Part shown: positions 1-64,000 of the stretch, in pieces
Layout of the letters: each line of letters begins with the position of its first letter
How positions within the stretch are numbered: position 1 is the stretch's first letter
Assembly: GCF_029338295.1 (NCBI RefSeq)
Contig: NZ_CP119791.1
Coordinates: 2,108,001 to 2,172,000 of the forward strand
Direction of reading: 5' to 3'
Length of the DNA stretch: 64,000 nucleotides
DNA from: Haladaptatus sp. QDMS2
GTDB taxonomy: Archaea; Halobacteriota; Halobacteria; Halobacteriales; Halococcaceae
The notes under the pieces: model-generated
What the model saw: only the letters and a program-made list of their open reading frames with translations
Told to the model about the DNA's origin: nothing
Databases searched by the model: none
Position numbers and translations under genes: made by a program

Positions 1-366
1 CTCGAAGACGAGTGCAAAGAGCAGGAACACCCCGCTGACGGCCGTCTTCTTCGCCCGGGTAGAGCGCCACACTGAGGTCGACGGTTCGTCTCTGGTCGCA
101 CCCACTTCGTCCAGATTCGCTACTTCGTAGCCCGCCCGGTCGAACGCAGCGAGCACCGCCTCTCGCGTCGTCTCGTCGGGGTCGAACACGACCTCCGCTT
201 TGCCGGTCGTTGGGCGAAGGTCGTACTCGACGACGCCGACAACGTCGTCGAGCGCGTTACTAATCTTTCCGGCGCAGGAGGCACAGTCCATCTCGGGGAC
301 CGAAAGCGAGAGCTGCTCGCGATGGCCGTGTCCGTGGCCGGCAGGTGCGGAAGATTCCGCTGTCAT
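1..366 (-). CDS. Heavy-metal translocating P-type ATPase, N-terminal part (runs off the left edge)
   Basis: The visible 122 residues begin at ATG 366 and carry a His-rich opening (H11, H13, H15) followed by one heavy-metal-associated (HMA) domain. Its metal-binding motif is M26-D-C28-A-S-C31, which binds soft metals such as Cu(I) or Zn/Cd through the two cysteines. After the HMA fold (to about residue 90) the sequence becomes hydrophobic near residue 110, as expected for the first membrane helix of a P1B-type ATPase. The catalytic DKTGT and the CPx motif lie outside the window, so the metal cannot be assigned. The Asp before the first Cys is more common in Zn/Cd pumps than in Cu pumps, but this is only suggestive. 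Confidence 0.85.
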   Translation of the reverse strand, partial: MTAESSAPAGHGHGHREQLSLSVPEMDCASCAGKISNALDDVVGVVEYDLRPTTGKAEVVFDPDETTREAVLAAFDRAGYEVANLDEVGATRDEPSTSVWRSTRAKKTAVSGVFLLFALVFE

Positions 367-520
367 TACCTGATTTTCGCGGTCGTTGCTTATTAATCAA
401 GCTACCATTTCCACCACCTATATTAATAAATTTGGCGTTGGTGGGGGGGTTGAGTTAATAACTCGGGCTGCACTGGCGGGCAAACGCGCGACTTTTGGGT
501 TTCCACGCCCAACCCCGGAT

Positions 521-730
521 ATGGACCGGACGACGTCGGCCGTACTCGCGGTCATCCCCTTCCTCTTTCTGGGCATCGCAGACATCGTCTTGTTACTCGT
601 CTGGGGGCTCGACCCACTCTGGGGATTCATGATTCTCCCGCCAATCCTCTTCATGAGCGTTCTCGCATGGATTGGCTTCAAAAGCGGCTTCATCGGCAAG
701 ACTGCCGACGAATCGCAGCGACCAAACTAA
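521..730 (+). CDS. Small membrane protein, two predicted helices
   Basis: The protein has 69 residues from ATG 521. An in-frame ATG further upstream at 386 would add a stretch unlike a protein N-terminus, so it was not used. Two hydrophobic helices (about residues 9-30 and 34-55) are joined by a short loop, and a charged C-terminal tail follows. I do not recognise a family with a known role; such proteins are common in haloarchaea. It is divergent from the metal ATPase and convergent with the SnoaL-like gene. Confidence 0.6.
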   Translation: MDRTTSAVLAVIPFLFLGIADIVLLLVWGLDPLWGFMILPPILFMSVLAWIGFKSGFIGKTADESQRPN

Positions 731-740
731 GAATGCGTGC

Positions 741-1178
741 TCAGCTTCCCTGTTCTGGAATCACGCCGACCTGCTGCATCAACGAGAGCCCGTCGGGAAT
801 CGCCCACGACTCGACGATTTTTCCGTCTTTGAATCTGAACTCGACGATGTCGTTCACTTCGATGGCCTTGTTGGACGCCGGGATGCCGTTGAGTTCGCCC
901 GAGTGCATCCCCTTTGACGTCCCGCGCGTGACGACACGGTCGCCCTCTGCGATGACCTCGTTTATCGTGTAGTCCGTTTCCGAGAGACCTGCGTGAATGG
1001 CTCTGAAGTACTCCTTTATTCCTTCGGGGCCGATGATGTCGCCCTCTACTGTCGTATCGTGCCCAACGAATTCTGCGGCACAGAGGTCGTCTATCGTGTC
1101 GTACTCACCCCGCCAGAGGGTTTCGAGTGCGCGGCGTGCAACGTCCTTGTTCTGCTCTATCGATTGGTCTGTTGCCAT
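741..1178 (-). CDS. SnoaL-like / ester-cyclase family protein
   Basis: The 145-residue protein starts at ATG 1178; a GTG four codons upstream is possible. It has the cystatin-like alpha+beta barrel pattern of SnoaL_2 proteins: an N-terminal helix (residues about 5-25), then a hydrophobic core with the family-like segments GPEGIKEYFRAI, GDRVVTRGTSKGMHSG and IVEFRFKDGKIVESW. Members range from polyketide cyclases to hydratases or simple ligand-binding proteins. Nothing nearby indicates a substrate, so only the fold-level name is justified. It is a single-gene unit on the minus strand. Confidence 0.75.
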   Translation of the reverse strand: MATDQSIEQNKDVARRALETLWRGEYDTIDDLCAAEFVGHDTTVEGDIIGPEGIKEYFRAIHAGLSETDYTINEVIAEGDRVVTRGTSKGMHSGELNGIPASNKAIEVNDIVEFRFKDGKIVESWAIPDGLSLMQQVGVIPEQGS

Positions 1179-1256
1179 GTTTGTCACCACTACTACAGAC
1201 GACGACAGAGCGGATAGCCGTTGACCAACATCACGAAGCCGAGGACTGTCTCGGCG

Positions 1257-2189
1257 TCAGGAATCTGTCTGCTGGCGAACCCGCGCGACCACCGTTCCCA
1301 CGCCCGCTCGGAGGGCCTCGCGTTTGACCAGGGCGAATCCACAGAAAATGGCGAGGAAGCCGAGAACGCTCTGGGCACTCACGAGCGACCCGAGCAGCGC
1401 GAAACTGAGCACCGTCGCCCAGACCGGTTCCAAGTAGCCGATGAGGTTGATCTGAATCGGGCCGAGGCGGTCTAACAGTTCGAAGTAGATGAAGAAGGCA
1501 ACGGCTCCCGACCCAACTGCGAGGTACGCGAGCGAGAGGATACCGGTCTGCGTCCAGGCGATTTGCGCCATCGACTCGCCACGAGCGAGGGCGACGAGAT
1601 GGAGTAACGCCGCGCCGAGCAGCATTCCCCACGCCTGAAGCGACTGCACAGGGAAGTCGGTGCGAATCGGTCGGGTGAGCACCGCACCGAGGGCGAAACA
1701 CACCGAGGCGACGAACACGAGCGCGATGCCAAGGACGTTCGCCGTGAGCAGGTTTTGTGGGTCGGGGTTCGCGATGATGACGACACCGAGGAGGCCGAGA
1801 CCGAGGCCGACGAGGCCCGGCAGACGCAGGCGCTCGCTCGGGAGCAGCGCACTCGCGAACACCGTCGTCAACACCGGCCCGAGGCTGATGATGACCGCCG
1901 CAATCGCCCCGGAGACGAACTGCTGACCGAGATACAGAAAGGCGTGGTGCCCGCCAATGAGAAAGCCACCCGAAATGCCCGCGATGAGCCACTCGGCTCG
2001 CGAGCGGGGTAGCCAGCGCGCAGTCGAACTCACCGCGTAGCCAAGCATGATGGCCCCCGCAATGTAGTACCTGAGCGCGGCGAACAACACCGGCGGGAAG
2101 AAGTCGAGACCGATTTCGATGGCCACGAACGACGCCCCCCAGAGCAGGCCGAGCAGGGCGAACAGCAGGGCGGTTAGATTGCGGCGCAC
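1257..2189 (-). CDS. EamA/DMT-superfamily permease
   Basis: This 310-residue integral membrane protein has ten predicted helices in two five-helix EamA repeats (about residues 5-140 and 150-285), the layout of drug/metabolite exporters. The start chosen is GTG 2189, giving a protein that opens directly into helix 1 (LTALLFALLGLLWGASF). A longer reading from 2279 adds 30 Cys/Arg/His-rich residues unlike a membrane protein. A conserved P-G-x2-G pattern (LPGLVGLGLGLLGV) falls in the second half of repeat 1. The substrate cannot be predicted, since the family exports amino acids, nucleosides, dyes and other metabolites. Confidence 0.85.
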   Translation of the reverse strand: MRRNLTALLFALLGLLWGASFVAIEIGLDFFPPVLFAALRYYIAGAIMLGYAVSSTARWLPRSRAEWLIAGISGGFLIGGHHAFLYLGQQFVSGAIAAVIISLGPVLTTVFASALLPSERLRLPGLVGLGLGLLGVVIIANPDPQNLLTANVLGIALVFVASVCFALGAVLTRPIRTDFPVQSLQAWGMLLGAALLHLVALARGESMAQIAWTQTGILSLAYLAVGSGAVAFFIYFELLDRLGPIQINLIGYLEPVWATVLSFALLGSLVSAQSVLGFLAIFCGFALVKREALRAGVGTVVARVRQQTDS

Positions 2190-2341
2190 ACCGGCTGTTC
2201 TGCAAGCGGGACGAAAAAGGTGACTTCTGTGGCAAGAACATCGGGATTTGTGACGTAGAGTTGAAGAAACATCCAACACGAGGCGGCGGCCCGTTCTTTA
2301 TATATCATGGCGGCGGAATGCAGGAATATCGGACATCCCGC

Positions 2342-3148
2342 ATGAACACCGCCGACTATCTCACCCGTCTTGGGCTCGAACCGACTGTGGGTGACCCGCC
2401 GACACGCGACGCACTCGCCCGCCTCCAGCGTGCGCACGTCCAATCAGTTCCGTTCGAGAATCTGTCCATCACCGGCGACCCGTTCGGCGACCGACCGGGA
2501 AACGGCGTCTCGCTCGACGAGGCACACCTCTACGAGAAAATCGTCGGGCGTAATCGAGGCGGCTTCTGTTTCGAACTCAACGGTCTGTTCTGCTGGCTCC
2601 TCGCTGAACTCGGCTACGACGTGGACCGCTACGCCGCCCGCATCGCCAACGACGACGGGACGTTCGGGCCGCCTGCGGACCACCTCACCCTCGGCGTGGC
2701 GCTCGACCATCCCTACATCGTGGACGTAGGTCTCGGCATCCCAAAACTCCGCCAGCCGCTCCCCGCAGACGGCACGACAATCGCGGACGCCGCCGGCTTC
2801 GAGTGGCGGCTGGTCGAGAGCGACCGCCCCGACGCAGACTTCCTCTCTCAGTACCGAAAGCCCGGCCAGGAGGCGTGGCAAGACCGGTTCATCTTCGAGA
2901 CGATTCCCCGGACGATGGGCTACTTCGAAGCCACCTGCGAACACTTCCAGAAAGCCCCCGACTCGCTGTTCAACCAATCCCCGTTCGTCATGCTTGCGAC
3001 CGAGAACGGCCACGCGCGGCTGACCCCCGACACCTCCTCCGTGTCCGTGAAAGACGACGTGACTGAACGCACCATCGACCCAACGGAGTGGGAGACGCTC
3101 CTCGAACGCGAGTTCGGCATCGACACCGACGGCGTGACCGCGTGGTGA
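2342..3148 (+). CDS. Arylamine N-acetyltransferase (NAT)
   Basis: The protein has 268 residues, the normal length for a NAT. The Cys-His-Asp triad is complete: C76 in RGGFCFELN, H114 in DHLTLGV and D129 in IVDVGLG. NATs move an acetyl group from acetyl-CoA to aromatic amines and hydrazines by a ping-pong reaction on the cysteine. ATG 2342 (MNTADYL) was taken because homologues begin near here; an in-frame ATG at 2318 would add eight residues. The gene stands alone between the divergent permease and the PHP gene. Physiological substrates in haloarchaea are not known. Confidence 0.88.
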   Translation: MNTADYLTRLGLEPTVGDPPTRDALARLQRAHVQSVPFENLSITGDPFGDRPGNGVSLDEAHLYEKIVGRNRGGFCFELNGLFCWLLAELGYDVDRYAARIANDDGTFGPPADHLTLGVALDHPYIVDVGLGIPKLRQPLPADGTTIADAAGFEWRLVESDRPDADFLSQYRKPGQEAWQDRFIFETIPRTMGYFEATCEHFQKAPDSLFNQSPFVMLATENGHARLTPDTSSVSVKDDVTERTIDPTEWETLLEREFGIDTDGVTAW

Positions 3149-3218
3149 CTCGCGGCAAACTCGTCAATCGGGCAGAACGCTTAACCACTTCTTCGCAGAG
3201 TCTCCACATACGAGAAAA

Positions 3219-3968
3219 ATGGAGACCACCATCTCCGTACGAATCGACCCCCACGTCCACTCGGAGGGCTCATACGATGGCCGCGAACCGGTCGAGCTCA
3301 TCCTCGAACACGCGAGCGAAATCGGGTTGGACGGCGTGGTCGTCACCGACCACGACACCATCGAAGAGTCGCGGAGAGCGGCGGAACTCGCCCCCGAGTT
3401 CGACCTCATCGGCATCCCCGGCGTCGAAGTCTCGACGAAAGCTGGCCACCTCCTCGCCATTGGCGTCGAGGAGTGCCCGCCGAAAGGCCAGTCCTTCGCC
3501 GAGACCGTCTCGCACATCCGCGACCTCGGCGGCATCGCCATCACCCCCCATCCATTCCAGCGCACCCGCCACGGCGTCAAAAAACGCAATCTCTCTGACT
3601 GCGACGGCATCGAAGTGTACAACTCCATGCTGTTCACCGGCTACCGGAATCGGCGGGCCCACAAATTCGCAGAGCGACGCGACTACCCGAAAATCGGCGC
3701 GAGCGACGCCCACTACCTCCCGAACATCGGCCGCGCCGTCACCGAGATTCACGTCGACGAATCCGAGGTGTCGTTCACCGAGGAAACCGTAGACGGCGAC
3801 CGCCTCATCGACGCCATCCGCGAGGGCAACACCACGATTCACGGCAAACGAACCCCGATTCACAAAAGCGCCCGCCAGTACGCCATCGGCGCGAGCAAAA
3901 AGTCACTGTATCTGCTGACTTCGCAGTTGCCATTCCTGCCGACGATTCCGAGTGCGTTTGATCAGTGA
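3219..3968 (+). CDS. PHP-domain metal-dependent phosphoesterase
   Basis: The 249-residue protein consists of a PHP domain. The first metal-binding motif is DPHVHSEGSYDG (about residues 10-21), followed by VVTDHDTIEES, the glutamate in PGVEVS, and later histidines in ITPHPFQRTRHG and SDAHYLPNIGRA. These residues bind a cluster of two or three metals that hydrolyses phosphoesters. Relatives include the RNase AM/TrpH group, which removes 5' nucleotides or acts on 3',5'-bisphosphates. Which of these applies cannot be decided here. Tandem hairpins lie directly downstream. Confidence 0.85.
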   Translation: METTISVRIDPHVHSEGSYDGREPVELILEHASEIGLDGVVVTDHDTIEESRRAAELAPEFDLIGIPGVEVSTKAGHLLAIGVEECPPKGQSFAETVSHIRDLGGIAITPHPFQRTRHGVKKRNLSDCDGIEVYNSMLFTGYRNRRAHKFAERRDYPKIGASDAHYLPNIGRAVTEIHVDESEVSFTEETVDGDRLIDAIREGNTTIHGKRTPIHKSARQYAIGASKKSLYLLTSQLPFLPTIPSAFDQ

Positions 3969-4090
3969 GCAAATCCTGCGGATTTGCGAGTCTCGATTCA
4001 GCCTTGCTGAATCGTTGGTGAGCAATCACGAAGTGAAGATTTGAACCTCGGTCGCTCGCTATGCTCGCTCCCTGGTTCAAATCTCAATTG
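3969..4090. repeat. Tandem hairpins with 3-nt loops after the PHP gene
   Basis: Directly after the PHP stop codon there is an 8-bp stem/3-nt loop palindrome (GCAAATCC-TGC-GGATTTGC, 3969-3987). A 6-nt linker follows, then a 9-bp stem/3-nt loop palindrome (CGATTCAGC-CTT-GCTGAATCG, 3994-4014), a small TCAC-GAA-GTGA hairpin, and a long imperfect hairpin whose arms are GATTTGAACC and GGTTCAAATC (about 4038-4084). The last arms read like a tRNA T-arm but no tRNA is encoded there. The array may act as a bidirectional terminator; its geometry matches palindromes elsewhere in the window. Confidence 0.7.
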
Positions 4091-4157
4091 GTTGCATACA
4101 ACTGTCCCAGCGTGCGAGCGACACAGCGGTAGCTCGCGGGTGTTGAAAGTTGAAAGA

Positions 4158-4241
4158 CGCCGAGAGTGAGATTTGAACTCACGAGTCCGAGGGACAGTTG
4201 CTTTCGAGGCAACCGCCTTGGCCGGGCTAGGCTATCTCGGC
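4158..4241 (-). tRNA. tRNA-Ser (anticodon CGA)
   Basis: On the minus strand the 84-nt sequence folds as a type II tRNA. The acceptor stem is GCCGAGA/TCTCGGC with discriminator G. The D-arm is closed by GCC/GGC. The anticodon arm is GTTGC-CTCGAAA-GCAAC, giving anticodon CGA, which reads TCG serine codons. A long variable arm typical of serine follows, and the T-arm is GTGAG-TTCAAAT-CTCAC. No CCA is encoded and no intron is seen. Confidence 0.95.
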
Positions 4242-4346
4242 TCTACCAGAGAGTTCCGGCGTGTTGCGTTTATCCGTTTCGATTTTTGCCGAGCGAAAAC
4301 CATGAAAAGCGATAGACATAAACGGCCGCCGGACCCCGATGTGTGC

Positions 4347-5297
4347 ATGGATATCACGGATGCGAGCGCGGAGTGCAACGCCGTGCTAGACGGCGTGAGC
4401 ACCGCCGTCATCGCAGAGCGCGACTTTCTCGAAAGCGTCCTCATGGGTATTGTCGGGCAGGGCCACGTCCTCATCGAAGACGTGCCCGGGACGGGCAAGA
4501 CCCTCACTGCCCGGAGCTTCGCGAAGGCGCTCGGCCTGTCGTTCTCGCGCATCCAGTTCACCCCGGACCTCCTCCCCTCTGACGTGACCGGGACGCACGT
4601 CTTCAACGAAGGCGACCGAACCTTCGAGTTCACGGAAGGCCCCATCTTCGCGAACGTCGTCCTCGCAGACGAAATCAACCGCGCCCCGCCCAAAACGCAG
4701 GCCGCTCTCCTCGAAGCCATGGAGGAAAAACAGGTCACCGTCGATGGGGACACCCACCAGCTTCCAGACCCCTTCTTCGTCATGGCGACGCAGAATCCAG
4801 TCGAGCAGGAGGGGACCTTCGCGCTCCCGGAAGCGCAGGTCGATCGCTTCGCGGTGAAAACGTCAATTGGCTATCCCGACGAGGACGGCGAGTTCGAGCT
4901 GCTCAAACGCCGGGCGGCCCGCCGCGTCCAGAGTCCCTCCGTCGAGCGCGTTCTCACGACCGAGCGCGTGCGTGACCTCCAGCGCGCCCCCGAGAACGTC
5001 CACGTGGACGACGACCTGCTGCGCTACATGGTCGCCATCTCACGAGAGACCCGAGCGGACCCGCGGGTCCGGATTGGCGTCTCCCCTCGCGGAACCCAGC
5101 GCCTGTTCGAAGCGGCCCGCGCCCGCGCGGTCATCGTTGGCCGCGAGTACGTCACTCCCGACGACGTGAAGCGAATCGCGCGCCCGGTGCTCGCCCACCG
5201 CGTCGTCCTCACGCCGGATGCGAAAATCAGCGACATCACGAAGGCGGAGATCATCGAAGACGTCCTCGAATCGGTGGCCGTACCGACTATCGACTGA
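4347..5297 (+). CDS. MoxR-family AAA+ ATPase
   Basis: The 316-residue MoxR ATPase has Walker A in VPGTGKTLTA (about residues 51-60), Walker B in VVLADEINRAPPKTQ and a sensor-1 asparagine in MATQNPVEQEGTF. The arginine-rich lid domain sits at the C-terminus. MoxR ATPases act as chaperones that load or mature protein complexes, usually with a DUF58/von Willebrand-like partner. ATG 4347 was preferred over upstream codons, because a longer frame would run through the tRNA gene. The partner DUF58 gene lies in a convergent operon, with its last stop codon only 5 bp from this gene's stop. The two units are therefore separately promoted. Confidence 0.92.
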   Translation: MDITDASAECNAVLDGVSTAVIAERDFLESVLMGIVGQGHVLIEDVPGTGKTLTARSFAKALGLSFSRIQFTPDLLPSDVTGTHVFNEGDRTFEFTEGPIFANVVLADEINRAPPKTQAALLEAMEEKQVTVDGDTHQLPDPFFVMATQNPVEQEGTFALPEAQVDRFAVKTSIGYPDEDGEFELLKRRAARRVQSPSVERVLTTERVRDLQRAPENVHVDDDLLRYMVAISRETRADPRVRIGVSPRGTQRLFEAARARAVIVGREYVTPDDVKRIARPVLAHRVVLTPDAKISDITKAEIIEDVLESVAVPTID

Positions 5298-5302
5298 GCC
5301 GA

Positions 5303-5800
5303 CTACTCTCGAAGTACCGAGGTCAACATCAGCGCCCCGATGAGCAGGAGCACCAGCGCGGTCAGTGAGTTCGTCCCTGTCGCCAGTTCGAACACGCCGA
5401 CTGCGAGCGTCCCGACGAGGAGTGCCACGACGAGGCTCCCACCCGCGTGAACGAGTTGCGCCCTTTTGGTTGCAGTTTCCCGACCGAGTTGCTCGCCGAG
5501 ACTCACTGCGTTCTCGCCGACGTCCCAGGCCAGAATTGCCGCGCCCGCACCGAGGAGCGTAAGCGGAGTGGAGAACCCAGAAACTCCTGCCAGCAGAAGG
5601 GCGACGAACAGCACGCCCGCGCCGACGGTCACGCCGAGGCGTCGACCGCGCAGGACGCCGATACCCATGCTCACGAGTCCGGCGAGCGCGAGCAGCAGCG
5701 TCGCTGGGCCGGCGTAGGCCGCCACCAACACGGCGACGAGCGCGACCCCCATCGTGAGCACCCGTCCGAAATCAGGCGGCGTGCGGTCGATGTCGCTCAT
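5303..5800 (-). CDS. Multi-pass membrane protein, last gene of the DUF58 operon
   Basis: The protein has 165 residues with about five or six hydrophobic helices and a short charged loop (GENAVSLGEQLGRETATKRAQ) between helices 4 and 5. It overlaps the DUF58 stop by four bases (ATGA), indicating translational coupling. Haloarchaeal MoxR/DUF58 clusters regularly end in such a small membrane protein (possibly the group called DUF7519), but no function is known. It probably forms or stabilises a membrane complex with the DUF58 and DUF4129 proteins. Confidence 0.75.
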   Translation of the reverse strand: MSDIDRTPPDFGRVLTMGVALVAVLVAAYAGPATLLLALAGLVSMGIGVLRGRRLGVTVGAGVLFVALLLAGVSGFSTPLTLLGAGAAILAWDVGENAVSLGEQLGRETATKRAQLVHAGGSLVVALLVGTLAVGVFELATGTNSLTALVLLLIGALMLTSVLRE

Positions 5801-7116
5801 TGAGCCAGCCTCCGGGCCGCCTTCTCTAAGGTCGCCGGCAGCGACTCGTCACCCGGCCAGTCGATGACGCGAATCCCCACGGCGCGGAGGTTCGACAGTC
5901 GCGTCTGGCGTTCGATACGGGCGAGTCGCTGACCGGGCGTCTTCGTCGCCGTCGGGTCCGGACTGAGCACAGTCACGAGGTGGCCGTAGGCGTCGAATCG
6001 TCGGGCAAGCGAGGCGATATAATCGTCACACATCGGCGAGATGAGGACGAGTTGCGCGTGACCAGGCAATCGTTTTCGCAGTTGATTCACCCTGACCGAG
6101 GGATAGAACGGCTCCGTCGGCGGCGTCGGGGCGAGCGATTCGTGCGTCGAGAGTGCCTCTCGCACCCGGGCGCGGTGCTCGTCGTCGGCACGCGGCCCGA
6201 GCCACAGCGGCGTCGGCGAGAGCGTCGCCACCCCTACCTGGTCACCCGTCGCGAGCAGCGAGACGAAGGTGTGACTTGCGGCGTCGATACTCCGCTGAAC
6301 TGCGGTTTCTGCCTCCGCGTTGGGCGCGAGGTAGGCCTCTTTGCGGGCGTCGATGAGGAGCACGACCGTCGCGGCGCGTTCCTCGCGGAATTCGAGCGTC
6401 GAGAGGCGACCGGTGCGCGCCTTCCGATTCCAGTCGATTCGACTGAGCGGGTCGCCCGACCGGTACTCGCGGGTGGCGAAGAACTCGATGCCCGAACCTC
6501 CAGTATCGGTTTCGACCTGCCCGGTATATTGGGAAGTCTGCGCCCGAAGCGGGAACGTCCCCACCGGCGGAAGTGGACTCACACAGCGAACCATCCTCTC
6601 GCAGGGAATCTGCACCGCGCGTTCGACCGTCCCCGGAAGGTTCCGCGCAAGAGCCAGAAGTGGGCGAAACTCGTGGCCACCGCGGACCGCCTCGACGGTG
6701 TACGAGAGCGTGACCGATTCGCCGGGCCGCAACGCGGTGGCGACCCGGGGCGACCCCGCAGTCACGTCGAGGCCCGCCGGCACGCCGTCAGTGAGTCGAA
6801 GGTCGACGAGCGGTACGGTCCCCTCGTTTCGCACAATCGTCGTGATTTCCACCTCGTCGCCGGGTTCCGGCGCGTCGGTTTCGACGGTTCTGTTCACGCT
6901 GAGTGACACCTGCGGCGCGGTTCGAAGCTGTGCGTAGGCGGCGAAGCCGACGCCGAGGACGCCAGCGAGCAACACCGCGGGTCTGTTCGACAGGACGCCG
7001 AGGGCTCCGGCGAGGAAAGCGACGACGCTCACGCCCGTCCACCGGCCCGTTTTCCGGTCGAGTATCTCACCGAGGTCAGGCAGTTCGTCCGGGTCAGGTC
7101 GAAGCTGTCTGCGCAT
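5797..7116 (-). CDS. DUF58 domain protein (MoxR partner)
   Basis: The protein has 439 residues. Two adjacent hydrophobic helices near residues 30-65 are followed by an extracytoplasmic CARDB-like segment (about 75-165, PGDEVEITTIVRNEGTVPL). The DUF58 core is recognisable by YRSGDPLSRIDWN (about residues 213-225). A von Willebrand-A-like region with VVLLIDARKEAYLAP follows. DUF58 proteins work with MoxR ATPases, often in cell-envelope or stress processes. Its start codon directly abuts the stop of the upstream 191-residue gene, so the four genes are almost certainly one transcript. Confidence 0.88.
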   Translation of the reverse strand: MRRQLRPDPDELPDLGEILDRKTGRWTGVSVVAFLAGALGVLSNRPAVLLAGVLGVGFAAYAQLRTAPQVSLSVNRTVETDAPEPGDEVEITTIVRNEGTVPLVDLRLTDGVPAGLDVTAGSPRVATALRPGESVTLSYTVEAVRGGHEFRPLLALARNLPGTVERAVQIPCERMVRCVSPLPPVGTFPLRAQTSQYTGQVETDTGGSGIEFFATREYRSGDPLSRIDWNRKARTGRLSTLEFREERAATVVLLIDARKEAYLAPNAEAETAVQRSIDAASHTFVSLLATGDQVGVATLSPTPLWLGPRADDEHRARVREALSTHESLAPTPPTEPFYPSVRVNQLRKRLPGHAQLVLISPMCDDYIASLARRFDAYGHLVTVLSPDPTATKTPGQRLARIERQTRLSNLRAVGIRVIDWPGDESLPATLEKAARRLAQ

Positions 7117-7692
7117 TCACCTAGCCTCCGTGATGAGCCGGCGATTCAGCGCGTCGATGACGTGACGCGCGCGGCGCTGGAACGTCGATTCGCTGGTAAT
7201 CGAGGTACTGAAAAAGCCGCCGAGGAACCCGCCGTCGTCCACGTCGGTCGCGAAAAAGGCGGCGGCGTAAACGTCGTCAGTCCACGTCCCTGCCTTCATC
7301 TGGGCTCTCGCTTGCTCCTCGGTGAGACCGCCATACCGGGTGAGGACGGCGACGGTCGCGTGTTCGAGACGGTCTCGCACTTCGTCGCGCCGACGTGCTC
7401 CGCGCATTCGGCCCATGGCACCGAGGTCGCCAAAGCCCTCGTCGAACGCCGTGCCCGGAATCGGAACGGGGTCCCTCCGCTCTACGACACGGGTCGTGGC
7501 AGCCTCTTCGGTGGATTTGAGTCGGTCCGTCGCTGCGCTCACCGCCTGAACGAGCGCCACCACGCCGAGGACGGTCACGATGATGTACGTCGGATTCGAG
7601 AAATCGATGAGGCCGGGGACGAACGCCGCCAAAATACCGAGCGACGCGGTGACCGCCCCGAGCAGAATGAACAGCGAGCGACCGACGCTCAT
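7117..7692 (-). CDS. Membrane protein of the DUF58/DUF4129 operon
   Basis: The 191-residue protein starts at ATG 7692. A longer reading frame to 7920 runs through the upstream gene and is rejected. Two N-terminal helices (about residues 5-50) anchor a soluble domain rich in arginine and acidic residues, with the segments RYGGLTEEQARAQMKAGTWTDD and a conserved-looking C-terminus (STFQRRARHVIDALNRR). This pattern matches a haloarchaeal family (DUF7269-like) that is always found beside DUF58 genes; the assignment is by context. The start overlaps the DUF4129 stop by four bases. Confidence 0.8.
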   Translation of the reverse strand: MSVGRSLFILLGAVTASLGILAAFVPGLIDFSNPTYIIVTVLGVVALVQAVSAATDRLKSTEEAATTRVVERRDPVPIPGTAFDEGFGDLGAMGRMRGARRRDEVRDRLEHATVAVLTRYGGLTEEQARAQMKAGTWTDDVYAAAFFATDVDDGGFLGGFFSTSITSESTFQRRARHVIDALNRRLITEAR

Positions 7693-8609
7693 ACCGCGCC
7701 CTCGCCGTAGGTTCGTTCGATGCGCCGGAGTGCGCTCACCGCGCGAGATTCGCGCTCGTCGGTCGGCGTGTGGCCGCCGTAGCGAACCTCCTCGAACAGG
7801 CGCGTGAGTTCGGCCACGTCCGCCGATTCCATGCCCGCCGCAACCGCCGCGTCTGCGAACTCCGTCGGCGTGCTCGTCGCCGGGTTCGGCAGGTTGAGAT
7901 GGTCGGTCATGGCCTTCCACGCGCGGTACACCTCGTTGTCAGGTTCACCGCCGTTTCGCTCGATGCGCCGGGCCGCTCGTCCGGCTACGGCACCGATTTC
8001 GCTCACGTCGACCTGCGGTGCGCCGGGGACCGTCTCCTCGTCCTCGTCGTCGCCCCGCACCGACTGCGTGTAGGCGAAGATGAACAACACGAGCACGATG
8101 CCGAAGATGATGGCGAACGCCGTCGGAACTGCGGGCTGGGTGGCAATCTGCGTGGCGTCTACCTCGCCCATGCTCCCGCCACCAGGAAGCTGGATGCTCC
8201 CGCCGTCTCCGAAGCCGCCGGAGCCGGAGCGAAGGTCGAACCCGCCCCCTTGCAGGAGAAAGTAGAGCAACACGGCGAGGAAGATGCCGACACCGAACAC
8301 AGAGAGGGGGCCTTTGATGCCGTAATCACGGTAGAGCACGACGATGCCGACGACTGCGCCGACGATGATGAAGACGCCGACGAGCTGTGAGAGAAGTCGG
8401 TAGAACGGCGAAACGCTCGACTCTTCCTGGGGCTGGGGCGCAGGGCCGCCGAACGAGAACTCATCGTCGGAGCCGATGCCGATTTCGCTGGACCCGACAC
8501 CAACTCCCGGGGAGGACTCTGCGGTTGCGTCGAGGTTCGCGGCCGCGACGGAGAGGGCGAGCACAGAGAGGAGGGCGATGGCGGCGAGCGCGACGTGCTG
8601 CCGATTCAC
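7689..8609 (-). CDS. DUF4129 domain membrane protein, first gene of the operon
   Basis: The 306-residue protein has a signal-like N-terminal helix, a low-complexity linker, two or three central helices, a Gly-rich extracellular loop (QGGGFDLRSGSGGFGDGG) and another helix. The cytoplasmic C-terminal DUF4129 domain contains VYRAWKAMTDHL...TPTEFADAA...LTRLFEEVRYG. DUF4129 is typical of transglutaminase/MoxR gene clusters. As first gene of the operon it is probably preceded by the promoter in the 8610-8668 gap, although a transposon relic begins only 60 bp upstream. Confidence 0.85.
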   Translation of the reverse strand: MNRQHVALAAIALLSVLALSVAAANLDATAESSPGVGVGSSEIGIGSDDEFSFGGPAPQPQEESSVSPFYRLLSQLVGVFIIVGAVVGIVVLYRDYGIKGPLSVFGVGIFLAVLLYFLLQGGGFDLRSGSGGFGDGGSIQLPGGGSMGEVDATQIATQPAVPTAFAIIFGIVLVLFIFAYTQSVRGDDEDEETVPGAPQVDVSEIGAVAGRAARRIERNGGEPDNEVYRAWKAMTDHLNLPNPATSTPTEFADAAVAAGMESADVAELTRLFEEVRYGGHTPTDERESRAVSALRRIERTYGEGAV

Positions 8610-8668
8610 AAAGCAAGTAGGCCGTGGGCGGAATTTAGACTTTTCCTATCTTTCTTCAAGGAGAGAAT

Positions 8669-9178
8669 CCCGCCGTTCACGGCGGGCGTGAATCCGACAT
8701 GGCACTGAGCAACCATCGACGAGTGCCCGCTGAAACCCAAACAGTTAGTACATGCCATGACGTGGGTGTTAACAAGGGTTACGTCGGCTCTCGGCACTTG
8801 CGCGGGAGTACGAGACGCGCTGAAACCAGCGTCCCGAATATTTCGGGGCGTCGGTTCCCACGGGTCGGTTCTGCAACCGACTGCGGGGTTCGCGTCGTTC
8901 GCCAGCACGGGAACCCGGCCTACGGGTCGGGGAAGTGTGACCGAACCGACCGTGCCGTGAGGCATGACCGCTTGGGAGAGAGACGCCCTGAGAAACCGGG
9001 CGTCGATGACTCGCTTGCGGATGGGAGCGCCCGTGACAGCGCCACAGGACGCTCCCGAGCGAGGGACGAAACCCGTCCCACCGACCTCGGGAGAAACGGT
9101 CCTGAAACCTGCTCGGCAACAGGCCGGGTTTCCTCCTGTGTGGGGAAGCCCCGTCGTTTACGACGGGGAGGATGCCAC
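8669..9178 (+). mobile_element. Relic IS200/IS605-type element without transposase (element A)
   Basis: This stretch opens with the palindrome CCCGCCGTTCACGGCGGG (8669-8686) and ends with CCCCGTCGTTTACGACGGGG (9149-9168) plus GAGGATGCCAC. The last 37 bases (9142-9178) match the right end of the intact TnpB element at 35646-35682 (opposite strand) at 36 of 37 positions. No frame between the ends shows a recognisable TnpB or TnpA. It is either a tnpB pseudogene decayed beyond recognition or a small non-autonomous derivative carrying a right-end RNA scaffold. Boundaries are approximate. Confidence 0.6.
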
Positions 9179-9221
9179 CACGCTAACAAGTTCGTTTTTC
9201 AGATGACATACGAGGCGGAAG

Positions 9222-9621
9222 CCCACGACTTTAGTCGTGGGAGGAAGCCGACATGGGGCTGAACTGCCGATACACGATTGCTTGGCCGGGTTTCGGTATG
9301 TTTAGGTATCATGGTAGCGTGTGACGTGGTAGTGCTGGCTTGCCACAAGTGCCGGTCGGTACGGGCCACGAGTAGGCTGGCCCCGAACTCGGGGACTGTG
9401 ACCGCGAACGGGTTCGACTCCCGTTCCCCACGCGGGGATAGAGCGTGAGAACACCGGGAATTAAATCGGCGGGACAATCCCGGCCTCGGTCGGAGTGGGA
9501 GGCGTATGAAATCGCGCCCACGCCGAGGCAAGGACGGTAAGAGGAAGCCGAGCCTTCGACGGCGGACGAAGCGTGGGCCGAAACCCCCTCGCGGGAGGAA
9601 GCCCACGACTGAAGTCGTGGG
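9222..9621 (+). mobile_element. Relic element bounded by CCCACGAC hairpins (element B)
   Basis: The segment is flanked by CCCACGACTTTAGTCGTGGG (9222-9241) and CCCACGACTGAAGTCGTGGG (9602-9621), the typical terminal hairpins of haloarchaeal IS1341-type elements. The inside has no convincing gene. Its reverse complement is alignable with the stretch around 37671-37790, sharing the 16-mer GGTGTTCTCACGCTCT and flanking sequence. Both are therefore remnants of one element family. The second hairpin lies five bases before the stop of the next gene and may serve as its terminator. Confidence 0.55.
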
Positions 9622-9625
9622 TAGC

Positions 9626-10033
9626 TTACGCTTTCTCGACCCAGACGTTCACGTCGTCGCGGATGTGGTCCGGCACGTCGACGTCGTCGAACTCCTCCAG
9701 ATGAATCGTGTACACCTCACCACGGGCGGTGATGTAGCCCGGTCCGAGACTCTGGAAGTGGGTTTCGAGGCCGTCGTCCCACTGCTCTGAGACGATGTGG
9801 CTGAGCATCGCGAACATCGCATCTTCCTCGGAGATGCCGTAGCGACCCTGCGATTCGACGATTTTCACGCTACACGTTGGACACTGGTGAATCTCGTAGC
9901 CGTCGGTCGTGGCGAAAATCTCTTCTTCGAAGTCGATGGCTGCGAGGCGTTCGTCCATCCGACCGTGAGCCTCACAGACCGCCTTTTCCTCGGGCTGGTC
10001 GCCGATGTAGAGTGGCGTGTAGTCGCCTTGCAT
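9626..10033 (-). CDS. Conserved haloarchaeal protein of unknown function
   Basis: The 135-residue acidic soluble protein contains a single CPTC pair in the middle (HQCPTCSVKIVESQGRYG) and one extra Cys near the N-terminus (VCEAHGRMDERL), which could form an incomplete zinc site. The rest is predicted mixed alpha/beta, ending in VDVPDHIRDDVNVWVEKA. I do not recognise the family. It follows the cobalamin operon in the same direction, 61 bp from the end of cbiP, but its ATG lies inside that gap, so it may have its own promoter. Confidence 0.7.
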   Translation of the reverse strand: MQGDYTPLYIGDQPEEKAVCEAHGRMDERLAAIDFEEEIFATTDGYEIHQCPTCSVKIVESQGRYGISEEDAMFAMLSHIVSEQWDDGLETHFQSLGPGYITARGEVYTIHLEEFDDVDVPDHIRDDVNVWVEKA

Positions 10034-10094
10034 GTCCGAGGCTTCGCCCGGGCAAGTAACTGCGTTGTGGTCTTGAATCGAAATCTATCGACGC

Positions 10095-11585
10095 TCAGTG
10101 GCAAATCGAGTCGAGGAATGCGGAATCCAGGTGCTCCGTGACCAGCCTCGCTGCCTGGTCTGCGGGGTCGTTCTGCGCCCCAGTTCCCTCAGGTGGGGAC
10201 TCCCCTGCCGACGAAAACACCGCTTCAACGAACCCACGCCGGAGCGACTCGTTTTCGAACAGGCCGTGCAGGTACGTCCCGAGCACGCGGTCGGTGGCCG
10301 CGCTCTCCGAGCCGAGGGGTTGGGAGACTGACCCCACTGCCGTCGTCCGGCCCATGTGGATTTCGTAACCGGTTGCCGAACCAGACGCCCCAGCGAGGAG
10401 GCCGTTTCCTTCGACCGAAACGGTCGCCCGCGTCACACGCTTTTCGGGGCGGAATTCGGTCGTCACCGGGAGCAGGCCAACGCCGGGGAGTTCGCCCCGC
10501 TCGCTCGTGCTCTCGATTTCGACGTTCGTGAGACGTTCGCCGAGCATCTGGAAGCCCCCGCAGATGCCGACCACCGGCCCGTCGAAAGCGCGGAGTCGCT
10601 CGTCGAATCTGGCCCCACGGAGCGCGAGCAAATCGTCCACCGTGTTCTTCGTCCCCGGGAGCACGACGGCGTCGGCCTTCGAGAGCGAGGAATCGAGCGG
10701 GAGGAACGCGATACGGACGCCCGGTTCGGCCGCGAGCGGTTCGAGGTCGGTGAAATTCGAGATGCGGGGGAGTCGCGGGACGGCAATCGTGATTGCATCC
10801 GACTCGGAAACGCCGTCGTCTGCGCCCCAGGTTGCCAACTCGCCTTCAACGGGGAGCGAGACGCTGTCCTCTTCCGGGAGGCCGGGGTCGTCGTAGGGCA
10901 GCACGCCGAGACAGGGGATGTCCGTTCTGGCTTCCAGTTCTTCGAGACCGGAATCGAGGAGACTCGGGTCGCCTCGGAATTTGGTGATGGCCGTTCCGAC
11001 GACGCGCTCGCGGAGGTCCGCGGGCATGAGTTCGAGCGTCCCGTAGAGGCTGGCGAACACGCCGCCGCGTTCGATGTCGCCGAGCAAGAGGATGTCCGCG
11101 TCCGCGAACTGCGCCGTCTCGCGGTTGGCGAGGTCGCGCGCTGCGAGGTTGATTTCGGCGATGCTGCCCGCGCCCTCGGCGACGATGACGTCGCGTTCTG
11201 CGGCGAGGCGAGCGAAGGACTCCTCGGCCGCGGCGCGGGCGCGTTGCCACCCGGATTCGTAGTACGCACCCGCCTCGAAATTCCCCACTGGCTCGCCCTG
11301 AATCACGAGTTGCGACTGACCGTCACCCCGCGGTTTGAGCAGGACCGGGTTCATGTCCGTCGTCGGCGGGACGCGGGCGGCGCGAGCCTGAACGTACTGG
11401 GAGACGCCAATCTCGCCCCAGTCCCCATTCGGCGAAAGGGCCACACGGGCGTTGTTGCTCATATTCTGGGCCTTGAACGGGGCGACCGAGACGCCAGCGT
11501 CGGCGAGGGCGCGACACAGACCCGCCGCGACGGTGCTCTTGCCAACGTGACTCGCCGTTCCGGCCACCAGGATGGTTCGCGTCAA
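10095..11585 (-). CDS. cbiP: Cobyric acid synthase (CbiP/CobQ)
   Basis: This 496-residue glutamine-dependent amidotransferase aminates four side chains of adenosylcobyrinic a,c-diamide to give cobyric acid. The N-terminal synthetase domain has [15 protein letters not shown] (ATP loop) and [10 protein letters not shown]. The C-terminal glutaminase has the nucleophile in [12 protein letters not shown] and its histidine in TYLHGLFEN. The start is a TTG at 11585 whose last two bases fall within the TGA stop of the upstream adenosyltransferase (TATTGACG). This gives a coupled start; longer frames run into that gene. It is the last gene of the cobalamin operon. Confidence 0.93.
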
Positions 11586-12283
11586 TACTCCGTCCCACGC
11601 CGGGCGCGCTGGCTGGCGTCGAAGGGGTGTTTGTGCTTTTTCACCTCGGTCACGAGGTCCGCCGCGTCGAAGACGTACTCGGGCGGTTCGTGGCCCCCGG
11701 TGAGGACGAGTTCGAGGTTCGGCGGTTTGTTCTCCGCGAGCGCGACCACGGCGTCCGGGTCCACGAGCCCGCGATTTGCCGCGTACAGCACCTCGTCTAA
11801 GATGAGCATGTGGACGCCCGCTTCGGGGTCGTCGTCGAATGCGAGCGGCCCCTCGAGGTTGGCGTCCGCGGTCGCCCAGCACAGTTCTCGCGCCCGGTCG
11901 AGCCCGGCCCTGGCGCGGGCGGCGTGGTCGTCGTCGTCGCTGCCGTCGAGGAAGCCGTGCCAGCCGTAACTCCCGGACGTTTCGTAACTGAACCCGGGGA
12001 AGGCGTCGATGGCGTTGTACTCCCCGCGAACGTCCTCGACGCTCGACGCCCCGCCTTTCATGAACTGCAGAAAGTGGACGCGATAGCCGTGGCCGGCGGC
12101 GCGAAAGCCCATGCCGAGGGCGGCGGTGGTCTTTCCCTTCCCGTCGCCCCACCACACCTGCACCAGGCCGAACTCCTCGGGGGCGCTCGGTTCGATGGCA
12201 CGGGCAGTTGGAGTACGGCCTTTGCCGGGTGTGTTTTCTAGCTGGTCGTCTCTCGTCGGTGGGTTCGAGTCTGAATCAGTCAT
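11582..12283 (-). CDS. cobA: Cob(I)alamin / cob(I)yrinate adenosyltransferase (CobA/BtuR type)
   Basis: This 233-residue CobA/CobO-type enzyme transfers the adenosyl group from ATP to the cobalt of corrinoids. It shows the P-loop [12 protein letters not shown] (about residues 47-58), the helix region around [10 protein letters not shown], and the diagnostic C-terminus [20 protein letters not shown]. The first 35 residues are a charged extension. It overlaps cbiZ upstream by eight bases and cbiP downstream by a stop/start overlap, showing tight translational coupling. Confidence 0.93.
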
Positions 12284-12992
12284 CGTTCTGTGGGTCGAAG
12301 GTAGTCGCTCTATCCGCTGTCACGACGCCGTATTTCGCGTCGTCGACGCTCTCTGGCATCGGTTTCTCGGGGTCGTCCGCGTACCGGGCCGTGAGGGCTG
12401 CCTGCACGGCTTCTCGAACGCAGGCTCTCGCCGCGCGTCCGACGGCCGTCGCGCTCCCCGCGAAGGTGGCTTCCTCACCGGCGGGGTCGCTGCCGACGAC
12501 GACGGCGTCTGTGGTCGTCCCCGTGAAGCCAGTCTCTGCGAGGAGAGTGGCGGTCTTCGCTTCAACCACCACGGCGAGCAGGGTGGCCAGCGCGTCGTCC
12601 GCGAGCGCCCGGTCGGTGCAGAGGACGACGTTCACCGTTCCCGCCTCGGGTTCAGCGGTCGGAGCGGACGGCGCTCCCGAGGGGTCCATCGGCAGGGTCG
12701 CCGGGTTCGAAACCCCGGCGGTCGCGTAGGCGACGACGCCGTCCAGTCGCGCACCCCGGAGGTGCGCCATATCGACGCCGGTTAGTAGTGTCGGGCCGGT
12801 CTCGTGGAACTCAGCGCGCTTCCGACGGGCTTTGGTGTATTCGTCGAGGTCGGTCCGTTCCCATCCCTCCGGAACGCTCACGTTGAACGCGGCGTCTGCC
12901 GTCTCGTAGCCGCCGTTCCAGCCCGTCGAGAGCCACCGCGCACCCGGCTGGCGAACGCGAAGCACGCCCTCCCGGACGGTCGGGTCAAACAT
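12276..12992 (-). CDS. cbiZ: Adenosylcobinamide amidohydrolase (CbiZ)
   Basis: The 238-residue protein fits CbiZ, which cleaves the aminopropanol chain from adenosylcobinamide to give adenosylcobyric acid. This lets the cell salvage imported incomplete corrinoids. Family-like segments are [34 protein letters not shown] and the C-terminal [13 protein letters not shown]. Its presence beside cbiP, cobD and cbiB means cobyric acid can be both made by salvage and re-used. It overlaps cobD by eight bases upstream and cobA by eight bases downstream. Confidence 0.88.
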
Positions 12993-13992
12993 CGAGCACC
13001 TCGAGCAGTTCGTCGTTTTCGTCGGGGAGGCGAACCGCCACCCGGACGTGCGAGTCGAGGCCGCGAAACGTCGTCGCGTCGCGGATGGCGATGCCGTGCG
13101 AGAGCGCGTGTTCGAGAAGGTCAGTCACGTCCCGGTCGCCCACGTCGAGGAGCAGGTACGGCGCGTCCGAGGGATGGACGGTGAACTTCTCGCCGAGTGC
13201 CGACGCCATGCGGTCGCGTTCGCTCGCCACGCGCACTCTCGTCTCCGCGACGAACGCAGTCTGGCGCATGCAGAACGCACCCACGTCGAGAGCTGGCGTA
13301 CCCATGTTCCAGGACCGCCGGGCGGCGAGCAGCGAGTCAAGCAGGTCACCCTCGGCCACCGCGAATCCGGCGCGGATGCCGGGCAGGCCGAACAGTTTGG
13401 TGAGCGACCGGGCGACGACGACGCCCGGTTCACCCGCGAGCGACGGGTGGTCGGTGAACCCGAGAAACGCCTCGTCTACGAGCAGAGGCGTCCCGGCATC
13501 CCGACACCGCACCGCGAACTCTCGCAAACAGGCCGGGTCGACCGCCTCGCCCGTCGGATTGTTCGGGGTACAGCAGACAGCGAGAGCGTGGCCCATGGGG
13601 TCGGCGGCGAGCAGTTCGTCGTGAGGAACGTGCGAGACAGTCGCTCCCTGCAATCGCACCTCGCGGGCGTATTCGCCGAAACTCGGGTACGGCACGAGTA
13701 CGGAGTCGCCCGGCGAGACGGTGCACTCGATGGCCAGTCGAATCGCCGCGAGACCGCCGGGCGTCGGGACGACCTGCGACGCGTCGCACCCGACGTACGC
13801 GGCGGCCGCCTCGCGGCACTCCGCGGGCGGTTCCTGCGGATACGTTCGGGCGCGTTCGAGGGCGGCAGCGTACACCTCGCGAACGCCCGACGGGACGAGC
13901 GGGTTCGTGTTCGCGCTGAAGTCCAGCACGTCGGGGTCGTCGCTGCTCCCGTGGGGCACCCGACCCGTCGCCCGGACGGCCTCAGGGTCCAT
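12985..13992 (-). CDS. cobD: L-threonine-O-3-phosphate decarboxylase (CobD), PLP enzyme
   Basis: This 335-residue fold-type I aminotransferase-like protein begins [18 protein letters not shown], as in CobD/HisC relatives. The PLP lysine lies in [19 protein letters not shown], and [10 protein letters not shown] precedes it. CobD makes (R)-1-aminopropan-2-ol phosphate, which CbiB attaches to cobyric acid; the neighbouring cbiB supports CobD over histidinol-phosphate aminotransferase. The start is ATG 13992, which overlaps the end of the downstream-frame cobT by 11 bases. The open frame continues upstream only because it joins cobT's shifted frame. Confidence 0.88.
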
Positions 13993-14985
13993 CCTCACCC
14001 ACCAGTCGGTCGTAGCACGCGACGATTCGGTCGCGGACGTCGGCCATCGAAACGCCCCGTTCTGCAGCCAGCGCGAGCGCCCCGCCCATGCCAGCACCCT
14101 CCTTCGCGACGCCCGCCCGGTAGTGGTCGAAGGCGACGTGGTCGCCCGCTGGGAATCCAGGGTCGGTGACGGTGCAGTCGAGGTCGAGCGCGGCCGCCGC
14201 CCCGACCACGTCTGCGGAGGAGTCTGCGGCCACGAACGAGGTGGTCGCGAGTTCGAGCGGCGCGTCGATACCGGCGTGTCGAACCAGCGCCGCCGCCGCA
14301 ATCTGCTGGGTGCCGCCGGCGAGCGTGACCCGCGCCCCCGGTCGAGCGCGCCTACGGCGAGGCCGGCGACGGCAGCGAGCATCGGGTCGCCCATGCGTTC
14401 TACGGCCCGAATCGGGTCGCCCGCGCAGTCCCCGGGTTCGAGGTCGCTGGCGCGAAGGCCCGCTTCGACCACCCGCTCTTTCAGCGATTGCGGGTTTTCT
14501 GGAAGCGACGACGAAGTCGAATGCGGTTCGCCAAGCGCGGTGAGCACCCCGAGTGCCGTCGTCGTCCCGCCCGGAATGGACTCGCCGACGACGAGGTGGT
14601 CGTCAGTCAACGACCGGCCGAGTTCCACGCCACATTCGTAGACGGCGTGGGCGTTCGAGACGGGTTCGGGGTCCCGAATATCGCCACCCGGACGGTTGCC
14701 GAGGGAGACGGTCGGCGCGCCCGTCGGCGCGGCGAGGCCCGCATCGCAGACGAGCAGCGGGAAGTCGGTCCACTCGCGCACCGCTCTGGTCACGATGGCC
14801 GGAGTCGGACAGCCGTCGGGGCTGACCGGGACGACCGGGGCGAGCGCAGGCTGGCCGTAGGCGAGCAATTCTGCGTCCGCCGCGGGCGTGTGGGCCATCA
14901 GCGTCCGGGTTGCGCCCGCCGCGCTGATACCCTCGATGCGTGCCGTCTCGGTCGCGGCACAGACGAGAAGGAACCTCACAGCCAC
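13982..14985 (-). pseudogene. cobT: cobT, nicotinate-nucleotide:dimethylbenzimidazole phosphoribosyltransferase family, frameshifted
   Basis: The N-terminal part (GTG 14985 to about 14340) encodes an archaeal CobT-like protein ([39 protein letters not shown]). It then loses its frame at a run of five C (14335-14339). Adding one base there restores a continuous protein ([26 protein letters not shown]...) ending at 13982, about 334 residues in total, the expected family length. CobT activates the lower-ligand base for attachment to cobinamide-GDP. The gene is therefore broken, rescued by slippage, or affected by a homopolymer read error. Every other gene of the operon is intact. Confidence 0.85.
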
Positions 14986-15530
14986 GCCTCCGCAATCTGG
15001 GCGTCCGTCGGTCGATTCACGTTCACTGCCAGTCGATGGTCGTTGGTGAGCATCATGCGTTCATCGTCGGTCGGGGCGACCACGTTCACGCCCGTCGGCG
15101 CGACCGGGCCCCCCTCGTGGTCGAAAGTCAGGTCGGCGCTCACGCCGAGACGCGCTTTGAGCGCGGCGGGGACGCAGACGGTGAGCGACTCGCCGGTGAA
15201 TTGGTCAAGGACGGTGTCTACGGCAACTCCCGAAAGGAGCGGGAGGTCGGCCGCGACGGTGAGAACGGGTTTCGACACCCGCTCCAGCGCGTAGCCGAGG
15301 TCGGAAACGTAGCCCTCGCCGGGGGCACGAATCTGCGGCAAGTCGTCGAGATGGCGTGCGGTTTCGGGCGTGTGCGGCGAGACGACGGCGACGACGCGGT
15401 CGACGCGGCTTTCGTCGAGGGCGGCGACGACGCAGTCTACCATTCTCGTCCCACAGATTTTGTAGAGTGGTTTTTCGACGTCGGCGTTGAGGCGGGTACC
15501 CCGACCGCCGCACATCACCAGTGCGTCCAC
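14976..15530 (-). CDS. cobY: GTP:adenosylcobinamide-phosphate guanylyltransferase (CobY)
   Basis: The 184-residue archaeal nucleotidyltransferase starts at GTG 15530. The nucleotide-binding loop is [17 protein letters not shown] at residues 6-22, followed by the metal site [10 protein letters not shown]. CobY converts adenosylcobinamide-phosphate to the GDP form. It replaces bacterial CobU, and having no kinase activity it fits the archaeal route in which CbiB makes cobinamide-phosphate directly. It overlaps cobS by 16 bases and cobT by 10 bases. Confidence 0.9.
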
Positions 15531-16258
15531 GCAATCACCCCCGCGTGAAGCGCGACGACGCGCACGAGTTCGTTCGTCGCGCCGAGCACGTCGCCACTGA
15601 CACCGCCGAGCGTCCGGGTCGCCCACCAGAACAGGGCGAGTGCGGCCCCGAGACCGGCGACAAGCGAGACAGCTCCCGCCAGATTCGGCCACGAGAGGGC
15701 GGCCACCGGGAGTGCGACGAGCAGTGGAATGACCGCAGACCAGGGGCCGAGCGGCGCGGTGAGCGTCGAGCCGAGACCCTCGTGGGGAGCCGTGCCGAGA
15801 CACGCGACGAGAACCATCCCGAGTTTCGCCGCCACCTCGGCGACGACGACGAGCGAGAGCGCCCGGAGGGGAAGCGACGCCAGCGAGAACGCGGCGGTGG
15901 CGAGGCCGAGGAAGACGACGGCGACGGCGAGCACCGCACCCACGCCGACGGTCGTATCGCGCATGACCTCGCGGCGGCGTTCGGGGCCGCCGTGGACCGC
16001 GAGCGCGTCGCCGAGGTCGGCCACCCCGTCTGCGTGATTGACACCGGTGACGAGCAGCACCCAGCAGACGAAACAGAACGCGACCGTCGCGGGCGGGAGC
16101 GGCGCGAGGAAGGGGAGTGTGAGCAACGCGCCGAGGACGTAGCCAGCGAGCGGGAAGGCGACCGGCGTCCGGACGAACGCCTCCCACGCGGCACCCGTCT
16201 GGCCGACGGGTAGTTGCGAGAGAAAGCCGAGCGCACCACGGAGCGCGGTCAGAACCAC
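15515..16258 (-). CDS. cobS: Adenosylcobinamide-GDP ribazoletransferase (cobalamin synthase, CobS)
   Basis: This 247-residue integral membrane protein with about six or seven helices carries the metal/active-site region NHADGVADLGDALAVHG (residues about 73-89), the CobS hallmark. It joins alpha-ribazole (phosphate) to adenosylcobinamide-GDP at the membrane, the last assembly step. Translation starts at GTG 16258, which overlaps the cbiB stop by ten bases. Membrane location fits with CbiB, also membrane-bound, encoded next to it. Confidence 0.92.
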   Translation of the reverse strand: MVLTALRGALGFLSQLPVGQTGAAWEAFVRTPVAFPLAGYVLGALLTLPFLAPLPPATVAFCFVCWVLLVTGVNHADGVADLGDALAVHGGPERRREVMRDTTVGVGAVLAVAVVFLGLATAAFSLASLPLRALSLVVVAEVAAKLGMVLVACLGTAPHEGLGSTLTAPLGPWSAVIPLLVALPVAALSWPNLAGAVSLVAGLGAALALFWWATRTLGGVSGDVLGATNELVRVVALHAGVIAWTHW

Positions 16259-17145
16259 ACGGCCACCCCGGCGAGGAGAAAGGCGAGTGTGCAGGCGAGT
16301 GAGACGAGACGAATCCCACGGTTCGCCGTCTCGGCGGATGGAAGCGGCGCGTCAGGGTTCAGCGTGTACGCCTCGGGTTTGTGCAGTCGTGTGTTCGTGG
16401 CGACGGCGAGCGTGGCCATCGGCCACCCGGAATTGGGCGACGGCGGGGTTCGCGCCCACCGACGGGCCGCGGCGAGGGCGCGGAGGTTCCGGGCGGCGAG
16501 GGCGAGCAACACCGCGCTCAGGCGGGCAGGCACCCACATCACCGCGTCGTCGAGTCGCGCACTGGCCCAGCCGTGGGGTTTCGACGGGTAGCCGAGCATC
16601 GAATCGAGCGTGTTCACCGCCTTCACCCAGACAGCAGCGGCGACGCCGAGTGCGAGCGACACCTGTGCGCCGACGGCGAACGCGAGCAGTGGCGCGACGA
16701 GGCCGTCGGCGACGTTCTCGGCAGCGCTCTCGACGGCCCCACTTCTGAGTTCGGCAGCGCCGAGCGTGGTCGTGTCCCGCCCGACGAGGCCGCGAATCTG
16801 TTCGCGCGCGCGAGGCGAGTCGGTGTCTATCGCTTCGACGACGTCGCTGGCGAGACCGACGAGCATCGAACGACTCGTGACCGAGAATAGCCAGCAGCCG
16901 GCGACCGTGGCGGCGAGGAGTTCCGTTTCGAGGGCAGCGATGCTGGCGAAGGCGACCGCGGCCGCTGCCAGCGGCAGGAGCGTCGCAATCGCCGTCCCGA
17001 CGAGTTTCGGGGCGGGCCAGGCGCGGTCGAGCGGGGCGACAAGCCGGCCGAACAGCGCCACGGGGTGGACGCGACTCGGCGGCTCCGCGAAGAGCGCGTC
17101 GAGCGCGAAGGCGAGTCCCACGACGAGTGCGGCCGGCCAGCCCAT
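16249..17145 (-). CDS. cbiB: Adenosylcobinamide-phosphate synthase (CbiB)
   Basis: The 298-residue membrane protein has several helices and the CbiB motifs DALFAEPPSRVHPVALFGR near the N-terminus, ESAAENVADGLVAPL in the middle and NTLDSMLGYPSKPHGWASARLDD. CbiB condenses adenosylcobyric acid with aminopropanol (phosphate) from CobD. ATG 17145 was chosen; the longer frame upstream consists of Arg/Pro-rich shadow sequence of the HAD gene. The start codon shares its last base region with the HAD stop, so the two genes are coupled. Confidence 0.92.
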   Translation of the reverse strand: MGWPAALVVGLAFALDALFAEPPSRVHPVALFGRLVAPLDRAWPAPKLVGTAIATLLPLAAAAVAFASIAALETELLAATVAGCWLFSVTSRSMLVGLASDVVEAIDTDSPRAREQIRGLVGRDTTTLGAAELRSGAVESAAENVADGLVAPLLAFAVGAQVSLALGVAAAVWVKAVNTLDSMLGYPSKPHGWASARLDDAVMWVPARLSAVLLALAARNLRALAAARRWARTPPSPNSGWPMATLAVATNTRLHKPEAYTLNPDAPLPSAETANRGIRLVSLACTLAFLLAGVAVWF

Positions 17146-17783
17146 CAGCGTTCCACCAGCCAGTCTGGGAATTCGGTGAGGGGGACGTCGTCTAATAGAA
17201 CGGCGGTCGCGCCAGCGTCCGCGGCCCCGCCGTCTGTCTCCGGGTCGTCGCCGACGTGAACCAGTTCGGTGAAGGGGGCGTCGAGCATCCGAGCGACGGA
17301 TTCGAACGCTCTGGCGTCGGGTTTGCGCCAGCCACACCCGAGACTCGTCACGATGGCGTCGAATCGCTGTGAGTCGAGGTCAGAGCGGACGAGCGCCCGG
17401 CGAGCGAGTCCCGGTACGCTACAGTTAGAGAGGACGCCGACCGGGCCGTATTCGCGGGCGGCGGCGACGGCTTCGACCGCGCCCGGTCGGGTGGTCACCT
17501 CGGGGTCGAACGCGGCGACGAGCGCCCGGCGAACCACGTTCCCGTGGCCGTCCCCGCCCGCCCGGAAGTCCACACCGCGACTGCGCAGCGCGGCGTTTAC
17601 GTGTGCGGGAAGCGGCACCTCCGCACCGGGCGGGGCGTCTATGTGGACCTCGTGGTAGGCGTCTTCCCAGTCGTCGGGGACGGAGACGTTTCGCGTTTCG
17701 AGTTCTGCGGCCACCGCCGCCGCGGGGTCGTTCGGGTACGTCACCGAGACGAGCGTCCCGAACAGGTCGAACGAGACGGTCAT
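17145..17783 (-). CDS. HAD-superfamily hydrolase, first gene of the cobalamin operon
   Basis: The 212-residue HAD hydrolase has motif I FDLFGTL (residues 5-11; note Leu between the usual two aspartates, DxFGT), motif II VLSNCS, motif III lysine in GWRKPDARAF and motif IV HVGDDPETDGGAA. Because motif I reads D-L-F, the second catalytic Asp (acid/base) is absent, as in several DxFGT haloacid-dehalogenase-type members. Its place at the head of the cobalamin operon suggests a phosphatase on a pathway intermediate, such as alpha-ribazole phosphate, since no cobC/cobZ is seen. That role is inferred only. Confidence 0.8.
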   Translation of the reverse strand: MTVSFDLFGTLVSVTYPNDPAAAVAAELETRNVSVPDDWEDAYHEVHIDAPPGAEVPLPAHVNAALRSRGVDFRAGGDGHGNVVRRALVAAFDPEVTTRPGAVEAVAAAREYGPVGVLSNCSVPGLARRALVRSDLDSQRFDAIVTSLGCGWRKPDARAFESVARMLDAPFTELVHVGDDPETDGGAADAGATAVLLDDVPLTEFPDWLVER

Positions 17784-17967
17784 CGACCCCTCCGGCGAGG
17801 GACGGTTCGTCGTCGAGTCGGGTGCCTGCGTTGGGTCACGGTTGTCTGTTACTCACCCCGTTGTACAATAAAAATGCACCTACCGCAAGCTGAGTTGTTC
17901 TTCTGCCGTCACGTCGCGTGTCCCCACGCCACAAACCTTTCGACGCTGCTCCACCGAGACCTATGAA

Positions 17968-19506
17968 ATGGGAGCTACGACGGGCGCGGTGGGGCGGTCG
18001 GACGCCGTCAGAATCTGCGCCGGGCCGGAGACGAGAGACCGGGCACGAGCCCTCGCCTCACGGATCCGTGAGGCGACGGACGTGCCGGTGTTCGAAGTCG
18101 GCTCGACCGGTCTCGCGGGTATCGAACCGCTCGTCCTCGTCACCCGCGAGGGGGAGACGGCGTTCTACGAAGCGCCAACTGACGAACGACTGGAGAAACT
18201 CGCGGAATCACTCGACGCCTCACACGAGGATGCGGATGCCGCCGTCGACCACGACCCGGCGCGAGAGACACTGCCCCTGCCCGAGACGGGGCCACTCGCC
18301 GTCGGAACTCGGCGCGTCCTCGCGCGGTGTGGCTGGGCGGCCCCGGGTGCGCCAGCAGACGCAGGCGAGTTCGTTTTCGAGAGAATCGACGACGAGACGG
18401 CCGACACAGTCCGCAACTGTGGCCTGCTCGGGCGGGGACGCGGCGACGGCAGCACAGACCAGCCGATTGCGACGGCGTGGGACCTCGCCCGCGAGGCCGA
18501 GGGCGACCCGGTCGTCGTCGTGAACGGCAACGAAAGCGACGCGCGAAATCACACCGACCACCTCCTGCTCGAAAGTGACCCGCTTGCCGTTCTCGACGGC
18601 GCACTCACCGTCGCAAACTTGGTCGGCGGTGACGATCCGGCCGACGTGGTCGTCTACCTGAACGAATCGGAGACGCTGGCCCAGGAGCGCGTTCGGGCAG
18701 CAGTGGAGGCGCTCGCAGACGAACGCGACCTCGATGGGATTCCAGAGGTAGTCGCCGGCCCCGATCGCTTCATCGCCGGCGAGATGACGATGGCGCTGGA
18801 GGCGATGGAAGGGAAAAACCGGTTGGAAGCACGGCTTCGACCGCCGACTCCCGCGGAGGTTGGCCTGTACGGGCGACCCACCGTCATTCACACCCCGCGG
18901 ACGCTCGCGCAGGTGCGCGAGGCGGTTCGCTCGCCCGATACGTTCGACCCTGAGGCGGCCGACCCGGGGACGCGACTCGTGACCGTCTCTGGCGACGTGG
19001 ACGCTCCGGCGACGGTCGAACTGCCGACGACGGCCTCGCTGTCGGCCGCCCGGGATGCAGTGACCGTCGACGGGCCGCTCAAACTCGCCTGCGTCGGCGG
19101 ACAGTTCGGCGGCCTGACCGACACCCTCTCCCACGAGGTGAGCGCCCCCGCGTTGGCGCGGGCGAATCTCGGAACCGACGGCGCGGTCGAACTGTTCGGC
19201 GAGCACACCTGTCCCGTGGCACTCGCGGGGACGCGGACGCGCTTTGCCTACGAGGAGAATTGTGGGCGCTGTGTCCCGTGTCGCGAGGGTTCGACGCAAC
19301 TCGTGAACCTGCTGCGCGACGTGTACGACGGCCAATATGCGAGAGCGAAGATACAGGAACTGGCCCGCGTCATGCGCGAAACGAGTACCTGCGACTTCGG
19401 GCGGATGGCCTCCCGCCCGGCGACCACCGCAATGGCCACCTTCGAGGCCGACTTCGTCGCACACGCCGAGGGCCGCTGCCCGAGTGGCGTCTGCGAGGGG
19501 ATGTGA
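17968..19506 (+). CDS. NuoF-like flavin/iron-sulfur subunit of a formate dehydrogenase
   Basis: The 512-residue protein ends in the iron-sulfur region of NuoF/HoxF: CGRCVPCREGS (three Cys) followed by TSTCDFG (fourth Cys) for the N3-type [4Fe-4S] cluster. The middle contains a NuoF-like stretch (ACVGGQFGG). The first 200 residues are poorly conserved, and a canonical NuoE thioredoxin-like domain is not obvious. The protein would pass electrons from the catalytic subunit to NAD(P)+ via FMN. The next gene begins two bases after its stop, so the two are co-transcribed and very likely form one cytoplasmic enzyme. Confidence 0.82.
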   Translation: MGATTGAVGRSDAVRICAGPETRDRARALASRIREATDVPVFEVGSTGLAGIEPLVLVTREGETAFYEAPTDERLEKLAESLDASHEDADAAVDHDPARETLPLPETGPLAVGTRRVLARCGWAAPGAPADAGEFVFERIDDETADTVRNCGLLGRGRGDGSTDQPIATAWDLAREAEGDPVVVVNGNESDARNHTDHLLLESDPLAVLDGALTVANLVGGDDPADVVVYLNESETLAQERVRAAVEALADERDLDGIPEVVAGPDRFIAGEMTMALEAMEGKNRLEARLRPPTPAEVGLYGRPTVIHTPRTLAQVREAVRSPDTFDPEAADPGTRLVTVSGDVDAPATVELPTTASLSAARDAVTVDGPLKLACVGGQFGGLTDTLSHEVSAPALARANLGTDGAVELFGEHTCPVALAGTRTRFAYEENCGRCVPCREGSTQLVNLLRDVYDGQYARAKIQELARVMRETSTCDFGRMASRPATTAMATFEADFVAHAEGRCPSGVCEGM

Positions 19507-19507
19507 G

Positions 19508-22500
19508 ATGAGTACCGACAAGTCAGACCCACTGCCCGGCGTTCCACGCATCGACGACCCGCGGACGAGCACCCCGCTGACCGAGACGTTCAACACGGGG
19601 ACGGCGAGCGACCCCGAGGTGGGGACTCGCGGGGAAGACATGACCACGATAACGGTGGACGGCACCGCCGTGGCGCTGCCGCCCGGGTCGACGCTGATGG
19701 ACGCGCTTTCGAGTGTGGATACCGCGGCGTCCGTGCCTGCCCTGTGTTACTACGACCGCCACGAGGCCGGCGAAGCGGAGCGGACCGACGCCGCCGGCGA
19801 AATCGGCCCGCGCAGCGAGTGTCGCACCTGCATGGTCGAAACCGACGACCACGGACTCGTCCCGGCGTGCAGTTTCCCGGCAGAAGACGGCCTCTCCGTG
19901 CGGACGGATGCCGCGAGCGCGACCGAGGCCCGCGACGTGAACCTCGACCTCGTTCTCTCGAATCACAACCTCCGGTGTACGACCTGCAACCAGAATGGTC
20001 GCTGTGAGCTCCAGGACGTGAGCATCGAAAACGACGTGATGCACCCGCGTTACGGCGTGTTCGACGACCGCGACGAGTACGCTCCGCTCGACGATTCTCA
20101 CCCGTTCATCCAGATAGACCGCAACAAGTGCATCCTCTGTAATCGCTGCGTCGAAGCCTGCAACGACGTGCAGATGGAAGGCGTCCTCCGCATCGAGGGC
20201 TCCGGGGCTGACACCCGCATTGGCTTCCAGAACGGCGCAGAGACGATGGCCGACTCGACGTGTGTCTCGTGTGGTCACTGTGAGTCGGTGTGTCCGACTG
20301 GGTCGCTCACGAACAAGGGGATGGCCAATCTGGCGACGCTCCCGATTCCCGGCTTCAACCAGCGCAACTCGATTGGTCGCGTCATCGAACACGAGAAAGC
20401 GGAGACGGCCGATAAGACCGACGCGCCGAATCGGGGCATTGACGGCGCGAGCGAGCGCGAGGTTGCGAAGAAGTCGGGCGTCGCGCGGATGATGGCGCGG
20501 GCGAAACAGCGCGCCCGGCAAACGGCAGATGGGCTCGGCGAACGGGCCATGCAGACGGTCGAACACACCGCAGAGGACCTCGCGGCGCGGACGATTCCAG
20601 AGGGCTACCTGTTCGCCGTTGCGAGCGCGGTGAGCGACGTGCGCCTGCGGAACGTCGAAAAGACGGAGACGACGTGTGGCTACTGCTCGGTCGGGTGTCG
20701 CTTCGATGTCTACACCAAGGACGACGACTTCCTCGGCGTCCAGCCGACCGACCCGGACGTGGCTCCCGTCAACGACTTTTCGACCTGCGTGAAGGGGAAG
20801 TTCGGCTACGAGTTCGTCGACGCCGACGACCGCCTGACGAAACCGCTCGTCCGCGGCGACGACGGCGAGTTCCACGAGGCGTCGTGGGAGGAAGCCCTCT
20901 CGCGGGTGGTCGCGGGCCTCTCGGGAATTCGCGAGGAATTCGGCTCCGACGCACTGGTCTGCTTTGCCTCCTCTAAGTGCACGAACGAGGAGGACTACCT
21001 GATGCAGAAATTCGCCCGGCAGGTTCTGGGGACGAAAAACATCGACAACTGCGCTCGCCTCTGTCACTCCTCGACCGTCGCCGCGCTGAAACAGACGGTG
21101 GGTTACGGCGCGATGACCAACCGAATCAACGAGGACATCGGCGAAACGGACGCCTACCTCATCACCGGGTCGAACACCACAGAAAGCCACCCGGTGCTCG
21201 CGACGCGCATCAAGCAGAACGTGGACGCGGGCGCTGACCTCGTCGTCTTCGACCCGCGCAAGGTCGGCATCGGCGAGCACGCGAGCCAGTTCGTTCGGGT
21301 GAAACCCGGCTACGACGTGGCGTGGATTAGCGGCCTCACGCGCTACATCATCGAACACGACCTGCACGACGAGCAGTTCATCGAAGAACACACGAAACAC
21401 TTCGACGAGTTGGTCGAGAAGGTCGAACCGTTCACGCCCGAAGAAGTCGAGCGCCTGACGGAGGTTCCCGCAGCCGAACTCGCACAGGCCGCAGAGACGC
21501 TCGCCGCCGCAGAGAACGTCGTCTTCGGGTGGGCGATGGGCATGACCCAACACTCCCACGGGACGCAAAACGTCCTCGCGCTCGCGAACCTCGCGCTCAC
21601 GCTCGGACAGGTCGGAAAGCCAAAGGCCGGCCTCTCGCCGTTCCGCGGCCACAACAACGTCCAGGGCGGGGGCGGCGACATGGGCACGCTCCCGAACTCC
21701 CTCCCGGGCTATCAGGACGTGACCGACGACGACGTGCTCGACAAGTTCGAGAAAGCGTGGGGCGACCGCCCGCCGAACGAGGTGGGCCTGAAAGTCACCG
21801 AGGCGTTCGACGAGGCCCACGAAGGCAACGTCCGCGGGATGTACATCATGGGCGAGAATCCGGCGCTCTCTGAACCCGACATCAGCCACGCAGAGGAGGC
21901 GCTCGCGAATCTCGACTTCCTCGTCGTCCAGGACATCTTCCCGACGGAGACGACCCAGTACGCAGACGTGATTCTCCCCGCCGCCGCCTTCCCCGAAAAA
22001 GATGGGACGTTCACGAACACAGAGCGCCGCGTCCAACTCGTCGGCAAGGCGATGGACCCACCCGGCGAGGCCCGCCAGGACTATGAGATTCTGCAGAACC
22101 TCGCCAATCGGATGGGCTTCGACTGGGACTACGACCACCCGGCCGACATCATGGACGAGATTGCCGCGGTGACGCCCATCTACGGCGGCATCGACCACGA
22201 CCGCCTCGCGACCGAGGGTGGCCTCCAGTGGCCGTGCTGGGACCAGGAGCACCCAGGGACGCCTTACCTCTACGAAGAAGGGTTCAACTTCGAGGACGGC
22301 AAGGCCAGATTCGTCCCCGCAGACATGGGCCAACCCGGCGAACTGCCTGGTGAGGAGTACCCCCTCACCATGACGACGGGGCGCGTCCTCTATCACTTCC
22401 ACACGGGGACGCTCACCCGTCGCGTCGAGGGCATCATGTCCCACGTCGGCGAGAGTTTCGTCGAGATTCACCCCGAGACCGCAGCGACGCTCGGTATCGA

Positions 22501-22726
22501 AGACGGCGACTACGTGACCGTCGCGTCGAAGCGCGGCGAGATTACCGTGAAAGCGGAGGTCACCGACCGCCCCGGCAAGGGCGTTGTCTTCATCCCGATG
22601 CACTTCGCCGCGGGTGCGGTCAATCGCCTCACCAACGAGGCGTTCGACGAAATAAGCGGCATCCCCGAGTACAAGGTGGCGAGCGTCCGGGTGACCCGCG
22701 CGGACGGGCCGCCCGAGGAGCACTGA
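19508..22726 (+). CDS. Formate dehydrogenase, catalytic molybdenum subunit with NuoG-like N-terminus
   Basis: The protein has 1072 residues from ATG 19508. The N-terminal [2Fe-2S] domain (Cys near LCYYDRH and ECRTCMVE) is followed by a NuoG-type His/Cys motif (HNLRCTTCNQNGRCELQ). Two [4Fe-4S] ferredoxin motifs come next (CILCNRCVEACNDV, CVSCGHCESVCPTGS). After a basic linker of about 90 residues, the bis-MGD domain begins with CGYCSVGCRF. The Mo ligand position is C519 (CARLCHSSTV), so this is the cysteine, not the selenocysteine, form. It oxidises formate to CO2; an NAD-linked or alternative-acceptor role follows from the NuoF-like partner. mobA follows at once. Confidence 0.88.
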   Translation: MSTDKSDPLPGVPRIDDPRTSTPLTETFNTGTASDPEVGTRGEDMTTITVDGTAVALPPGSTLMDALSSVDTAASVPALCYYDRHEAGEAERTDAAGEIGPRSECRTCMVETDDHGLVPACSFPAEDGLSVRTDAASATEARDVNLDLVLSNHNLRCTTCNQNGRCELQDVSIENDVMHPRYGVFDDRDEYAPLDDSHPFIQIDRNKCILCNRCVEACNDVQMEGVLRIEGSGADTRIGFQNGAETMADSTCVSCGHCESVCPTGSLTNKGMANLATLPIPGFNQRNSIGRVIEHEKAETADKTDAPNRGIDGASEREVAKKSGVARMMARAKQRARQTADGLGERAMQTVEHTAEDLAARTIPEGYLFAVASAVSDVRLRNVEKTETTCGYCSVGCRFDVYTKDDDFLGVQPTDPDVAPVNDFSTCVKGKFGYEFVDADDRLTKPLVRGDDGEFHEASWEEALSRVVAGLSGIREEFGSDALVCFASSKCTNEEDYLMQKFARQVLGTKNIDNCARLCHSSTVAALKQTVGYGAMTNRINEDIGETDAYLITGSNTTESHPVLATRIKQNVDAGADLVVFDPRKVGIGEHASQFVRVKPGYDVAWISGLTRYIIEHDLHDEQFIEEHTKHFDELVEKVEPFTPEEVERLTEVPAAELAQAAETLAAAENVVFGWAMGMTQHSHGTQNVLALANLALTLGQVGKPKAGLSPFRGHNNVQGGGGDMGTLPNSLPGYQDVTDDDVLDKFEKAWGDRPPNEVGLKVTEAFDEAHEGNVRGMYIMGENPALSEPDISHAEEALANLDFLVVQDIFPTETTQYADVILPAAAFPEKDGTFTNTERRVQLVGKAMDPPGEARQDYEILQNLANRMGFDWDYDHPADIMDEIAAVTPIYGGIDHDRLATEGGLQWPCWDQEHPGTPYLYEEGFNFEDGKARFVPADMGQPGELPGEEYPLTMTTGRVLYHFHTGTLTRRVEGIMSHVGESFVEIHPETAATLGIEDGDYVTVASKRGEITVKAEVTDRPGKGVVFIPMHFAAGAVNRLTNEAFDEISGIPEYKVASVRVTRADGPPEEH

Positions 22727-23335
22727 GTGCGCGCCGCTGTCATCATCGCAGGCGGTCGTTCGACCCGCTTTGGCGACGCGGACAAAGCCGTCGCCGACCT
22801 CGCGGGCACGCCCATGATTCGCCGGGTCGCAGACCGCCTCACGGGAGTCGTCGACGAACTCGTCGTCAACTGCCGCGCCGACCAGACCGCCGCCATCCGC
22901 GAGGCGCTGGCTGGCTACCCACACCCCGTCCGATTCGCCGAGGACGAGGACACAGACGAAGGCCCGATGGCCGGCATCCGAACCGGCCTGCGGGCGGTCG
23001 AAGCCGAGTACGCCGTCGTCGTCGCCTGCGACATGCCGTTCGTGGACGCCGAGTTGGTCACCTCCCTGTTCGAGCTGGCCGCGGGCCACGACGCCGCCGT
23101 CCCGAAACTCGACGACGGCTGGTACCAGACGACCCACGCCGTCTACCGAGCGCAGCCGATGGCCGACGCCTGCGACGCCGCGCTCGCCGCGGGCGACCAC
23201 AAAATCATCGCGCCGTTGTTCAAATTAGAGTACGTCGTGGTCGAAGAAGACGCGATTCGCGCCCACGGAAACGTCGAGAGTTTCGAGAATTTGAACACCC
23301 GCGAAGAGTTCGAGGCCGCAGCCAGGCGGTTTTGA
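22727..23335 (+). CDS. mobA: Molybdenum cofactor guanylyltransferase (MobA)
   Basis: The 202-residue nucleotidyltransferase has the glycine-rich loop IAGGRSTRFGDADKA (residues 7-21), the metal site VVACDMPFVD and GPMAGIRTGL. MobA attaches GMP to molybdopterin to make the dinucleotide cofactor that the preceding formate dehydrogenase subunit needs. Translation starts at GTG 22727, directly after the TGA of the dehydrogenase gene, so the three genes form one operon. Confidence 0.92.
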   Translation: MRAAVIIAGGRSTRFGDADKAVADLAGTPMIRRVADRLTGVVDELVVNCRADQTAAIREALAGYPHPVRFAEDEDTDEGPMAGIRTGLRAVEAEYAVVVACDMPFVDAELVTSLFELAAGHDAAVPKLDDGWYQTTHAVYRAQPMADACDAALAAGDHKIIAPLFKLEYVVVEEDAIRAHGNVESFENLNTREEFEAAARRF

Positions 23336-23409
23336 GAACAGTGTGGCACTCAGAGGAACTCAAATTCAACGTCGTCAGATAATGCGACCTGTATCAGCAA
23401 TCGCAACGA

Positions 23410-23661
23410 TTACGCATTCAGGCCCCATCGAACGTCATCACTGACTGCCTCGAGTTCTCGTTCTGCGCGTTTGACACGGTCTCGTCCGACGAGTTCAATT
23501 GCCGTCTCTCGGTCAATCTCCTCGCTCAGGTAGCGAGAGAGAACGAGATCTATCCAAAGGTCCTCGACACCGCGTTCCAATGCCTGTTCGAGGATCTCCG
23601 ACTCAGGAATGCCTCGGGCTTTGGCGATTTCTTGGACCCGTTCGGTGAGATCCGTGACCAT
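23410..23661 (-). CDS. Small helical protein resembling antitoxins, without a toxin partner
   Basis: The 83-residue acidic, fully helical protein has the N-terminal pattern TERVQEIAKARGIPESEILEQALERGVEDLW. This resembles the ribbon-helix-helix-like or UPF0175-like antitoxins often paired with PIN-domain toxins in archaea. No toxin gene lies upstream or downstream (mobA ends at 23335, and 23662-23824 is non-coding). It may be an orphan antitoxin or a regulator. Family assignment is tentative. Confidence 0.6.
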   Translation of the reverse strand: MVTDLTERVQEIAKARGIPESEILEQALERGVEDLWIDLVLSRYLSEEIDRETAIELVGRDRVKRAERELEAVSDDVRWGLNA

Positions 23662-23824
23662 GGTTCACAAGAATTCCTCAATGCGGGAAAAACCCACGGG
23701 CGAACACCCCGAGTTCACGGGTTTCGAGGGCGTTTCCCGACGATTCTGAAAACCGTATTGCCGGCGAGATATACCGCTCGAAGGTGAAATATAGCTATTC
23801 CATCGGCCAGCGTCAAATCGCGCT

Positions 23825-24085
23825 ATGGCACAATCTGACTCCGGTGGGAACCACGACGCAGCGAAGCACATCGTCCTCGAACCCGACGCCATCCACGAAC
23901 AAGAGGGCGGCCTCTACATCGACTGTCCGGCCTGTGGCTCTGCGACGCCAATCCTCACCATCGTCGAGACGGGTCACTGCAGTGGCTACGTCGAAGCAGA
24001 GATGACCGAGACAGGCGGCGACACCGACCCCGTAGCTGGTGATTGCCGGGCATCGCTATCGCTCGAACTCGTCTGGGAAGACTGA
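23825..24085 (+). CDS. Small haloarchaeal protein with one CPxC pair
   Basis: The 86-residue acidic protein contains IDCPACGSATPIL in the middle and two further cysteines (GHCSG, GDCRAS), which could give a degenerate zinc site. No known domain is recognised. It is transcribed alone between two minus-strand genes. The codon choice and length look genuine for a haloarchaeal gene. Confidence 0.6.
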   Translation: MAQSDSGGNHDAAKHIVLEPDAIHEQEGGLYIDCPACGSATPILTIVETGHCSGYVEAEMTETGGDTDPVAGDCRASLSLELVWED

Positions 24086-24120
24086 CTGAAAAAATCGGCT
24101 CCGGAAACCCCTCCTCCAAT

Positions 24121-24363
24121 TTAAAGGCGACCGAGGTGGATTTCGTCGTCAGTGATTCGGTCGACGTGTCCCGTGCGAAGCGGGTAGGTCTCTTCGTCCT
24201 GGTCCTCCCAGCCGAGTTTCGCCTGCAGCTTGTCGAAGACGCCCGGTTCCGGGTTGATGTACGCGACGCCCTCGCGGACGGCGGCGACCATGCCGATTTC
24301 CTCGCCGCGGGAGTCTACAACGCGCTTTCCAACGTCACTGTCGGAGAAGGTCACTTCTTGCAT
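24121..24363 (-). CDS. PRC-barrel-like small protein
   Basis: The 80-residue protein opens SDSDVGKRVVDSRGEEIGMVAAVREGVAYINPEPG, the six-stranded PRC-barrel pattern (DVGK.V.D..G..IG.V) that is common in haloarchaea. PRC barrels bind RNA or proteins in other systems; here the partner is unknown. It is a single-gene unit. Confidence 0.75.
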   Translation of the reverse strand: MQEVTFSDSDVGKRVVDSRGEEIGMVAAVREGVAYINPEPGVFDKLQAKLGWEDQDEETYPLRTGHVDRITDDEIHLGRL

Positions 24364-24631
24364 GACAGGTAGATTCGTCGTGCGTTCAGGGCTTTATTAT
24401 TAAGATAGAAAGGACGATTAAATTAAGCGATTTTTCCAGACCATCCGTGAAATAATACAAGCACTGAAATCTGGTGGTTCCGACACGCGGGACTATCAAT
24501 CGGTCAACTACATCCCGCTGAATGGGCGGGAAGTGCCGCGAGAGGTGATTAAGATCGGCCACCCACCTCACAGGTATCGTGACCTTCTCGCTTACGTCGA
24601 GACTAACCGTCTTGGGTACCAACAGGTCCGC
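24364..24631. other. Intergenic stretch with one GC hairpin
   Basis: No gene is supported here. Positions 24364-24450 are AT-rich and probably hold the promoter of the PRC-barrel gene. At 24511-24529 there is an imperfect hairpin (CCCGC-TGAAT-gGGCGGG) in a context (aagtg...) reminiscent of the transposon-end hairpins seen elsewhere. It may be an old scar. Confidence 0.35.
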
Positions 24632-25363
24632 TCAACGCTCGACCACGGCGACGAGCGGGTCGGTCGCAGTCATCTGGGAGAGCACGACCCGCGGGACGGA
24701 GGAGCGGGCGAGCACGGCGGTTGCAATCTCGCGGCCGACCGATTCGAGGGCGGTGTCGTCGACCATGTTGACGAGCGGAATCGCCGTTGTGCCGTCGGGG
24801 AGGTCCTTCAGCCCGCCTTCCTCGCTCGCGAGGACCGTCGCAACGTCTTCGGCCGTAAGGTGATCGCCGAGTGCCCGGCCCGTCACGCTGGCGACGCGCT
24901 CGGGACGGTGGACGTGTGCTGCCGTCAGTGGTTCCCCCACGACGCGGGCGCTCGCGATGGGAATCACGGTGTCAGCGTTCTGTGGAAACTGTGGCTCTCG
25001 GTCGCCGGGCGCTTTGAGCAGGCGGGTGCGCGCCCCGTCCGCCTTCACGAGAACCGGGATGTCGGGGAGCGCGTCCGCGAGTCGAGCGACTGTCTCCGGG
25101 TCGTATCCACGATAGCGGTCTGCTCGTTCGCGTTCGGCCACGAGGCCGAGCGGCCAGGCGTGGGTGGAAGCGAGCGCGCTCTCAGGGTCGTCGGTGACCA
25201 CCACCTCGCCGACCTGTTCGTCGAAGATGGGAATGCGGACGGTGGCCGTCACGACGGCCCGACCGAGTCGGTTTGCGAGGTGATAGAGCGTCGTCTTCTT
25301 GCCCCCTGCGCCGACCACGCAGGCGACGCCCGATTCCGCGGCGAGTGCGTCGACAATGTCCAT
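24632..25363 (-). CDS. yqeC: YqeC-like protein (selenium/molybdenum hydroxylase accessory, putative)
   Basis: The 243-residue protein has a P-loop-like N-terminus CVVGAGGKKTTLYHLANRL (residues about 16-34) and the family segments ADGARTRLLKAPGDREPQFP and NMVDD. YqeC is found with EF2563 selenium-dependent molybdenum hydroxylase genes, but is also present in organisms without that pathway. No hydroxylase, yqeB or mocA gene is adjacent here, although mobA and the molybdenum formate dehydrogenase are 1.3 kb away. ATG 25363 was taken as start; TTG 25384 would add seven residues. Confidence 0.75.
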   Translation of the reverse strand: MDIVDALAAESGVACVVGAGGKKTTLYHLANRLGRAVVTATVRIPIFDEQVGEVVVTDDPESALASTHAWPLGLVAERERADRYRGYDPETVARLADALPDIPVLVKADGARTRLLKAPGDREPQFPQNADTVIPIASARVVGEPLTAAHVHRPERVASVTGRALGDHLTAEDVATVLASEEGGLKDLPDGTTAIPLVNMVDDTALESVGREIATAVLARSSVPRVVLSQMTATDPLVAVVER

Positions 25364-25507
25364 TGGCACGTCGTTCGGGTCCAACGCTAAAAGCCTGAAT
25401 CGTTCTCGAACATGTACTTCGAGTTACGCGAATTTTTATTTCACTACTTGAGAAAATCGTATTTGATTACCAATGTGTTCGATTGAACGACGATACCGAT
25501 AGAGACG

Positions 25508-26704
25508 ATGACGGAAAATCACTCACAACACGCATCCCGTGTGGAGTGGATACCGAGACTTATCGTTGGTCTCGGGGCGTTCCTGTTGCTCACACACCTT
25601 CTCGAGTGGGCGCTGTACCCGGGTTCGTTTCAAAGTTTCCTCGCGGGCGGCTTTCTCATCAGCCTGTTCACCACGATTCCGGCCACGAGTGGGATCATCG
25701 TCGCTGGCTACTGGCTCGATCGCAGCGACCTCGAACCGACGCGGTACGAACGTATTGCAAAGTGGACCGCAGGGGGTTTGCTCGTCTTTCTCGGGATTAA
25801 TATACTCATCATCAATGCCATCTTCCTCGAGTTTTTCCCGGCTGACAGACAGGCTTCGCTGTTGGTCGGCTGGGTTCGCTTCGCGATGAGTCTCGGCGCT
25901 GCTTGCGGGCTGTTCATCGGCATCGTCGAAGCCCGCGCCATCGAACGCGCCCTCGACGCAGAGCGGGCGACGATGCGCGCGGCAGAACTCGAACACCAGA
26001 CCGACCAGCTCGAATTCTTCAACAGCATCCTCCGTCACGACGTGCTGAACGGAATGACCGTCATCCGCAGCCGGGCGGAGTTCCTCGATGACGACCTGAC
26101 CGACGAAACCCAGCGCAGGCACGCAGACACCATCCTCCGGTGGAGCGACGACATCGTCCTCATCATCCAGCGGGTCAGGCGCATCCTCGATACCCTCACC
26201 GAATCCGCCGAGTTCGTCCCGACCGCCACCGACCTCGCGAGCGTCGTCGGAGACGAAGTAGACCGTATCAGCGCCACCTACCCCACAGTCGAGTTCGAAA
26301 CGGAGGTGCCAGAGGGGCTGTTCGTGGCTGCAGACGACCTGCTCGGCGAAGTCATCGGCAACCTCCTCACGAACGCCGTCGAACACAACGACCAGGAGGG
26401 ATTGACCGTCACGACCAGCGCCACCGCCGAGGGGGACACCGTGACGATCCGCATCGCGGACACCGGTCGGGGCGTCCCCGACGACCTGAAGACGAGCATC
26501 TTCCGCCGCGGAGAGACCGGCCGCGGAATCCACGCCGGAACCGGCTTTGGCCTCTTTTTCATCGATTCGATGCTGTCGATGTACGGCGGCCAGATTCACG
26601 TCGAGGACAACGACCCTCACGGGGCCGTGTTCGTCGTCGAACTGCCACGAGCGACCCAGACCCAACCTGCCAAAGCGAGCGCTAAATCGGTGTCGCTGCG
26701 ATGA
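25508..26704 (+). CDS. Membrane-bound sensor histidine kinase
   Basis: The protein has 398 residues. Four predicted helices (about 17-36, 45-68, 86-108, 119-141) form a membrane sensor without a large external domain. A short coiled coil leads to the dimerisation/phosphoacceptor segment FNSILRHDVLNGMTVIRS with H177. The ATPase domain has the N-box NLLTNAVEHND, G1 IADTGRGVPDD and G2 GTGFGLFF. This is the typical haloarchaeal multi-TM kinase architecture. No response regulator gene is adjacent, so its partner is elsewhere. Confidence 0.88.
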   Translation: MTENHSQHASRVEWIPRLIVGLGAFLLLTHLLEWALYPGSFQSFLAGGFLISLFTTIPATSGIIVAGYWLDRSDLEPTRYERIAKWTAGGLLVFLGINILIINAIFLEFFPADRQASLLVGWVRFAMSLGAACGLFIGIVEARAIERALDAERATMRAAELEHQTDQLEFFNSILRHDVLNGMTVIRSRAEFLDDDLTDETQRRHADTILRWSDDIVLIIQRVRRILDTLTESAEFVPTATDLASVVGDEVDRISATYPTVEFETEVPEGLFVAADDLLGEVIGNLLTNAVEHNDQEGLTVTTSATAEGDTVTIRIADTGRGVPDDLKTSIFRRGETGRGIHAGTGFGLFFIDSMLSMYGGQIHVEDNDPHGAVFVVELPRATQTQPAKASAKSVSLR

Positions 26705-26705
26705 C

Positions 26706-27188
26706 TCACCCGCGACGCGCCACGCGATAAACGTCCCGGCCGGCGTTCGATTCGAAGCGGTTGTCCTCGAGCGAGACGTTGCTCGGCGCATCCATCATCA
26801 CGCCGAGAACGTTCTGGACGATGTGGGAGTCACGGACGCGCACCGACTCGGTGTTGACAAACGAAATGCCGTACCCGGTATCGACGAGGCGAGCGTTTCG
26901 AACGACGCCGCCCCTGACGTTCTCGAACCGGATGCCGTAGTCCCACCCGCTGACCGTGAGATTGTGAATCGTCACGTTCTGGACGTCCGCGGCGACGATT
27001 CCCGTCGTATCGCTCACGCCCCGTCCGGCGAGCGTGAACCCGCGTCCATCGAGGACCACGTCGTCGGCTTCGATTCGAATGCACGCTTCTGAGAGATGGG
27101 TCCCGCCGCCGTTCTGGATATCCGACGCCAGCGTGTATCGTCCAGGCTTCGTTATCGTCACCTTCGCGCCGATCGTTCGCTCACTCAT
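26706..27188 (-). CDS. Right-handed beta-helix protein (NosD-like)
   Basis: This 160-residue protein is built of beta-helix coils with repeated V.IHNLTV.G, GI.F.NV, VVRNARL and VRDSHI patterns, as in NosD/CASH and pectate-lyase-like folds. There is no signal peptide. Such folds bind or cleave polysaccharides. Its ATG overlaps the end of the GH5-like gene by eight bases, so both are co-transcribed. A role in handling sugar polymers together with that hydrolase is plausible but inferred. Confidence 0.78.
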   Translation of the reverse strand: MSERTIGAKVTITKPGRYTLASDIQNGGGTHLSEACIRIEADDVVLDGRGFTLAGRGVSDTTGIVAADVQNVTIHNLTVSGWDYGIRFENVRGGVVRNARLVDTGYGISFVNTESVRVRDSHIVQNVLGVMMDAPSNVSLEDNRFESNAGRDVYRVARRG

Positions 27189-28371
27189 CGGCCCCCTCCG
27201 TCTGCGGTGGGGTCGCCCACGCTGGCAGGCGTTTTCGCTCCTCGCCCTCGAAGTCCGACGTGCCGGACATCGCCTGTATCGCTCGGGCGTCGTCGAGACT
27301 CCACACCGCGCCGTCTTCGTGAAACAAGCCGTTTACGACGCCGTTGCTCCGCTGGGGCTGAATCCACGCCGGTTTCACCATCAACGACCAGAAAAAGTTG
27401 CCAAAGCCCGTCTCGTGGACGAGCGGGGCTAAACTCGCGTAGTCAGGCGTTCTCTCGCTCGGTTTCGGTGCCGACGTGAATCCGCGACCACGGCGCGTCC
27501 GTTGCCATTCGGTAAGCCAGATTGGCGAGTCCATCGCGTCGTGGAGGACGGCGACGCGGTCGAGCATCGTCCGAAACGTCTGGCGGTCGCTCGCAAAGTT
27601 GTAGTGAAACTGGAGGATTTCGCTTCCCCACGCCGCGTACTCGGCGTTCTTGCCGAGGCTGGTCGACCCGACGGTGAGCGGGACGGTTCCCCGGTGGTCC
27701 GCGGCCGTAGCGAACATCGCTTCGGCGAAGGATTTGCGGATTGATTCCCACCCCGGTTCGTTCATCAGTTCGATGCCGAGCAACCGCTCGTCGTCGCGGT
27801 AGCGGTCCATGAACCAACGGACAAATCGCCGCGTTTCGTCCCACTTCTCTCGATTGAGCAGGACGATGCTGGATGGCGAACTGAGACCAATCGCCGTTCG
27901 TGGGTCGGTGTCTTCGAGACGACTCGGTTTCGGTTCTGCACCAATGGCGTCGAACAGGCCGAGAAGCACCGAGATGTCTCGGTCTGCCGCTGCCGCGAGG
28001 AAGTGGTCGAGGGCTTCCTCGTGCCCCTCCGGGTCGTCCTTCCACACTTCGTAACACAGCCACGTCCGAACGGCGTTCAGGTTCACCCGCTTTGCGTACG
28101 ATAGGTCGCGCTCTATCACCTCTGGGTCGTATCGGTCCCACATCTGATAGAGGTTGAACGCACGCGACGGAATGTAGACCGCACCGCGCACGTCGACCGG
28201 GTCCGGGTTGCGACGGTTCCCCGGTCGTTCTCGGGACTTGTCGGTTGACAGCGGCTCCGCTTCGGTCGAATATGTGTCGCGATGGCGAACCGTTCCGTAC
28301 CACGCCGTGCCCGCCACGCCTGAGACAGCCCCGGCCAGCAATACTTGTCGTCGCGAGATGTCAGGAGCCAT
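27181..28371 (-). CDS. Tat-exported glycoside hydrolase, GH5-like (clan GH-A)
   Basis: The 396-residue protein has a twin-arginine signal (SRRQVLLAG, R7-R8, then a hydrophobic stretch to about residue 25). A (beta/alpha)8 barrel starts near residue 60. The proton-donor motif is LLGIELMNEPGW (N204-E205) and the nucleophile candidate is E288 in WLTEWQ, as in clan GH-A cellulases and mannanases. The conserved HYNF and FWSLM segments also fit. The substrate is not predictable from the sequence. The export signal implies action outside the cell. It is first of a two-gene unit with the beta-helix protein and stands near a sulfatase pair. Confidence 0.82.
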   Translation of the reverse strand: MAPDISRRQVLLAGAVSGVAGTAWYGTVRHRDTYSTEAEPLSTDKSRERPGNRRNPDPVDVRGAVYIPSRAFNLYQMWDRYDPEVIERDLSYAKRVNLNAVRTWLCYEVWKDDPEGHEEALDHFLAAAADRDISVLLGLFDAIGAEPKPSRLEDTDPRTAIGLSSPSSIVLLNREKWDETRRFVRWFMDRYRDDERLLGIELMNEPGWESIRKSFAEAMFATAADHRGTVPLTVGSTSLGKNAEYAAWGSEILQFHYNFASDRQTFRTMLDRVAVLHDAMDSPIWLTEWQRTRRGRGFTSAPKPSERTPDYASLAPLVHETGFGNFFWSLMVKPAWIQPQRSNGVVNGLFHEDGAVWSLDDARAIQAMSGTSDFEGEERKRLPAWATPPQTEGADE

Positions 28372-28622
28372 CGCACAGACTCCAGAAACTGGCTGTCAGC
28401 CCTTCGTCGAAGGTTTTTACGGTGAGTTGAATGGGGACCATGAGTTACGTTGGGGGGTGCGCCGTCACCGTCCGCAGCTGACGCATATTCTTGTGTGAGA
28501 GTCTCTGGGACGATTTTTTCGGCCCGCTATTAGCGATTTTGGCCACGTTCTGGAAAGTGAGACAGACGGACAGGACCGCGGCGATGCGAACAGTTTTGAC
28601 ACCGGCCACAGCAGTGTGTTCC

Positions 28623-30086
28623 ATGTCAACAAGCCGCCCGAACATCGTCTTCGTCATCACGGACCAACAGCGGATGGACACCATCGGGGCGCTCGGAGCC
28701 TCGCACATGGACACGCCCAATCTGGACCGCCTCGCCGAGGAGGGTGTCACGTTCACCGACTGCCACATCACCGCCCCCTCCTGTGCCCCCTCGCGTGCGA
28801 GTCTTTTTACTGGACACTACCCGCACACGACGGGCATCTACAAGAACGGCGACCGGTGGACGCGTTCGTGGGTCGAAGACTTGCGCGAGAGCGGGTATCA
28901 CACCGTGAACGTCGGGAAGATGCACACCGCGCCGTACAACACTCCGCTTGGGTTCGACGAACGCTACGAGGTGGAGAACAAGGACCGCTACCTCGGCCCG
29001 GTTCCCGCGGGCGACCCACCGCTCCCCGGCGAGAAGTTCTACTTAGACGAGTGGGACCGGGCGCTCCAGGCGCGCGGCCTGCTCAAACAACAACGGGAGT
29101 TCTACCGCCAATGGGATGACTACGACGAACGCCTTGGCGCGTTCGAGTGGGAACTCCCCGAAGACGCCCACCCGGACGTGTTCGTCGGCGACTTCGCGGC
29201 GCGATGGCTGAACCACATGCCCGCGCTCGACCAACCGCTGTTCATGCAGGTTGGGTTCCCTGGGCCCCACCCGCCGTACGACCCGACGCCCGAGTACGCA
29301 GCGGCGTACATGGACCGCGACCTTCCGATGCCAACACGCTCTGACGCCGACCTCGAGGGCCAGCCACCGCCGCTCAAAAAGCTCCGAGCGCACCACGAGG
29401 CAGTGGACCACGACTCGGTGAGTCACGACGTGGACGCGAGCGAGGAGCAGCTCCACCGCCAGCGAGCGTACTACTACGCGAACGTGGCGATGCTAGACGA
29501 ACAGGTCGGCAAGCTACTCGACGCCCTCGAAGCGAACGGCTACGACGACACCGTCGTCGTCTTCACCTCCGACCACGGCGAGGCCCTCGGCGACCACGGC
29601 CACATCCAGAAGTGGACGATGTACGACGTCATCACGAACGTCCCGACCATCGTGTGGTCGCCCGACCGCTTCGAATCGCGCACCGTCGAGGAGTTGGTCT
29701 CGCTGTTCGACCTCGGGCCGACCGTCCTCGACCTAGCCGGCGTCGAAGCCGACCCGTCGATCGAAGCCCAGTCGCTCGTTCCCGCACTCGAAGGCGACGA
29801 CGAGTGGACCGGCCGCGACCAGGTGTTCGCCGAACACGCCCGCGACGGCATCCTCCGCGAGACACAGTTCATGACGATGGTGCGGACCGACGACTGGAAA
29901 CTCGTCCACTTCGTCGACGAGGAAGAAGGCCAACTGTTCGACCTGAACGCAGACCCGGACGAACTCGTAAATCGATGGGACGACCCTAACGCACAGGACG
30001 TGAAACGCGACCTCCTCGATACACTATTGGAGTGGCGGATTCGGAGTGGGGTGCGGTCGGCTGATTGGGCGACGGAGTTCAGGTGA
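28623..30086 (+). CDS. Type I sulfatase
   Basis: The 487-residue sulfatase has the modification signature C54-A-P-S-R58 followed by ASLFTG. C54 must be converted to formylglycine before the enzyme can hydrolyse sulfate esters. Metal ligands are suggested by ITDQQ (D14) and by the later VVFTSDHGEALGDHG. No signal peptide is seen, so it probably acts in the cytoplasm or leaves by an unusual route. ATG 28623 is chosen because the family always starts just before the PNIVFV strand. The formylglycine-generating enzyme is encoded 39 bp downstream. Confidence 0.92.
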   Translation: MSTSRPNIVFVITDQQRMDTIGALGASHMDTPNLDRLAEEGVTFTDCHITAPSCAPSRASLFTGHYPHTTGIYKNGDRWTRSWVEDLRESGYHTVNVGKMHTAPYNTPLGFDERYEVENKDRYLGPVPAGDPPLPGEKFYLDEWDRALQARGLLKQQREFYRQWDDYDERLGAFEWELPEDAHPDVFVGDFAARWLNHMPALDQPLFMQVGFPGPHPPYDPTPEYAAAYMDRDLPMPTRSDADLEGQPPPLKKLRAHHEAVDHDSVSHDVDASEEQLHRQRAYYYANVAMLDEQVGKLLDALEANGYDDTVVVFTSDHGEALGDHGHIQKWTMYDVITNVPTIVWSPDRFESRTVEELVSLFDLGPTVLDLAGVEADPSIEAQSLVPALEGDDEWTGRDQVFAEHARDGILRETQFMTMVRTDDWKLVHFVDEEEGQLFDLNADPDELVNRWDDPNAQDVKRDLLDTLLEWRIRSGVRSADWATEFR

Positions 30087-30125
30087 GGTTGGGACAGTGA
30101 ACGTCACTCTGACGGAGGAAACCAC

Positions 30126-31133
30126 GTGACTGCGGACGACCCCGTCTGCTGTAGCGCGTCGCGAAGTGGCAAATCAGGCGAGAGGCGCGAATCCGACGAA
30201 GCCGACGCCGTCGAAGCAGCGCAATCGACCGCGCCAGCCGCCTCCGACGATCCGCGGACGAAGGCGATGGTTCGTCTCGACGGCGGCTCCTTTGAGATGG
30301 GCACCGACGAGGACGTGGGCTTTCCCGAAGATGGCGAAGGCCCGGCGCGGGAGGTGACCGTCGACCCGTTCTACATCGACACATTCGCCGTGACCAACGC
30401 CCAGTTCCTCGCGTTCGTCAAGGAGACGGGCTACACCACCGAGGCAGAACGCTTTGGCTGGTCGTTCGTCTTCGCGGATTTCGTGGCCTCCGAAGACGAG
30501 GAACACGTCCTCCGGGCGGCCCCCGAAACCGAGTGGTGGGTGGCCGTCGAAGGCGCAAACTGGCTCTTTCCCGAGGGGCCGGGTTCGAACGTCATCGAGG
30601 ACGACCGCCTGACCCACCCCGTGACACACGTCTCGTGGACTGACGCCGTGGCGTACGCAGATTGGGCGGGCAAGCGCCTCCCCACTGAGGCCGAGTGGGA
30701 GTACGCCGCCCGCGGCGGGTTAGCGGGGAAGCGATTCCCCTGGGGAGACCAGCTGAAACCGGAGGGTGAGCATCGCTGTAACATCTGGCAGGGCACATTC
30801 CCCGAGCGAAACACCGGCGCGGACGGCTTTCTGGGGACGGCGCCAGTAAACGAGTACGCCTCAAACGACTTTGGCCTCTACAACACCGCGGGCAACGTCT
30901 GGGAGTGGTGTGCCGACTGGTTCAGCCCCGACTTTCACACGACCCCAGCGTACGACCACGACAACCCGACCGGCCCGCTCACGGGCGACGCCCGCGTGAT
31001 GCGCGGGGGGTCGTACCTCTGCCATCGTTCGTGGTGCAATCGCTACCGGGTCGCCGCGCGCAGCAAGAACACGCCCGACAGTTCGACCGGGAACATCGGG
31101 TTTCGCTGTGTCGTAGATGCAAAAACTGAGTGA
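30126..31133 (+). CDS. Formylglycine-generating enzyme (FGE, SUMF1-type)
   Basis: The 335-residue FGE-sulfatase domain runs from about residue 55 (MVRLDGGSFEMGTDEDVGF) to the end. It includes the typical EWEYAARGG, NVWEWCADW and the active-site pair in RGGSYLCHRSWCNRYR, two cysteines five residues apart that bind Cu(I) in aerobic FGEs. It oxidises the sulfatase cysteine to formylglycine with O2. The first 50 residues are a Cys/Ser/acidic extension of unknown use. The start is GTG 30126. It forms an operon with the sulfatase. Confidence 0.92.
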   Translation: MTADDPVCCSASRSGKSGERRESDEADAVEAAQSTAPAASDDPRTKAMVRLDGGSFEMGTDEDVGFPEDGEGPAREVTVDPFYIDTFAVTNAQFLAFVKETGYTTEAERFGWSFVFADFVASEDEEHVLRAAPETEWWVAVEGANWLFPEGPGSNVIEDDRLTHPVTHVSWTDAVAYADWAGKRLPTEAEWEYAARGGLAGKRFPWGDQLKPEGEHRCNIWQGTFPERNTGADGFLGTAPVNEYASNDFGLYNTAGNVWEWCADWFSPDFHTTPAYDHDNPTGPLTGDARVMRGGSYLCHRSWCNRYRVAARSKNTPDSSTGNIGFRCVVDAKTE

Positions 31134-31149
31134 GAACGGGCAAAGCCCC

Positions 31150-31356
31150 TCATTCAGCGTCGGCCGTCGCGCCGAACGCCACCCCCAGTCCGGCTCCGAG
31201 TGCCAGTCCCATCGCGCTTCCTAACGCGATTCCGAGCGCAACGTTTCCCAACACGACACCGACCGCCGACCCGAGGCCAGTTCCGAGTGCCATCCCGATG
31301 ACGATCCAAATCGCGAGCGACCCGTCGCCATCCTCCGAAAAAGTCAGCCCACGCAT
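31150..31356 (-). CDS. Small glycine-zipper membrane protein
   Basis: The 68-residue protein is made of two glycine-rich hydrophobic helices (IWIVIGMALGTGLGSAVGVVLG and GIALGSAMGLALGAGLG) with an acidic N-terminus. Glycine zippers of this kind pack tightly and may form oligomers in membranes. It is downstream of the universal stress protein with 3 bp between coding regions, so it is probably in the same operon. Function unknown. Confidence 0.65.
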   Translation of the reverse strand: MRGLTFSEDGDGSLAIWIVIGMALGTGLGSAVGVVLGNVALGIALGSAMGLALGAGLGVAFGATADAE

Positions 31357-31358
31357 TG

Positions 31359-32228
31359 CTACTCAGGTTCACCGACCGTGAGCACGGGCACCGGTGCCGA
31401 TCGAACAGTCTTTTCGGCGACGCTTCCGAGGAGGATTCGCTCCGTCCTGCGTCTGCCCGTCGTCCCCAGGACGACAACGTGGATGTCGTTGGCGTCGATA
31501 CAGTCGAGAATCGCATCCACCGGATCCCCGTGTTCGAGATGTTCTACTACATCGGAGAGACCGAAGGTCTCTGCTTCTGTGACGAGTTCTTCGATGGCTT
31601 CAGTTGCTGCTTGTTCGTGTGCTTGTTCAGGAAAAGCCGACCGAATATCGAAGCCGAGTGATGCGTCGTCCACGACCGAAAGGACGTGAGCGGTTGCGTT
31701 AAGCGACTCCGCGAGCGCCAGTCCATGTTTCGCTGCCCGGAGTGCGCCAGCACTGCCATCTGTTGGGATGAGCACATTCTCGTAGGGGAACACCAACTGC
31801 TCGTCGGGCTGCATTCTGGCGGTGAGGACAGGGACCGAAGCGAGACGGACGACCTTCTCGCTGACACTACCGTGGAGATACCGTGACAGTCCCGTTCGCC
31901 CATGGGTGGCCATCACGATCAAATCATGCCCGTACCGCTCGGCATACTCGACGATGGTGGGCGCTGGATTCCCCTGTACGACGTCAGTCTCGTACTCGAC
32001 ACTACGGGCCGACAAGGTCTTACTTGCATCCTCGACGATGTCTTCACCCTCCTCGACGAGCGCATCAACCACCGTGTTTTCGACGACGGTGACGCTGTCG
32101 CGCGTCGTATCTGCGACGAAGAGGAGATGGACCGTTGCGTCTGCCCAGTTCGCAAGCTCCCCGACGTGCCGGAGAATTTCACTACTGTCCTCGCTTTCGT
32201 CAACTGGGAACAGGATATTCTCGTACAT
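31359..32228 (-). CDS. Universal stress protein with two UspA domains
   Basis: The 289-residue protein consists of two tandem Usp domains (about 1-142 and 150-289). Domain 1 begins MYENILFPVDESEDS and ends with VMATHGRTGLSRYLHGSVSEKVV, retaining the G-2x-G-9x-G(S/T) ATP-binding pattern. Domain 2 begins YENVLIPTDGSAGA and ends VVLGTTGRRRTERILLGSVAEKTV, also with a near-complete motif. Such tandem Usps bind ATP and respond to stress; the target is unknown. Confidence 0.9.
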   Translation of the reverse strand: MYENILFPVDESEDSSEILRHVGELANWADATVHLLFVADTTRDSVTVVENTVVDALVEEGEDIVEDASKTLSARSVEYETDVVQGNPAPTIVEYAERYGHDLIVMATHGRTGLSRYLHGSVSEKVVRLASVPVLTARMQPDEQLVFPYENVLIPTDGSAGALRAAKHGLALAESLNATAHVLSVVDDASLGFDIRSAFPEQAHEQAATEAIEELVTEAETFGLSDVVEHLEHGDPVDAILDCIDANDIHVVVLGTTGRRRTERILLGSVAEKTVRSAPVPVLTVGEPE

Positions 32229-32364
32229 ACTCCCGATACAGACTGATACGGGAGGTGCTTTCTAAGGTGTTTGCACGGGAGAATGTTGTTACAAGCGGCG
32301 ATAGATGACAAAATTCCACGAACGCTCTCGAGTCACAGGTCCCCTCCAGTGCGTTCACGATCTG

Positions 32365-33855
32365 CTACCGTACCCCTTCCCATAGCGTCCGCTCGTTGGA
32401 CACGGGATCGTCGACGACCTCCGAGGTTGTATCGAAGTGCATGGTTGCCCTGCGACCGAAATTATACATTGGCCAGCCGCAATCTCCAGTAGTCGCAAAG
32501 CCGACCCACGCGGCGTGCATCGTGTCAGCGAGCGATTGCGGCGGGTTGGGTCCCCAAAGTGCCTCGGTCTCGTTTCCGAGCGTATCGAAGACAAAGGGAA
32601 TCTCTAGGGCATGGCACGCGCCGATGCGGCCGTTGAACTGTGGGGAACGCCAGGCGAATTCGTACATGTAGGTTGCCTGTGCGTTCTTCGCATGAGCGTC
32701 AGCCAGGCGGATCGCAGGGATACGCCAGAACCAGTCGGTCTGAATGGCTGCGAGCAGGTCGCCAGCACCGGCGTCGGGATAGAGATTGCGATACGTGGAT
32801 AACGCCTCTTCAACCGAAAGTCCGTATGCGGCGACAGCGCCGGACAGGGCCTCCTCAGTTATCTGGTCGATGATACCACTGGCCACCAAGAATAACCGAT
32901 GCTCGTCGGTGTTCGTCCCCACCAGTAGGTCGATATCTGAACTGGCACCTGCCTCGATGCAATCGAGTGGGGCCGCAGGAAGGACGTCCCCGTCGACCAC
33001 CGGCTGCCACGGCATGAAGGTAGCCACCACCTCACCACCCCAGCGCTCCGGGTCGGGAGTCGATTGCAGATCAACCCGTAGCTCTTCTTGCGCAGCCAGC
33101 ACGCGATCGACGGGGACATCGGCGATTGCCTCTCGGGTAGCTTCCACACCAAGTTTCTCGGCGAGATGCTGGGCAATCTGCGTCCCCGTCTCAGGCGACA
33201 ATACATGCTGGGCTCCTCCGCTCTGAGCGATGGCATGCTGGAACAACCCTTCGGCAGAGGGCATGGCGAGCAACGTCGCGACGCTCATCGCGCCAGCCGA
33301 TTCGCCAAAGATGGTGACGTTCTTCGGGTCGCCACCGAAAGCCGCGATATTTTCCTGCACCCACTCGAGGGCGGCGACCTGGTCGAGCAAGCCCAGGTTT
33401 TCGATGCCGTCGTCAAAATAGAGGAATCCGTCAGCTCCAACCCGGTAACTGATGGTCACACAGACGACGCCGTCACGAGCGAACCGACTACCGTCGTACC
33501 AGGGCGAGGCGCTTGTCCCGTGATATTCGTACACCCCGCCGGGAATCCACACCATCACCGGCCGAGTGGCTGAGCCGGGATCTTGGGTCCAGATGTTGAG
33601 CGTGAGACAATCCTCACCAGAGTCGGTGAGCTCCGGGAGGATTAGCTTGACCTCCGGCGGGTACTCCGGTTGCGGTGACTTCGGGCCGTAGGTGAGCGCG
33701 TCCCGCACGCCACTCCAGGGCGCAGGTGGTTGCGGGGGCTGAAACCGATTCTCCTCGTACGGTGGGGCCGCGAAGGGAATTCCCTTAAACACGCATACGC
33801 CATTGACCTCACTACCACGGACCGTCCCGGACCTGGTACTGACAAGCGTATTCAT
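32365..33855 (-). CDS. Carboxylesterase type B family
   Basis: This 496-residue alpha/beta-hydrolase of the cholinesterase/para-nitrobenzyl esterase group has an N-terminal VSTRSGTVRGSEVNGVCVFKGIPFAAPP, SGEDCLTLNIW, an oxyanion region WIPGGVYEYH (GGxx instead of the usual GGGF), the nucleophile in FGESAGAMS, and a likely catalytic His in ACHALEIPFVF. It would hydrolyse carboxylic esters. The gene sits 22 bp after a membrane-protein gene on the same strand and could be co-transcribed. Confidence 0.88.
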   Translation of the reverse strand: MNTLVSTRSGTVRGSEVNGVCVFKGIPFAAPPYEENRFQPPQPPAPWSGVRDALTYGPKSPQPEYPPEVKLILPELTDSGEDCLTLNIWTQDPGSATRPVMVWIPGGVYEYHGTSASPWYDGSRFARDGVVCVTISYRVGADGFLYFDDGIENLGLLDQVAALEWVQENIAAFGGDPKNVTIFGESAGAMSVATLLAMPSAEGLFQHAIAQSGGAQHVLSPETGTQIAQHLAEKLGVEATREAIADVPVDRVLAAQEELRVDLQSTPDPERWGGEVVATFMPWQPVVDGDVLPAAPLDCIEAGASSDIDLLVGTNTDEHRLFLVASGIIDQITEEALSGAVAAYGLSVEEALSTYRNLYPDAGAGDLLAAIQTDWFWRIPAIRLADAHAKNAQATYMYEFAWRSPQFNGRIGACHALEIPFVFDTLGNETEALWGPNPPQSLADTMHAAWVGFATTGDCGWPMYNFGRRATMHFDTTSEVVDDPVSNERTLWEGVR

Positions 33856-33877
33856 TTCTAAGTCTCCCTGAAACCCC

Positions 33878-34678
33878 CTACACAGGGGCTGGCGTCTCGC
33901 TATCGGCCGGGACCGTCTCCTCCTCGGAGGGGAGTGCGATGAGCTGATTGAACGCCGCTGCGAGCGTCGCGAGCGTGAAGACCGTCGTCAGCGCACTGCC
34001 GACCTGGGTGATGACAACGCCGACGACGCCGCCGGCCACCCCGCCGATGCCGAAGACGGCGCTCACGACGAGCTCGATGAGGACGACTGCAACGCCAAGC
34101 AAGAAGAGTCGCAGGCGGTGCCCGCGGGTCAACGCCCAGCTCTCCTGCATACCCGCGATGAAGTTTCGGTCCTCGGTCGCGACGTAGACGGTCCAGAACG
34201 CCAGTGCGACGAGCAAGAAGATGCCGGGGATGACGAATAAGACGAAGCCAATCCCGACGATTATCGCGAAGACGATGACGCCGACGAAGAAGTTCACGCC
34301 CGGCCACACGATGTTCTGGGTGAAGTTCGCTCCCGGCAGGCGCTCGGTCTCGTCACTCACGAAGGTCCGGAGTGCACCGATGGTGAGAACGATCGTTGCC
34401 AAGCCCGCGAGGAGTGAGACGAGACCTCCCACGACCGGTGGGACAGCCAAGGGGGCAGCACCGATCTCTCCAGGGAACGGAAACTCCGGCGGGAGAACGC
34501 CGCGGTCTGCGACCCACCGCGTGACACCGAGCCCGACGATTGTGTTGACCGTCGAGACGACAAACAGGACACCCACGAGGAGCAGGCCGTTCCGGGCGAC
34601 GGTCCGGTTGACGCCTCTCCGCAGGGCGGCTTCTATGTTTATCGGCATAGCGTGTATTCGTACGCTCTCGGCCGGCAT
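33878..34678 (-). CDS. Six-helix membrane protein of a haloarchaeal DUF family
   Basis: The 266-residue protein has about six helices, and the conserved-looking segment GMQESWALTRGHRLRLFLLGV sits between helices 4 and 5. This pattern occurs in the DUF7847/glycerophosphoryl-diester-phosphodiesterase-like membrane family. No catalytic site is seen. The start may be ATG 34678 or, more likely from the charge pattern, ATG 34648 (MPINIEAALRRG). Confidence 0.7.
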   Translation of the reverse strand: MPAESVRIHAMPINIEAALRRGVNRTVARNGLLLVGVLFVVSTVNTIVGLGVTRWVADRGVLPPEFPFPGEIGAAPLAVPPVVGGLVSLLAGLATIVLTIGALRTFVSDETERLPGANFTQNIVWPGVNFFVGVIVFAIIVGIGFVLFVIPGIFLLVALAFWTVYVATEDRNFIAGMQESWALTRGHRLRLFLLGVAVVLIELVVSAVFGIGGVAGGVVGVVITQVGSALTTVFTLATLAAAFNQLIALPSEEETVPADSETPAPV

Positions 34679-35027
34679 ATAGCGCTAGTCTGATTCCTGG
34701 CTACTGGGAATTGTCGAGTGTATCACGAACGTTCGACAGCCGATACCGAGCGTACTCCCAGTTCTTCGACTCGGCGCTACTTCGTCGTCACGTATGTCGG
34801 AGCGGGTACTCACCATCGTTGCAACTCCTGAGTCCACACACCGCTGGACGAGGTGTTTCGAGAACGTGTGGGACTGACTTCCTCCCACGACTGAAGTCGG
34901 GGCTTTCTCCTCGAACCACTGTAAGTGGATGCGGCGAGCCCCCCTCCGTCAGTGCGTGTCCAGCGGGCCGTCCGGGGGTGGGAGGCCTATATCACGTGCG
35001 GGCGTATCTTCCACCTTAGGTGGCACC
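34679..35027. other. Non-coding stretch with a transposon-end hairpin
   Basis: No gene is supported in this 349-bp gap. At 34884-34902 there is the imperfect palindrome CCCACGACTGAAGTCGGGG preceded by CTTCCT and followed by CTTTCTCC, matching the terminal hairpins of IS200/IS605-type relics elsewhere in the window. A promoter for the reductase-like gene at 35028 must lie in the last 60 bp, where ACCTTAGGTGG gives a small palindrome. Confidence 0.45.
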
Positions 35028-35591
35028 ATGAAGACGCAGTACTACACCGCGACGAGCATCGACGGGTATCTCGCTGACGAGGACAACTCGCTCGACTGGC
35101 TCTTCCAGTTCAGCGAACTCGACGGCATGGACGACGAGTACGCACAGTTCATCGAACAGATTGGCGCGGCGGCCATGGGGTCTACTACCTACGAATGGAT
35201 TATCGAACACGAGAATCTCCTGGAGAACCCCGACCGATGGCCCTACGACATCCCGACGTGGGTGTTCAGCACCCGTGACTTGCCGGTGGTCGACGGCGCG
35301 AACGTTCACTTCGTAGAGGGGGACGTTGCATCCGTCCACGCAGAGATGGTGCAGGCCGCAGCCGGCAAGAACGTCTGGCTCGTCGGCGGTGGCGACCTCG
35401 TCGGACAGTTCCACGACCACAGCCTCCTCGACGAAATAATTCTCAGCGTCGCGCCCATCACGCTCGCGTCGGGTGCGCCACTCTTACCGCGCACAATCAT
35501 CGACCCGCCGCTACGTCTGACCAGCGTGGAAAAATTCGACGACGTGTTCGCGGTTCTCACCTACGAAGTCCAACACGCAAGCGAAGAGTAG
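35028..35591 (+). CDS. Dihydrofolate reductase / RibD C-terminal family protein
   Basis: The 187-residue protein opens TQYYTATSIDGYLADEDNSLDWL, the RibD_C/DHFR-like N-terminal strand and loop. It has AAMGSTTYEWI and NVWLVGGGDLVGQF, the GG-type NADPH-binding loop. Family members reduce pteridines, riboflavin precursors or unknown substrates, and DHFR activity is not implied. The start is ATG 35028. The gene ends just before the right end of the TnpB element, so that element inserted next to it without breaking it. Confidence 0.85.
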   Translation: MKTQYYTATSIDGYLADEDNSLDWLFQFSELDGMDDEYAQFIEQIGAAAMGSTTYEWIIEHENLLENPDRWPYDIPTWVFSTRDLPVVDGANVHFVEGDVASVHAEMVQAAAGKNVWLVGGGDLVGQFHDHSLLDEIILSVAPITLASGAPLLPRTIIDPPLRLTSVEKFDDVFAVLTYEVQHASEE

Positions 35592-35715
35592 TCGGCGGAA
35601 CTCCGAGATTCTCCCTACGCGTCTTTCTGGGACATCGCTGCGCCCGTGACATCCTCCCCGTCGTAAACGACGGGGCTTCCCCGACACGGGGACTCAGGCC
35701 GAGTGCCTGAAGGTT

Positions 35716-36957
35716 TCAGTCCTGATGCGTCGTGAGGGTCATTTGCGCTGGTGCGCTCGTCTCACGGTGGACTGTGGCGGTGTCACAACCGCTCCCGTCC
35801 TGTGGCGAGTCATCGCCTGCCTGTTTCACTGGCAGGCTCTCTCCCCACGGGTCTACGCGACGTGCGATGTTCGCACTCGCGTTAATATCCGCTTGAAACG
35901 TCGAAACGTGGCACACCGGGTTCTTGCACTTGAACTCAGCCTGTCGGGGCCGATACCCGATGTGCTTGCACGAGTGGCACGTCTTCGACGTGTACTGTGG
36001 GTGGACGTACCGAACCGGAATACCCGCGTCTCGTGCTTTGTCCTCAATACGCCCCTGCAAACGGGCGAACGCCCACGAGTGCAGACGTCGATTCATGTAC
36101 TTCCCGTAGTCCAGCGACTCACGGATGTACGCCAAGTCCTCCATCACGATAACAGGGTTATCGAACTGTTGAGCGTACTCCACGGACTCACGAGACGCCT
36201 TCTCGATGATGTCCGTGAGTCGATTCTGGTAGTACGAAAAGCGTTCTTCGACGCGCCACTCGGATGCGTCTCGCTCTTGGAGGCGTTTCAGGGTGGTGAA
36301 CATCTCCTTGCGGAGTCGCTTGGCTTCCTTCCCGTTGATGAGAAGTGGTTTGGTGGGGGTGTCGTGTTGGAGGGCACAGCCCGTAACCAACATCGACTCG
36401 CCAATATCGAATCCAACCCGAGTCGGATTCTCAGGGATTTCGGAGGTGTCCGTGATTTCGTATTCGACGGTAACGTGGAGTGTCCACGTCTTCCGGTGTT
36501 TCTGCAAGCGAAGTTCGCCCACTTTGGTACCCGACTCGTCATCGAGCATGTCGTCCCACAATTCTTGCTGGTCTGGGTTCAGTCGGAGTGGTATCCAGAA
36601 GTTGGTTCCGCGACCGGGTTGCGGAACGTTCCAGCAGAGTTCGTACTCACGCGAGGAGTCGCGGTCGAACTTTCCAGCCCGATTCACGAATCGGAGCGGG
36701 TGGTCTTCTTTGAGTTCCTTCGCACGGTACGTGCGTCGGAGTTTTGGGACGTAGGATTTGAGAGCGTCTTTCGCTTGGTACGGCAAATTGTACGGAGTTA
36801 CCACGTCGTTCGTGGCGCTCATCGTCGTGCAACCGTTGTCGAACGCCTCGTAGAGTGCCTCTCGGTACTCGGTGAGGGTTTGCTGGAGGCGTTGCTCTTT
36901 GCACCGCGTGGGCGGTGCGAGCGTGGCTTCCAGCGTCTTGTTCGCGGTTGCAGACAC
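35716..36957 (-). CDS. tnpB: TnpB, RNA-guided nuclease of an IS1341-type element
   Basis: The 413-residue TnpB has all three RuvC acidic residues: D184 in VGFDIGESM, E273 in VIVMEDLAY and D357 in FQADINASANIA. The zinc finger is C327-x2-C330 with C344-x4-C349. The C-terminal tail (last 50 residues) is Ser/Thr/Gln-rich as in other haloarchaeal TnpBs. TnpB uses an RNA copied from the element's right end to cut DNA and so keep the element in place. Since the active site is complete, the protein is likely functional, perhaps also on RNA from related solo ends such as 9142-9178. Confidence 0.93.
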   Translation of the reverse strand: MSATANKTLEATLAPPTRCKEQRLQQTLTEYREALYEAFDNGCTTMSATNDVVTPYNLPYQAKDALKSYVPKLRRTYRAKELKEDHPLRFVNRAGKFDRDSSREYELCWNVPQPGRGTNFWIPLRLNPDQQELWDDMLDDESGTKVGELRLQKHRKTWTLHVTVEYEITDTSEIPENPTRVGFDIGESMLVTGCALQHDTPTKPLLINGKEAKRLRKEMFTTLKRLQERDASEWRVEERFSYYQNRLTDIIEKASRESVEYAQQFDNPVIVMEDLAYIRESLDYGKYMNRRLHSWAFARLQGRIEDKARDAGIPVRYVHPQYTSKTCHSCKHIGYRPRQAEFKCKNPVCHVSTFQADINASANIARRVDPWGESLPVKQAGDDSPQDGSGCDTATVHRETSAPAQMTLTTHQD

Positions 36958-37011
36958 AGTAACCTGTACGAATTAGACACACTTAAACGTAACTAATACG
37001 TAACACAGGAC

Positions 37012-37161
37012 ATGACGAAGTACGTAAAAATCGAGTTCGATAACGAGGAGCAGTACGAATCGTTGAAAGAGACGAAAGACCACTACGGGTTTACGTGGAA
37101 AGGGATGTTACTGAAGGCGCAACGCACGTTGGAGTCCCAACCGAGCGACGAAGAGCAGTAG
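37012..37161 (+). CDS. 49-residue protein divergent from tnpB
   Basis: A short frame (ATG 37012, TAG 37159-37161) encodes an acidic/basic helical protein, beginning MTKYVKIEFDNEEQYESLKE and containing HYGFTWKGMLLKAQRTLES. It lies back to back with tnpB, whose start is only 54 bp away, and inside the same pair of terminal hairpins, so it is part of the element. The shared AT-rich promoter region (36958-37011) could allow one to regulate the other. I believe similar small genes accompany other haloarchaeal tnpB genes, but I cannot verify this here. Function unknown. Confidence 0.72.
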   Translation: MTKYVKIEFDNEEQYESLKETKDHYGFTWKGMLLKAQRTLESQPSDEEQ

Positions 37162-37227
37162 TTCAGCAGGTGTCGGATTCCCTCCCGGCCTGAAGGCCGG
37201 GATTCCCTCCTTGTAGGAAGATGGCTA

Positions 37228-37488
37228 CTACATCACGTCGACCGCGTCCGATTCGGCGAGCGCCGCCCTGAGTTCGCCGCGAGCAATCTTCGCGACGCCC
37301 TCGATTGGCTGAAGCGTGCCCCACTCGGGAACTGCCTCGCCGCAGTCCGGGCACCGCCGCACGACGCGGTCGCGCGCTGGTTCGATATTCCAATCCACGA
37401 TAGCGTCGTCGTGGCCCGTCCAGCCACAGCGACAGTCGAGTTTCGCGTGCGGTTCGCTGAAGCTTCGCTCCCAGCGCGGTTCGGTCAT
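37228..37488 (-). CDS. Small zinc-ribbon protein
   Basis: The 86-residue protein has two Cys pairs, DCRCGWTG and RRCPDCGEAVPEWG, about 30 residues apart, forming a probable zinc ribbon. The C-terminal third (GVAKIARGELRAALAESDAVDVM) is helical. No specific family is known to me; zinc-ribbon proteins like this often bind nucleic acids or proteins. It begins just outside the left hairpin of the TnpB element. Confidence 0.65.
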   Translation of the reverse strand: MTEPRWERSFSEPHAKLDCRCGWTGHDDAIVDWNIEPARDRVVRRCPDCGEAVPEWGTLQPIEGVAKIARGELRAALAESDAVDVM

Positions 37489-37554
37489 TGGACTAGCAAC
37501 CCGAGAGAGTATGTTAAGTGTTGTCTTTGGCCATAGTAGGGTGAGTCAAGTCAA

Positions 37555-38060
37555 CTACCCCGCCCTACTTGCGCTGACGCGCTCGTTGAGGACGGGGCTT
37601 GCGTGGCTTTCAGCGGGGGTGGGTTGCACGCCCGTCTGAACTTGTTTGCTGGCAGGTCGGACCAGCAGCGGCAATTTAATTGTCGGTGTTCTCACGCTCT
37701 GACCCGTGTGGGTACGGAGAGGCGCGTAGCGTCACGTTCGCGGTCGTCGTTCCCGACGTTAGGGCCAGTTGACTGTGGCCCGTTCCACCCGAGAAACCAC
37801 CGTGCTTGGACCCTCGCAAGATTGCTGTGGCCCCCTTCGCAGGGGTGCTTCTGCCCGTGTGGAACTATGCCACGATTGGTAATTCGTCGCTATAAGTGTT
37901 TACGCTCGAAACGAACGCGCTTCCTCCCCTCCCTACTCACTCGTGGTTCGAGACGCCTTCGGCGTCTCGTCATCACGAAAGACCGGAGGTCTTTCGAACG
38001 ACTTCGCTCGTTCGTTGAGGAAGGGGCCTCCGCGCTACCGCCTAGGTGATGCAGCCTGAG
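37555..38060. mobile_element. Relic element with internal paired hairpins (element C)
   Basis: There is no credible gene. The left border GTCAACTACCCCGCCC and a GGACGGGGC arm form a terminal hairpin of the IS1341 style. Positions 37671-37790 align with the reverse complement of element B, sharing GGTGTTCTCACGCTCT (37685-37700). Near the right side are three neat hairpins: CGAGACGCC-TTC-GGCGTCTCG (37949-37969), CGAAAGACC-GGA-GGTCTTTCG (37976-37996), separated by TCATCA, and an overlapping CGAACGA/TCGTTCG hairpin (37995-38014). Confidence 0.5.
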
Positions 38061-38162
38061 TCTTAAATACGAATTCGCGGCCAGAGGGGCCATGGGAAGA
38101 AATCAGATGGCGACGTGTACGAGACTGGCCGTTCTCAGACGTGAGGCCGACGTCACACTCGA

Positions 38163-39302
38163 CTACGACTGCTGTGGGAGGGCGTCCACCGATCCAGTAT
38201 AGCTCGGCCGAGGCTGCTGCTGGCGCGCCGTCGACGTCAGGTGGTCGACGACGTACTCCGCATCCCTGCCGACGCCGGTAAACAATCCCGATGTCATCGC
38301 ATACAGGAAGAACAGGCCAACGAAGTACAGGCCCGGCTCATCCGGGACGACACCGCGCACGTGAACGGGCTCCTTGGGCTGTTCCTTCCCGTCGAAGATT
38401 GGAAGGTCGATCCACGAAAAGTCAGGACGGAAGCCAGTGCACCAGATGACGTTCTTGACGTCAAGGACCCGGTCGTCCCCGACGACGGGGCGGCCGTCGC
38501 GGACGCCAGTCGTGCGAGGCACTCGCTCGATGCCAGCCGCGGCCAGATCACTCGGCTTCGTGCGCACCAGCTGGATGCCCTGGGACAGCATCTTCGGACG
38601 CTTCCGGCGCCCAATCGGCGTCTCCGTCGTGAGAATTCTGTGAAAGAGCACGCCCATCACGAACGGGCCCCCCAGGTGACGGCCGAACCAGGAGTCGATG
38701 TGGAATGGCACGTGACCGACGTCCCGGCCAGACAGCCACGTCTCGTGCTCGTCGACGACATCAAGGGCGATCTCTGCTCCCGAGTTACCCGCACCGACGA
38801 CGAGCACGCCCCCGTCCTGCAGCTGTTCGGGGTTGCGGTAGTCGCTCGTGTGCAGCTGGACGACGTCGTCGGAGAGCTTCGACGCGAACGCCGGGACCTT
38901 CGGGGCCTGGTAGCTCGCCATCGCCACCACGACGTTGGTCGCCTCGATCCGCCGGTCGCCCGCGGTGATGAGGAAGCGATCGCCGCTCCGTTCCAGCCCA
39001 TCCACGCGGACGCCGAGTTCGACGGGCAGGTCGAACCGTTGGGCATAGGTCTCCAAGTAGTCGGCGACCTCATCCTTCGTGGGGAAGGCGTGTGGTGAGC
39101 CCGGGAAGTCCATCCCTGGCAGGCTCGAGTAGCGGGCGGGCGTGAACACCCGGAGAGAGTCCCAGCGGGCCCGCCATGCGTCGCCAACGCGGTCGCTCGC
39201 GTCGAGAATGACGAAGTCCTGGTCGTGCTGGTGCAGGTAGTACCCGGTCGCCAGTCCGGCCTGGCCGCCGCCGATAACGACGGTCTCGTATCGTTCGATC
39301 AT
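38163..39302 (-). CDS. Flavin-containing monooxygenase / CzcO-type NAD(P)-FAD oxidoreductase
   Basis: The 379-residue protein has the FAD Rossmann motif VVIGGGQAGLATGYYL (residues about 8-23) and the NADPH motif VLVVGAGNSGAEIALDV (about 163-179). Between them is a segment resembling the FMO fingerprint, FPxxxxF-like (GMDFPGSPHAFPTKDEV). Such enzymes oxygenate nitrogen, sulfur or carbonyl groups using O2 and NADPH. The substrate is unknown. A DNA-binding regulator lies upstream in the same direction, 159 bp away, so it may control this gene. Confidence 0.85.
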   Translation of the reverse strand: MIERYETVVIGGGQAGLATGYYLHQHDQDFVILDASDRVGDAWRARWDSLRVFTPARYSSLPGMDFPGSPHAFPTKDEVADYLETYAQRFDLPVELGVRVDGLERSGDRFLITAGDRRIEATNVVVAMASYQAPKVPAFASKLSDDVVQLHTSDYRNPEQLQDGGVLVVGAGNSGAEIALDVVDEHETWLSGRDVGHVPFHIDSWFGRHLGGPFVMGVLFHRILTTETPIGRRKRPKMLSQGIQLVRTKPSDLAAAGIERVPRTTGVRDGRPVVGDDRVLDVKNVIWCTGFRPDFSWIDLPIFDGKEQPKEPVHVRGVVPDEPGLYFVGLFFLYAMTSGLFTGVGRDAEYVVDHLTSTARQQQPRPSYTGSVDALPQQS

Positions 39303-39461
39303 GTGTTTGGTCCTCGGTAAACGTACGCGACGGAGGGACGTGATGGTGCCGCGTGCAAGATTTCACGCCCTGAAATCTCGGGGAGGCCGGATCCCTGCTC
39401 CGTCAGAGGCTCTCGGCTGGCCGGGTTGCAAGTCCGATGACGGTGGCCGTCGCCCGTGGCG

Positions 39462-40274
39462 TTACGACGGCACCCGTGATTCGAAGGCGGTAGGATCTAC
39501 CGGGGTCGCCTCTGCACGAACTTGCTCGAAGATCGAGATGGCCCAGTCACGCGCCTCTGGGGCATCGGTGTCGATGACCGCCACGAGTGCCCCAGTCTTG
39601 GCGTCATGACAGCAGATGCCGGCCCGGTCGTCCACGATGCCGAGACCGCAGCGATCACCGTCAGGAAGGTGGTCGTGGACGAGGACGGTCGCATTCTCGC
39701 AGGCGGCGACCTCCATGATCCGGGCAGGGTTCCAGGCAAACATCCCCTCCAGAGTCTCGGGCGTGAACACGTACTCGAAGGTCATCCCGTCGAGGACTGC
39801 GCCGCAGGCCGTCTCGAGGTTGCTCGACTTGTAGACGATGTTGTCGAACCCGCGCAACGACGAGGTCGACGCGATGAGCTGACCGAGGCGCTCGACGGGC
39901 TCGTAGGGGTACCCTGGCCCGGGGTAGGAGACGACCGCGTCGGCGAACAGGTCGACGGAAAAGCCCGGCATCTCGACCGGCAGCCACTGCCAGACGTCGC
40001 GGAGTTTCTCCTCGACCTCCATCGCGTCCCGGAGAGTCAAGAACTGGTCGGCCACGTACTCGCCGAGGGGGGTCAGCCCGTACGTGGGGCCGTCCCTGCC
40101 GAGCCACTTCCGCTCTTCGAAGTCGGCGAGCACCCGTCCGACGGTTGGCGAGGAGGCGCCGGTGGCCTCACACAGCTCTCGACGGTCAGTCGGCCCGTCG
40201 CGCAACGTTTCGAGGACGCCGACGCGGTGGGCCGACGTGGCCAGGAACTGGATGTTGTCGATTCCCGCAGTCAT
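39462..40274 (-). CDS. Winged-helix transcriptional regulator with C-terminal sensor domain
   Basis: The 270-residue protein has an N-terminal winged helix (about residues 8-75: VLETLRDGPTDRRELCEATGASSPTVGRVLADFEERKW read in parts) followed by a long C-terminal domain. That domain has the signature YEPVERLGQLI...GFDNIVYKSSN...ECVFTPETL-like pattern, seen in haloarchaeal and methanogen ArsR-type regulators (methanogenesis-regulator-like). The ligand is unknown. It probably controls itself and the flavoprotein monooxygenase gene downstream. Confidence 0.8.
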   Translation of the reverse strand: MTAGIDNIQFLATSAHRVGVLETLRDGPTDRRELCEATGASSPTVGRVLADFEERKWLGRDGPTYGLTPLGEYVADQFLTLRDAMEVEEKLRDVWQWLPVEMPGFSVDLFADAVVSYPGPGYPYEPVERLGQLIASTSSLRGFDNIVYKSSNLETACGAVLDGMTFEYVFTPETLEGMFAWNPARIMEVAACENATVLVHDHLPDGDRCGLGIVDDRAGICCHDAKTGALVAVIDTDAPEARDWAISIFEQVRAEATPVDPTAFESRVPS

Positions 40275-40299
40275 AGGTACTGTAGTAGGGCGAGGAGCT

Positions 40300-41510
40300 T
40301 AGCGTTTCTACCGTGGGGAGGGACAGGCGACTCTCTGTTCGAGGGACTCGGGAAGATCACGTGTTGCTGCGGCAAACACCAAGTCAACTGCCAATTTTCG
40401 GACAGTCAATCACGACGGGAAGCCGTCGCAACGACAACCACGGATACGCAGTGTGGGCATTCATACGTTGCGGGTTCAGTGGTTGCGAACCGTGCGGCGT
40501 GGACAAGACGCTTCGCGTCTTGTTCGCATCTCGCAGGACCACAGGTCCTGCGGACTCGTCGGAATCCAGCGGATACCGAGACACCAGAACGCATCGCGTT
40601 CTGGGGACGATTCATCCCACGACTGAAGTCGTTGGGTTTCTCGCCTAATCTCTATAAAGATTCAAGAAGAATACTGGTGGCTTTAGCTGAATTGCAGGCG
40701 GGTACGCCCCCTTCCTCAACGAACGACCGAAGGGAGTGAGTAGGGAGGGGATACACCGCCGTCTTCGTCTACGTTCACTGTGCGGTATACCTTTACTACC
40801 ACGGCATTCAAACGGTGTCGTAAGGCACTCACTCTAATGCGTCCGGTGTTCAAACGTGGTTCGCGAAACGGCGAAGCCGTTTCGTCATCACGAAAGGCGC
40901 GACGCGCCTTTCGAACGACGACAAAAAGCGTGCACCGGTCGTGGCTGTTGAGTGTCCATCCGGTAGGAGTGGGACACTCCGAACCGCCTGTAAAGGGAAA
41001 TCGCCTGCGGAGTCTGGAACCGCTGTGGAAACGGTTTCTGCAAGTTCCGACACAGAAACAGGAAGCTCCCACCTCAACAAGTGAGGGCCGGGTAAGCCCG
41101 AACGCGGTAGGTGGGAGTAGTTCACCCACCAGATGAATCCGACTATTTAACTCACAATCCACCGTATTACGCACTGTGCGTGGAGAGCTGGCAGTTGACC
41201 CAGAGTTTGCCACGGTTCATAGCCGAAACCAAAACGTAAGCCGACCACGTCCCCAGAAATCACAGATTTCTGGTGTGCGAACGAGACGCGTCTCGTCAAC
41301 GCCGACCGTCGTTAAACAATCAGGTAACTCGAAGCCCCATGCGGGTACGAGTAACGGCTTCGTGGCAGCGCCACTGGCTGACTGTCCAGCAAACCTTAGA
41401 CTCCCAACCTTCAGGATTGACCTGCCCGGCCAACACCGGGTGGGAGACCCGCGTCGTTAGACGCGGGAGGATGTCACCCTGTCTGATGACCTCAACTACA
41501 CTCGCTAATC
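40300..41510. mobile_element. 1.2-kb non-coding region of transposon relics and hairpin arrays
   Basis: No gene is supported. The region holds three 9-bp-stem/3-nt-loop palindromes (40503-40523, 40532-40552, 40584-40604), then the terminal-type hairpin CCCACGACTGAAGTCGTTGGG (40616-40636). Two more paired palindromes follow (40864-40884 and 40891-40913), then one at 41253-41273 with ACGAGACGCGTCTCGT (41281-41296). A right-end-like hairpin CCCGCGTCGTTAGACGCGGG (41448-41467) followed by GAGGATGTCAC closes the region. At least two decayed IS1341-type elements are suggested. Confidence 0.5.
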
Positions 41511-41517
41511 GCCCGAA

Positions 41518-42807
41518 ATGAGCCCTCAGATGCCTCCAAACGAGACGAGAGGCAATCAGCGCGCCGAATCAACGACGATGGGGCAGACAGCTCGCCAGTT
41601 CGGGACGTCTGCCGTCCGACTGTGGCGAACAATCAGCGTGCCTCCACGAGTGTACACCACCGATAAGCCCCGACACGCGACATGGCTCGAACTCTTTTTC
41701 GATCTCGTCTACGTTGCAGCCATTGCCGAACTTGGTGGGCTACTGCATGATGACCCGAGCGTCAGTGGGTTCCTCGGGTTTGCCGGCTTGTTCTTCATCG
41801 TCCTCTACACCTGGTTGGGCTTCACGCTCTACGCTGATCAATTCGATACCGACGATTTGTTCCACCGGCTCGGGATGGCGGCGACCATGTTAGGCGTCAT
41901 CATCCTCACGGCGACCATTCACGACGCCCTCCGCGGTGGCTCGGTTGCCTTTACGCTGGCGTACCTCCTGCTTAGAGTCCTCATGATCGGCATGTACCTC
42001 AGGGCTTGGTTTAGCATCCCAGATATGCGGCTGTTCACAGAAGCGGTCATACTCTCGACAGCGGCGAGTGCCGTAGTCTGGGCGTCATCGCTGCTCGTTT
42101 CCGAGCCCTGGCGGTTCGTCATCTGGGGGCTATCCTACGTGGTCGGTCTGGCGACGACCACCGTCGTCTACCTCGGGAGTGATACCATACCGAAACCTAC
42201 CTCCCACTACTCCGAGCGGCTCGGCCTATTCACCATCCTTGTCCTCGGAGAAACCGTTATCGCGATAGCCGTGGAGACGTCGGGTACTGACTGGGGATTC
42301 AACTCCGGACTCGTCGCTGGAGCCGGGTTTATCGTGGTGCTGGCCTTGTGGTGGACCTACTTTCGCCACGTCGATGAGTGGTTCCTCCACCGCGCGTTCA
42401 ACGAGGATAAAGGGGCGTGGTCACGTGTCCGTGAATACTCGCTAGTACACGTTCTGAGCCATTACTTGGTCTACGTCGGGATCGTCGCTGCCGGTGTCGG
42501 CATCGCATTTACCGTCGAGGCCGCAGCAGCTGGACAACCGATTGAGTGGAACCGCGCGGCGGTACTTGTGGCCGGCGTCGCCACCTACCTCCTCGGGACC
42601 ATCGTCGTCCATCGAACAACGTTCGACCCAGTGAGGGATAGATCGGTGGTTCTTCGGCTGGGGGTCGTTGCGCTCGTCACCCTGTCTATTGTGCACCCCC
42701 CTATCGAGCCTATCGCGTTCCTCGGGTTCGTGGCTAGCTTGCTGGTGACGTTCAACATCGTGGAAGGTGGATGGGCGGTAGTCGCCGGCCCAACGAGAGA
42801 GAGGTGA
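41518..42807 (+). CDS. LtrA-family (low temperature requirement A) membrane protein
   Basis: The 429-residue protein has a charged N-terminus of about 60 residues and then about 11 or 12 helices. The LtrA signatures TWLELFFDLVYVAAIAELG (helix 1), LYADQFDTDDLFHRLGM and YSERLGLFTILVLGETVIAI are present. LtrA was named from a Listeria cold-growth mutant; its biochemical role is unknown. The start is ATG 41518, with ATG 41578 as an alternative that would remove 20 polar residues. Confidence 0.88.
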   Translation: MSPQMPPNETRGNQRAESTTMGQTARQFGTSAVRLWRTISVPPRVYTTDKPRHATWLELFFDLVYVAAIAELGGLLHDDPSVSGFLGFAGLFFIVLYTWLGFTLYADQFDTDDLFHRLGMAATMLGVIILTATIHDALRGGSVAFTLAYLLLRVLMIGMYLRAWFSIPDMRLFTEAVILSTAASAVVWASSLLVSEPWRFVIWGLSYVVGLATTTVVYLGSDTIPKPTSHYSERLGLFTILVLGETVIAIAVETSGTDWGFNSGLVAGAGFIVVLALWWTYFRHVDEWFLHRAFNEDKGAWSRVREYSLVHVLSHYLVYVGIVAAGVGIAFTVEAAAAGQPIEWNRAAVLVAGVATYLLGTIVVHRTTFDPVRDRSVVLRLGVVALVTLSIVHPPIEPIAFLGFVASLLVTFNIVEGGWAVVAGPTRER

Positions 42808-42863
42808 CCAGCCCTCAGGGGAGCGGCGCTTTCGTTCGACGGTGGTCAGTTTGCCCAGCCTCA

Positions 42864-42950
42864 AATTATTACCGACTGGTCGCGTTGAAAAACGAGTGGG
42901 ATCCGGATAATCGTTTCCGGATGAATCACAACATCTCGCCAACGGTCTGA
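42864..42950 (+). pseudogene. C-terminal scrap of a BBE-type FAD-linked oxidase
   Basis: Positions 42864-42950 read, in one frame up to a TGA, NYYRLVALKNEWDPDNRFRM followed by NHNISPTV. This closely follows the C-terminal berberine-bridge-enzyme motif of FAD-binding oxidoreductases (NY.RL..LK..YDP.N.F..N.NI.P). The rest of the gene is missing upstream. It is therefore a 28-codon remnant left after a deletion. The remaining 245 bp to the next gene hold no other recognisable feature apart from promoter-like AT-rich sequence before 43196. Confidence 0.6.
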
Positions 42951-43195
42951 GTGACGTCCCTCGTTCGTGCACAGATAGAGGGATACTCAGTTGACCGCGC
43001 CCACTGAAGTGAATGCACATGAACAATGTTGGATGATAGTCAAGTACACGCATTCCCAGAATGCTCCAGTGGCCGCCATCCGTCGAGAGGAGCCGCGAGG
43101 ACTGAATTCTAGGTACGAGCGGTGTGAGAAATCTATACGAGATTTTTACATTAGTTAAGGAACATGTTTATTATCGTTCCTTGTGTCGTGGCCGT

Positions 43196-45793
43196 ATGGA
43201 AACTCCTGAGAAAAGACCACCCACCACCCTAAGGGATACCCTGCGGGTGTTCGAGAAGGTGGACACCAAATACGCGCCGCTCACAGCTCAGGAGGTCGCA
43301 GACGGACTGGGAACGACCCACAAAATCGCACGGGAACACCTCGCCCGACTCACAGAGCAAGGCACACTTGGCTCGAAACGCGTGGGTGACACCCGCGTCT
43401 GGTGGCTCCTCGCCGACCGGACACACCGAGAAGCAGACCTCCGGCGCGAGCGCGAACTGACCGACCAACTCCTGAAGACAGCTCCGGTCGCCATTTCGGT
43501 CAAGAATGCAGCTGGCGAGACGATAGTAGCGAACCGACGCGCCCAAGATCTCCTTGGGTTGTCAGAACGAGAAATCCTGGATAAACCCGAAGACGTAGAC
43601 GAGTGGGACATTTTCGACGCCACTGGCGAACCCCTGGACCCCGAGGACACGCCAGCGGCACGCGTCTATCAAACTGGTAACCCGGTGTTTAACGAAGAAG
43701 TTGCCATCAGGCGCCCATCTGGAGAGCAAATGTGGTTCTCGGTGAATGCCGCTCCGATCTTCGACGACGACGGAACCCTCGATCGAGTCGTCTCCGCTGG
43801 TGAGGACATTACCGAACTCAAGAAACGAGAGCGACAACTCGAACAACGAAAGAGCGACCTCGAGACGGAGTTGAGCGAAATTCTCGGGCGAATTTCAGAC
43901 GGCTTCTACGCACTCGACAACCAGTGGTGCTTTATCCACGTAAACAGCCGCGCAGAAGAAATCCTCCAGCACACAGCAACAGACCTCCTCGGAACGCAAA
44001 TCTGGACGGCGTTTCCGGATGCAGAAGACAGTCTTTTTTGGGAGCAAGTTCACGAAGCGATGGACTCCCAAGAGCCCGTCTCGTTCGAGGTGCACGAAGC
44101 GCACGAAGACCGCTGGCTCGAAGTGAACGCCTATCCATCGAAGACCGGGCTTTCGGTGTACCTCAAAGACATCAGTCAGCGTGTACACCGCGAACACCAA
44201 CTCGAGCGTTACGAGAAGATTTTTGAGACCATTCAGGATGGCGTGTATTCCGTCGATAACGACAACCGATTTACGATGGTTAACGACGCCTACCTCGAGA
44301 TGGTTGAATATCCGCGAGAGGAACTCATTGGAGCGCATTCCTCGACGGTCGTCGAAACAGAAACGACCGAAACAGCCCAAGAAATCCAACAGAGCCTCGA
44401 AAGCGACGAGGTTGAATCGTCAAAGCTCGAAGCAGACCTGTATACTTCCTCCGGCAGAACGATTCGCGCAGAAGCCACGTTTGCTCTCCTTCCAGGGGAC
44501 GGTGACGGCTACGAGCGAGTTGGTGTTGTTCGCGACGTCAGCGACCGCGTTGCGCGCGAACGGGCTCTCACCGCCCGTGCTCGCCAGCAGAAAGCTGTCT
44601 CAGAACTTGGGCAGCTAGCGCTTGAAAACTCCGACCTCGACGACTTGTTCAAGCAAGCGTCACAACGCGTCGCAGCAGTACTCGAAAACGACTACTGCAA
44701 AGTACTCGAGCTTGACGCCACCGCAGAGCACTTACTGTTACGCCAGGGCGTCGGCTGGCGCGACGGAATCGTCGGCACAGCAACGGTTTCGAGCGTTGAG
44801 GCAGAGTCACAAGCCTCGTACACGCTCCTCTCTGAAGGACCCGTTATCGTTACCGACCTTGAAAACGACACACGGCTCTCTGGACCAGAGCTGCTCACTT
44901 CACACGGCATTACCAGCGGTATCAGCACGATTATCGGGTCACTCGAGGCGCCGTGGGGAATCCTCGGAACGCATGCCACAGAGAAGAAGTCGTTCACTGA
45001 CGAGGACATCTCATTCATCCAGAGCGTTGCCAACATCCTCGCAGAGGCCATCGAGCGCCAGCGATATGAAGACGAACTGGAGGCCCTGGTCGAGGCGCTC
45101 GGAGAGTCAAACGAGCGCCTCGAACAGTTCGCCTACATCGCCTCCCACGACTTACAAGAACCCCTCCGCATGATCTCTAATTATCTCCAGCTCATCGAAA
45201 GTCGATACAGGGATGAACTCGATGATGACGCTCGCGACTTCATCGATTTCGCGGTAGATGGGGCCGAGCGAATGCGAGAGATGGTCAACGGCCTGCTCAA
45301 ATATTCGCGCGTCGATACGGAAACCGAGCCGTTCGAGCCGACAGATATCGAGGCTGTCGTAGAGCGAGTGCTCGCGAACCTGCAGTTACCGATAGAACAA
45401 CACGCAATTGAGGTGGCTGTCGAGCCGCTTCCAACGGTCAGTGCAGACCGCAAGCAATTCGAGCAGTTGTTCCAGAACCTCGTCTCGAATGCCATCAAAT
45501 ATCGGAGCGATACGTCTCCGCAAATTGAAATCGGCGTCACAGAACGCGAGACCGACTGGCTGTTTGCCATCTCGGACAACGGGATTGGAATCGATACCGA
45601 CCACCACGAACGCATCTTCGAGGTGTTCAGGCGACTCCATTCTCACGAAGAGTACGCAGGGACCGGCATTGGCCTCGCCCTGTGTCGGAAAATTGTCGAA
45701 CGACACAGTGGTCGCATCTGGGTGGAGTCTGCACCCAACGAAGGCTCGACGTTCTACGTTACGATTCCACGGACAGAGGTTTCCAATGAGTAA
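43196..45793 (+). CDS. Soluble sensor histidine kinase: winged helix, PAS x3, GAF, kinase
   Basis: The protein has 865 residues. An N-terminal winged-helix segment (about 10-70, LTAQEVADGLGTTHKIAREHLARL in parts) is followed by three PAS domains (about 85-195, 225-330, 340-455) and a GAF domain (about 475-620). The HisKA phosphoacceptor lies in YIASHDLQEPLRMISNYL, and the ATPase domain has LVSNAIKYRS, ISDNGIGID and GTGIGLALC. ATG 43196 is chosen; an upstream frame adds 24 unlikely residues. The DNA-binding-like head is unusual for a kinase. It overlaps the response regulator gene by eight bases. Confidence 0.88.
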   Translation: METPEKRPPTTLRDTLRVFEKVDTKYAPLTAQEVADGLGTTHKIAREHLARLTEQGTLGSKRVGDTRVWWLLADRTHREADLRRERELTDQLLKTAPVAISVKNAAGETIVANRRAQDLLGLSEREILDKPEDVDEWDIFDATGEPLDPEDTPAARVYQTGNPVFNEEVAIRRPSGEQMWFSVNAAPIFDDDGTLDRVVSAGEDITELKKRERQLEQRKSDLETELSEILGRISDGFYALDNQWCFIHVNSRAEEILQHTATDLLGTQIWTAFPDAEDSLFWEQVHEAMDSQEPVSFEVHEAHEDRWLEVNAYPSKTGLSVYLKDISQRVHREHQLERYEKIFETIQDGVYSVDNDNRFTMVNDAYLEMVEYPREELIGAHSSTVVETETTETAQEIQQSLESDEVESSKLEADLYTSSGRTIRAEATFALLPGDGDGYERVGVVRDVSDRVARERALTARARQQKAVSELGQLALENSDLDDLFKQASQRVAAVLENDYCKVLELDATAEHLLLRQGVGWRDGIVGTATVSSVEAESQASYTLLSEGPVIVTDLENDTRLSGPELLTSHGITSGISTIIGSLEAPWGILGTHATEKKSFTDEDISFIQSVANILAEAIERQRYEDELEALVEALGESNERLEQFAYIASHDLQEPLRMISNYLQLIESRYRDELDDDARDFIDFAVDGAERMREMVNGLLKYSRVDTETEPFEPTDIEAVVERVLANLQLPIEQHAIEVAVEPLPTVSADRKQFEQLFQNLVSNAIKYRSDTSPQIEIGVTERETDWLFAISDNGIGIDTDHHERIFEVFRRLHSHEEYAGTGIGLALCRKIVERHSGRIWVESAPNEGSTFYVTIPRTEVSNE

Positions 45794-46238
45794 CACTCGC
45801 AACGCAACACCAATCGACATTCTGTTAGTCGAGGACAATCCAGGCGACGTACGACTCACCAAAGAGGCATTCAACGAGGGGCAGATTAACAATAAATTAC
45901 ACGTCGTCACCGATGGTGAAGAGGCACTCGACTTCCTGTATCGTCGTGGTGAGTACGAATCGACGATTCAACCGCAACTTATCCTCCTTGACCTGAACCT
46001 GCCAAAAGTCGACGGCCTTGAGGTCTTAGAGCAACTCAAATCGGATCCAACCCTCCGACACATTCCAGTCGTCATTCTGACGAGCTCTGCAGCAGAAGAA
46101 GATATCATCAAAAGCTACGAGTTACACACGAATGCCTATTTGACCAAGCCAATCAATCCAGCCGAATTCATCAGCCTCGTCCGGACGTTCGAGCTATTCT
46201 GGTTTGAGTTCGTACAGCTACCCCCACGGGAGCGCTGA
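45786..46238 (+). CDS. Single-domain response regulator (Rcp1-like)
   Basis: The 150-residue receiver domain has ILLVEDNPGDVRLTKEAF (acidic pocket), the phosphoacceptor aspartate in LILLDLNLPKVDG, the threonine/serine switch VVILTSS and the lysine in AYLTKPIN. The extended alpha5 end (FWFEFVQLPPRER) matches Rcp1-type regulators that dimerise and partner with phytochrome-like kinases. It is translationally coupled to the kinase before it and six bases before the next regulator gene. Confidence 0.92.
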   Translation: MSNTRNATPIDILLVEDNPGDVRLTKEAFNEGQINNKLHVVTDGEEALDFLYRRGEYESTIQPQLILLDLNLPKVDGLEVLEQLKSDPTLRHIPVVILTSSAAEEDIIKSYELHTNAYLTKPINPAEFISLVRTFELFWFEFVQLPPRER

Positions 46239-46244
46239 AAATCC

Positions 46245-48305
46245 ATGCACGGACAGAAATCCGCTCACGACGAAGCAATCTCGATACTCCTTGTCGAGGA
46301 CAATCCCGGTGATGCCCGTTTTATCAGAGAGTTATTCCGCGGTGTTGAAGAACTCTCTGAGCGCGCGCCGACTCCGGATCGAAACCGACTGACAGAGCAG
46401 GCGGTCAGTGTGCCCCCCACCGAGCCGACAATCGTTCACGAGACACGACTCACAGCCGGCCTCGAACGTCTCACAGACAGCCACATTGATGTCATTCTGT
46501 TGGACCTGAATCTGCCAGATAGCGGTGGGTTAGAGACGGTCGAAACGGTTCGAACGCATGTACAATCAATCCCAATTGTCGTGCTCACTGGCCTTCGTGA
46601 CCGGAACCTTGGGGTAGCGGCACTCCGCAAAGGGGCCGAAGAATATCTCGTCAAAGATGAAATCAACGCGGATATGTTGATTCGATCGGTACACCACGCG
46701 ATCGAGCGGAAAGCCCACGAACGAGAGCTCGTACAGTACCAAACACTCATCGAGACCGTGAGTGATGGCGTGTACGTCGTTGATGAGGAGTCGCGGTTCG
46801 TTCTCGTGAACGAGGCACTCGAATCGATAACCGGATATTCACGTGACACACTGCTCGGCGCTTCAGCTACGCGCCTGCTGACCCAGCCTAACAACGAGAC
46901 GGGCGACGAAGCCAGCAAGTCGAAACTGGCAGCCGAAAACCAGCCAGGAAAGATTGAAACAGAGCTACGAACCGCAGACGGCAGTTCGATTCCAGTCGAA
47001 ACGAACGTCACGCCGCTTCCACTCGGTGACGATCGATATGGGCAGGTGGGGGTCATCCGCAACATCACCGAACGAAAGGAGCGAGAGCACAAACTTGAGC
47101 GCCAGCGAAATCAACTTGCGATGCTCAACTCGTTAAACGAGCTCGTCCACGAAATTTCACACCTCATACTCGAATCGACCACCCGCAAAGAGATCGAGCA
47201 ACTGGTCTGTGAGCACCTTGCAAATTCAGATGCCTACGAGTTCGCCTGGATTGGTGATGTGACCTCCGACAACGAAACAGTCACCATGCGGGCCGAAGCC
47301 GGCGTCAATGGCTATCTCGATGCAACGACAGTTCGGGTCGGCGACGATGTTGAAGGACACGGCCCAACCGGGAAGGCAATTCGGACCGGCGAGGTTCAGG
47401 TTTCCCAGAACATCCACCGAAACCCGACCGATGAACCGTGGGCCGAACGGGCCTGCGAACACGGAATCGGTGCGTTTGCGGCCATTCCAATCGAGTACGA
47501 AAATACCCTCTATGGCGTGTTGAACATCTCTGCTGCGAAGCCAAATACGTTCAACCAGAACGAACGCACGGTCATCGCTCGACTCGGAGAGGTAATCGGC
47601 CACGCAATCAATGCCATCGAGCGAAAGCAAGCGTTGATTAGCGAAGAGGTGGTCGAACTCAGATTCCAGGTCCGAAACGTGCTCGGCGCAGAGACGCCCC
47701 ACGCAGGGACAATCACGTTCGACCGGACGATTCCACTTGGCGAGAACAAGTTTCTCCAGTACGGGACGGTGACCCACGAGGCAATGGAGACACTCGCCGC
47801 CTTTGTCTCCGAATTTCCGCATTATCGAGACGTGACACTTGACGACCCGGAAGCAGACGTATCTCGATTCGAAGTGCAGCTTTCAGGGCCGCCTGCCATC
47901 TCATCGGTTGCAGCCATCGGTGGGCGTATCGAATCTGTCGCGATCGAAAAGGGAGATATCAACATTGTGGCCCAGATTCCACCGGGTGCAAACGTTCGCC
48001 GAGTCGTCGACGCCGTCAAAGCGGAATATCCCCGTGCGGAGATACTAGCTAATCGTCGGACGACTCGTACCACCGAGCGAGCACAACGACTCGACCAGAT
48101 TATTCACGAGCGGCTTACCGATAAACAACGAGCTGCGCTCGAAACGGCCTATTTCGCTGGGTTCTTCGAATGGCCACGCAATAAATCAGGCGAAGATGTC
48201 GCCACGTCGATGGGGGTTGCCGCCTCAACGTTTCACGAACACATCCGCACAAGTCAGCGAAAACTCTTACGTGCGGTTTTCGATACTGACCACTCCCACG
48301 ACTGA
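46245..48305 (+). CDS. Receiver-PAS-GAF-Bat (HTH_10) transcription regulator
   Basis: The protein has 686 residues: a receiver domain (1-155; LLVEDNPGDARF, VILLDLNLPDSGG, VVLTGL, YLVKDE) with a 35-residue insert after the first helix, a PAS domain (about 160-285), a GAF domain (about 300-460), a bacterio-opsin activator domain, and a C-terminal HTH_10 (LTDKQRAALETAYFAGFFEW, GVAASTFHEHIRTSQRKLL). It is a likely output of the upstream kinase that directly controls genes. The last codons fall inside a perfect palindrome (48295-48314), perhaps a terminator or transposon-end scar. Confidence 0.9.
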   Translation: MHGQKSAHDEAISILLVEDNPGDARFIRELFRGVEELSERAPTPDRNRLTEQAVSVPPTEPTIVHETRLTAGLERLTDSHIDVILLDLNLPDSGGLETVETVRTHVQSIPIVVLTGLRDRNLGVAALRKGAEEYLVKDEINADMLIRSVHHAIERKAHERELVQYQTLIETVSDGVYVVDEESRFVLVNEALESITGYSRDTLLGASATRLLTQPNNETGDEASKSKLAAENQPGKIETELRTADGSSIPVETNVTPLPLGDDRYGQVGVIRNITERKEREHKLERQRNQLAMLNSLNELVHEISHLILESTTRKEIEQLVCEHLANSDAYEFAWIGDVTSDNETVTMRAEAGVNGYLDATTVRVGDDVEGHGPTGKAIRTGEVQVSQNIHRNPTDEPWAERACEHGIGAFAAIPIEYENTLYGVLNISAAKPNTFNQNERTVIARLGEVIGHAINAIERKQALISEEVVELRFQVRNVLGAETPHAGTITFDRTIPLGENKFLQYGTVTHEAMETLAAFVSEFPHYRDVTLDDPEADVSRFEVQLSGPPAISSVAAIGGRIESVAIEKGDINIVAQIPPGANVRRVVDAVKAEYPRAEILANRRTTRTTERAQRLDQIIHERLTDKQRAALETAYFAGFFEWPRNKSGEDVATSMGVAASTFHEHIRTSQRKLLRAVFDTDHSHD

Positions 48306-48314
48306 CGTCGTGGG
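48295..48314. terminator. Palindrome across the stop codon of the Bat-type regulator
   Basis: CCCACGACTGACGTCGTGGG is a near-perfect 20-bp hairpin that includes the TGA stop (48303-48305), followed by CGTTCTCCTC. Sequence and flanks are of the same type as IS1341-element ends (9602-9621). It may therefore be an insertion scar that reset the C-terminus, now acting as a terminator. Confidence 0.45.
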
Positions 48315-48536
48315 CGTTCTCCTCACGTCTTTGAGAATCGAACAGATAAGAGGCAACTAGTCGACACTGCAGGCAAGTGCCCCCACAAACGACACATTTC
48401 TAGAGTGCTAAAAATCAACATAGGCCACGGTAGATACCTCCAACAAGTTGTTTGTATGGTGTTGGATATTGAAAATAACAAACGCCGAAAATTTTGGGTG
48501 GTAGGATATTGATACTCGCGGAGAATTGAAGATGTA

Positions 48537-49016
48537 ATGATACCCACCCTCTCGGTAGTCACTGACCGGTTGCAGCACGTCATGTCCTTGTTGGCTCAGG
48601 GCCAGCCCACTCTCACTGACGCGAACGATTTCGACTTGAAAGACGCATCTGCAGAGGGTGAGAAGACTGTTGCACGAAACAGAACGGTTGGAGAAGAAAA
48701 CAAGATAGCGGTTGACCCTGCTGAGTTGCAGACACCCAGTGACGTTTTGGCTAAACTGGGACAGCTGCCAGAGGAGTTCGTCATCCACCTGCTCGAATCG
48801 AACGACGGACGACTGAAACAACAAGCGTTCACCGAGCTTACCGCGTGGTCACCCTCAACGACAAGTCGCCTCCTCCAAGAACTAGAAGAAGACGGACACA
48901 TCGTCCGTGTGCAGATCGGTATCGAGAAAATCGTCTACCTCCCTGAAGAGGCACCGACGAGTACGATCGAACCTCCACGTACGACATCCACCGAATTATC
49001 AGTCACCCACAACTGA
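48537..49016 (+). CDS. Winged-helix DNA-binding protein
   Basis: The 159-residue protein has a non-conserved acidic N-terminal half (1-75) and a C-terminal winged helix (about 80-140; FVIHLLESNDGRLKQQAF, WSPSTTSRLLQELEEDGHIV). This is the MarR/DUF7343-like pattern common in haloarchaeal regulators. It is a single-gene unit; the 230 bp upstream are AT-rich and hold no other gene. Target unknown. Confidence 0.72.
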   Translation: MIPTLSVVTDRLQHVMSLLAQGQPTLTDANDFDLKDASAEGEKTVARNRTVGEENKIAVDPAELQTPSDVLAKLGQLPEEFVIHLLESNDGRLKQQAFTELTAWSPSTTSRLLQELEEDGHIVRVQIGIEKIVYLPEEAPTSTIEPPRTTSTELSVTHN

Positions 49017-49093
49017 GGTCGTACGGGTGCATTCAGTGGGGCAAACCGGAAAGAGAGTTTTATAAACGGGTGAACGAATCTGACTTCGTTTTT

Positions 49094-50482
49094 CTACGGG
49101 CTTAGCAAGTCAGCAAGTCGATTACAATCGAACAGTTCCCACTGATCATCGAGCGATTCTCGAAGTCCCGGTGTGAATCCTGCCTTAGAGAACAGCGCGT
49201 ACGTCTCCGTCCGTCCGCCCGTGTGCCAGCGAACCGATTCCGCTTTCGTCCGAAGTTCATCGGCGAGCGTCTCGCCCACAGGACTGTTCGTCCACTTGCA
49301 TTCTCCGAGAAGAATTTGGTCGCTTCCCGGTGCGAGCGCGACAATGTCGATTTCGTCTTCTCCGTACCACCACGAACCAACCTGGGAATACGGTTCAAGT
49401 TCTCCGCGCCGCACTGTCTCCCAGACTGCCTCTCGACAGATGCGTTCGAACGTCACACTCACGTGCCGTGGGAGGTCTGGTTGGATCGTTTTTTCGTATA
49501 CCACCTGTGGCACTTCCTCGATACCAGAGCGGTTCGGTTCGATATACCGGAACCAGAAGCGGAGAAATTCATCGTCGATTTCGTATATCGAGCGCTTGGA
49601 TTTCTTCGCTGACTCCGTCACTGGAATGCGCCGTTTGATGAATCGCAGTCGACGGAGTGTCTGGAGGTACCGCGACAGTGGCCCGACGTCGATACCCGTT
49701 GCCCCAGCGATTTCGTTCGGAGTCGAGTGACCGGTTGCAATTGCTTCGAGAATACTCATATACCGTCCTGGATTTCGAACTTCAGACCGAAGCAAGAACT
49801 CAGGTTCGTTGTAGAGAATCGATCGCTGAGAGAGAACGTGATTGTAAACGTTCGATGAGAGGTCAGTTGTATAATCGAATAACGTCACATAGAGTGGGGT
49901 TCCACCGGTGATTGCGTAGGATCGAACTGCATCCTCGAACGAATACTCGATAACGTTGCGAGCCGCCCTAAACGAAAACGGATCAAGGTCGAGTTGTGAG
50001 GTTCGACGACCAAAAAGTGGACTCTCATGACTGAGTACCGCAGACTCCATCACGCTAATACTCGACCCACAGAGGATGAGTGTTGAATTCGTCTCAGAAA
50101 GTACCTCATCGACGAATCCCTGGACGTAGGACGGAAGCGAATCGTTCGAATCAACCAAATATGGAAACTCGTCGATGACGAGCGTCAAATCCTCCTGGGC
50201 AAGGTTTTCGCCCACATAGTCGAACGCGTCTGGCCAGTCTGTAATTTGAGGAAGACGATCATCGTACCGTGTTGCAACCTGCTCGACGAATTTCTCCAGT
50301 TGGCGAGATTCCGACTCTTGTGCTGCGAGATAGTAGACGTGTGGCCGGTCAGCGCAGAATTCTTTCAACAGTGCAGTCTTTCCAACCCGGCGACGACCGT
50401 ACAGTACGATAAACGAGTGACCTGGAGAGTCGTGTTCCTCGACCAATGTCGCAAGCTCGGTTTTCCGGTCGTAGAAGGTCAT
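49094..50482 (-). CDS. Archaeal ATPase with C-terminal DUF234 nuclease-like domain
   Basis: The protein has 462 residues. The P-loop is FIVLYGRRRVGKTALL (about 23-38), Walker B is LTLVIDEFPYLV, and sensor-1 is LILCGSSISV. A winged helix follows (about 255-310). The C-terminal DUF234 domain has GSWWYGEDEIDIVAL and ILLGECKW, which fit a PD-(D/E)xK nuclease core (D, E-x-K). Such ATPases are abundant in archaeal accessory regions, and their role is not settled. The start codon lies inside a pair of palindromic sites, suggesting a leaderless, tightly controlled transcript. Confidence 0.85.
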   Translation of the reverse strand: MTFYDRKTELATLVEEHDSPGHSFIVLYGRRRVGKTALLKEFCADRPHVYYLAAQESESRQLEKFVEQVATRYDDRLPQITDWPDAFDYVGENLAQEDLTLVIDEFPYLVDSNDSLPSYVQGFVDEVLSETNSTLILCGSSISVMESAVLSHESPLFGRRTSQLDLDPFSFRAARNVIEYSFEDAVRSYAITGGTPLYVTLFDYTTDLSSNVYNHVLSQRSILYNEPEFLLRSEVRNPGRYMSILEAIATGHSTPNEIAGATGIDVGPLSRYLQTLRRLRFIKRRIPVTESAKKSKRSIYEIDDEFLRFWFRYIEPNRSGIEEVPQVVYEKTIQPDLPRHVSVTFERICREAVWETVRRGELEPYSQVGSWWYGEDEIDIVALAPGSDQILLGECKWTNSPVGETLADELRTKAESVRWHTGGRTETYALFSKAGFTPGLRESLDDQWELFDCNRLADLLSP

Positions 50483-50509
50483 TATCTAGATAATGATTAT
50501 CGCGATAAT
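50480..50509 (-). promoter_or_regulatory. Two TTATCNNGATAA palindromes at the ATPase start codon
   Basis: TTATCTAGATAA (50482-50493) and TTATCGCGATAA (50497-50508) are perfect 12-bp palindromes of one consensus, centres 15 bp apart. The first is embedded in the larger palindrome CATTATCTAGATAATG that contains the ATG. A TTAAG box lies about 30 bp upstream of the ATG, so transcription probably starts at or near it, and a protein bound here would block the promoter. Confidence 0.6.
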
Positions 50510-50871
50510 GACTTAACGGTTTTTGTTGGACCACGAGACAGACGGGCGTGACAGCAGTCTTGCACAACACAGTAGTAGCTAGCAAGAAGTTGCGGTACCT
50601 CGGAAACGTGTCTGTCGAACCCGTCTTGCCACGTCCGGTAGCCAGTCACCTTCGTCGCGGTCGGCCACTGCTGTTTGATGAGCAGCGTGTTGTTCACTGA
50701 ATACTCGTGGAACTTGCTCTGAATGGTGAGCCAGGCTTTGAACTCCGCGCTGGCTTGTGCTTCGTCAGTGAGGTCCTGGAGGGCAGCAAGCCACGATTCG
50801 ATGGTGCGGTGCATCTCGTCTGTGCGGGTGTCGTGTTCGTCGAACGACACCGCTGTGTGCTCGGTTGCCAT
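50497..50871 (-). pseudogene. N-terminal fragment of an ArdC-like antirestriction protein
   Basis: From ATG 50871 the frame encodes about 87 residues that resemble the ArdC N-terminal ssDNA-binding domain (FKAWLTIQSKFHEYSVNNTL, TKVTGYRTWQDGFDRHV). It then turns into unrelated sequence and stops at 50497. Full-length relatives continue with a metallopeptidase domain. The gene is truncated near 50610, next to the ATPase promoter. ArdC-like genes belong to plasmids and integrative elements. Its promoter module (50900-50928) is intact. Confidence 0.65.
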
Positions 50872-50899
50872 GCGTAGTTCGCGGGCACGCTCGTGCGTG

Positions 50900-50928
50900 G
50901 TCCCACGCCCCTCGGGGACCGATAAACT
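50900..50928 (-). promoter_or_regulatory. Shared promoter module, copy 1 (ArdC-like fragment)
   Basis: On the minus strand the site reads AGTTTAT followed three bases later by CCCC-GA-GGGG and CGTGGGAC, and lies 57 bp upstream of the ATG at 50871. AGTTTAT fits a haloarchaeal TATA box, and the C4/G4 palindrome would lie between it and the transcription start. The same arrangement recurs at 51838-51867 and 54055-54083. Confidence 0.7.
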
Positions 50929-51107
50929 GGGTTGGAGGGGTCTACAGGAATCAAGGCAGAGTGCCTCGGGGTCTACGAGAGAACGTGCTCTCTCGTGATG
51001 ACGAGAGGGCTTGCCGGCTCGAACCACTTGACCCTGAGGGTGAATGCCGACACAACTATTACGCATGTCACCGTCTCTCACGCTACAGTTGGGCGAGTTA
51101 CATTCCT

Positions 51108-51405
51108 TGACATCCTCCCCGCGCTGAAGCACGGGGCTTTCTCCTTGACTTTCCGTAATTCGTCGCAACTGCATGCAGTTGCGGAGGAATGTGGTGCCTC
51201 TCAAAACCCGCGTCTTCGACGTGGTGAGACGGGTACTATCGGGTGGGGTGGAGCCACCGACCCTCACGGACGTATCGGACGTTCGGGTGTTACTTCCAGA
51301 CGACCTAACGGAAGTCCGAGGGGGATTAAATTCGCCTGCGACCCCACGGCCCGTTTTTGGGCGTGCGGTCAAAACGGTGAAGCCTCGGGGCTAGTCCCCG
51401 AGGTA
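51108..51405 (-). mobile_element. Relic IS1341-type right end and remains (element D)
   Basis: Read on the minus strand, the stretch ends in CCCCGTGCTTCAGCGCGGGG (51117-51136, one mismatch) followed by GAGGATGTCAA, the same right-end signature as the TnpB element. A strong hairpin CCTCGGGG-CTAGT-CCCCGAGG (51383-51403) marks the other side, next to the stop codon of the SWIM gene. The frames inside are interrupted, and no TnpB motif is left. A further hairpin pair with a TGATGA linker lies at about 50974-51020, outside the element. Confidence 0.5.
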
Positions 51406-51407
51406 CT

Positions 51408-51812
51408 TCACGCAACTTCCTCCTGTTCAGCCAGGTAACACTCCCAGCAGGTGAACCCGGGAAAGCATTCCTCGCACGCAGGCTCGTCCGTTTCCGTTGG
51501 CTCCGCGGGCGCGACGCCACCATCGGTCGCGACCCGCTCGACCTTCTGTGCTGCCTGTAAGATGGGTGCCCGAATCGCCACGGCGAGTCGATGCTTGCAC
51601 GCACCTTCGAAGCGCGCATTCGCTGGGCATTCACAGTGTGTGGGAACGCCATGTCTCACCGCCACGAGATACTCGTGATTTTCGGGGTCGGCGTAACTCC
51701 CGTTTCTGACGAGCACGCCTCGTTCGGTGAGCGAGAACTCGAAGGCTTCGTATTGGGCGCGTTTCAGTGAGCGATTCGTGTACGCCAGTCGATTGAGAAT
51801 GTGTGTTGACAT
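51408..51812 (-). CDS. SWIM zinc-finger protein
   Basis: The 134-residue protein has a SWIM motif, CxCx(n)CxH, in HCECPANARFEGACKH (about residues 59-74). A second Cys cluster follows at the C-terminus (CEECFPGFTCWECYLAEQEE). SWIM domains bind DNA or proteins. Stand-alone SWIM proteins are frequent in haloarchaeal plasmids and integrated elements beside ArdC and TFB genes, as here. It carries promoter module copy 2. The hairpin at 51383-51403 probably terminates it. Confidence 0.82.
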   Translation of the reverse strand: MSTHILNRLAYTNRSLKRAQYEAFEFSLTERGVLVRNGSYADPENHEYLVAVRHGVPTHCECPANARFEGACKHRLAVAIRAPILQAAQKVERVATDGGVAPAEPTETDEPACEECFPGFTCWECYLAEQEEVA

Positions 51813-51837
51813 GGGGATACAGCGGAGCCGGTGACAG

Positions 51838-51867
51838 GCCCCGCACCCCTTGGGGGGCAGATAAACT
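51838..51867 (-). promoter_or_regulatory. Shared promoter module, copy 2 (SWIM gene)
   Basis: On the minus strand AGTTTAT is followed by CTG, then CCCCCC-AA-GGGG and TGCGGGGC, 55 bp upstream of the SWIM ATG at 51812. The layout matches copies 1 and 3 almost base by base, while the sequence between module and start codon differs. That argues for selection on the module itself rather than recent duplication of the whole region. Confidence 0.7.
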
Positions 51868-51985
51868 CCCAGAGAAGCGACTGAGAACGACCGTCGTCTC
51901 AGAATCGAGACCCGGCCACTCTAGCCAAGCCACAAGCACCGAAGCAGTACGATACTGAAACCCACCTCAATGGCGCACACCAAAT

Positions 51986-52015
51986 ATTTATTATCTATTG
52001 GGTGATAGCCAATAG
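51986..52015 (+). promoter_or_regulatory. Promoter and operator of the TumE-like toxin-antitoxin pair
   Basis: ATTTATTAT (51986-51994) fits a TATA box. It is directly followed by the perfect inverted repeat CTATTGG-gtgatag-CCAATAG (51995-52015). The operator thus covers the expected transcription start. AGGAG (52024-52028) right before ATG 52029 gives a ribosome-binding site. The HTH protein of the pair is the natural candidate to bind here. Confidence 0.65.
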
Positions 52016-52028
52016 TAGAACACAGGAG

Positions 52029-52328
52029 ATGGCAGATGGCGACGTGGTACTCGACCGGAATTTCGAATTCGACGCCGAAGCTGGGACCCGCGTCGAGCTA
52101 TTCGCCGTCGAGAGTTCGTCGTATCCCGGTGGGTTCTACTACCGATTCCAGTACTACAATCCCGAAGAAACCGAGCAACTCCTTCGATACGACACTGCTC
52201 ACGATTCCGCTGTCGGCCACCATCACCGCCACAAAGATGGGACGATCGAAGGTATCGCGTTCGAGGGGTTGCAAGCACACGTTGCTCGCTTCCGCCAGGA
52301 GGTACTCACAATCCATGACCACAGATAA
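52029..52328 (+). CDS. TumE-like (DUF6516-type) toxin family protein
   Basis: The 99-residue protein has the alpha/beta pattern of haloarchaeal TumE/DUF6516-type proteins: ELFAVESSSYPGGFYYRFQYY, LLRYDTAHD and HHHRHKDGTIEGIAFEGL, ending in FRQEVLTI. Relatives are annotated as toxins of two-gene toxin-antitoxin modules, possibly ribonucleases. The family call is from memory of this pattern and should be tested. The next gene overlaps by 14 bases and codes for an HTH protein, as expected for the antitoxin. An in-frame ATG at 52002 lies inside the operator and is less likely. Confidence 0.68.
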   Translation: MADGDVVLDRNFEFDAEAGTRVELFAVESSSYPGGFYYRFQYYNPEETEQLLRYDTAHDSAVGHHHRHKDGTIEGIAFEGLQAHVARFRQEVLTIHDHR

Positions 52329-52752
52329 CCACGAACCCGCACCCGAGGAGATGAACTTCCCTGAGACACTTCGCATCACCATCGAGAGTCCTGAAGATGC
52401 GTTCGATGGGGCAATCGACGCCGCTGGCATCGCCGAAGGTGGCTCACAGACGCCCGCAGTCATCTCATTTGCGAACACGAAAGGATTCCGTCGCTTGCTC
52501 ACCGACCGGCGATTGGAACTGTTGCGCTCGCTGATGACCGAACCCGCCAGTAGCATCACCGCGCTAGCAACCCGACTCGACAGAAATTACTCAACAGTCC
52601 ACCAGGACGTCGAAATCCTTGCGGAGTACGGAATCGTTCACTTCCGAGCGGAAGGCCAATCGAAGCAACCGTTCGTCCCGTACGAGACCGTCGAGTTCGA
52701 TGTCACGATACAGGCACACCACGCCGGGAAAGATTCCGAAGCACCCCCGTGA
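52315..52752 (+). CDS. HTH protein, probable antitoxin of the TumE-like pair
   Basis: The 145-residue protein has a winged helix in its centre (about 60-115; RLELLRSLMTEPASSITALA, LDRNYSTVHQDVEILAEYGIV) and an acidic N-terminus. The C-terminal FVPYETVEFDVTIQ is a strand-rich tail. The 14-bp overlap with the toxin gene suggests coupled translation. It is likely to neutralise the toxin and repress the pair via the palindrome at 51995-52015; both roles are inferred from gene order and operator position. Confidence 0.72.
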   Translation: MTTDNHEPAPEEMNFPETLRITIESPEDAFDGAIDAAGIAEGGSQTPAVISFANTKGFRRLLTDRRLELLRSLMTEPASSITALATRLDRNYSTVHQDVEILAEYGIVHFRAEGQSKQPFVPYETVEFDVTIQAHHAGKDSEAPP

Positions 52753-52961
52753 ACTCGGAAGATTTGCCAAGATTAACTCCTCAGTAGTGCGATAGTCAGT
52801 ATGCCAGTAGAACGAGAGAACTGAAGAGATCTATATTCAGCGTGCGCTTCCTCATCAGGCTACAATCTGGTCTTGACGTTGAGAAAGGGGCCTTAGCGCC
52901 TTATTTCAGGTAAACGGTTTCAACAGAGCCAATTCGGTCCGAGAGCTGGACGAAGCACACC

Positions 52962-53105
52962 TCAGAATTCGAACGTGACCACCTCCGTCGGGCCACAGTA
53001 CGGACACCGTGAATCGCCGTGATCGAGGGTCATCCCGCAGTGGCGACACTCGTAAACGGTATTGTCTGTGACCTCGCTAAACCACCACTCTGTCAGCCAT
53101 CCCAT
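52962..53105 (-). CDS. 47-residue zinc-ribbon protein downstream of TFB
   Basis: A frame from ATG 53105 to TGA 52962-52964 encodes 47 residues: MGWLTEWWFSEVTDN at the start, then CRHCG (YECRHCGMTL) and CPYCG (SRCPYCGPTEV), two knuckles of a zinc ribbon. The ATG lies one base after the TFB stop, so the two genes must be co-transcribed. The tryptophan-rich head could be a protein-binding helix. It may assist or modulate the TFB; no family is known to me. Confidence 0.72.
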   Translation of the reverse strand: MGWLTEWWFSEVTDNTVYECRHCGMTLDHGDSRCPYCGPTEVVTFEF

Positions 53106-53106
53106 C

Positions 53107-54030
53107 TCAGACCGCCTCGGCGAGGGTATCACGGTGTTTTCGGAGTGTGCACGTCGAGACGTCTGCCGCCGCTGCCAAGTTCACTTGAAGGACTCGCTCC
53201 TCGGCATCTCTACTCGCCAATTCGAGACAGGCTGCAGCTACGCCAGCGGGGTTACAGCCGTTGCCGATGCCCTGTTTGCGTGCTTGTTCGATGTAGTCGA
53301 GGGCCCGGTGTCGAACAGTCGGAGAGAGGTTAAGCGACGAAGCGAGTTGCGGGATGAATAGCTGTGGCGTGGGAGGGGGCGTAGGTAAGCCCAGTTCCGT
53401 GTTCAGCACACCAAATGCGTTGCGGACAGAAGCCTCGTCACACTGAGCGAATCGAGCGATTTCTGCGATGGACCGCGGAAGAGAATTACACCGACACACC
53501 GCGTACACACACCCAGCCGCGATTGCTTCGAGTGAGCGACCTCGGAGCAAATCATTGTCTTGAGTTGTCCGAAAGAGCGCACACGTCTGGTCGCGGATGC
53601 TCCGCCCGAGGTCGAGACCACTGACGATTCGGCGAATCTCGTAGAATCCACGGACTTGGTTACGTTCACGCGTCGTCGCGCGCTGTGCGCGCCCCTGTTC
53701 TCGACGCAGTCGTCTGAGTTGACGTTGCTTTTCGGGTGAAAGGCTGCGTCCCTTGCCGTCCTGGTGCTTGCCGATACTCGTCGACAGTCCCTGGTCGTGA
53801 AAGGAGGGAGTGAGTGGTGCCCCTGTCCGTTCGGGGTTAGATTGGTCTTCGGGGAACGACCGCCACTCCGGACCAGGGTCAATAGCTTGGTCAGACAGGA
53901 TGAGGCCGCAATCGTCGCAGACTGTTTCGTGCGTATTTGTGGTTACTCTGCCGTCGCACTCGGGGCAGGAATGTTGGGAAGTCTGTACGTCTTTGTCGAA
54001 CGCCGTTTCGTAGATGTCTCTCGTCGCCAT
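53107..54030 (-). CDS. tfb: Transcription initiation factor B (TFB)
   Basis: The 307-residue protein has an N-terminal zinc ribbon (CPECDGRVT...CDDCGLIL, about 22-45), a B-finger region (RTGAPLTPSFHDQGLSTSIG, about 68-88) and two cyclin-like repeats (about 115-205 and 212-300; ATAAGCVYAVCR-like EAIAAGCVYAVCR and NPAGVAAACLELAS). TFB binds the TATA-TBP complex and recruits RNA polymerase. Haloarchaea keep many TFB copies, some in accessory DNA; this one belongs to the accessory region. It is controlled by promoter module copy 3 and co-transcribed with a small zinc-ribbon gene. Confidence 0.93.
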   Translation of the reverse strand: MATRDIYETAFDKDVQTSQHSCPECDGRVTTNTHETVCDDCGLILSDQAIDPGPEWRSFPEDQSNPERTGAPLTPSFHDQGLSTSIGKHQDGKGRSLSPEKQRQLRRLRREQGRAQRATTRERNQVRGFYEIRRIVSGLDLGRSIRDQTCALFRTTQDNDLLRGRSLEAIAAGCVYAVCRCNSLPRSIAEIARFAQCDEASVRNAFGVLNTELGLPTPPPTPQLFIPQLASSLNLSPTVRHRALDYIEQARKQGIGNGCNPAGVAAACLELASRDAEERVLQVNLAAAADVSTCTLRKHRDTLAEAV

Positions 54031-54054
54031 TCGAAGTCACGAGGAGCAAGGAAA

Positions 54055-54083
54055 GCCCCTCGCCCCTCAGGGGCGCATAAACT
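54055..54083 (-). promoter_or_regulatory. Shared promoter module, copy 3 (TFB gene)
   Basis: On the minus strand the site reads AGTTTAT, GCG, CCCC-TGA-GGGG, CGAGGGGC, 53 bp upstream of the TFB ATG at 54030. It agrees with copies 1 and 2 in the TATA heptamer, in the C4...G4 palindrome and in the trailing G-rich tail. Confidence 0.7.
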
Positions 54084-54186
54084 GGCGTGACGGACGGATC
54101 TCCGCATCCTGTGCGAAAACTGGGTTAAACTCGTCTACAATACTGCTATAGCGGGATTTCCATCGGAAACAAAGGGGCCACGACCA

Positions 54187-54287
54187 GCTTCAACCCGTCT
54201 TCGGTCCTTCTGTAACCGTGTTCATCGACGAGGCCGTGGAACGGGAAGATGCCGCTTCAACCCGTCTTCGGTCCTTCTGTAACCGTG
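54187..54287. CRISPR. Two-repeat, one-spacer mini-CRISPR
   Basis: Two perfect 34-bp repeats at 54187-54220 and 54254-54287 begin GCTTCAACCCGTCTTCGG and continue TCCTTCTGTAACCGTG. Read on the minus strand, the repeat ends in GGGTTGAAGC, like haloarchaeal type I-B repeats. If the repeat proper is 30-31 bp, the single spacer is about 36 bp (roughly 54218-54253), a normal size. The spacer is free of stops in one frame (VFIDEAVERE...), as expected for a protospacer in a gene. No cas gene and no further repeats lie in the window. Confidence 0.72.
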
Positions 54288-54513
54288 GCTGATTCAGATG
54301 CCACAGATCTCCTTCTCCGTGAATTCACTCAAGTGTTTCCGTCGACCGTCAATTTTGGGTTTCCCCGAGGGGATCGACGGAGATAAGGTAAATCTGCTGC
54401 CAGGCTCGTCGCCAGAACCGTATGGGTTGAAGCGCACCGTCCGAACAGGTGCTGCCAGTCTCCGAATACACACCCGCCAAAAACTTACATATCTGATATT
54501 AGTAGAATGGACA

Positions 54514-55608
54514 ATGAAGCTGAATATTCTCATTGTCCTCTTATTGGTGCTGGCCGGTTGTAGCACCGCTCCGACAGACCCGACGTCACAACCCTCAGTT
54601 GAAACTGATTCGCCTACGACGGCTACCCCTCAACCAACGACGCAACCACCGCCTCCATCGACAACAGCGGTTCGTTCGACGACCACGTCACAGCCCACGA
54701 CCGCGACCCAAACCACAGCGGCGCTCGCGAACAACCCCTGGCAACAAGAGACGATCGCTGTCGCGATAGCACAACCAAACAGTGACGGCCGAGACTACCG
54801 ACCACTCGTTCGGGACGCGCTCGACTACTGGGAACTCAACAGTTCGACCTACACCGAGTTCGATGTCGAGTTCGAACTCGTCGAATACCCCAAACAAGCA
54901 GACGTGATTATCGAATTCCATCTGACAGTGTCCTCCTGTGGCTACCAGACCACCGAAAAATTGCTCGGATGCGCCCCGGTATATTCACCAGAACGGACCT
55001 TCCCAATTCCAACCAGAGTGAGCATCGAAGCGGGATACGTCAACAGTACCACCATCGAAATCATCAAACATGAACTCGGACACACCCTCGGATTACGACA
55101 CCAGTCCTCACCTCCGTTCATGGAAGCCTCCGGATACGCGACTCGACTGACAATGCCGAACGCAACCGAACGCCGAATCCCATACAAGGAAGAGACAGTC
55201 ACTGTCTATATCGACTACTCGGATGTGCGCGATGGCATTCAATATTCGTATGAAAACGCCATACAGCACGCTCTCGATTACTATAACGATGGGGCAGGAG
55301 GTACAGAGCCTGAGAGCCTTGAGCTAAAAGTGGTCGACAATCCCGAAGACGCGAATATCGTCATTCGCATTGCAGACGACCGTCGTGACCGGTTCGAAGA
55401 TATACGTGTGTTCGGGTATGACGAGGACAGCGACCCTGAATTGGAATATTACAATAACGCAACGATCGTCGTGAACGGGTACAGCTCACCAGACACGGGC
55501 TGGATTGTTGGATACTATCTTGGGTATGCTCTTGGGGCAACGTCAGCTGATGAGCTGGCACCACCCTTCCGCGATGGTGAAATCGATGATGGGAACTGGT
55601 GGAAGTAA
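54514..55608 (+). CDS. Lipoprotein with tandem metalloprotease domains, second one degenerate
   Basis: The 364-residue protein is a lipoprotein by its lipobox LAGC (C16), followed by a Thr/Pro-rich linker to about residue 70. Domain 1 (about 78-225) has the zinc protease motif HELGHTLGLRH (186-196), as in matrixin/metzincin-like proteases, with a methionine shortly after (PPFM). Domain 2 (about 227-360) repeats its strands and helices (HALDYYNDG vs DALDYWELN; KVVDNPEDANIVIRI vs ELVEYPKQADVIIEF). There, however, YYLGYALGATS (334-344) replaces the zinc motif, so it cannot bind zinc. It is probably anchored outside the cell. Confidence 0.85.
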   Translation: MKLNILIVLLLVLAGCSTAPTDPTSQPSVETDSPTTATPQPTTQPPPPSTTAVRSTTTSQPTTATQTTAALANNPWQQETIAVAIAQPNSDGRDYRPLVRDALDYWELNSSTYTEFDVEFELVEYPKQADVIIEFHLTVSSCGYQTTEKLLGCAPVYSPERTFPIPTRVSIEAGYVNSTTIEIIKHELGHTLGLRHQSSPPFMEASGYATRLTMPNATERRIPYKEETVTVYIDYSDVRDGIQYSYENAIQHALDYYNDGAGGTEPESLELKVVDNPEDANIVIRIADDRRDRFEDIRVFGYDEDSDPELEYYNNATIVVNGYSSPDTGWIVGYYLGYALGATSADELAPPFRDGEIDDGNWWK

Positions 55609-55648
55609 GCGTGAAACGATTTCTCTGAACCTTTTCAATAGACGGTCG

Positions 55649-56185
55649 TCATGCAGCGCCATCAGCGAATGCTTCGGCGACTGGTTCGAGTGCCTGCAGG
55701 ATGATTTCGGCCTCAAGCGGAGAGAGATCGAGTTCACGGGCCGCGATTCGGCTGTTGACTGTCCCCTCGACGTACTCGGAGGCGTACGTGAGGGCCACCG
55801 CGAGGCCGTCGAGGCCGTGGCGCTCGATGTAGACGTCGATATCCCCGTTTTCGCTCCGACGTGCAGCGGCCGCGATGAGCGCTGGCGTAATCGTCTGTGT
55901 TTCACCGTTTGTCGAGAGCGTGAGCGAGACCGCCTCCGCGTCGTATTCAAAGGGGCGTTGGTCACGGGTTTTCTTGATGAAGCCAGCAGCGTCGAGCTTC
56001 TGGACGTAGTCGTAGGCGGTGCCCTGGGGGATAGCGAGTTCGGCGACGAGTTCGGCGACCGTCACGGGGCCGTGCTGGTACGCGTAGAGGTAAATCCGAG
56101 CGAGTGCAGGCGTCTCGAGGAGGTCGACGACTGTCTGGAGCTGCCCGATGGGTGGCCGACCTGGCTGTGGTGGTGAGTGTGCCAT
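55649..56185 (-). CDS. ArsR/TrmB-like winged-helix regulator
   Basis: The 178-residue protein has an N-terminal winged helix (about 15-80; PALARIYLYAYQHGPVTVAEL, LAIPQGTAYDYVQKLDAAGFI). The C-terminal half has GDIDVYIERHGLDGLAVALTYASEYVEG and ends ARELDLSPLEAEIILQALEPV. This two-part layout is a common haloarchaeal regulator family (DUF7437-like). It is convergent with the protease gene and divergent from the next regulator, sharing a short AT-rich promoter region (56186-56334). Confidence 0.8.
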   Translation of the reverse strand: MAHSPPQPGRPPIGQLQTVVDLLETPALARIYLYAYQHGPVTVAELVAELAIPQGTAYDYVQKLDAAGFIKKTRDQRPFEYDAEAVSLTLSTNGETQTITPALIAAAARRSENGDIDVYIERHGLDGLAVALTYASEYVEGTVNSRIAARELDLSPLEAEIILQALEPVAEAFADGAA

Positions 56186-56334
56186 CTCAATTATGAATTA
56201 TGGATAAATCATAATAAGAATTCCGCCGAACCCTTTTGAGAGGTAAATGGGGGGAAATACCGTTCTCAGAGCATAGACGAACTCCAGCAGGTGTTGACTC
56301 ACCACTTATTGTTGCGCTCTCGGTCATCAGACAT

Positions 56335-56796
56335 ATGAGCGAGAGCAATGGGACTGCCGATGCAGGGCCGTTCGCAGAGCAACAGCGGCTTTTCAAACTC
56401 CTCTCGCAGGACACGCGCCACCTCATCATTCAAGAGTTGCTGGGACATCCCGCCCATCTCATGTCCCTTGCCGAACTCGAGTACATGGTCGGCAAGAGCC
56501 AGGCAGCGATCAAAGACCAAGTAGAGACACTCATCGAGGCAGGGATTCTCGCCCAGTACACGTACGAACCTAGCAAAGGGAAACGAGACCTTCCCTCGCA
56601 GTTCTACGGGTTTACCACACGCGGGGTTGAGATTCTCTACGACTACAAATATCTCCGTGGAGTCCCGATTGCCCGCGCGCTGTACGAGAATACGCGGAAG
56701 ACAGAGAAAGTCGAGCGACACGAAGCAGCACCACGTCCAACGCTTCCCACGGCTGTCGTCGAAGCACTCACCTTCGACGAACCAGACCTCGAGTGA
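56335..56796 (+). CDS. ArsR-like winged-helix regulator
   Basis: The 153-residue protein starts at ATG 56335 and has a winged helix at about residues 15-90 (LFKLLSQDTRHLIIQELLGH, LMSLAELEYMVGKSQAAIKDQVETL in parts, LIEAGILAQYTYEPS). The C-terminus FTTRGVEILYDYKYLRGVPIARALYENT is typical of this haloarchaeal group. Its divergent neighbour is also a regulator, so the two may cross-regulate. An upstream in-frame ATG (56236) lies in the shared promoter region and was not used. Confidence 0.8.
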   Translation: MSESNGTADAGPFAEQQRLFKLLSQDTRHLIIQELLGHPAHLMSLAELEYMVGKSQAAIKDQVETLIEAGILAQYTYEPSKGKRDLPSQFYGFTTRGVEILYDYKYLRGVPIARALYENTRKTEKVERHEAAPRPTLPTAVVEALTFDEPDLE

Positions 56797-56946
56797 ATAG
56801 TCAGCTTATCGATAGCAAACGCATGTCCACCACCGCACCACGGTTGTGGCTGCGCGCACAGCGAGGCAACGAGCGAGCACGGAGCGGAGGGTGGGGAGGA
56901 GGGCTGGAGGGTGGACGGCGACAAAAAAAGAGGCTTTGTGGTTAAC

Positions 56947-57888
56947 CTATTTCCACCACTCGCCTCGCTCTGGGAATTCGATATTCGACCACCGTGTCAG
57001 TGCAATCGAACACCGTCCTTCGTACCAGTTCTTCGCCGCCGCCCTGAATCGCACACGCTCGCCTTCCCGAACCAATGGTTGTTTTGATTTCTTCCACACC
57101 GTGAATCGGATTCTCCCACTCTCATCTTCGAGGAGTCCAACTGATTGAATCGCTGGATGGGATGGCTCCCACAACTGTTTGACCTGTCCTTCGACCGTGA
57201 CTTCGCCTCTGTCCACGTCCTCGACTTTCGCGATGGGAACGATTCCTCCCGGTCGCATCCACTGGACTTCGATGACTGCGACGGCTGCACTCACTAACTC
57301 CGCACCTCCGACCACCCGCTCTGCAATCTGTTTCGAAAGCACCGCTCGGGACACACTGCTTTTCACCATCCGGTGGATGCGCGTCGCCTGCTGATTCACC
57401 GCCGCCAACTCCTCGCGACTCAGACCCTCACGAGGGTCTTCTCGGCCTGGCTCTAATCGGGCATCCACGCTGGCCGCCCTCCTTTCGAACTCAACGTTCC
57501 GTTCTTTGCTTTGTTCGCTCACCCTTCGCCGTGTCCGCGCCTCCCGGTCAGATTCTTGCCTATCGTCCCATCGTTTCCGCGTTTTCGCAATCTCCCACTC
57601 GCGTGCTCGCATGCGCTCCTCTGCCGCAAGGGTCAGTCCAGTCATTCCCACATCCGGGTGGTTCGTATCCACCTTCGCCTGAATCTCCATCTCGACCGTG
57701 GGCCGCAGCTCAGGGCGTTCTTCAACCGCCGCAAACTCATATTCACTTCTCTGTTCGACCGAAGCTTCTTGTCCGATAGTGCGTTTAGTACTCATTGGTT
57801 GCTCCAATTGCTCTGGGGTAACCGCTCGAAGGCGCTCACTCGGCGTCTTCTTTTGAACCACAAACTCTCCAGCCGTGGCTCTCAACAC
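56947..57888 (-). CDS. OB-fold nucleic-acid-binding protein, RPA-like
   Basis: The protein has up to 313 residues. The N-terminal two thirds are highly charged and helical, with a long coiled-coil-like stretch (about 85-150, EERMRAREWEIAKTRKRWDD). The C-terminal third is an OB-fold (about 215-310; IAKVEDVDRGEVTVEGQVKQ, VGLLEDESGRIRFTVWKKS, VRFRAAAKNWYEGRCSIAL), close to archaeal RPA-type single-strand binding domains. It probably binds single-stranded DNA, and such proteins occur in haloarchaeal plasmids. The start may be ATG 57888 or ATG 57795 (MSTKRTIGQ), the latter after a low-complexity head. Confidence 0.75.
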   Translation of the reverse strand: MLRATAGEFVVQKKTPSERLRAVTPEQLEQPMSTKRTIGQEASVEQRSEYEFAAVEERPELRPTVEMEIQAKVDTNHPDVGMTGLTLAAEERMRAREWEIAKTRKRWDDRQESDREARTRRRVSEQSKERNVEFERRAASVDARLEPGREDPREGLSREELAAVNQQATRIHRMVKSSVSRAVLSKQIAERVVGGAELVSAAVAVIEVQWMRPGGIVPIAKVEDVDRGEVTVEGQVKQLWEPSHPAIQSVGLLEDESGRIRFTVWKKSKQPLVREGERVRFRAAAKNWYEGRCSIALTRWSNIEFPERGEWWK

Positions 57889-58423
57889 AACTCGTCACAT
57901 TCCTGCGCGCTCGCTTCGCGCCTTCGCAAGCGACCCCGGGAGCGAAGCGAGCGCGCCTGTGAACCAACACAAACGAGGCCGCGCGAAACGCGACCCGCCG
58001 ACGAAAGCGTCCAGCACGCAAGCCGGTTTCGTGTCCGTCGACCGAAGGGAGACGCAACCGAAAGCGCGCTTGGTGCTGGCGTCGAAACCAGACGCCCGGA
58101 ACGGTGAGCGAAGCGAACCGCACGCCCGGAATGGTCGGTCGCGAGCGAACGAGGCCCGACCGAAGGGAGGGGCTCGGTGCGGAGGCGCGGTCGCTCGAGC
58201 GAGGCGAGAAGTGACACAAACACTTTTCATTTCGGTTTTTAAGCAAAACCAATCAACTGATTGCCAGGCGGACGCAAATAAAACGAGACGGTAATGCAGA
58301 TTACCGATCTAAATATAGGTCTCACGCATATCTGGAAAGTCCACCAACGCAAATAGCGATGACTAAATGATATAAAAGTGTAATTTATATCTTTTTGACT
58401 CGTATGTTTCTCTTGGGTGTTAA
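57889..58423. other. GC-rich, gene-free stretch followed by AT-rich promoter region
   Basis: Positions 57895-58215 are dense in GAGCGAA/GACCGAAGGGAG/GGTCGC-type words, with long open frames on both strands that give only Arg/Ser/Pro-rich shadow proteins. I see no gene, and the recurring GACCGAAGGGAG (58029, 58151) and related words look like low-complexity expansion. From 58250 the sequence turns AT-rich and should contain the promoter of the membrane protein at 58424. Confidence 0.4.
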
Positions 58424-59254
58424 ATGATACCTGTAATTATTGGTGCCCTTGCGGTTGGTGGAATAATCGCAATAGGTGCTGTAGCAACCGGATCGAATAG
58501 TAGCCCGCCAAAACCTCCAACACAAATTCCGATTCGTGATGACAGAGAGGTAGTCTGGAATTCGTCGATAGACAAAATAACCGACGATAACAAAGCAAAA
58601 AAGATTGCGGCCAGTGCTGCAATTACTGGTACATCTGGATCAATTCTCGAAACTGCCAGGAGAGCGGGCATTGATCGCCACGCGGAAGCCGGGCTGGTGG
58701 AGGAAATACACCTCAAAGAAATTGCACGTCAGATGGGAGGTAAAGTTGTGGAGAATCGTTCACCCGTGTTCGCACCTGACGGTGGAGTCGATGGCGTGGT
58801 GGAAATTGGAGAAGGTGTACTTAAAAGAGTACAAGTGAAACACACCGCTGAGAAGGTTGGTGAGAGCTTAATTAAGCAGTACCCTGATGTCGACGTGTTC
58901 GCATCCTCTAGTGGTTTCAAACCCAATGTGGACTTATCGGCCACGGGAAAAAGCGGCATTACAATCAACGATTGGTCAGTTCGTAGCAAAGCGACCCTAG
59001 AGAGTAGTCGAATAATTAGAGGGGTAAACCGACTAGGTGCGGGATTCATCGCCCGTGCGAAGTCAGTGATGAGTGTAGCGATTGGCGCTGTAAGTCATGG
59101 AGTGCACTGGTACCTTGCCCTTCCAGTCTTCCAACAAATCGCTCTTGGGATAATTGTCGTCATTGCGGTTGTTGGAACGGGTTATCTGATCTGGAGATGG
59201 TACAAAGGATCAGAAACTCCGCGCCACTCACATGGCGTTTCAGCCGCAATTTAG
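58424..59254 (+). CDS. Membrane-anchored Mrr-like (PD-(D/E)xK) nuclease candidate
   Basis: The protein has 276 residues. An N-terminal helix (about 3-22) and a C-terminal helix (about 238-257), with another weak hydrophobic stretch at 213-234, flank a soluble core. In it, KEIARQMGGKVVE, DGGVDGVVEIG (D123) and RVQVKH (Q137-V-K139) reproduce the order of Mrr-type restriction nucleases (helix, DGGxDG, QxK). The C-terminal part of the core, DVDVFASSSG, fits a following strand. A nuclease tethered at the membrane could act on entering DNA. The fold call rests on these motifs only. It is transcribed alone. Confidence 0.6.
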   Translation: MIPVIIGALAVGGIIAIGAVATGSNSSPPKPPTQIPIRDDREVVWNSSIDKITDDNKAKKIAASAAITGTSGSILETARRAGIDRHAEAGLVEEIHLKEIARQMGGKVVENRSPVFAPDGGVDGVVEIGEGVLKRVQVKHTAEKVGESLIKQYPDVDVFASSSGFKPNVDLSATGKSGITINDWSVRSKATLESSRIIRGVNRLGAGFIARAKSVMSVAIGAVSHGVHWYLALPVFQQIALGIIVVIAVVGTGYLIWRWYKGSETPRHSHGVSAAI

Positions 59255-59516
59255 CTGAATTTCCGGGTTATTTTTTGTACAACATAGGGAACAAAGGATT
59301 TGTGGCTCTGTTGAAATCCTCAAGACCTGTCAGAAGTGCCGTGCAAGATATAGAGGGTGTATGCAGCAAACTGTGGTCGTTCCTCTCACGCCTTCCGTGA
59401 CAAAACGGAGGGGAGTTCCCTGTGCGTCTTGCCGATCCAGAGTAGTACGCTGATATAACCAATACCCAACCGGTTTAGGTGTAGAAACATCTCTATGAAG
59501 AGAGGTCGCTTACTAA
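59255..59516. other. Intergenic region containing an IS-end-like sequence
   Basis: No gene is supported. GGCTCTGTTGAAATCCTCA (59304-59322) resembles the ends of haloarchaeal insertion sequences and matches the reverse complement of 61456-61474 at 17 of 19 positions. The following AGACCTGTCAGAAGTGCC-type sequence is probably a decayed IS remnant. The last 60 bases hold the promoter of the next gene. Confidence 0.4.
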
Positions 59517-59753
59517 ATGGGATTCCTTGATTCGTTCGGTGCGTTAGCGAGTAGTATCGTCGCGGCAATTGTTATGTTAGCGCTTGCCATCCTCAGCTTC
59601 TTCGTGACGGTTTTCATCGTGCAAGTAGGGGCTGGTTTGGCTGGCTACTCACCGAGCGGGGACTTCGTTGTTCTGTCTGCCGCACTTCTCGCAACAGGTG
59701 CGATCGTCGCTGGAGCGACGCCGATGACCAGTCTCAGCGGGATCTCCGGGTAA
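59517..59753 (+). CDS. Small two-helix membrane protein
   Basis: The 78-residue protein has one long hydrophobic stretch (SIVAAIVMLALAILSFFVTV) and a second (FVVLSAALLATGAIVAGA), joined by GLAGYSPSGD. It has no known domain and is flanked by IS-like remnants on both sides. Function unknown. Confidence 0.55.
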   Translation: MGFLDSFGALASSIVAAIVMLALAILSFFVTVFIVQVGAGLAGYSPSGDFVVLSAALLATGAIVAGATPMTSLSGISG

Positions 59754-60015
59754 ATTCGACCGAAGAGTCGGTCGTTCTCCAGGACGTTGTGATTCACCCG
59801 CTGCACTTGGGGGTGAGATGCATGTCCGAGTCGCGCTCTGTATGCAGCACGGCCACTGGAAGCTACCCAGTCGCTGTCAGGAGAGGTATGCGAGATACAG
59901 AGCATGAAGTCAGCACAGTACCCTGCTCCTTTCAGGTATTCCCTACTGAATCAGGTGGGCAGTTGAGCGGGACCCAATCACGGGTTTCATACACCTTCTG
60001 GCGTATGAGTGATGT
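59754..60015. other. Intergenic region with IS remnant words
   Basis: No gene is supported. CGCTCTGTATGCAGCACGG (59834-59852) is 18/19 identical to 61416-61434, which itself sits beside the IS-end-like sequence at 61456. This stretch is therefore probably another scrap of the same insertion sequence. Confidence 0.4.
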
Positions 60016-60534
60016 ATGAATACATACTCGATTTTGGTACCGTCACTTATCGCAGTCGTAATTCTGTTGACATTGAGTGCGTTCTTCTCTAGTAGTGAGT
60101 CAGCGATCTTTTCGCTCCCGGATGAATGGGTGCAGACCGCGACGGACAACAGTTCGAACGAAAGCCACAGGCTCGAACAACTCCGCGCGAACCCGCACCG
60201 ACTCCTTGTCACGCTGTTGGTCGGAAACAACCTCGTCAATATCGCCATCACCAGCATCGTCACACTCCTGGTCGCGCGGTTTCTCCCTCCCGGTTTTACC
60301 GTCGTGATTGCGACACTCAGCGTGAGCGTTCTCATCCTCGTCTTCGGAGAAATCGTACCGAAATCCTACGGACTCGCTCATGCAAGGTCCTGGAGTCTCC
60401 GCGTCGCGCGCCCGGTTTCGTACGTTGAACGGGCACTGGGGCCACTCGTCGCGGTGTTCGATATCGTCACCCGGTGGCTGACGACACTTGTTGGGGGCGA
60501 CCAACATATCGAGAAGTCATATCTCGAAGACTGA
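60016..60534 (+). CDS. DUF21 (CNNM/CorC-type) membrane domain, lacking CBS domains
   Basis: The 172-residue protein matches the CNNM transmembrane domain: SAFFSSSESAIFSL in the first helix region, RLLVTLLVGNNLVNIAITSI and VFGEIVPKSYGLAHA. Normal family members continue with a linker, two CBS domains and a CorC/HlyC domain (over 400 residues), and transport or sense magnesium and cobalt. Here the protein stops soon after the membrane domain, with IS-like sequence (GTGCCGTGCAAGACTCGCGC) following at about 60590. It is either a truncated relic or a rare stand-alone membrane domain. Confidence 0.72.
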   Translation: MNTYSILVPSLIAVVILLTLSAFFSSSESAIFSLPDEWVQTATDNSSNESHRLEQLRANPHRLLVTLLVGNNLVNIAITSIVTLLVARFLPPGFTVVIATLSVSVLILVFGEIVPKSYGLAHARSWSLRVARPVSYVERALGPLVAVFDIVTRWLTTLVGGDQHIEKSYLED

Positions 60535-60674
60535 GCGACCGTCCTCTCCTCAGACTGTATTGACCTGATCGACACCCATATGTTGGAGCAGGTGCCGTGC
60601 AAGACTCGCGCTATTAGTTCAGCAGACACACCAGAAACTATCAGACAACGTTTGGGTGGCTTAAACCGTGGACG

Positions 60675-60815
60675 TCACTCGTTTTCGAGGGCGTCGTAGA
60701 TGTCCCGGTTCGCGTCCCGGTCGCCCGCCGCGACCCGTCGGACGAGTTCTCGCCGGATGTCTTCCATCACCTTATCGAGCGGAGAACCGGACTCTGCACC
60801 TTCCTCAATCGCCAT
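60675..60815 (-). CDS. 46-residue partner of the Doc toxin (putative antitoxin)
   Basis: A frame from ATG 60815 to TGA 60675-60677 encodes 46 residues, MAIEEGAESGSPLDKVMEDI at the start and RRELVRRVAAGDRDANRDIY next, fully helical and strongly charged. It lies 25 bp after the Doc gene on the same strand. Phd-type antitoxins usually precede Doc, so the order is reversed here, yet size and position make it the best candidate antitoxin. No similar family is known to me. Confidence 0.6.
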   Translation of the reverse strand: MAIEEGAESGSPLDKVMEDIRRELVRRVAAGDRDANRDIYDALENE

Positions 60816-60840
60816 GCGCGAACTTTCGTCCCGAGCGGGA

Positions 60841-61329
60841 TTAATCGTTCGGGTCCGTCGAGCTACCAGTCAGTTCGTCCAGTCCATATCTGATGAGATC
60901 GGCACGCCACTCCTCGATCTCACCGGCGAGGTCGATCTCCTTGGTATGAGATCGAAGGTAGTCGACGACCTCCGCTTCATCGACGGTTGCTTCGTCAGTA
61001 CCGAACTGCTTGAGGATATTCCTGATTTCGTCGTTGTACTCGAGGCGGTATCCGTTGAGGAAGTAGAACACGACCACCGTGTTGAGCGCGGTCCGCTTGT
61101 TGGCGTCCACGAATGGGTGATTCGCGACCAGCAGTCGGAGGAGGTGGAATGCTTTCTTGTGAATCGTCTCCGGTGCCGTCTCGAAATGTCCTTCTTTGAT
61201 GTAGTTCAGGGCGAACTCGATGTCGCCACGGTTCTTGATACCGGAATGCGTGTCCGGATACTCCGACACGATGTCGTTGTGGATGGTGAGAACATCCTCG
61301 ACAGAGGGATACCAGAACGAGTCGGCCAT
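60841..61329 (-). CDS. doc: Doc/Fic-type toxin (death-on-curing family)
   Basis: The 162-residue protein has the Doc motif H71-PFVDANKRTA81, the K-containing variant of the Fic motif found in Doc kinases. The preceding helices (IKNRGDIEFALNYI, HKKAFHLLRLLVAN) also fit the family. P1 Doc phosphorylates EF-Tu, and an archaeal homologue may act on aEF1A or another target. The C-terminal 25 residues are an acidic extension. It is followed by a 46-residue gene that may be the antitoxin. Confidence 0.88.
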   Translation of the reverse strand: MADSFWYPSVEDVLTIHNDIVSEYPDTHSGIKNRGDIEFALNYIKEGHFETAPETIHKKAFHLLRLLVANHPFVDANKRTALNTVVVFYFLNGYRLEYNDEIRNILKQFGTDEATVDEAEVVDYLRSHTKEIDLAGEIEEWRADLIRYGLDELTGSSTDPND

Positions 61330-61672
61330 TCGATTCGATGTTGCGTCTGAGTTGGTGTAATCCTTGCTATCGACTAGTTCAGGACGCGAAGAAAGGCGGT
61401 CACGTGACCGACTTTCGCTCTGTATTCAGCACGGTCTCAGCGAACTGTCCACGACTGAGGGTTTCAACAAAGCCGGAACGGTAGGATGTTGCCAAATCGA
61501 AATACATCGGCAGGATGACCGGTTAGTAGACCGCATAGTGCCATATGGAAGTGTGGCACATCTGGTCCGAATTTGTCCAGATTCATGCAGTAGTCTATTC
61601 CCTGCTCCTCACAAGAAGTCAGTCAAGAGCGAGAGTCGTCCCCTCTCATCGAGTCGTCCCACCTCGAATGAC
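61330..61672. other. Intergenic region with an IS-end-like sequence
   Basis: There is no gene. TGAGGGTTTCAACAAAGCC (61456-61474) is the inverted counterpart of 59304-59322. CGCTCTGTATTCAGCACGG (61416-61434) is nearly identical to 59834-59852. GTGCCA...TGGCAC at about 61542-61563 is an imperfect hairpin. The stretch is best read as a decayed insertion sequence end. Confidence 0.4.
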
Positions 61673-62715
61673 TCAGGGGAGGGCTGCAGGATTGTTCGTC
61701 CAGTACGCACCCGTTGATCCGATAGCGTCCTCGTCCTCCCACGAGACGGTGACATCGTTTTCAGAGAATGTCTCGCTCACTTCGAACGTCAGCCACCCAG
61801 TCTTCGTGGATGATTCGGGGACGCCATACAGGTAGTATCCCGGGTGGCGACCCATTTTCGCGTAAGCCCATTCCCCGCCCGATAGGAGAAAGAGTTGGTA
61901 GTAATCTGGCCACCCCACTCCGTCGGGAACCTCGACCTCGACCCAGACGTACGCGTGGGACTGGTCTGGGCAGAACGCAACGGTTTCGTGGTCGAAGTGA
62001 ACCTCGTCTACATCGTACTGCATGGTCATCCGTAATCCGTTGCCAAGCTCGAACCACTCACCGAATTCAAGACGCGGTCGAGAGAACCACACGGATTGTT
62101 CTGCGTCGAACGCGGATAGCTGAATGTACCACGGACTACTATCCCACCAGCTAGTGAGGGGCTCGCTCTCGAAGGTCACCGTTTCGCCTGGTTCGATGGT
62201 TGCTGTCCACTCGAATGGTTTGTAGGGATGCGAAATCCCTTCATCGTTTACGATGGTGATGAGCGTGGAGAATTCGCCTGTGGATGTGCCCGTGTTCTGG
62301 ACCGTGAACGAATAGGTGAACGCCTCGCCGATAATGACTTTCTCGTCGGGTACCTCAAACGAGAGCAATTCAAAGGAAGCTTGTGCAGGCTCGTCGGCTC
62401 GTCTGTTGTGGGTTCTTCCGTTGTGGGCTGTTCAGTGGACGTTTCGTTCGGGGTTTCTGTCGTGGGTGAATCTGTTGGCTGTTCAGTCTGTGTCTCTGTT
62501 TCAGACGGTGGGTCAGCCGTGGTCGTGGTCTCAGTGTTGGTCGTGGTCTCGGTTGATGGGGCTTCACTCGTCGGCTGAGGCGTCGGGGTACTCTCAGTTG
62601 TTGGCACGTCGTCGGCTGGAGGTTCATCGGTGGTCTCTTGGTTTTGTTCGGCGCAGCCTGCAACCCCCGCTGCTCCCCCCGCCGCAAGGAGTTCGAGATA
62701 CTCGCGTCTGTCCAT
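61673..62715 (-). pseudogene. Tat-type lipoprotein with CARDB-like domain, broken by an 8-bp duplication
   Basis: The start ATG 62715 gives MDRREYLELLAAGGAAGVAG followed by C21, a twin-arginine-like lipoprotein signal, then a Thr/Pro/Glu-rich linker. The frame is lost at a perfect tandem duplication of GGCTCGTC (62388-62395 and 62396-62403). Removing one copy joins TTDEPAQASFELLSFEVPDE and the rest of a secreted domain (Ig/CARDB-like TYSFTVQNTGTSTGEF, then GEWFELGNGLRMTM) ending at 61673, about 344 residues in total. The gene is currently off, or may revert by slippage. Confidence 0.8.
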
Positions 62716-63663
62716 ACCTAGACCTACGACAATCTTGTAGAGAAACTATTGCAAGAAATCCAAACAACTGAGACAGTTTGAATCACCATAGTGTTCTGGA
62801 AATAGGCATATGGTGCGGCTCTACTAACTAAAAAATTCCTCGAACACGTCAGCGACAGCGATACATATAGCGACCATCTTGATGAATTGGACAAGACCAC
62901 ATATATTGTTGCGCAGGGAACGAAACTTGCAGAGCCGTTCCCACAGACTGAACTCATCAAGGTACGCAACAACGAACCAATTGACGAGGGTTATTCGCGT
63001 CAACCTTCGTTCGTATTTCAACGAGAGGGAGACTTTCCACTGGAGAAATAGCGATAATTAGGCAACTACTCGAATTAGGCGGCCTCCCAAAATGGCTAAC
63101 AAATCTGACGGCTGAGGACCGAAAGAGTCCAAGGGACATAGATGACTGCTGTCTAGCATCTTCGAACTTCTTGAACACAGATACCAACTGGGCTCTGAGA
63201 AAGCACAGTGTCGCAACTAACCGGCTCCGCCACGGAAGAGACAGTTTTTTCTAAGCAGTTCCTCCCACAGCACCCGCTTTCGCAAAGTCAATTCTCGCAA
63301 TGAGCGTCGAAGACCACCACACAAGCCACGGGGTGGGAGGACGGGGCCGGGCGCTCGCGCGTGTCTGGTCGCCTCAGCGACCCCTATCGGCGAAGCCGAT
63401 ATGTCGCCTGAGCGACCGCGAGCGCCCGGGGGCGTTCAACAGTCTTCAATCCGGTGCCAACGGTCTCGCTACCGTCGTTCTCCGTGTTGAACCCCATTCG
63501 TCCAGTGTCCCACTCGACTGCACGAGAAATTGAGTGCCAAATCTCGAGGGAGCTACCAAATCAGGGGCAGATTTGATAGTGCTCCGGGCCACTCACTCGA
63601 GCGTTCAGAAGTAACCAGTAGAAACTAAAGATATTTGATATTATATGGTAATCAACTTCTTCG
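62716..63663. other. Gene-poor region with a possible coding scrap and hairpins
   Basis: No intact gene is supported. A fragment is described separately at 62806-63051. Further on, 63366-63419 holds three hairpins in tandem: GGTCGC-CTCA-GCGACC, TATCGGC-GAA-GCCGATA and GTCGC-CTGA-GCGAC. The surrounding GC-rich 63320-63430 stretch contrasts with AT-rich flanks. A short AT-rich stretch at 63600-63660 may carry the promoter of the last small gene. Confidence 0.4.
62806..63051 (+). pseudogene. Orphan coding fragment without start codon
   Basis: One frame runs from after a TAG (62803-62805) to TAG 63049-63051 and encodes 81 residues with protein-like composition (KFLEHVSDSDTYSDHLDELD, VAQGTKLAEPFPQTELIKV, FVFQREGDFPLEK). 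It has no ATG or GTG start. It is probably the C-terminal remnant of a deleted gene of unknown family. The nucleotide composition is more AT-rich than the chromosomal genes to the left. Confidence 0.35.
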
Positions 63664-63855
63664 ATGAATGATTCAGAAAACATCACTATATCGGATATAC
63701 TCCAACTAATCAAGTTCCTAACGCAGGCAAGAACGCCAGAACACGCGAGATACGCGGCTGGTGTGCTCTTGTGCTTGTTAGTCATCTACCTCAAGAAAGA
63801 CAATTCTACGAAAGACGACACCCAGAAGAAGGCACGTTCAGTCACTCATATCTGA
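63664..63855 (+). CDS. Small membrane protein
   Basis: The 63-residue protein has an N-terminal polar helix (MNDSENITISDILQLIKFL), a hydrophobic helix (ARYAAGVLLCLLVIYL) and a basic tail (KKDNSTKDDTQKKAR). It is AT-rich relative to the rest of the window. No family is recognised, and it could be a chance frame. Beyond it (63856-64000) I see no feature. Confidence 0.4.
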   Translation: MNDSENITISDILQLIKFLTQARTPEHARYAAGVLLCLLVIYLKKDNSTKDDTQKKARSVTHI

Positions 63856-64000
63856 CGAACGCATTCAATAGCAGTTGTCGTGTAATTCTGTAGTTGGCGT
63901 TACACTTCCGAGATAGTCTCCACAAGGACACGTTCTACAGCAGAGAGTCGGAGTATCTACACACAAGATACCACTTACCGGTCCCCAAGCACCCGCGTAA

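Follow-up and report, generated by a model that had tools for sequence, protein, structure and literature searches.

We analyzed a 64,000-nt window of Haladaptatus sp. QDMS2 (contig NZ_CP119791.1, positions 2,108,001–2,172,000 of the forward strand), in which an intergenic site carries a transposon-derived sequence that we call element A (Table 1). A preliminary description had presented positions 9142–9178 as a solo transposon right end with no tnpB beside it, nearly identical to the right end of an intact TnpB element. The match held at 36 of 37 bases against the reverse complement of 35646–35682, with C (9175) vs. T as the sole difference, and tblastn with 21 resident TnpBs found no match in the 1.5 kb upstream of 9142. 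The sequence is indeed a right end, but it is not solo, as a left end lies ~529 bp upstream and makes 9142–9178 part of a complete element. Homology is also not limited to 37 bases, instead covering ~213 bp (8966–9178 vs. 35646–35853) at 70% identity. At the other side, the segment ~8646–8699 matches the left ends of other resident TnpB elements. Together with the 213-bp right-side homology, this left-end match indicates that element A has two ends.

The exact boundaries were set by two congeneric genomes (G001 and G002) in which the same intergenic site has no insert. The flank of element A, ...TTTTCCTAT followed by CACGCTAACAAGTTCG, aligned gaplessly with ...TTTTCCCAT plus TTCGCCAACAGGTTCG and with ...TTTTCCCAT plus TCTGTCAACAGATTCG, which gives an element of 529 bp with CTAT outside. 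Another filled and empty pair involved a relative in Natrinema pellirubrum plasmid pNATPE01 (L220, 1505–2041), which lies inside a tnpB-type gene, adjoining its GVDIG motif. When its flanks were joined after CTAT, they formed an ungapped 240-base alignment with intact tnpB-type genes in Halorussus, Salinirubellus, and Halorubrum plasmids (215/240, 210/240, and 208/240 identities, respectively). Searches for empty sites of the pR1SE2 and virus copies, described below, returned just the filled sites themselves. These alignments establish exact ends for element A and insertion at CTAT without target duplication, and the element A family generally inserts at a fixed short motif with no target duplication, as IS200/IS605 elements do. 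Directly 3′ of element A, a second protein-free two-palindrome element (element B, window 9199–9627) occupies the same intergenic site; its core (query 189–356) occurs at 74–89% in four haloarchaeal plasmid records and its left end in others.

Table 1. Features of element A and of the same-class TnpB element in the window.
Feature	Position	Strand	Evidence
CTAT target motif (presumed TAM), host DNA just outside left end	8646–8649	+	Boundary set by empty sites
Element A, tnpB-free, complete, 529 bp	8650–9178	+	End-to-end homologues at unrelated sites (91–93%); empty site in two congeneric genomes
Left end: subterminal hairpin (stem 8669–8675/8680–8686) and foot GAGAGAA	8661–8694	+	30/34 columns invariant among 9 elements
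Promoter-like motif: GAAACCC then TTAGTA, ~25 bases 5′ of conserved RNA block	8732–8751	+	16/20 columns invariant
Non-coding conserved 5′ domain, specific to the tnpB-free element A subfamily	8773–8965	+	134/193 columns invariant; no third-position excess
Omega-RNA scaffold, 8 helices	8966–9178	+	188 bits (model R1); covariation; fold z-score −4.63 for 8966–9194
Right end: hairpin 9149–9168, then AGGATG and CCAC	9142–9178	+	36/37 identical to 35682–35646
Predicted 16-nt guide CACGCTAACAAGTTCG, flanking DNA	9179–9194	+	Exact genome match here alone; length as described for ISDra2 in the available text of PMC8612924
TnpB element with a same-class scaffold, preceded by CCAT (37221–37224)	35646–37220	−	Scaffold 35646–35853, 231.9 bits
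tnpB, 413 aa, candidate partner nuclease	35716–36957	−	PF07282, E = 5.2e-16

Across nine elements of the element A subfamily, among which column conservation was counted, the left end, promoter-like motif, RNA domain, and scaffold stood out as conserved blocks separated by variable spacers. Only 5/37 columns were invariant in the stretch before the promoter-like motif and 5/21 in the stretch after it, while the scaffold held 110/172 invariant columns at 8966–9137 and 29/41 at 9138–9178. This layout, in which ~25 variable bases separate a conserved box from a conserved block, resembles an archaeal promoter with its transcript, and we infer that 8732–8751 is a promoter of the archaeal TATA type whose transcript follows that gap. 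Position 9175 is T in the other copies compared, so this particular copy, with its C, could be weakened. Covariation within the 5′ domain was weak (5 of 72 predicted pairs, with most pairs never varying), and we therefore claim no structure for 8773–8965.

Neither a transposase nor a tnpB gene was found in element A, and reading frames were not kept among its copies. A 187-aa open reading frame across the element was considered and rejected as coding, because changes between copies were spread evenly over codon positions (6/9/7 in L152 and 6/11/9 in L163) and other copies contained stops or indels. The near-terminal palindromes are related to those of IS605-type elements, both at the left end held in common with resident TnpB elements and at the right end. 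Homology demonstrates that element A descends from the 3′ end of a tnpB element; by eye, the 5′ part of its scaffold resembles the in-frame last tnpB codons (DRLGERRPEKPGVDDSLADGSARDSATG vs. DPWGESLPVKQAGDDSPQDGSGCDTATV), a resemblance below tblastn detection.

At gathering scores, Rfam recognized a tRNA alone across the window. The omega-RNA right ends of L001, L003, and L005 gave sub-threshold matches to HgcC (RF00062) of 29.7–34.2 bits against a gathering score of 50, with element A at 34.2 bits. HgcC originates from hyperthermophilic archaea, and it may itself be a TnpB guide RNA. Locus L001 had no match to RF02656 (sot0042) at E ≤ 5. Elsewhere in the window, a third tnpB-free right end (41322–41477, ending GGATGTCAC) carries an RF02656-like scaffold of 32.4 bits (gathering score 88). 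Five further RF02656-like matches in the same genome, of 24–62 bits and again below gathering, had no adjoining PF07282 match (C1:1678285, C1:1330758, C1:1304993, C1:1463551, and C2:380768), and among four RF02656-like loci tested for a tnpB trace, three had none and L084 had 90 nt. A second, RF02656-like class of solo guide RNAs is possible.

The fold of the scaffold was derived from nine sequences, two of them solo (tnpB-free) and seven linked to tnpB genes or fragments. In this set, pairing held in 95.9% of cells and both-side changes were seen in 25 of 49 pairs, a result that the control with slid partners overstates because the structure came from the same rows. A covariance model built from these rows (R1) was run against 195 genomes of the order, and 161 of them had a match at E ≤ 0.001. 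Element A scored 188.1 bits, but as it was among the training rows, independent solos such as L141 (182.9 bits) are the fairer test. When solos were taken alone (20 distinct rows), 94.6% of cells paired vs. 40–46% with partners slid, and both-side changes occurred in 31 of 49 pairs. Helices 3, 5, and 6 were paired in every cell, and helix 1 was the weakest (83%). A joint alignment (A7) of these 20 solos with 76 tnpB-linked rows, 96 in all, paired 94.6% of 977 cells in solos and 95.7% of 3669 in tnpB-linked rows, values to be read with the fact that alignments A5 and A7 were fitted to the R1 structure, which favors pairing. The two consensus sequences differ on both sides at 14 pairs. Moreover, the two groups agree at 46 of 108 unpaired columns, where a single base is shared at ≥90% in each, as would be expected if one protein reads solo and tnpB-linked RNAs. 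These comparisons show that the omega-RNA fold has been conserved over the long term in the absence of tnpB.

Potential partners are present in the same genome, which contains three TnpA (Y1 transposase) genes with open frames and 30 TnpB matches, or 27 distinct matches after removal of duplicated contig ends. Contig C1 is an unclosed circle whose opening ~30 kb recurs at its end (offset 2,921,336), so that matches there are counted twice. The 33-base core of the right end was found at six places in the genome with ≤3 mismatches, and the reversed pattern, used as a control, at none. Of the resident TnpB elements, two belong to the R1 class, scoring 231.9 and 220.7 bits. However, both lie behind CCAT, whereas element A lies behind CTAT, so the TnpB at 35716–36957 may not be its partner, and the mismatch speaks against use of a resident TnpB by element A in this genome. 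The proposal that this end supplies a second guide RNA in trans thus holds up in part. Such an RNA is plausible, given a complete scaffold that keeps its pairing through compensatory changes, but the exact pairing with that TnpB is not borne out by the motifs. Motif agreement makes another solo, L038 (behind CCAT), well matched to the resident class, and element A less so. A same-class tnpB element was present in 12 of the 13 genomes with solos, which is weak evidence because the R1 class is so common; in genome G116, a solo was the only R1 match at E ≤ 1e-6.

A motif census recognized left ends in 49 of 112 solo and tnpB-linked rows, and CTAT preceded 12 of the 13 solos with a left end recognized by its script. 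Target motif and left-end foot co-varied in these 49 left ends, CTAT occurring with GAG (26/26) and CCAT with GGG (16/16), while seven had other motifs (TATT, CATC, CGAT, CGGT, CTTT, GTGT, and TCAT). This is expected if the foot guides TnpA cleavage. The same agreement, as in TnpA elements, together with the mismatched motif of the resident same-class TnpB, could mean that the folds of such protein-free elements (PATEs) serve TnpA-mediated DNA transposition, or RNA stability, alone and that TnpB is uninvolved. We regard this as unlikely. The TnpA of the IS200/IS605 family reads subterminal end hairpins, and the internal helices therefore point to the nuclease side. A role confined to TnpA would leave seven helices, up to 210 bp inside the element, unexplained, as well as the 46 shared unpaired positions.

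To place element A among its relatives, we listed ~150 R1 places, of which 135 were classified; with two secondary matches in the same loci, these gave 137 matches. Left out were ~14 places at contig edges or of lowest rank, including at least one solo (G177:C70), and one assembly duplicate. Upstream tblastn divided the 137 matches into 23 without TnpB trace, 24 with a partial one, 89 with ≥1000 nt of tnpB, and one at a contig end (L203), which was dropped. In a tree of the 136 scaffolds, made by a quick method and midpoint-rooted, the 23 solos and two partial rows formed one clade (SH-aLRT 96), and the other part contained the 89 tnpB-linked rows and 22 partial rows. Those two partial rows (L185 and L191) are probably solos too, as their left ends lie near the scaffold (256 and 320 nt upstream). 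Labels changed 3 times on the tree, compared to a mean of 21.5 for shuffled labels, which never gave so few, although near-copies help such results. Independent tnpB losses would be expected to lie scattered through the tnpB-linked part, and this was not the case. The single clade, apart from tnpB-linked scaffolds, instead indicates one old, separately propagating lineage rather than fresh deletion. Omega-RNA counts based on tnpB neighborhood will miss such loci, since 23 of 136 strong scaffold matches in this sample had no tnpB.

This tree bears directly on whether element A is an inert remnant, meaning a decaying leftover of a TnpB element whose conserved end is recent and that makes no functional RNA. 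Some observations are in keeping with decay, including the C instead of T at 9175 and other sampled elements that look like recent core deletions (the 24 partial-tnpB rows; L113, with its left end 323 nt upstream). Repeat-mediated core deletion has also been described in Haloquadratum (PMC3119063, in the text available). Yet the 23 tnpB-free rows group together in a single clade, full-length copies exist elsewhere, and solos show compensatory changes; the clade and the covariation largely refute this explanation, which we judge very unlikely. Recent tnpB deletion in element A was ruled out by the clade and the full-length homologues. Such a deletion of a full element had been raised in the preliminary description as an objection to a guide RNA role, and it is contradicted by the grouping of element A with 22 other tnpB-free elements and by copies that are 91–93% identical from end to end in other families.

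Over its whole length, element A is 92.9% identical to L152, 91.6–91.7% identical to L163, L164, and L167, and ~80–85% identical to six more. Near-identical copies thus occur in other haloarchaeal families, at unrelated sites. One genome carries L163 and L164, 100% identical, at two different sites, and two genomes share an identical element (L171 and L172). At E ≤ 1e-30, 15 of 392 genomes, from four families, contained the 5′ domain; four further matches at ~5e-4 are probably chance. The domain was absent from all 17 other genomes of the host's own family, which points to recent arrival by horizontal transfer. A 487-bp sister of the L171 type was 99.6% identical in the Antarctic Halorubrum tailed virus OP630575 (OP630575.1; L218, 1501–1988) and 99.8% identical in Halorubrum plasmid pR1SE2 (L219, 1501–1987), with parts annotated as hypothetical proteins. 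The full-length element A type occurs in plasmid records including Natrinema and Haladaptatus. A scan with an exact pattern recovered Halorubrum, Haladaptatus, and Natrinema genomes. The exact pattern of the 5′ domain had no match in viral_contigs. The earlier suggestion that this end is a substrate for mobilization agrees with the full-length copies elsewhere, the virus and plasmid sister, and the empty sites; judged from these, the element A family is mobile.

As first proposed, the guide would read CACGCTAACAAG from 9179 onward. No second genomic target was found at ≤1 mismatch in the whole genome. With two mismatches there was one place (C1:1582674), preceded by CCTC rather than CTAT or CCAT and no more than the backward control yielded, and a second genomic target was rejected on these grounds. 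Since the guide matches its home site alone, the natural target is probably element A's own empty site. TldR guides direct a TnpB-like protein to a host or foreign locus, and a domesticated guide of that kind, steering TnpB or a TnpB-like protein, would account for the promoter-like motif and the extra conserved 5′ domain; it is nevertheless highly improbable given the lack of a second target with a motif, flanks that differ at every copy, and the absence of the insertion from two congeneric genomes.

Taken together, an old tnpB-free lineage that keeps a promoter-like motif and a complete guide RNA suggests a borrowed nuclease. We consider it probable, on sequence grounds, that element A is a non-autonomous IS200/IS605 element (a PATE) with its own omega-RNA that borrows TnpA and TnpB and belongs to a lineage that lost tnpB long ago. 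Element A would be transcribed from its own promoter at ~8745–8750, reading through into the flank to gain a guide of 16–20 nt (CACGCTAACAAG...), and would be excised and inserted by a TnpA encoded elsewhere. Its omega-RNA would be bound by a TnpB likewise encoded elsewhere, which would cut element-free copies of the site (CTAT plus guide), and repair would restore element A. Element A would in this way keep and spread itself by means of another element's nuclease. Cutting of the element-less site has been proposed to underlie TnpB retention (PMC8612924), and in plasmid drive by TnpB it is the element-less copy that is cut (PMC11870625), as described in the available parts of both sources.

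A bolder version may be entertained tentatively, although we would not favor it on balance. It holds that the family is an ancient, protein-free, RNA-guided selfish element of ~470–550 bp, consisting only of ends, promoter, and guide RNA, that exploits TnpA and TnpB made by other transposons, with the foreign nucleases cutting every element-less allele, plasmid, or virus copy. If true, this would make it the smallest gene-drive-like unit in nature, one that moves among haloarchaeal chromosomes, plasmids, and viruses. A cell's TnpBs would then be a resource that parasites also draw on, a point relevant to how guide RNAs came to be separated from nucleases on the path toward CRISPR arrays. The abundance of tnpB and the forces that maintain it call for explanation, and a lineage without the nuclease but with a guide RNA under selection would separate guide from nuclease, as the guide would be worth keeping even though the nuclease is borrowed. 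At 529 bp and non-coding, element A offers a compact natural system in which to test trans-guided retention and the sharing of guide RNAs between elements.

Guide RNA loci without an adjoining nuclease gene have a precedent in the standalone IscB omega-RNAs reportedly found by Altae-Tran et al. in 2021. Those belong to a different nuclease family from the TnpB of element A, and to our knowledge they have not been shown to form a mobile lineage. Searches of the open PMC literature, which leaves subscription papers mostly outside, turned up no account of an omega-RNA lineage lacking tnpB. By its features, element A is a PATE with a working-looking omega-RNA, and both components were already known, at least from the available text of the sources (PMC3119063 for PATEs and PMC12558985 for haloarchaeal omega-RNAs). 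The PATEs of Haloquadratum walsbyi are likewise protein-free, with near-terminal palindromes, IS605-type kinship, and no target duplication, and one of them, HqIRS71, retains part of the tnpB C-terminal coding region (PMC3119063). They were described in 2011, before TnpB guides were known, and element A would add to that account an omega-RNA, a promoter-like motif, covariation, and a separate clade. Haloarchaeal IS200/IS605 omega-RNAs, or sotRNAs, resemble that of element A and its relatives in their position at the element's right end, in the hairpin before the guide and, for tnpB-linked copies, in the overlap with the tnpB 3′ region. However, they are processed from tnpB-linked loci, whereas element A has no tnpB (PMC12558985, in the portions available).

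The TnpB reRNA of ISDra2, as presented in the accessible text, is similarly built, with ~150 nt from the tnpB 3′ end and the right end plus ~16 nt of flank, and its target motif is likewise the insertion motif (PMC8612924). By contrast, the ISDra2 nuclease is encoded in cis, while that of element A would act in trans. The TnpB gene drive of plasmid IS elements follows the same logic of cutting element-less copies, but those elements, in the account available to us, encode TnpB themselves (PMC11870625).

Follow-up and report, generated by a model that had tools for sequence, protein, structure and literature searches.

An orphan type I-B CRISPR array in Haladaptatus sp. QDMS2 carries a spacer matching cas7 and adjoins a cas2 remnant

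Introduction

The subtype I-F orphan arrays of Escherichia coli, CRISPR3 and CRISPR4, carry spacers directed at cas1, cas3 and csy2, and were proposed by Touchon and Rocha in 2010 to act as 'anti-CRISPR' (PMC2886076). Exclusion of I-F systems in E. coli is reported as experimentally shown by Almendros et al. 2016, according to PMC8616872 and PMC5972030, and on those accounts the experimental demonstration concerns E. coli CRISPR3/CRISPR4 only. Among haloarchaea, Haloquadratum walsbyi DSM 16790 is described in PMC5228507 as keeping a residual array after the loss of all cas genes. A further relative is CreA of the CreTA systems (PMC8501985, PMC9458426), a minimal one-spacer array of I-B type which has divergent, degenerate repeats and no leader, matches a toxin promoter in part and requires a resident Cascade. 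We found no example of an anti-cas array from archaea or from subtype I-B in the open-access literature, a search which does not in itself prove their absence.

Here we describe a short array within a 64,000-nt stretch of the chromosome contig of Haladaptatus sp. QDMS2 (NZ_CP119791.1, 2,108,001 to 2,172,000; hereafter the window). In anatomy it is like E. coli CRISPR3/CRISPR4, being an orphan array with an anti-cas spacer, whereas any likeness of function is putative. It differs from them in belonging to archaeal subtype I-B, in matching cas7, in having a single intact spacer, in keeping a stump of cas2, and in the TAC found beside its protospacer, a PAM without known activity. It is a Cas-less haloarchaeal array, as is that of H. 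walsbyi, which PMC5228507 does not report to be cas-directed. With CreA it shares the minimal one-spacer layout, but its two repeats are identical and nearly the whole spacer matches cas7; it is no regulator of the CreA type.

Results

Two perfect type I-B repeats and a decayed third

A preliminary description of this locus, drawn from the sequence of the window alone, had proposed a mini-array on the strength of two identical 34-bp sequences. These are indeed exact copies (54187-54220 and 54254-54287, 67 bp from start to start), for which shuffled windows give an expectation of 0 copies. It had also left the border between repeat and spacer in doubt, as both copies continue into the same CGTG. 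The shared bases are real, but they do not belong to the repeat, since on one side they are part of the cas7 protospacer (GAACACG in cas7) and on the other they are the last bases of the leader, whose relatives terminate in GGCCACC or GGCCATG. The true repeat is 30 nt long and has the minus-strand sequence GTTACAGAAGGACCGAAGACGGGTTGAAGC, with the leader-proximal repeat 1 at 54254..54283 and the identical repeat 2 at 54187..54216, enclosing a spacer of 37 nt (54217..54253, minus strand).

Several features assign the array to type I-B. The repeat has the GTTACAG...GGGTTGAAGC form, the spacer length falls within the 34-39-nt range of the class, and a leader precedes the array on its 5' side. The haloarchaeal I-B form suggested in the preliminary description is corroborated by the genome of another haloarchaeon (G143), where an array whose repeat differs at one of 30 positions flanks an I-B cas operon. 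The Rfam model CRISPR-DR24 also aligns to the full length of the repeat on the minus strand, although the match is weak and below the gathering score.

Beyond repeat 2, at a unit spacing of 64, lies a degenerate terminal repeat that agrees at 20/30 positions (54123..54152, minus strand), and the 34 nt between them (54153..54186, minus strand) are by position the distal, older spacer. Of the 127,940 positions scored in the window, three reached 20/30 or more: both perfect repeats and the degenerate one, which apart from them is the sole site above 18/30. This decayed repeat one unit away indicates that the array formerly held at least two spacers. Searches with the distal spacer returned no significant match and hence no target.

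The repeat is not dispersed. The genome (3.88 Mb in 3 contigs, with a completeness of 99.96%) was searched throughout with up to 3 mismatches allowed and gave no copies beyond these two, nor were other I-B arrays found elsewhere in it. The exact repeat was absent from the viral contig collection (six free positions allowed) and from the genome contig collection, no second genome with the same array was found, and both the repeat and Cas7 are missing from two further genomes of the genus.

A leader and a cas2 stump adjoin the array

The 150 bp that lie 5' of the array on the minus strand align to the leaders found behind cas2 in other haloarchaea whose I-B loci are intact. The match extends at 73% over 139 nt to G143 (BLAST E 2e-20) and at 76% over 113 nt to Halocatena salina, with ~65-67% identity over 175 nt to these cas2-side leaders. 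The leader of the window (54284..54386, minus strand) contains a conserved core, GTCGACGGAAAC, which is invariant among the leaders compared. Next to it, and in the place and strand expected, 54387..54437 (minus strand) encodes the last ~12 codons of cas2, as revealed by tblastn against residues 70-86 of Halocatena salina Cas2 (E 2.5e-4). The stop of this stump is mutated, such that the window reads YGSGDEPGSRFT where the Halocatena protein terminates in YGPGDEPGSRFT; the rest of the gene is deleted, and none of it remains upstream. From the leader homology together with the last codons of cas2, the array can be understood as what is left of an I-B locus that was once whole, and not as the free-standing solo array that the preliminary description had envisaged as one option. 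The simplest reading of these sequences is that a complete I-B locus would once have stood here, and that a deletion then removed it as far as the final codons of cas2.

The place where cas genes would be expected is now filled by a gene for a predicted lipoprotein (54514..55608, plus strand) with a matrixin-like metallopeptidase domain (Pfam Peptidase_M10, marginal). Downstream of the array is a TFB gene of the TFIIB family (53107..54030, minus strand; Pfam TFIIB), a neighbour that had been noted in the preliminary description. It does adjoin the array, but the proximity appears incidental: homologues occur on Haladaptatus plasmids with no adjoining array, a link between the two was treated as coincidence, and the gene is probably an unrelated neighbour. 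The region 48000-62000 of the window is a low-GC, plasmid-like block (~51-58% GC), while GC content is 60-70% in most of the window's first 36 kb. The pair of SWIM and TFB genes in this block recurs on MPF_T-typed plasmids of Haladaptatus sp. DYSN1 and YSMS36 (L091, L092). Together, the decay of the distal unit and the plasmid-like, low-GC DNA beside it fit an accessory region in flux. The block also holds a Fic/DOC family gene near the array (60841-61329, minus strand), possibly the toxin of a toxin-antitoxin pair. One of the Haladaptatus plasmids (L092, minus strand, ~400-430) has a sequence that agrees with the I-B repeat at 22/30 positions, upstream of a TATA-binding-protein gene and with no second unit adjoining.

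Cas proteins are not detected in the host

Searches of the genome for Cas protein families (Pfam for Cas1) detected no Cas1, with a query that was positive in 9 of 14 control genomes, and no Cas7, with one positive in 7 of 18 genomes of the family. Cas3 and Cas6 were likewise not found with queries positive in other genomes. With cas2 present as a stump alone and none of these four found, the genome shows no functional cas operon, and the array sits in a host without the cognate cas genes searched for. A mini-array with no cas genes nearby, as first described, is borne out, and the dependence on a distant Cas set that had been suggested as one option is not. In our collection, ~26 haloarchaeal plasmids carry I-B Cas7b, which makes the arrival of I-B systems from outside plausible.

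The intact spacer is a piece of type I-B cas7

The 37-nt spacer corresponds to the sense strand of a type I-B cas7 (csh2) gene, over the codons GIFPFHGLVDEH. A blastn comparison of the array with plasmids aligned the spacer to cas7b genes on three plasmids from haloarchaea. Among 392 genomes of the order, the top match of the spacer outside the array (95% over the spacer) falls in an open frame (...IKYGIFPFHGLVDEHGAS...) encoding a Cas7/Csh2 protein, on contig PXRT01000012.1 (L007/L064) of the uncultured MAG Halobacteriales archaeon QS_6_64_34. Here 35/37 positions agree, including all of the first 20 bases, and both differences are synonymous and at third codon positions. Most other cas7 genes compared agree at 28-32/37 positions, and 18 of the 21 cas7 loci reach at least 28/37. 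Against the same cas loci, a control set of 785 distinct spacers drawn from haloarchaeal loci, the majority of them cas-linked, gave no more than 77%, except for two self-matches of unmasked array DNA, compared with 94.6% for the spacer of the window. The intact spacer thus corresponds to a cas gene from the array's own subtype. As the crRNA would carry the cas7 sense, it would pair with the template strand of the DNA and not with the mRNA.

The preliminary description had proposed to look in haloarchaeal viruses, plasmids and chromosomes for a protospacer with a TTC-like PAM. A target was found in cas7, but phage records and IMG/VR (pattern search) yielded no convincing virus source for this spacer, and neither spacer had a convincing virus or plasmid target other than cas7; the best match of the intact spacer in its own genome outside the array has an E of 0.006 over 28 bases. 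The adjacent triplet is likewise not TTC, being TAC in 19 of 21 cas7 genes and TAT in the other two. In Haloferax TAT is active as a PAM and TAC is not, and TAC is reported to be over-represented at natural matches of Haloferax spacers (PMC4390866). Comparing the spacers of related I-B systems with phages, from which a PAM might have been deduced, gave no matches. The Haloferax seed rule, a 10-nt seed in which a mismatch at position 6 is tolerated (PMC4390866), is satisfied by the cas7 genes of both QS_6_64_34 and G143, the latter having its sole seed mismatch at position 6.

A second orphan array carries an anti-cas3 spacer

Further short arrays were chosen by the similarity of their repeats, blind to the content of their spacers. 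One of them, in a genome of the same genus as Halocatena salina (G380; L023/L075), is an orphan I-B array of three repeats with a leader, located at ~1130050-1130210 (L075; G380:C1:1120001-1140000). Its leader-proximal spacer, ACCTCGATTATCGAACAGACGCGGGAGATTTTCGA, reads TSIIEQTREIF and matches I-B cas3 at 32/35 positions; the triplet before the protospacer is TAT in two of the three best cas3 matches and TTC in the third. The cas3 detected in G380 itself is divergent, lies elsewhere in the genome and agrees with the spacer at 23/35. The two arrays are alike in repeat family, leader core, leader-proximal anti-cas spacer and the lack of any adjacent cas gene noted, and differ in the targeting of cas3 with a TAT PAM, in the divergent cas3 elsewhere and in that no cas2 stump is seen upstream in G380. 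No spacers of the other mini-arrays compared with cas loci (L018/L056, L020, L034, L057) exceeded the control, leaving L023 as the one that matched. The anti-cas3 spacer suggests recurrence, although two cases do not make a rate. In IMG/VR no virus-borne mini-arrays were found with the same anti-cas7 or anti-cas3 spacers.

Among the other arrays, plasmid unnamed3 of Halomarina sp. BCD28 (L056) has at 2940-3060 a one-spacer mini-array with one degenerate repeat, ~1.3 kb from a TFB gene. Plasmid unnamed3 of Halocatena marina (L057) has near 3000 a mini-array of three repeats whose two spacers match no cas locus compared and contain inverted-repeat-like sequence (GAAAGCGGTGTAAGTCCGCTTTC and GTATCCTCGGGATAC).

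Discussion

The locus is composed, in order, of a cas2 tail, a leader, a repeat, an anti-cas7 spacer, a second repeat, a decayed spacer and a decayed repeat. The anti-cas7 spacer is the one that is intact and was added last. We postulate, at what we judge to be even probability, that this stump of a lost I-B locus is still transcribed and excludes incoming compatible I-B systems by way of cas7. Upon import of such a system by a mobile element, RNA from the resident array would be processed by the newcomer's Cas6 and Cascade, which would guide the incoming Cas3 to the cas7 gene that arrived with it. The outcome would be cleavage of the newcomer or an aborted acquisition. On this view the array would be a cas-exclusion device, silent until foreign Cas proteins come in. 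In favour of exclusion, perfect repeats flank the spacer and the leader core is conserved. The cas7 match well above the control, the Cas proteins not found in the host, the homology of leader and cas2 stump to intact loci, the seed agreement, the plasmid-borne I-B systems, the anti-cas3 spacer of G380 and the E. coli precedent speak for it as well. Against it count the decay of the distal repeat and spacer, and the failure to find the same array in a second genome. Its weak point is the adjacent TAC, which is not a proven interference PAM, and for this reason we keep the passive alternative that follows at nearly equal weight.

This alternative, which we consider a serious contender somewhat short of probable, is that an active I-B system mistakenly took a spacer from its own or a closely related cas7, that the cell survived by deleting its cas genes, and that the array is the fossil of this event and plays no part today. 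The cas2 stump adjoining the leader is consistent with such a history, as it marks a locus once complete at this site, and so is the leader-proximal position of the anti-cas7 spacer, from which it would be among the last acquired. The degenerate distal repeat fits a fossil too, as does the TAC flank, which makes interference uncertain; and escape from targeting through deletion of the whole cas cassette has a precedent in Haloferax (PMC3432209). Two observations fit it less well. First, two perfect repeats and a recognisable leader persist despite a cas2 remnant so decayed as to have lost its stop. Second, the anti-cas3 spacer of the G380 orphan array is unmatched by the cas3 detected in its host, for which self-targeting gives no direct explanation. 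A passive scar and an exclusion device would share their history and differ in present function alone, and are thus not mutually exclusive.

The remaining explanations fare worse. A guide of the CreA/CreR kind, with which a crRNA-directed Cascade represses a gene instead of cutting it, is very improbable here. Minimal haloarchaeal arrays do act in this manner (PMC8501985, PMC9458426) and a PAM outside the standard set could favour a complex that binds but does not cut, yet Cas6, Cas7 and Cas3 were not found in the genome, and the repeats are identical where those of CreA are highly divergent. Moreover, the near full-length match lies inside a coding sequence, where crRNAs of Haloferax cause only slight repression (PMC4946936), and the 28-base match noted above is the best that its own genome offers. 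Slighter still is the prospect of a functional solo array served by a distant or plasmid-borne Cas set in ordinary antiviral defence, which would suit the I-B form and orientation of the repeats, but not a nearly complete three-contig genome that yielded no Cas1, Cas3, Cas6 or Cas7, nor spacers with no convincing virus or plasmid match except cas7. Lastly, a chance or non-CRISPR dispersed repeat with a coincidental cas7 match is refuted by the zero expected copies, the leader homology, the cas2 stump and a spacer match far above the control, and even the weak Rfam match counts against it.

Exclusion may extend beyond this genome. It is conceivable, and we put it forward only tentatively, that archaea have a recurrent strategy by which haloarchaea, after loss of the I-B cas genes, would keep leader-driven mini-arrays with spacers against central cas genes (cas7 in this genome, cas3 in G380), such that incoming and often plasmid-borne I-B systems would destroy themselves.

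In the open-access literature consulted, anti-cas orphan arrays have so far been an Escherichia I-F story, and the same anatomy is found here in archaeal I-B, together with a scar in the DNA from which it can be seen that the array persisted beyond the cas operon to which it belonged. A long-standing question thereby becomes testable outside E. coli, namely whether self-directed spacers fix and enforce the loss of cas genes, and whether what remains of former CRISPR-Cas systems bars new ones from certain lineages. If true, this would help to explain the patchy distribution of haloarchaeal I-B loci, of which the Cas7 match in 7 of 18 genomes of the family is an instance.
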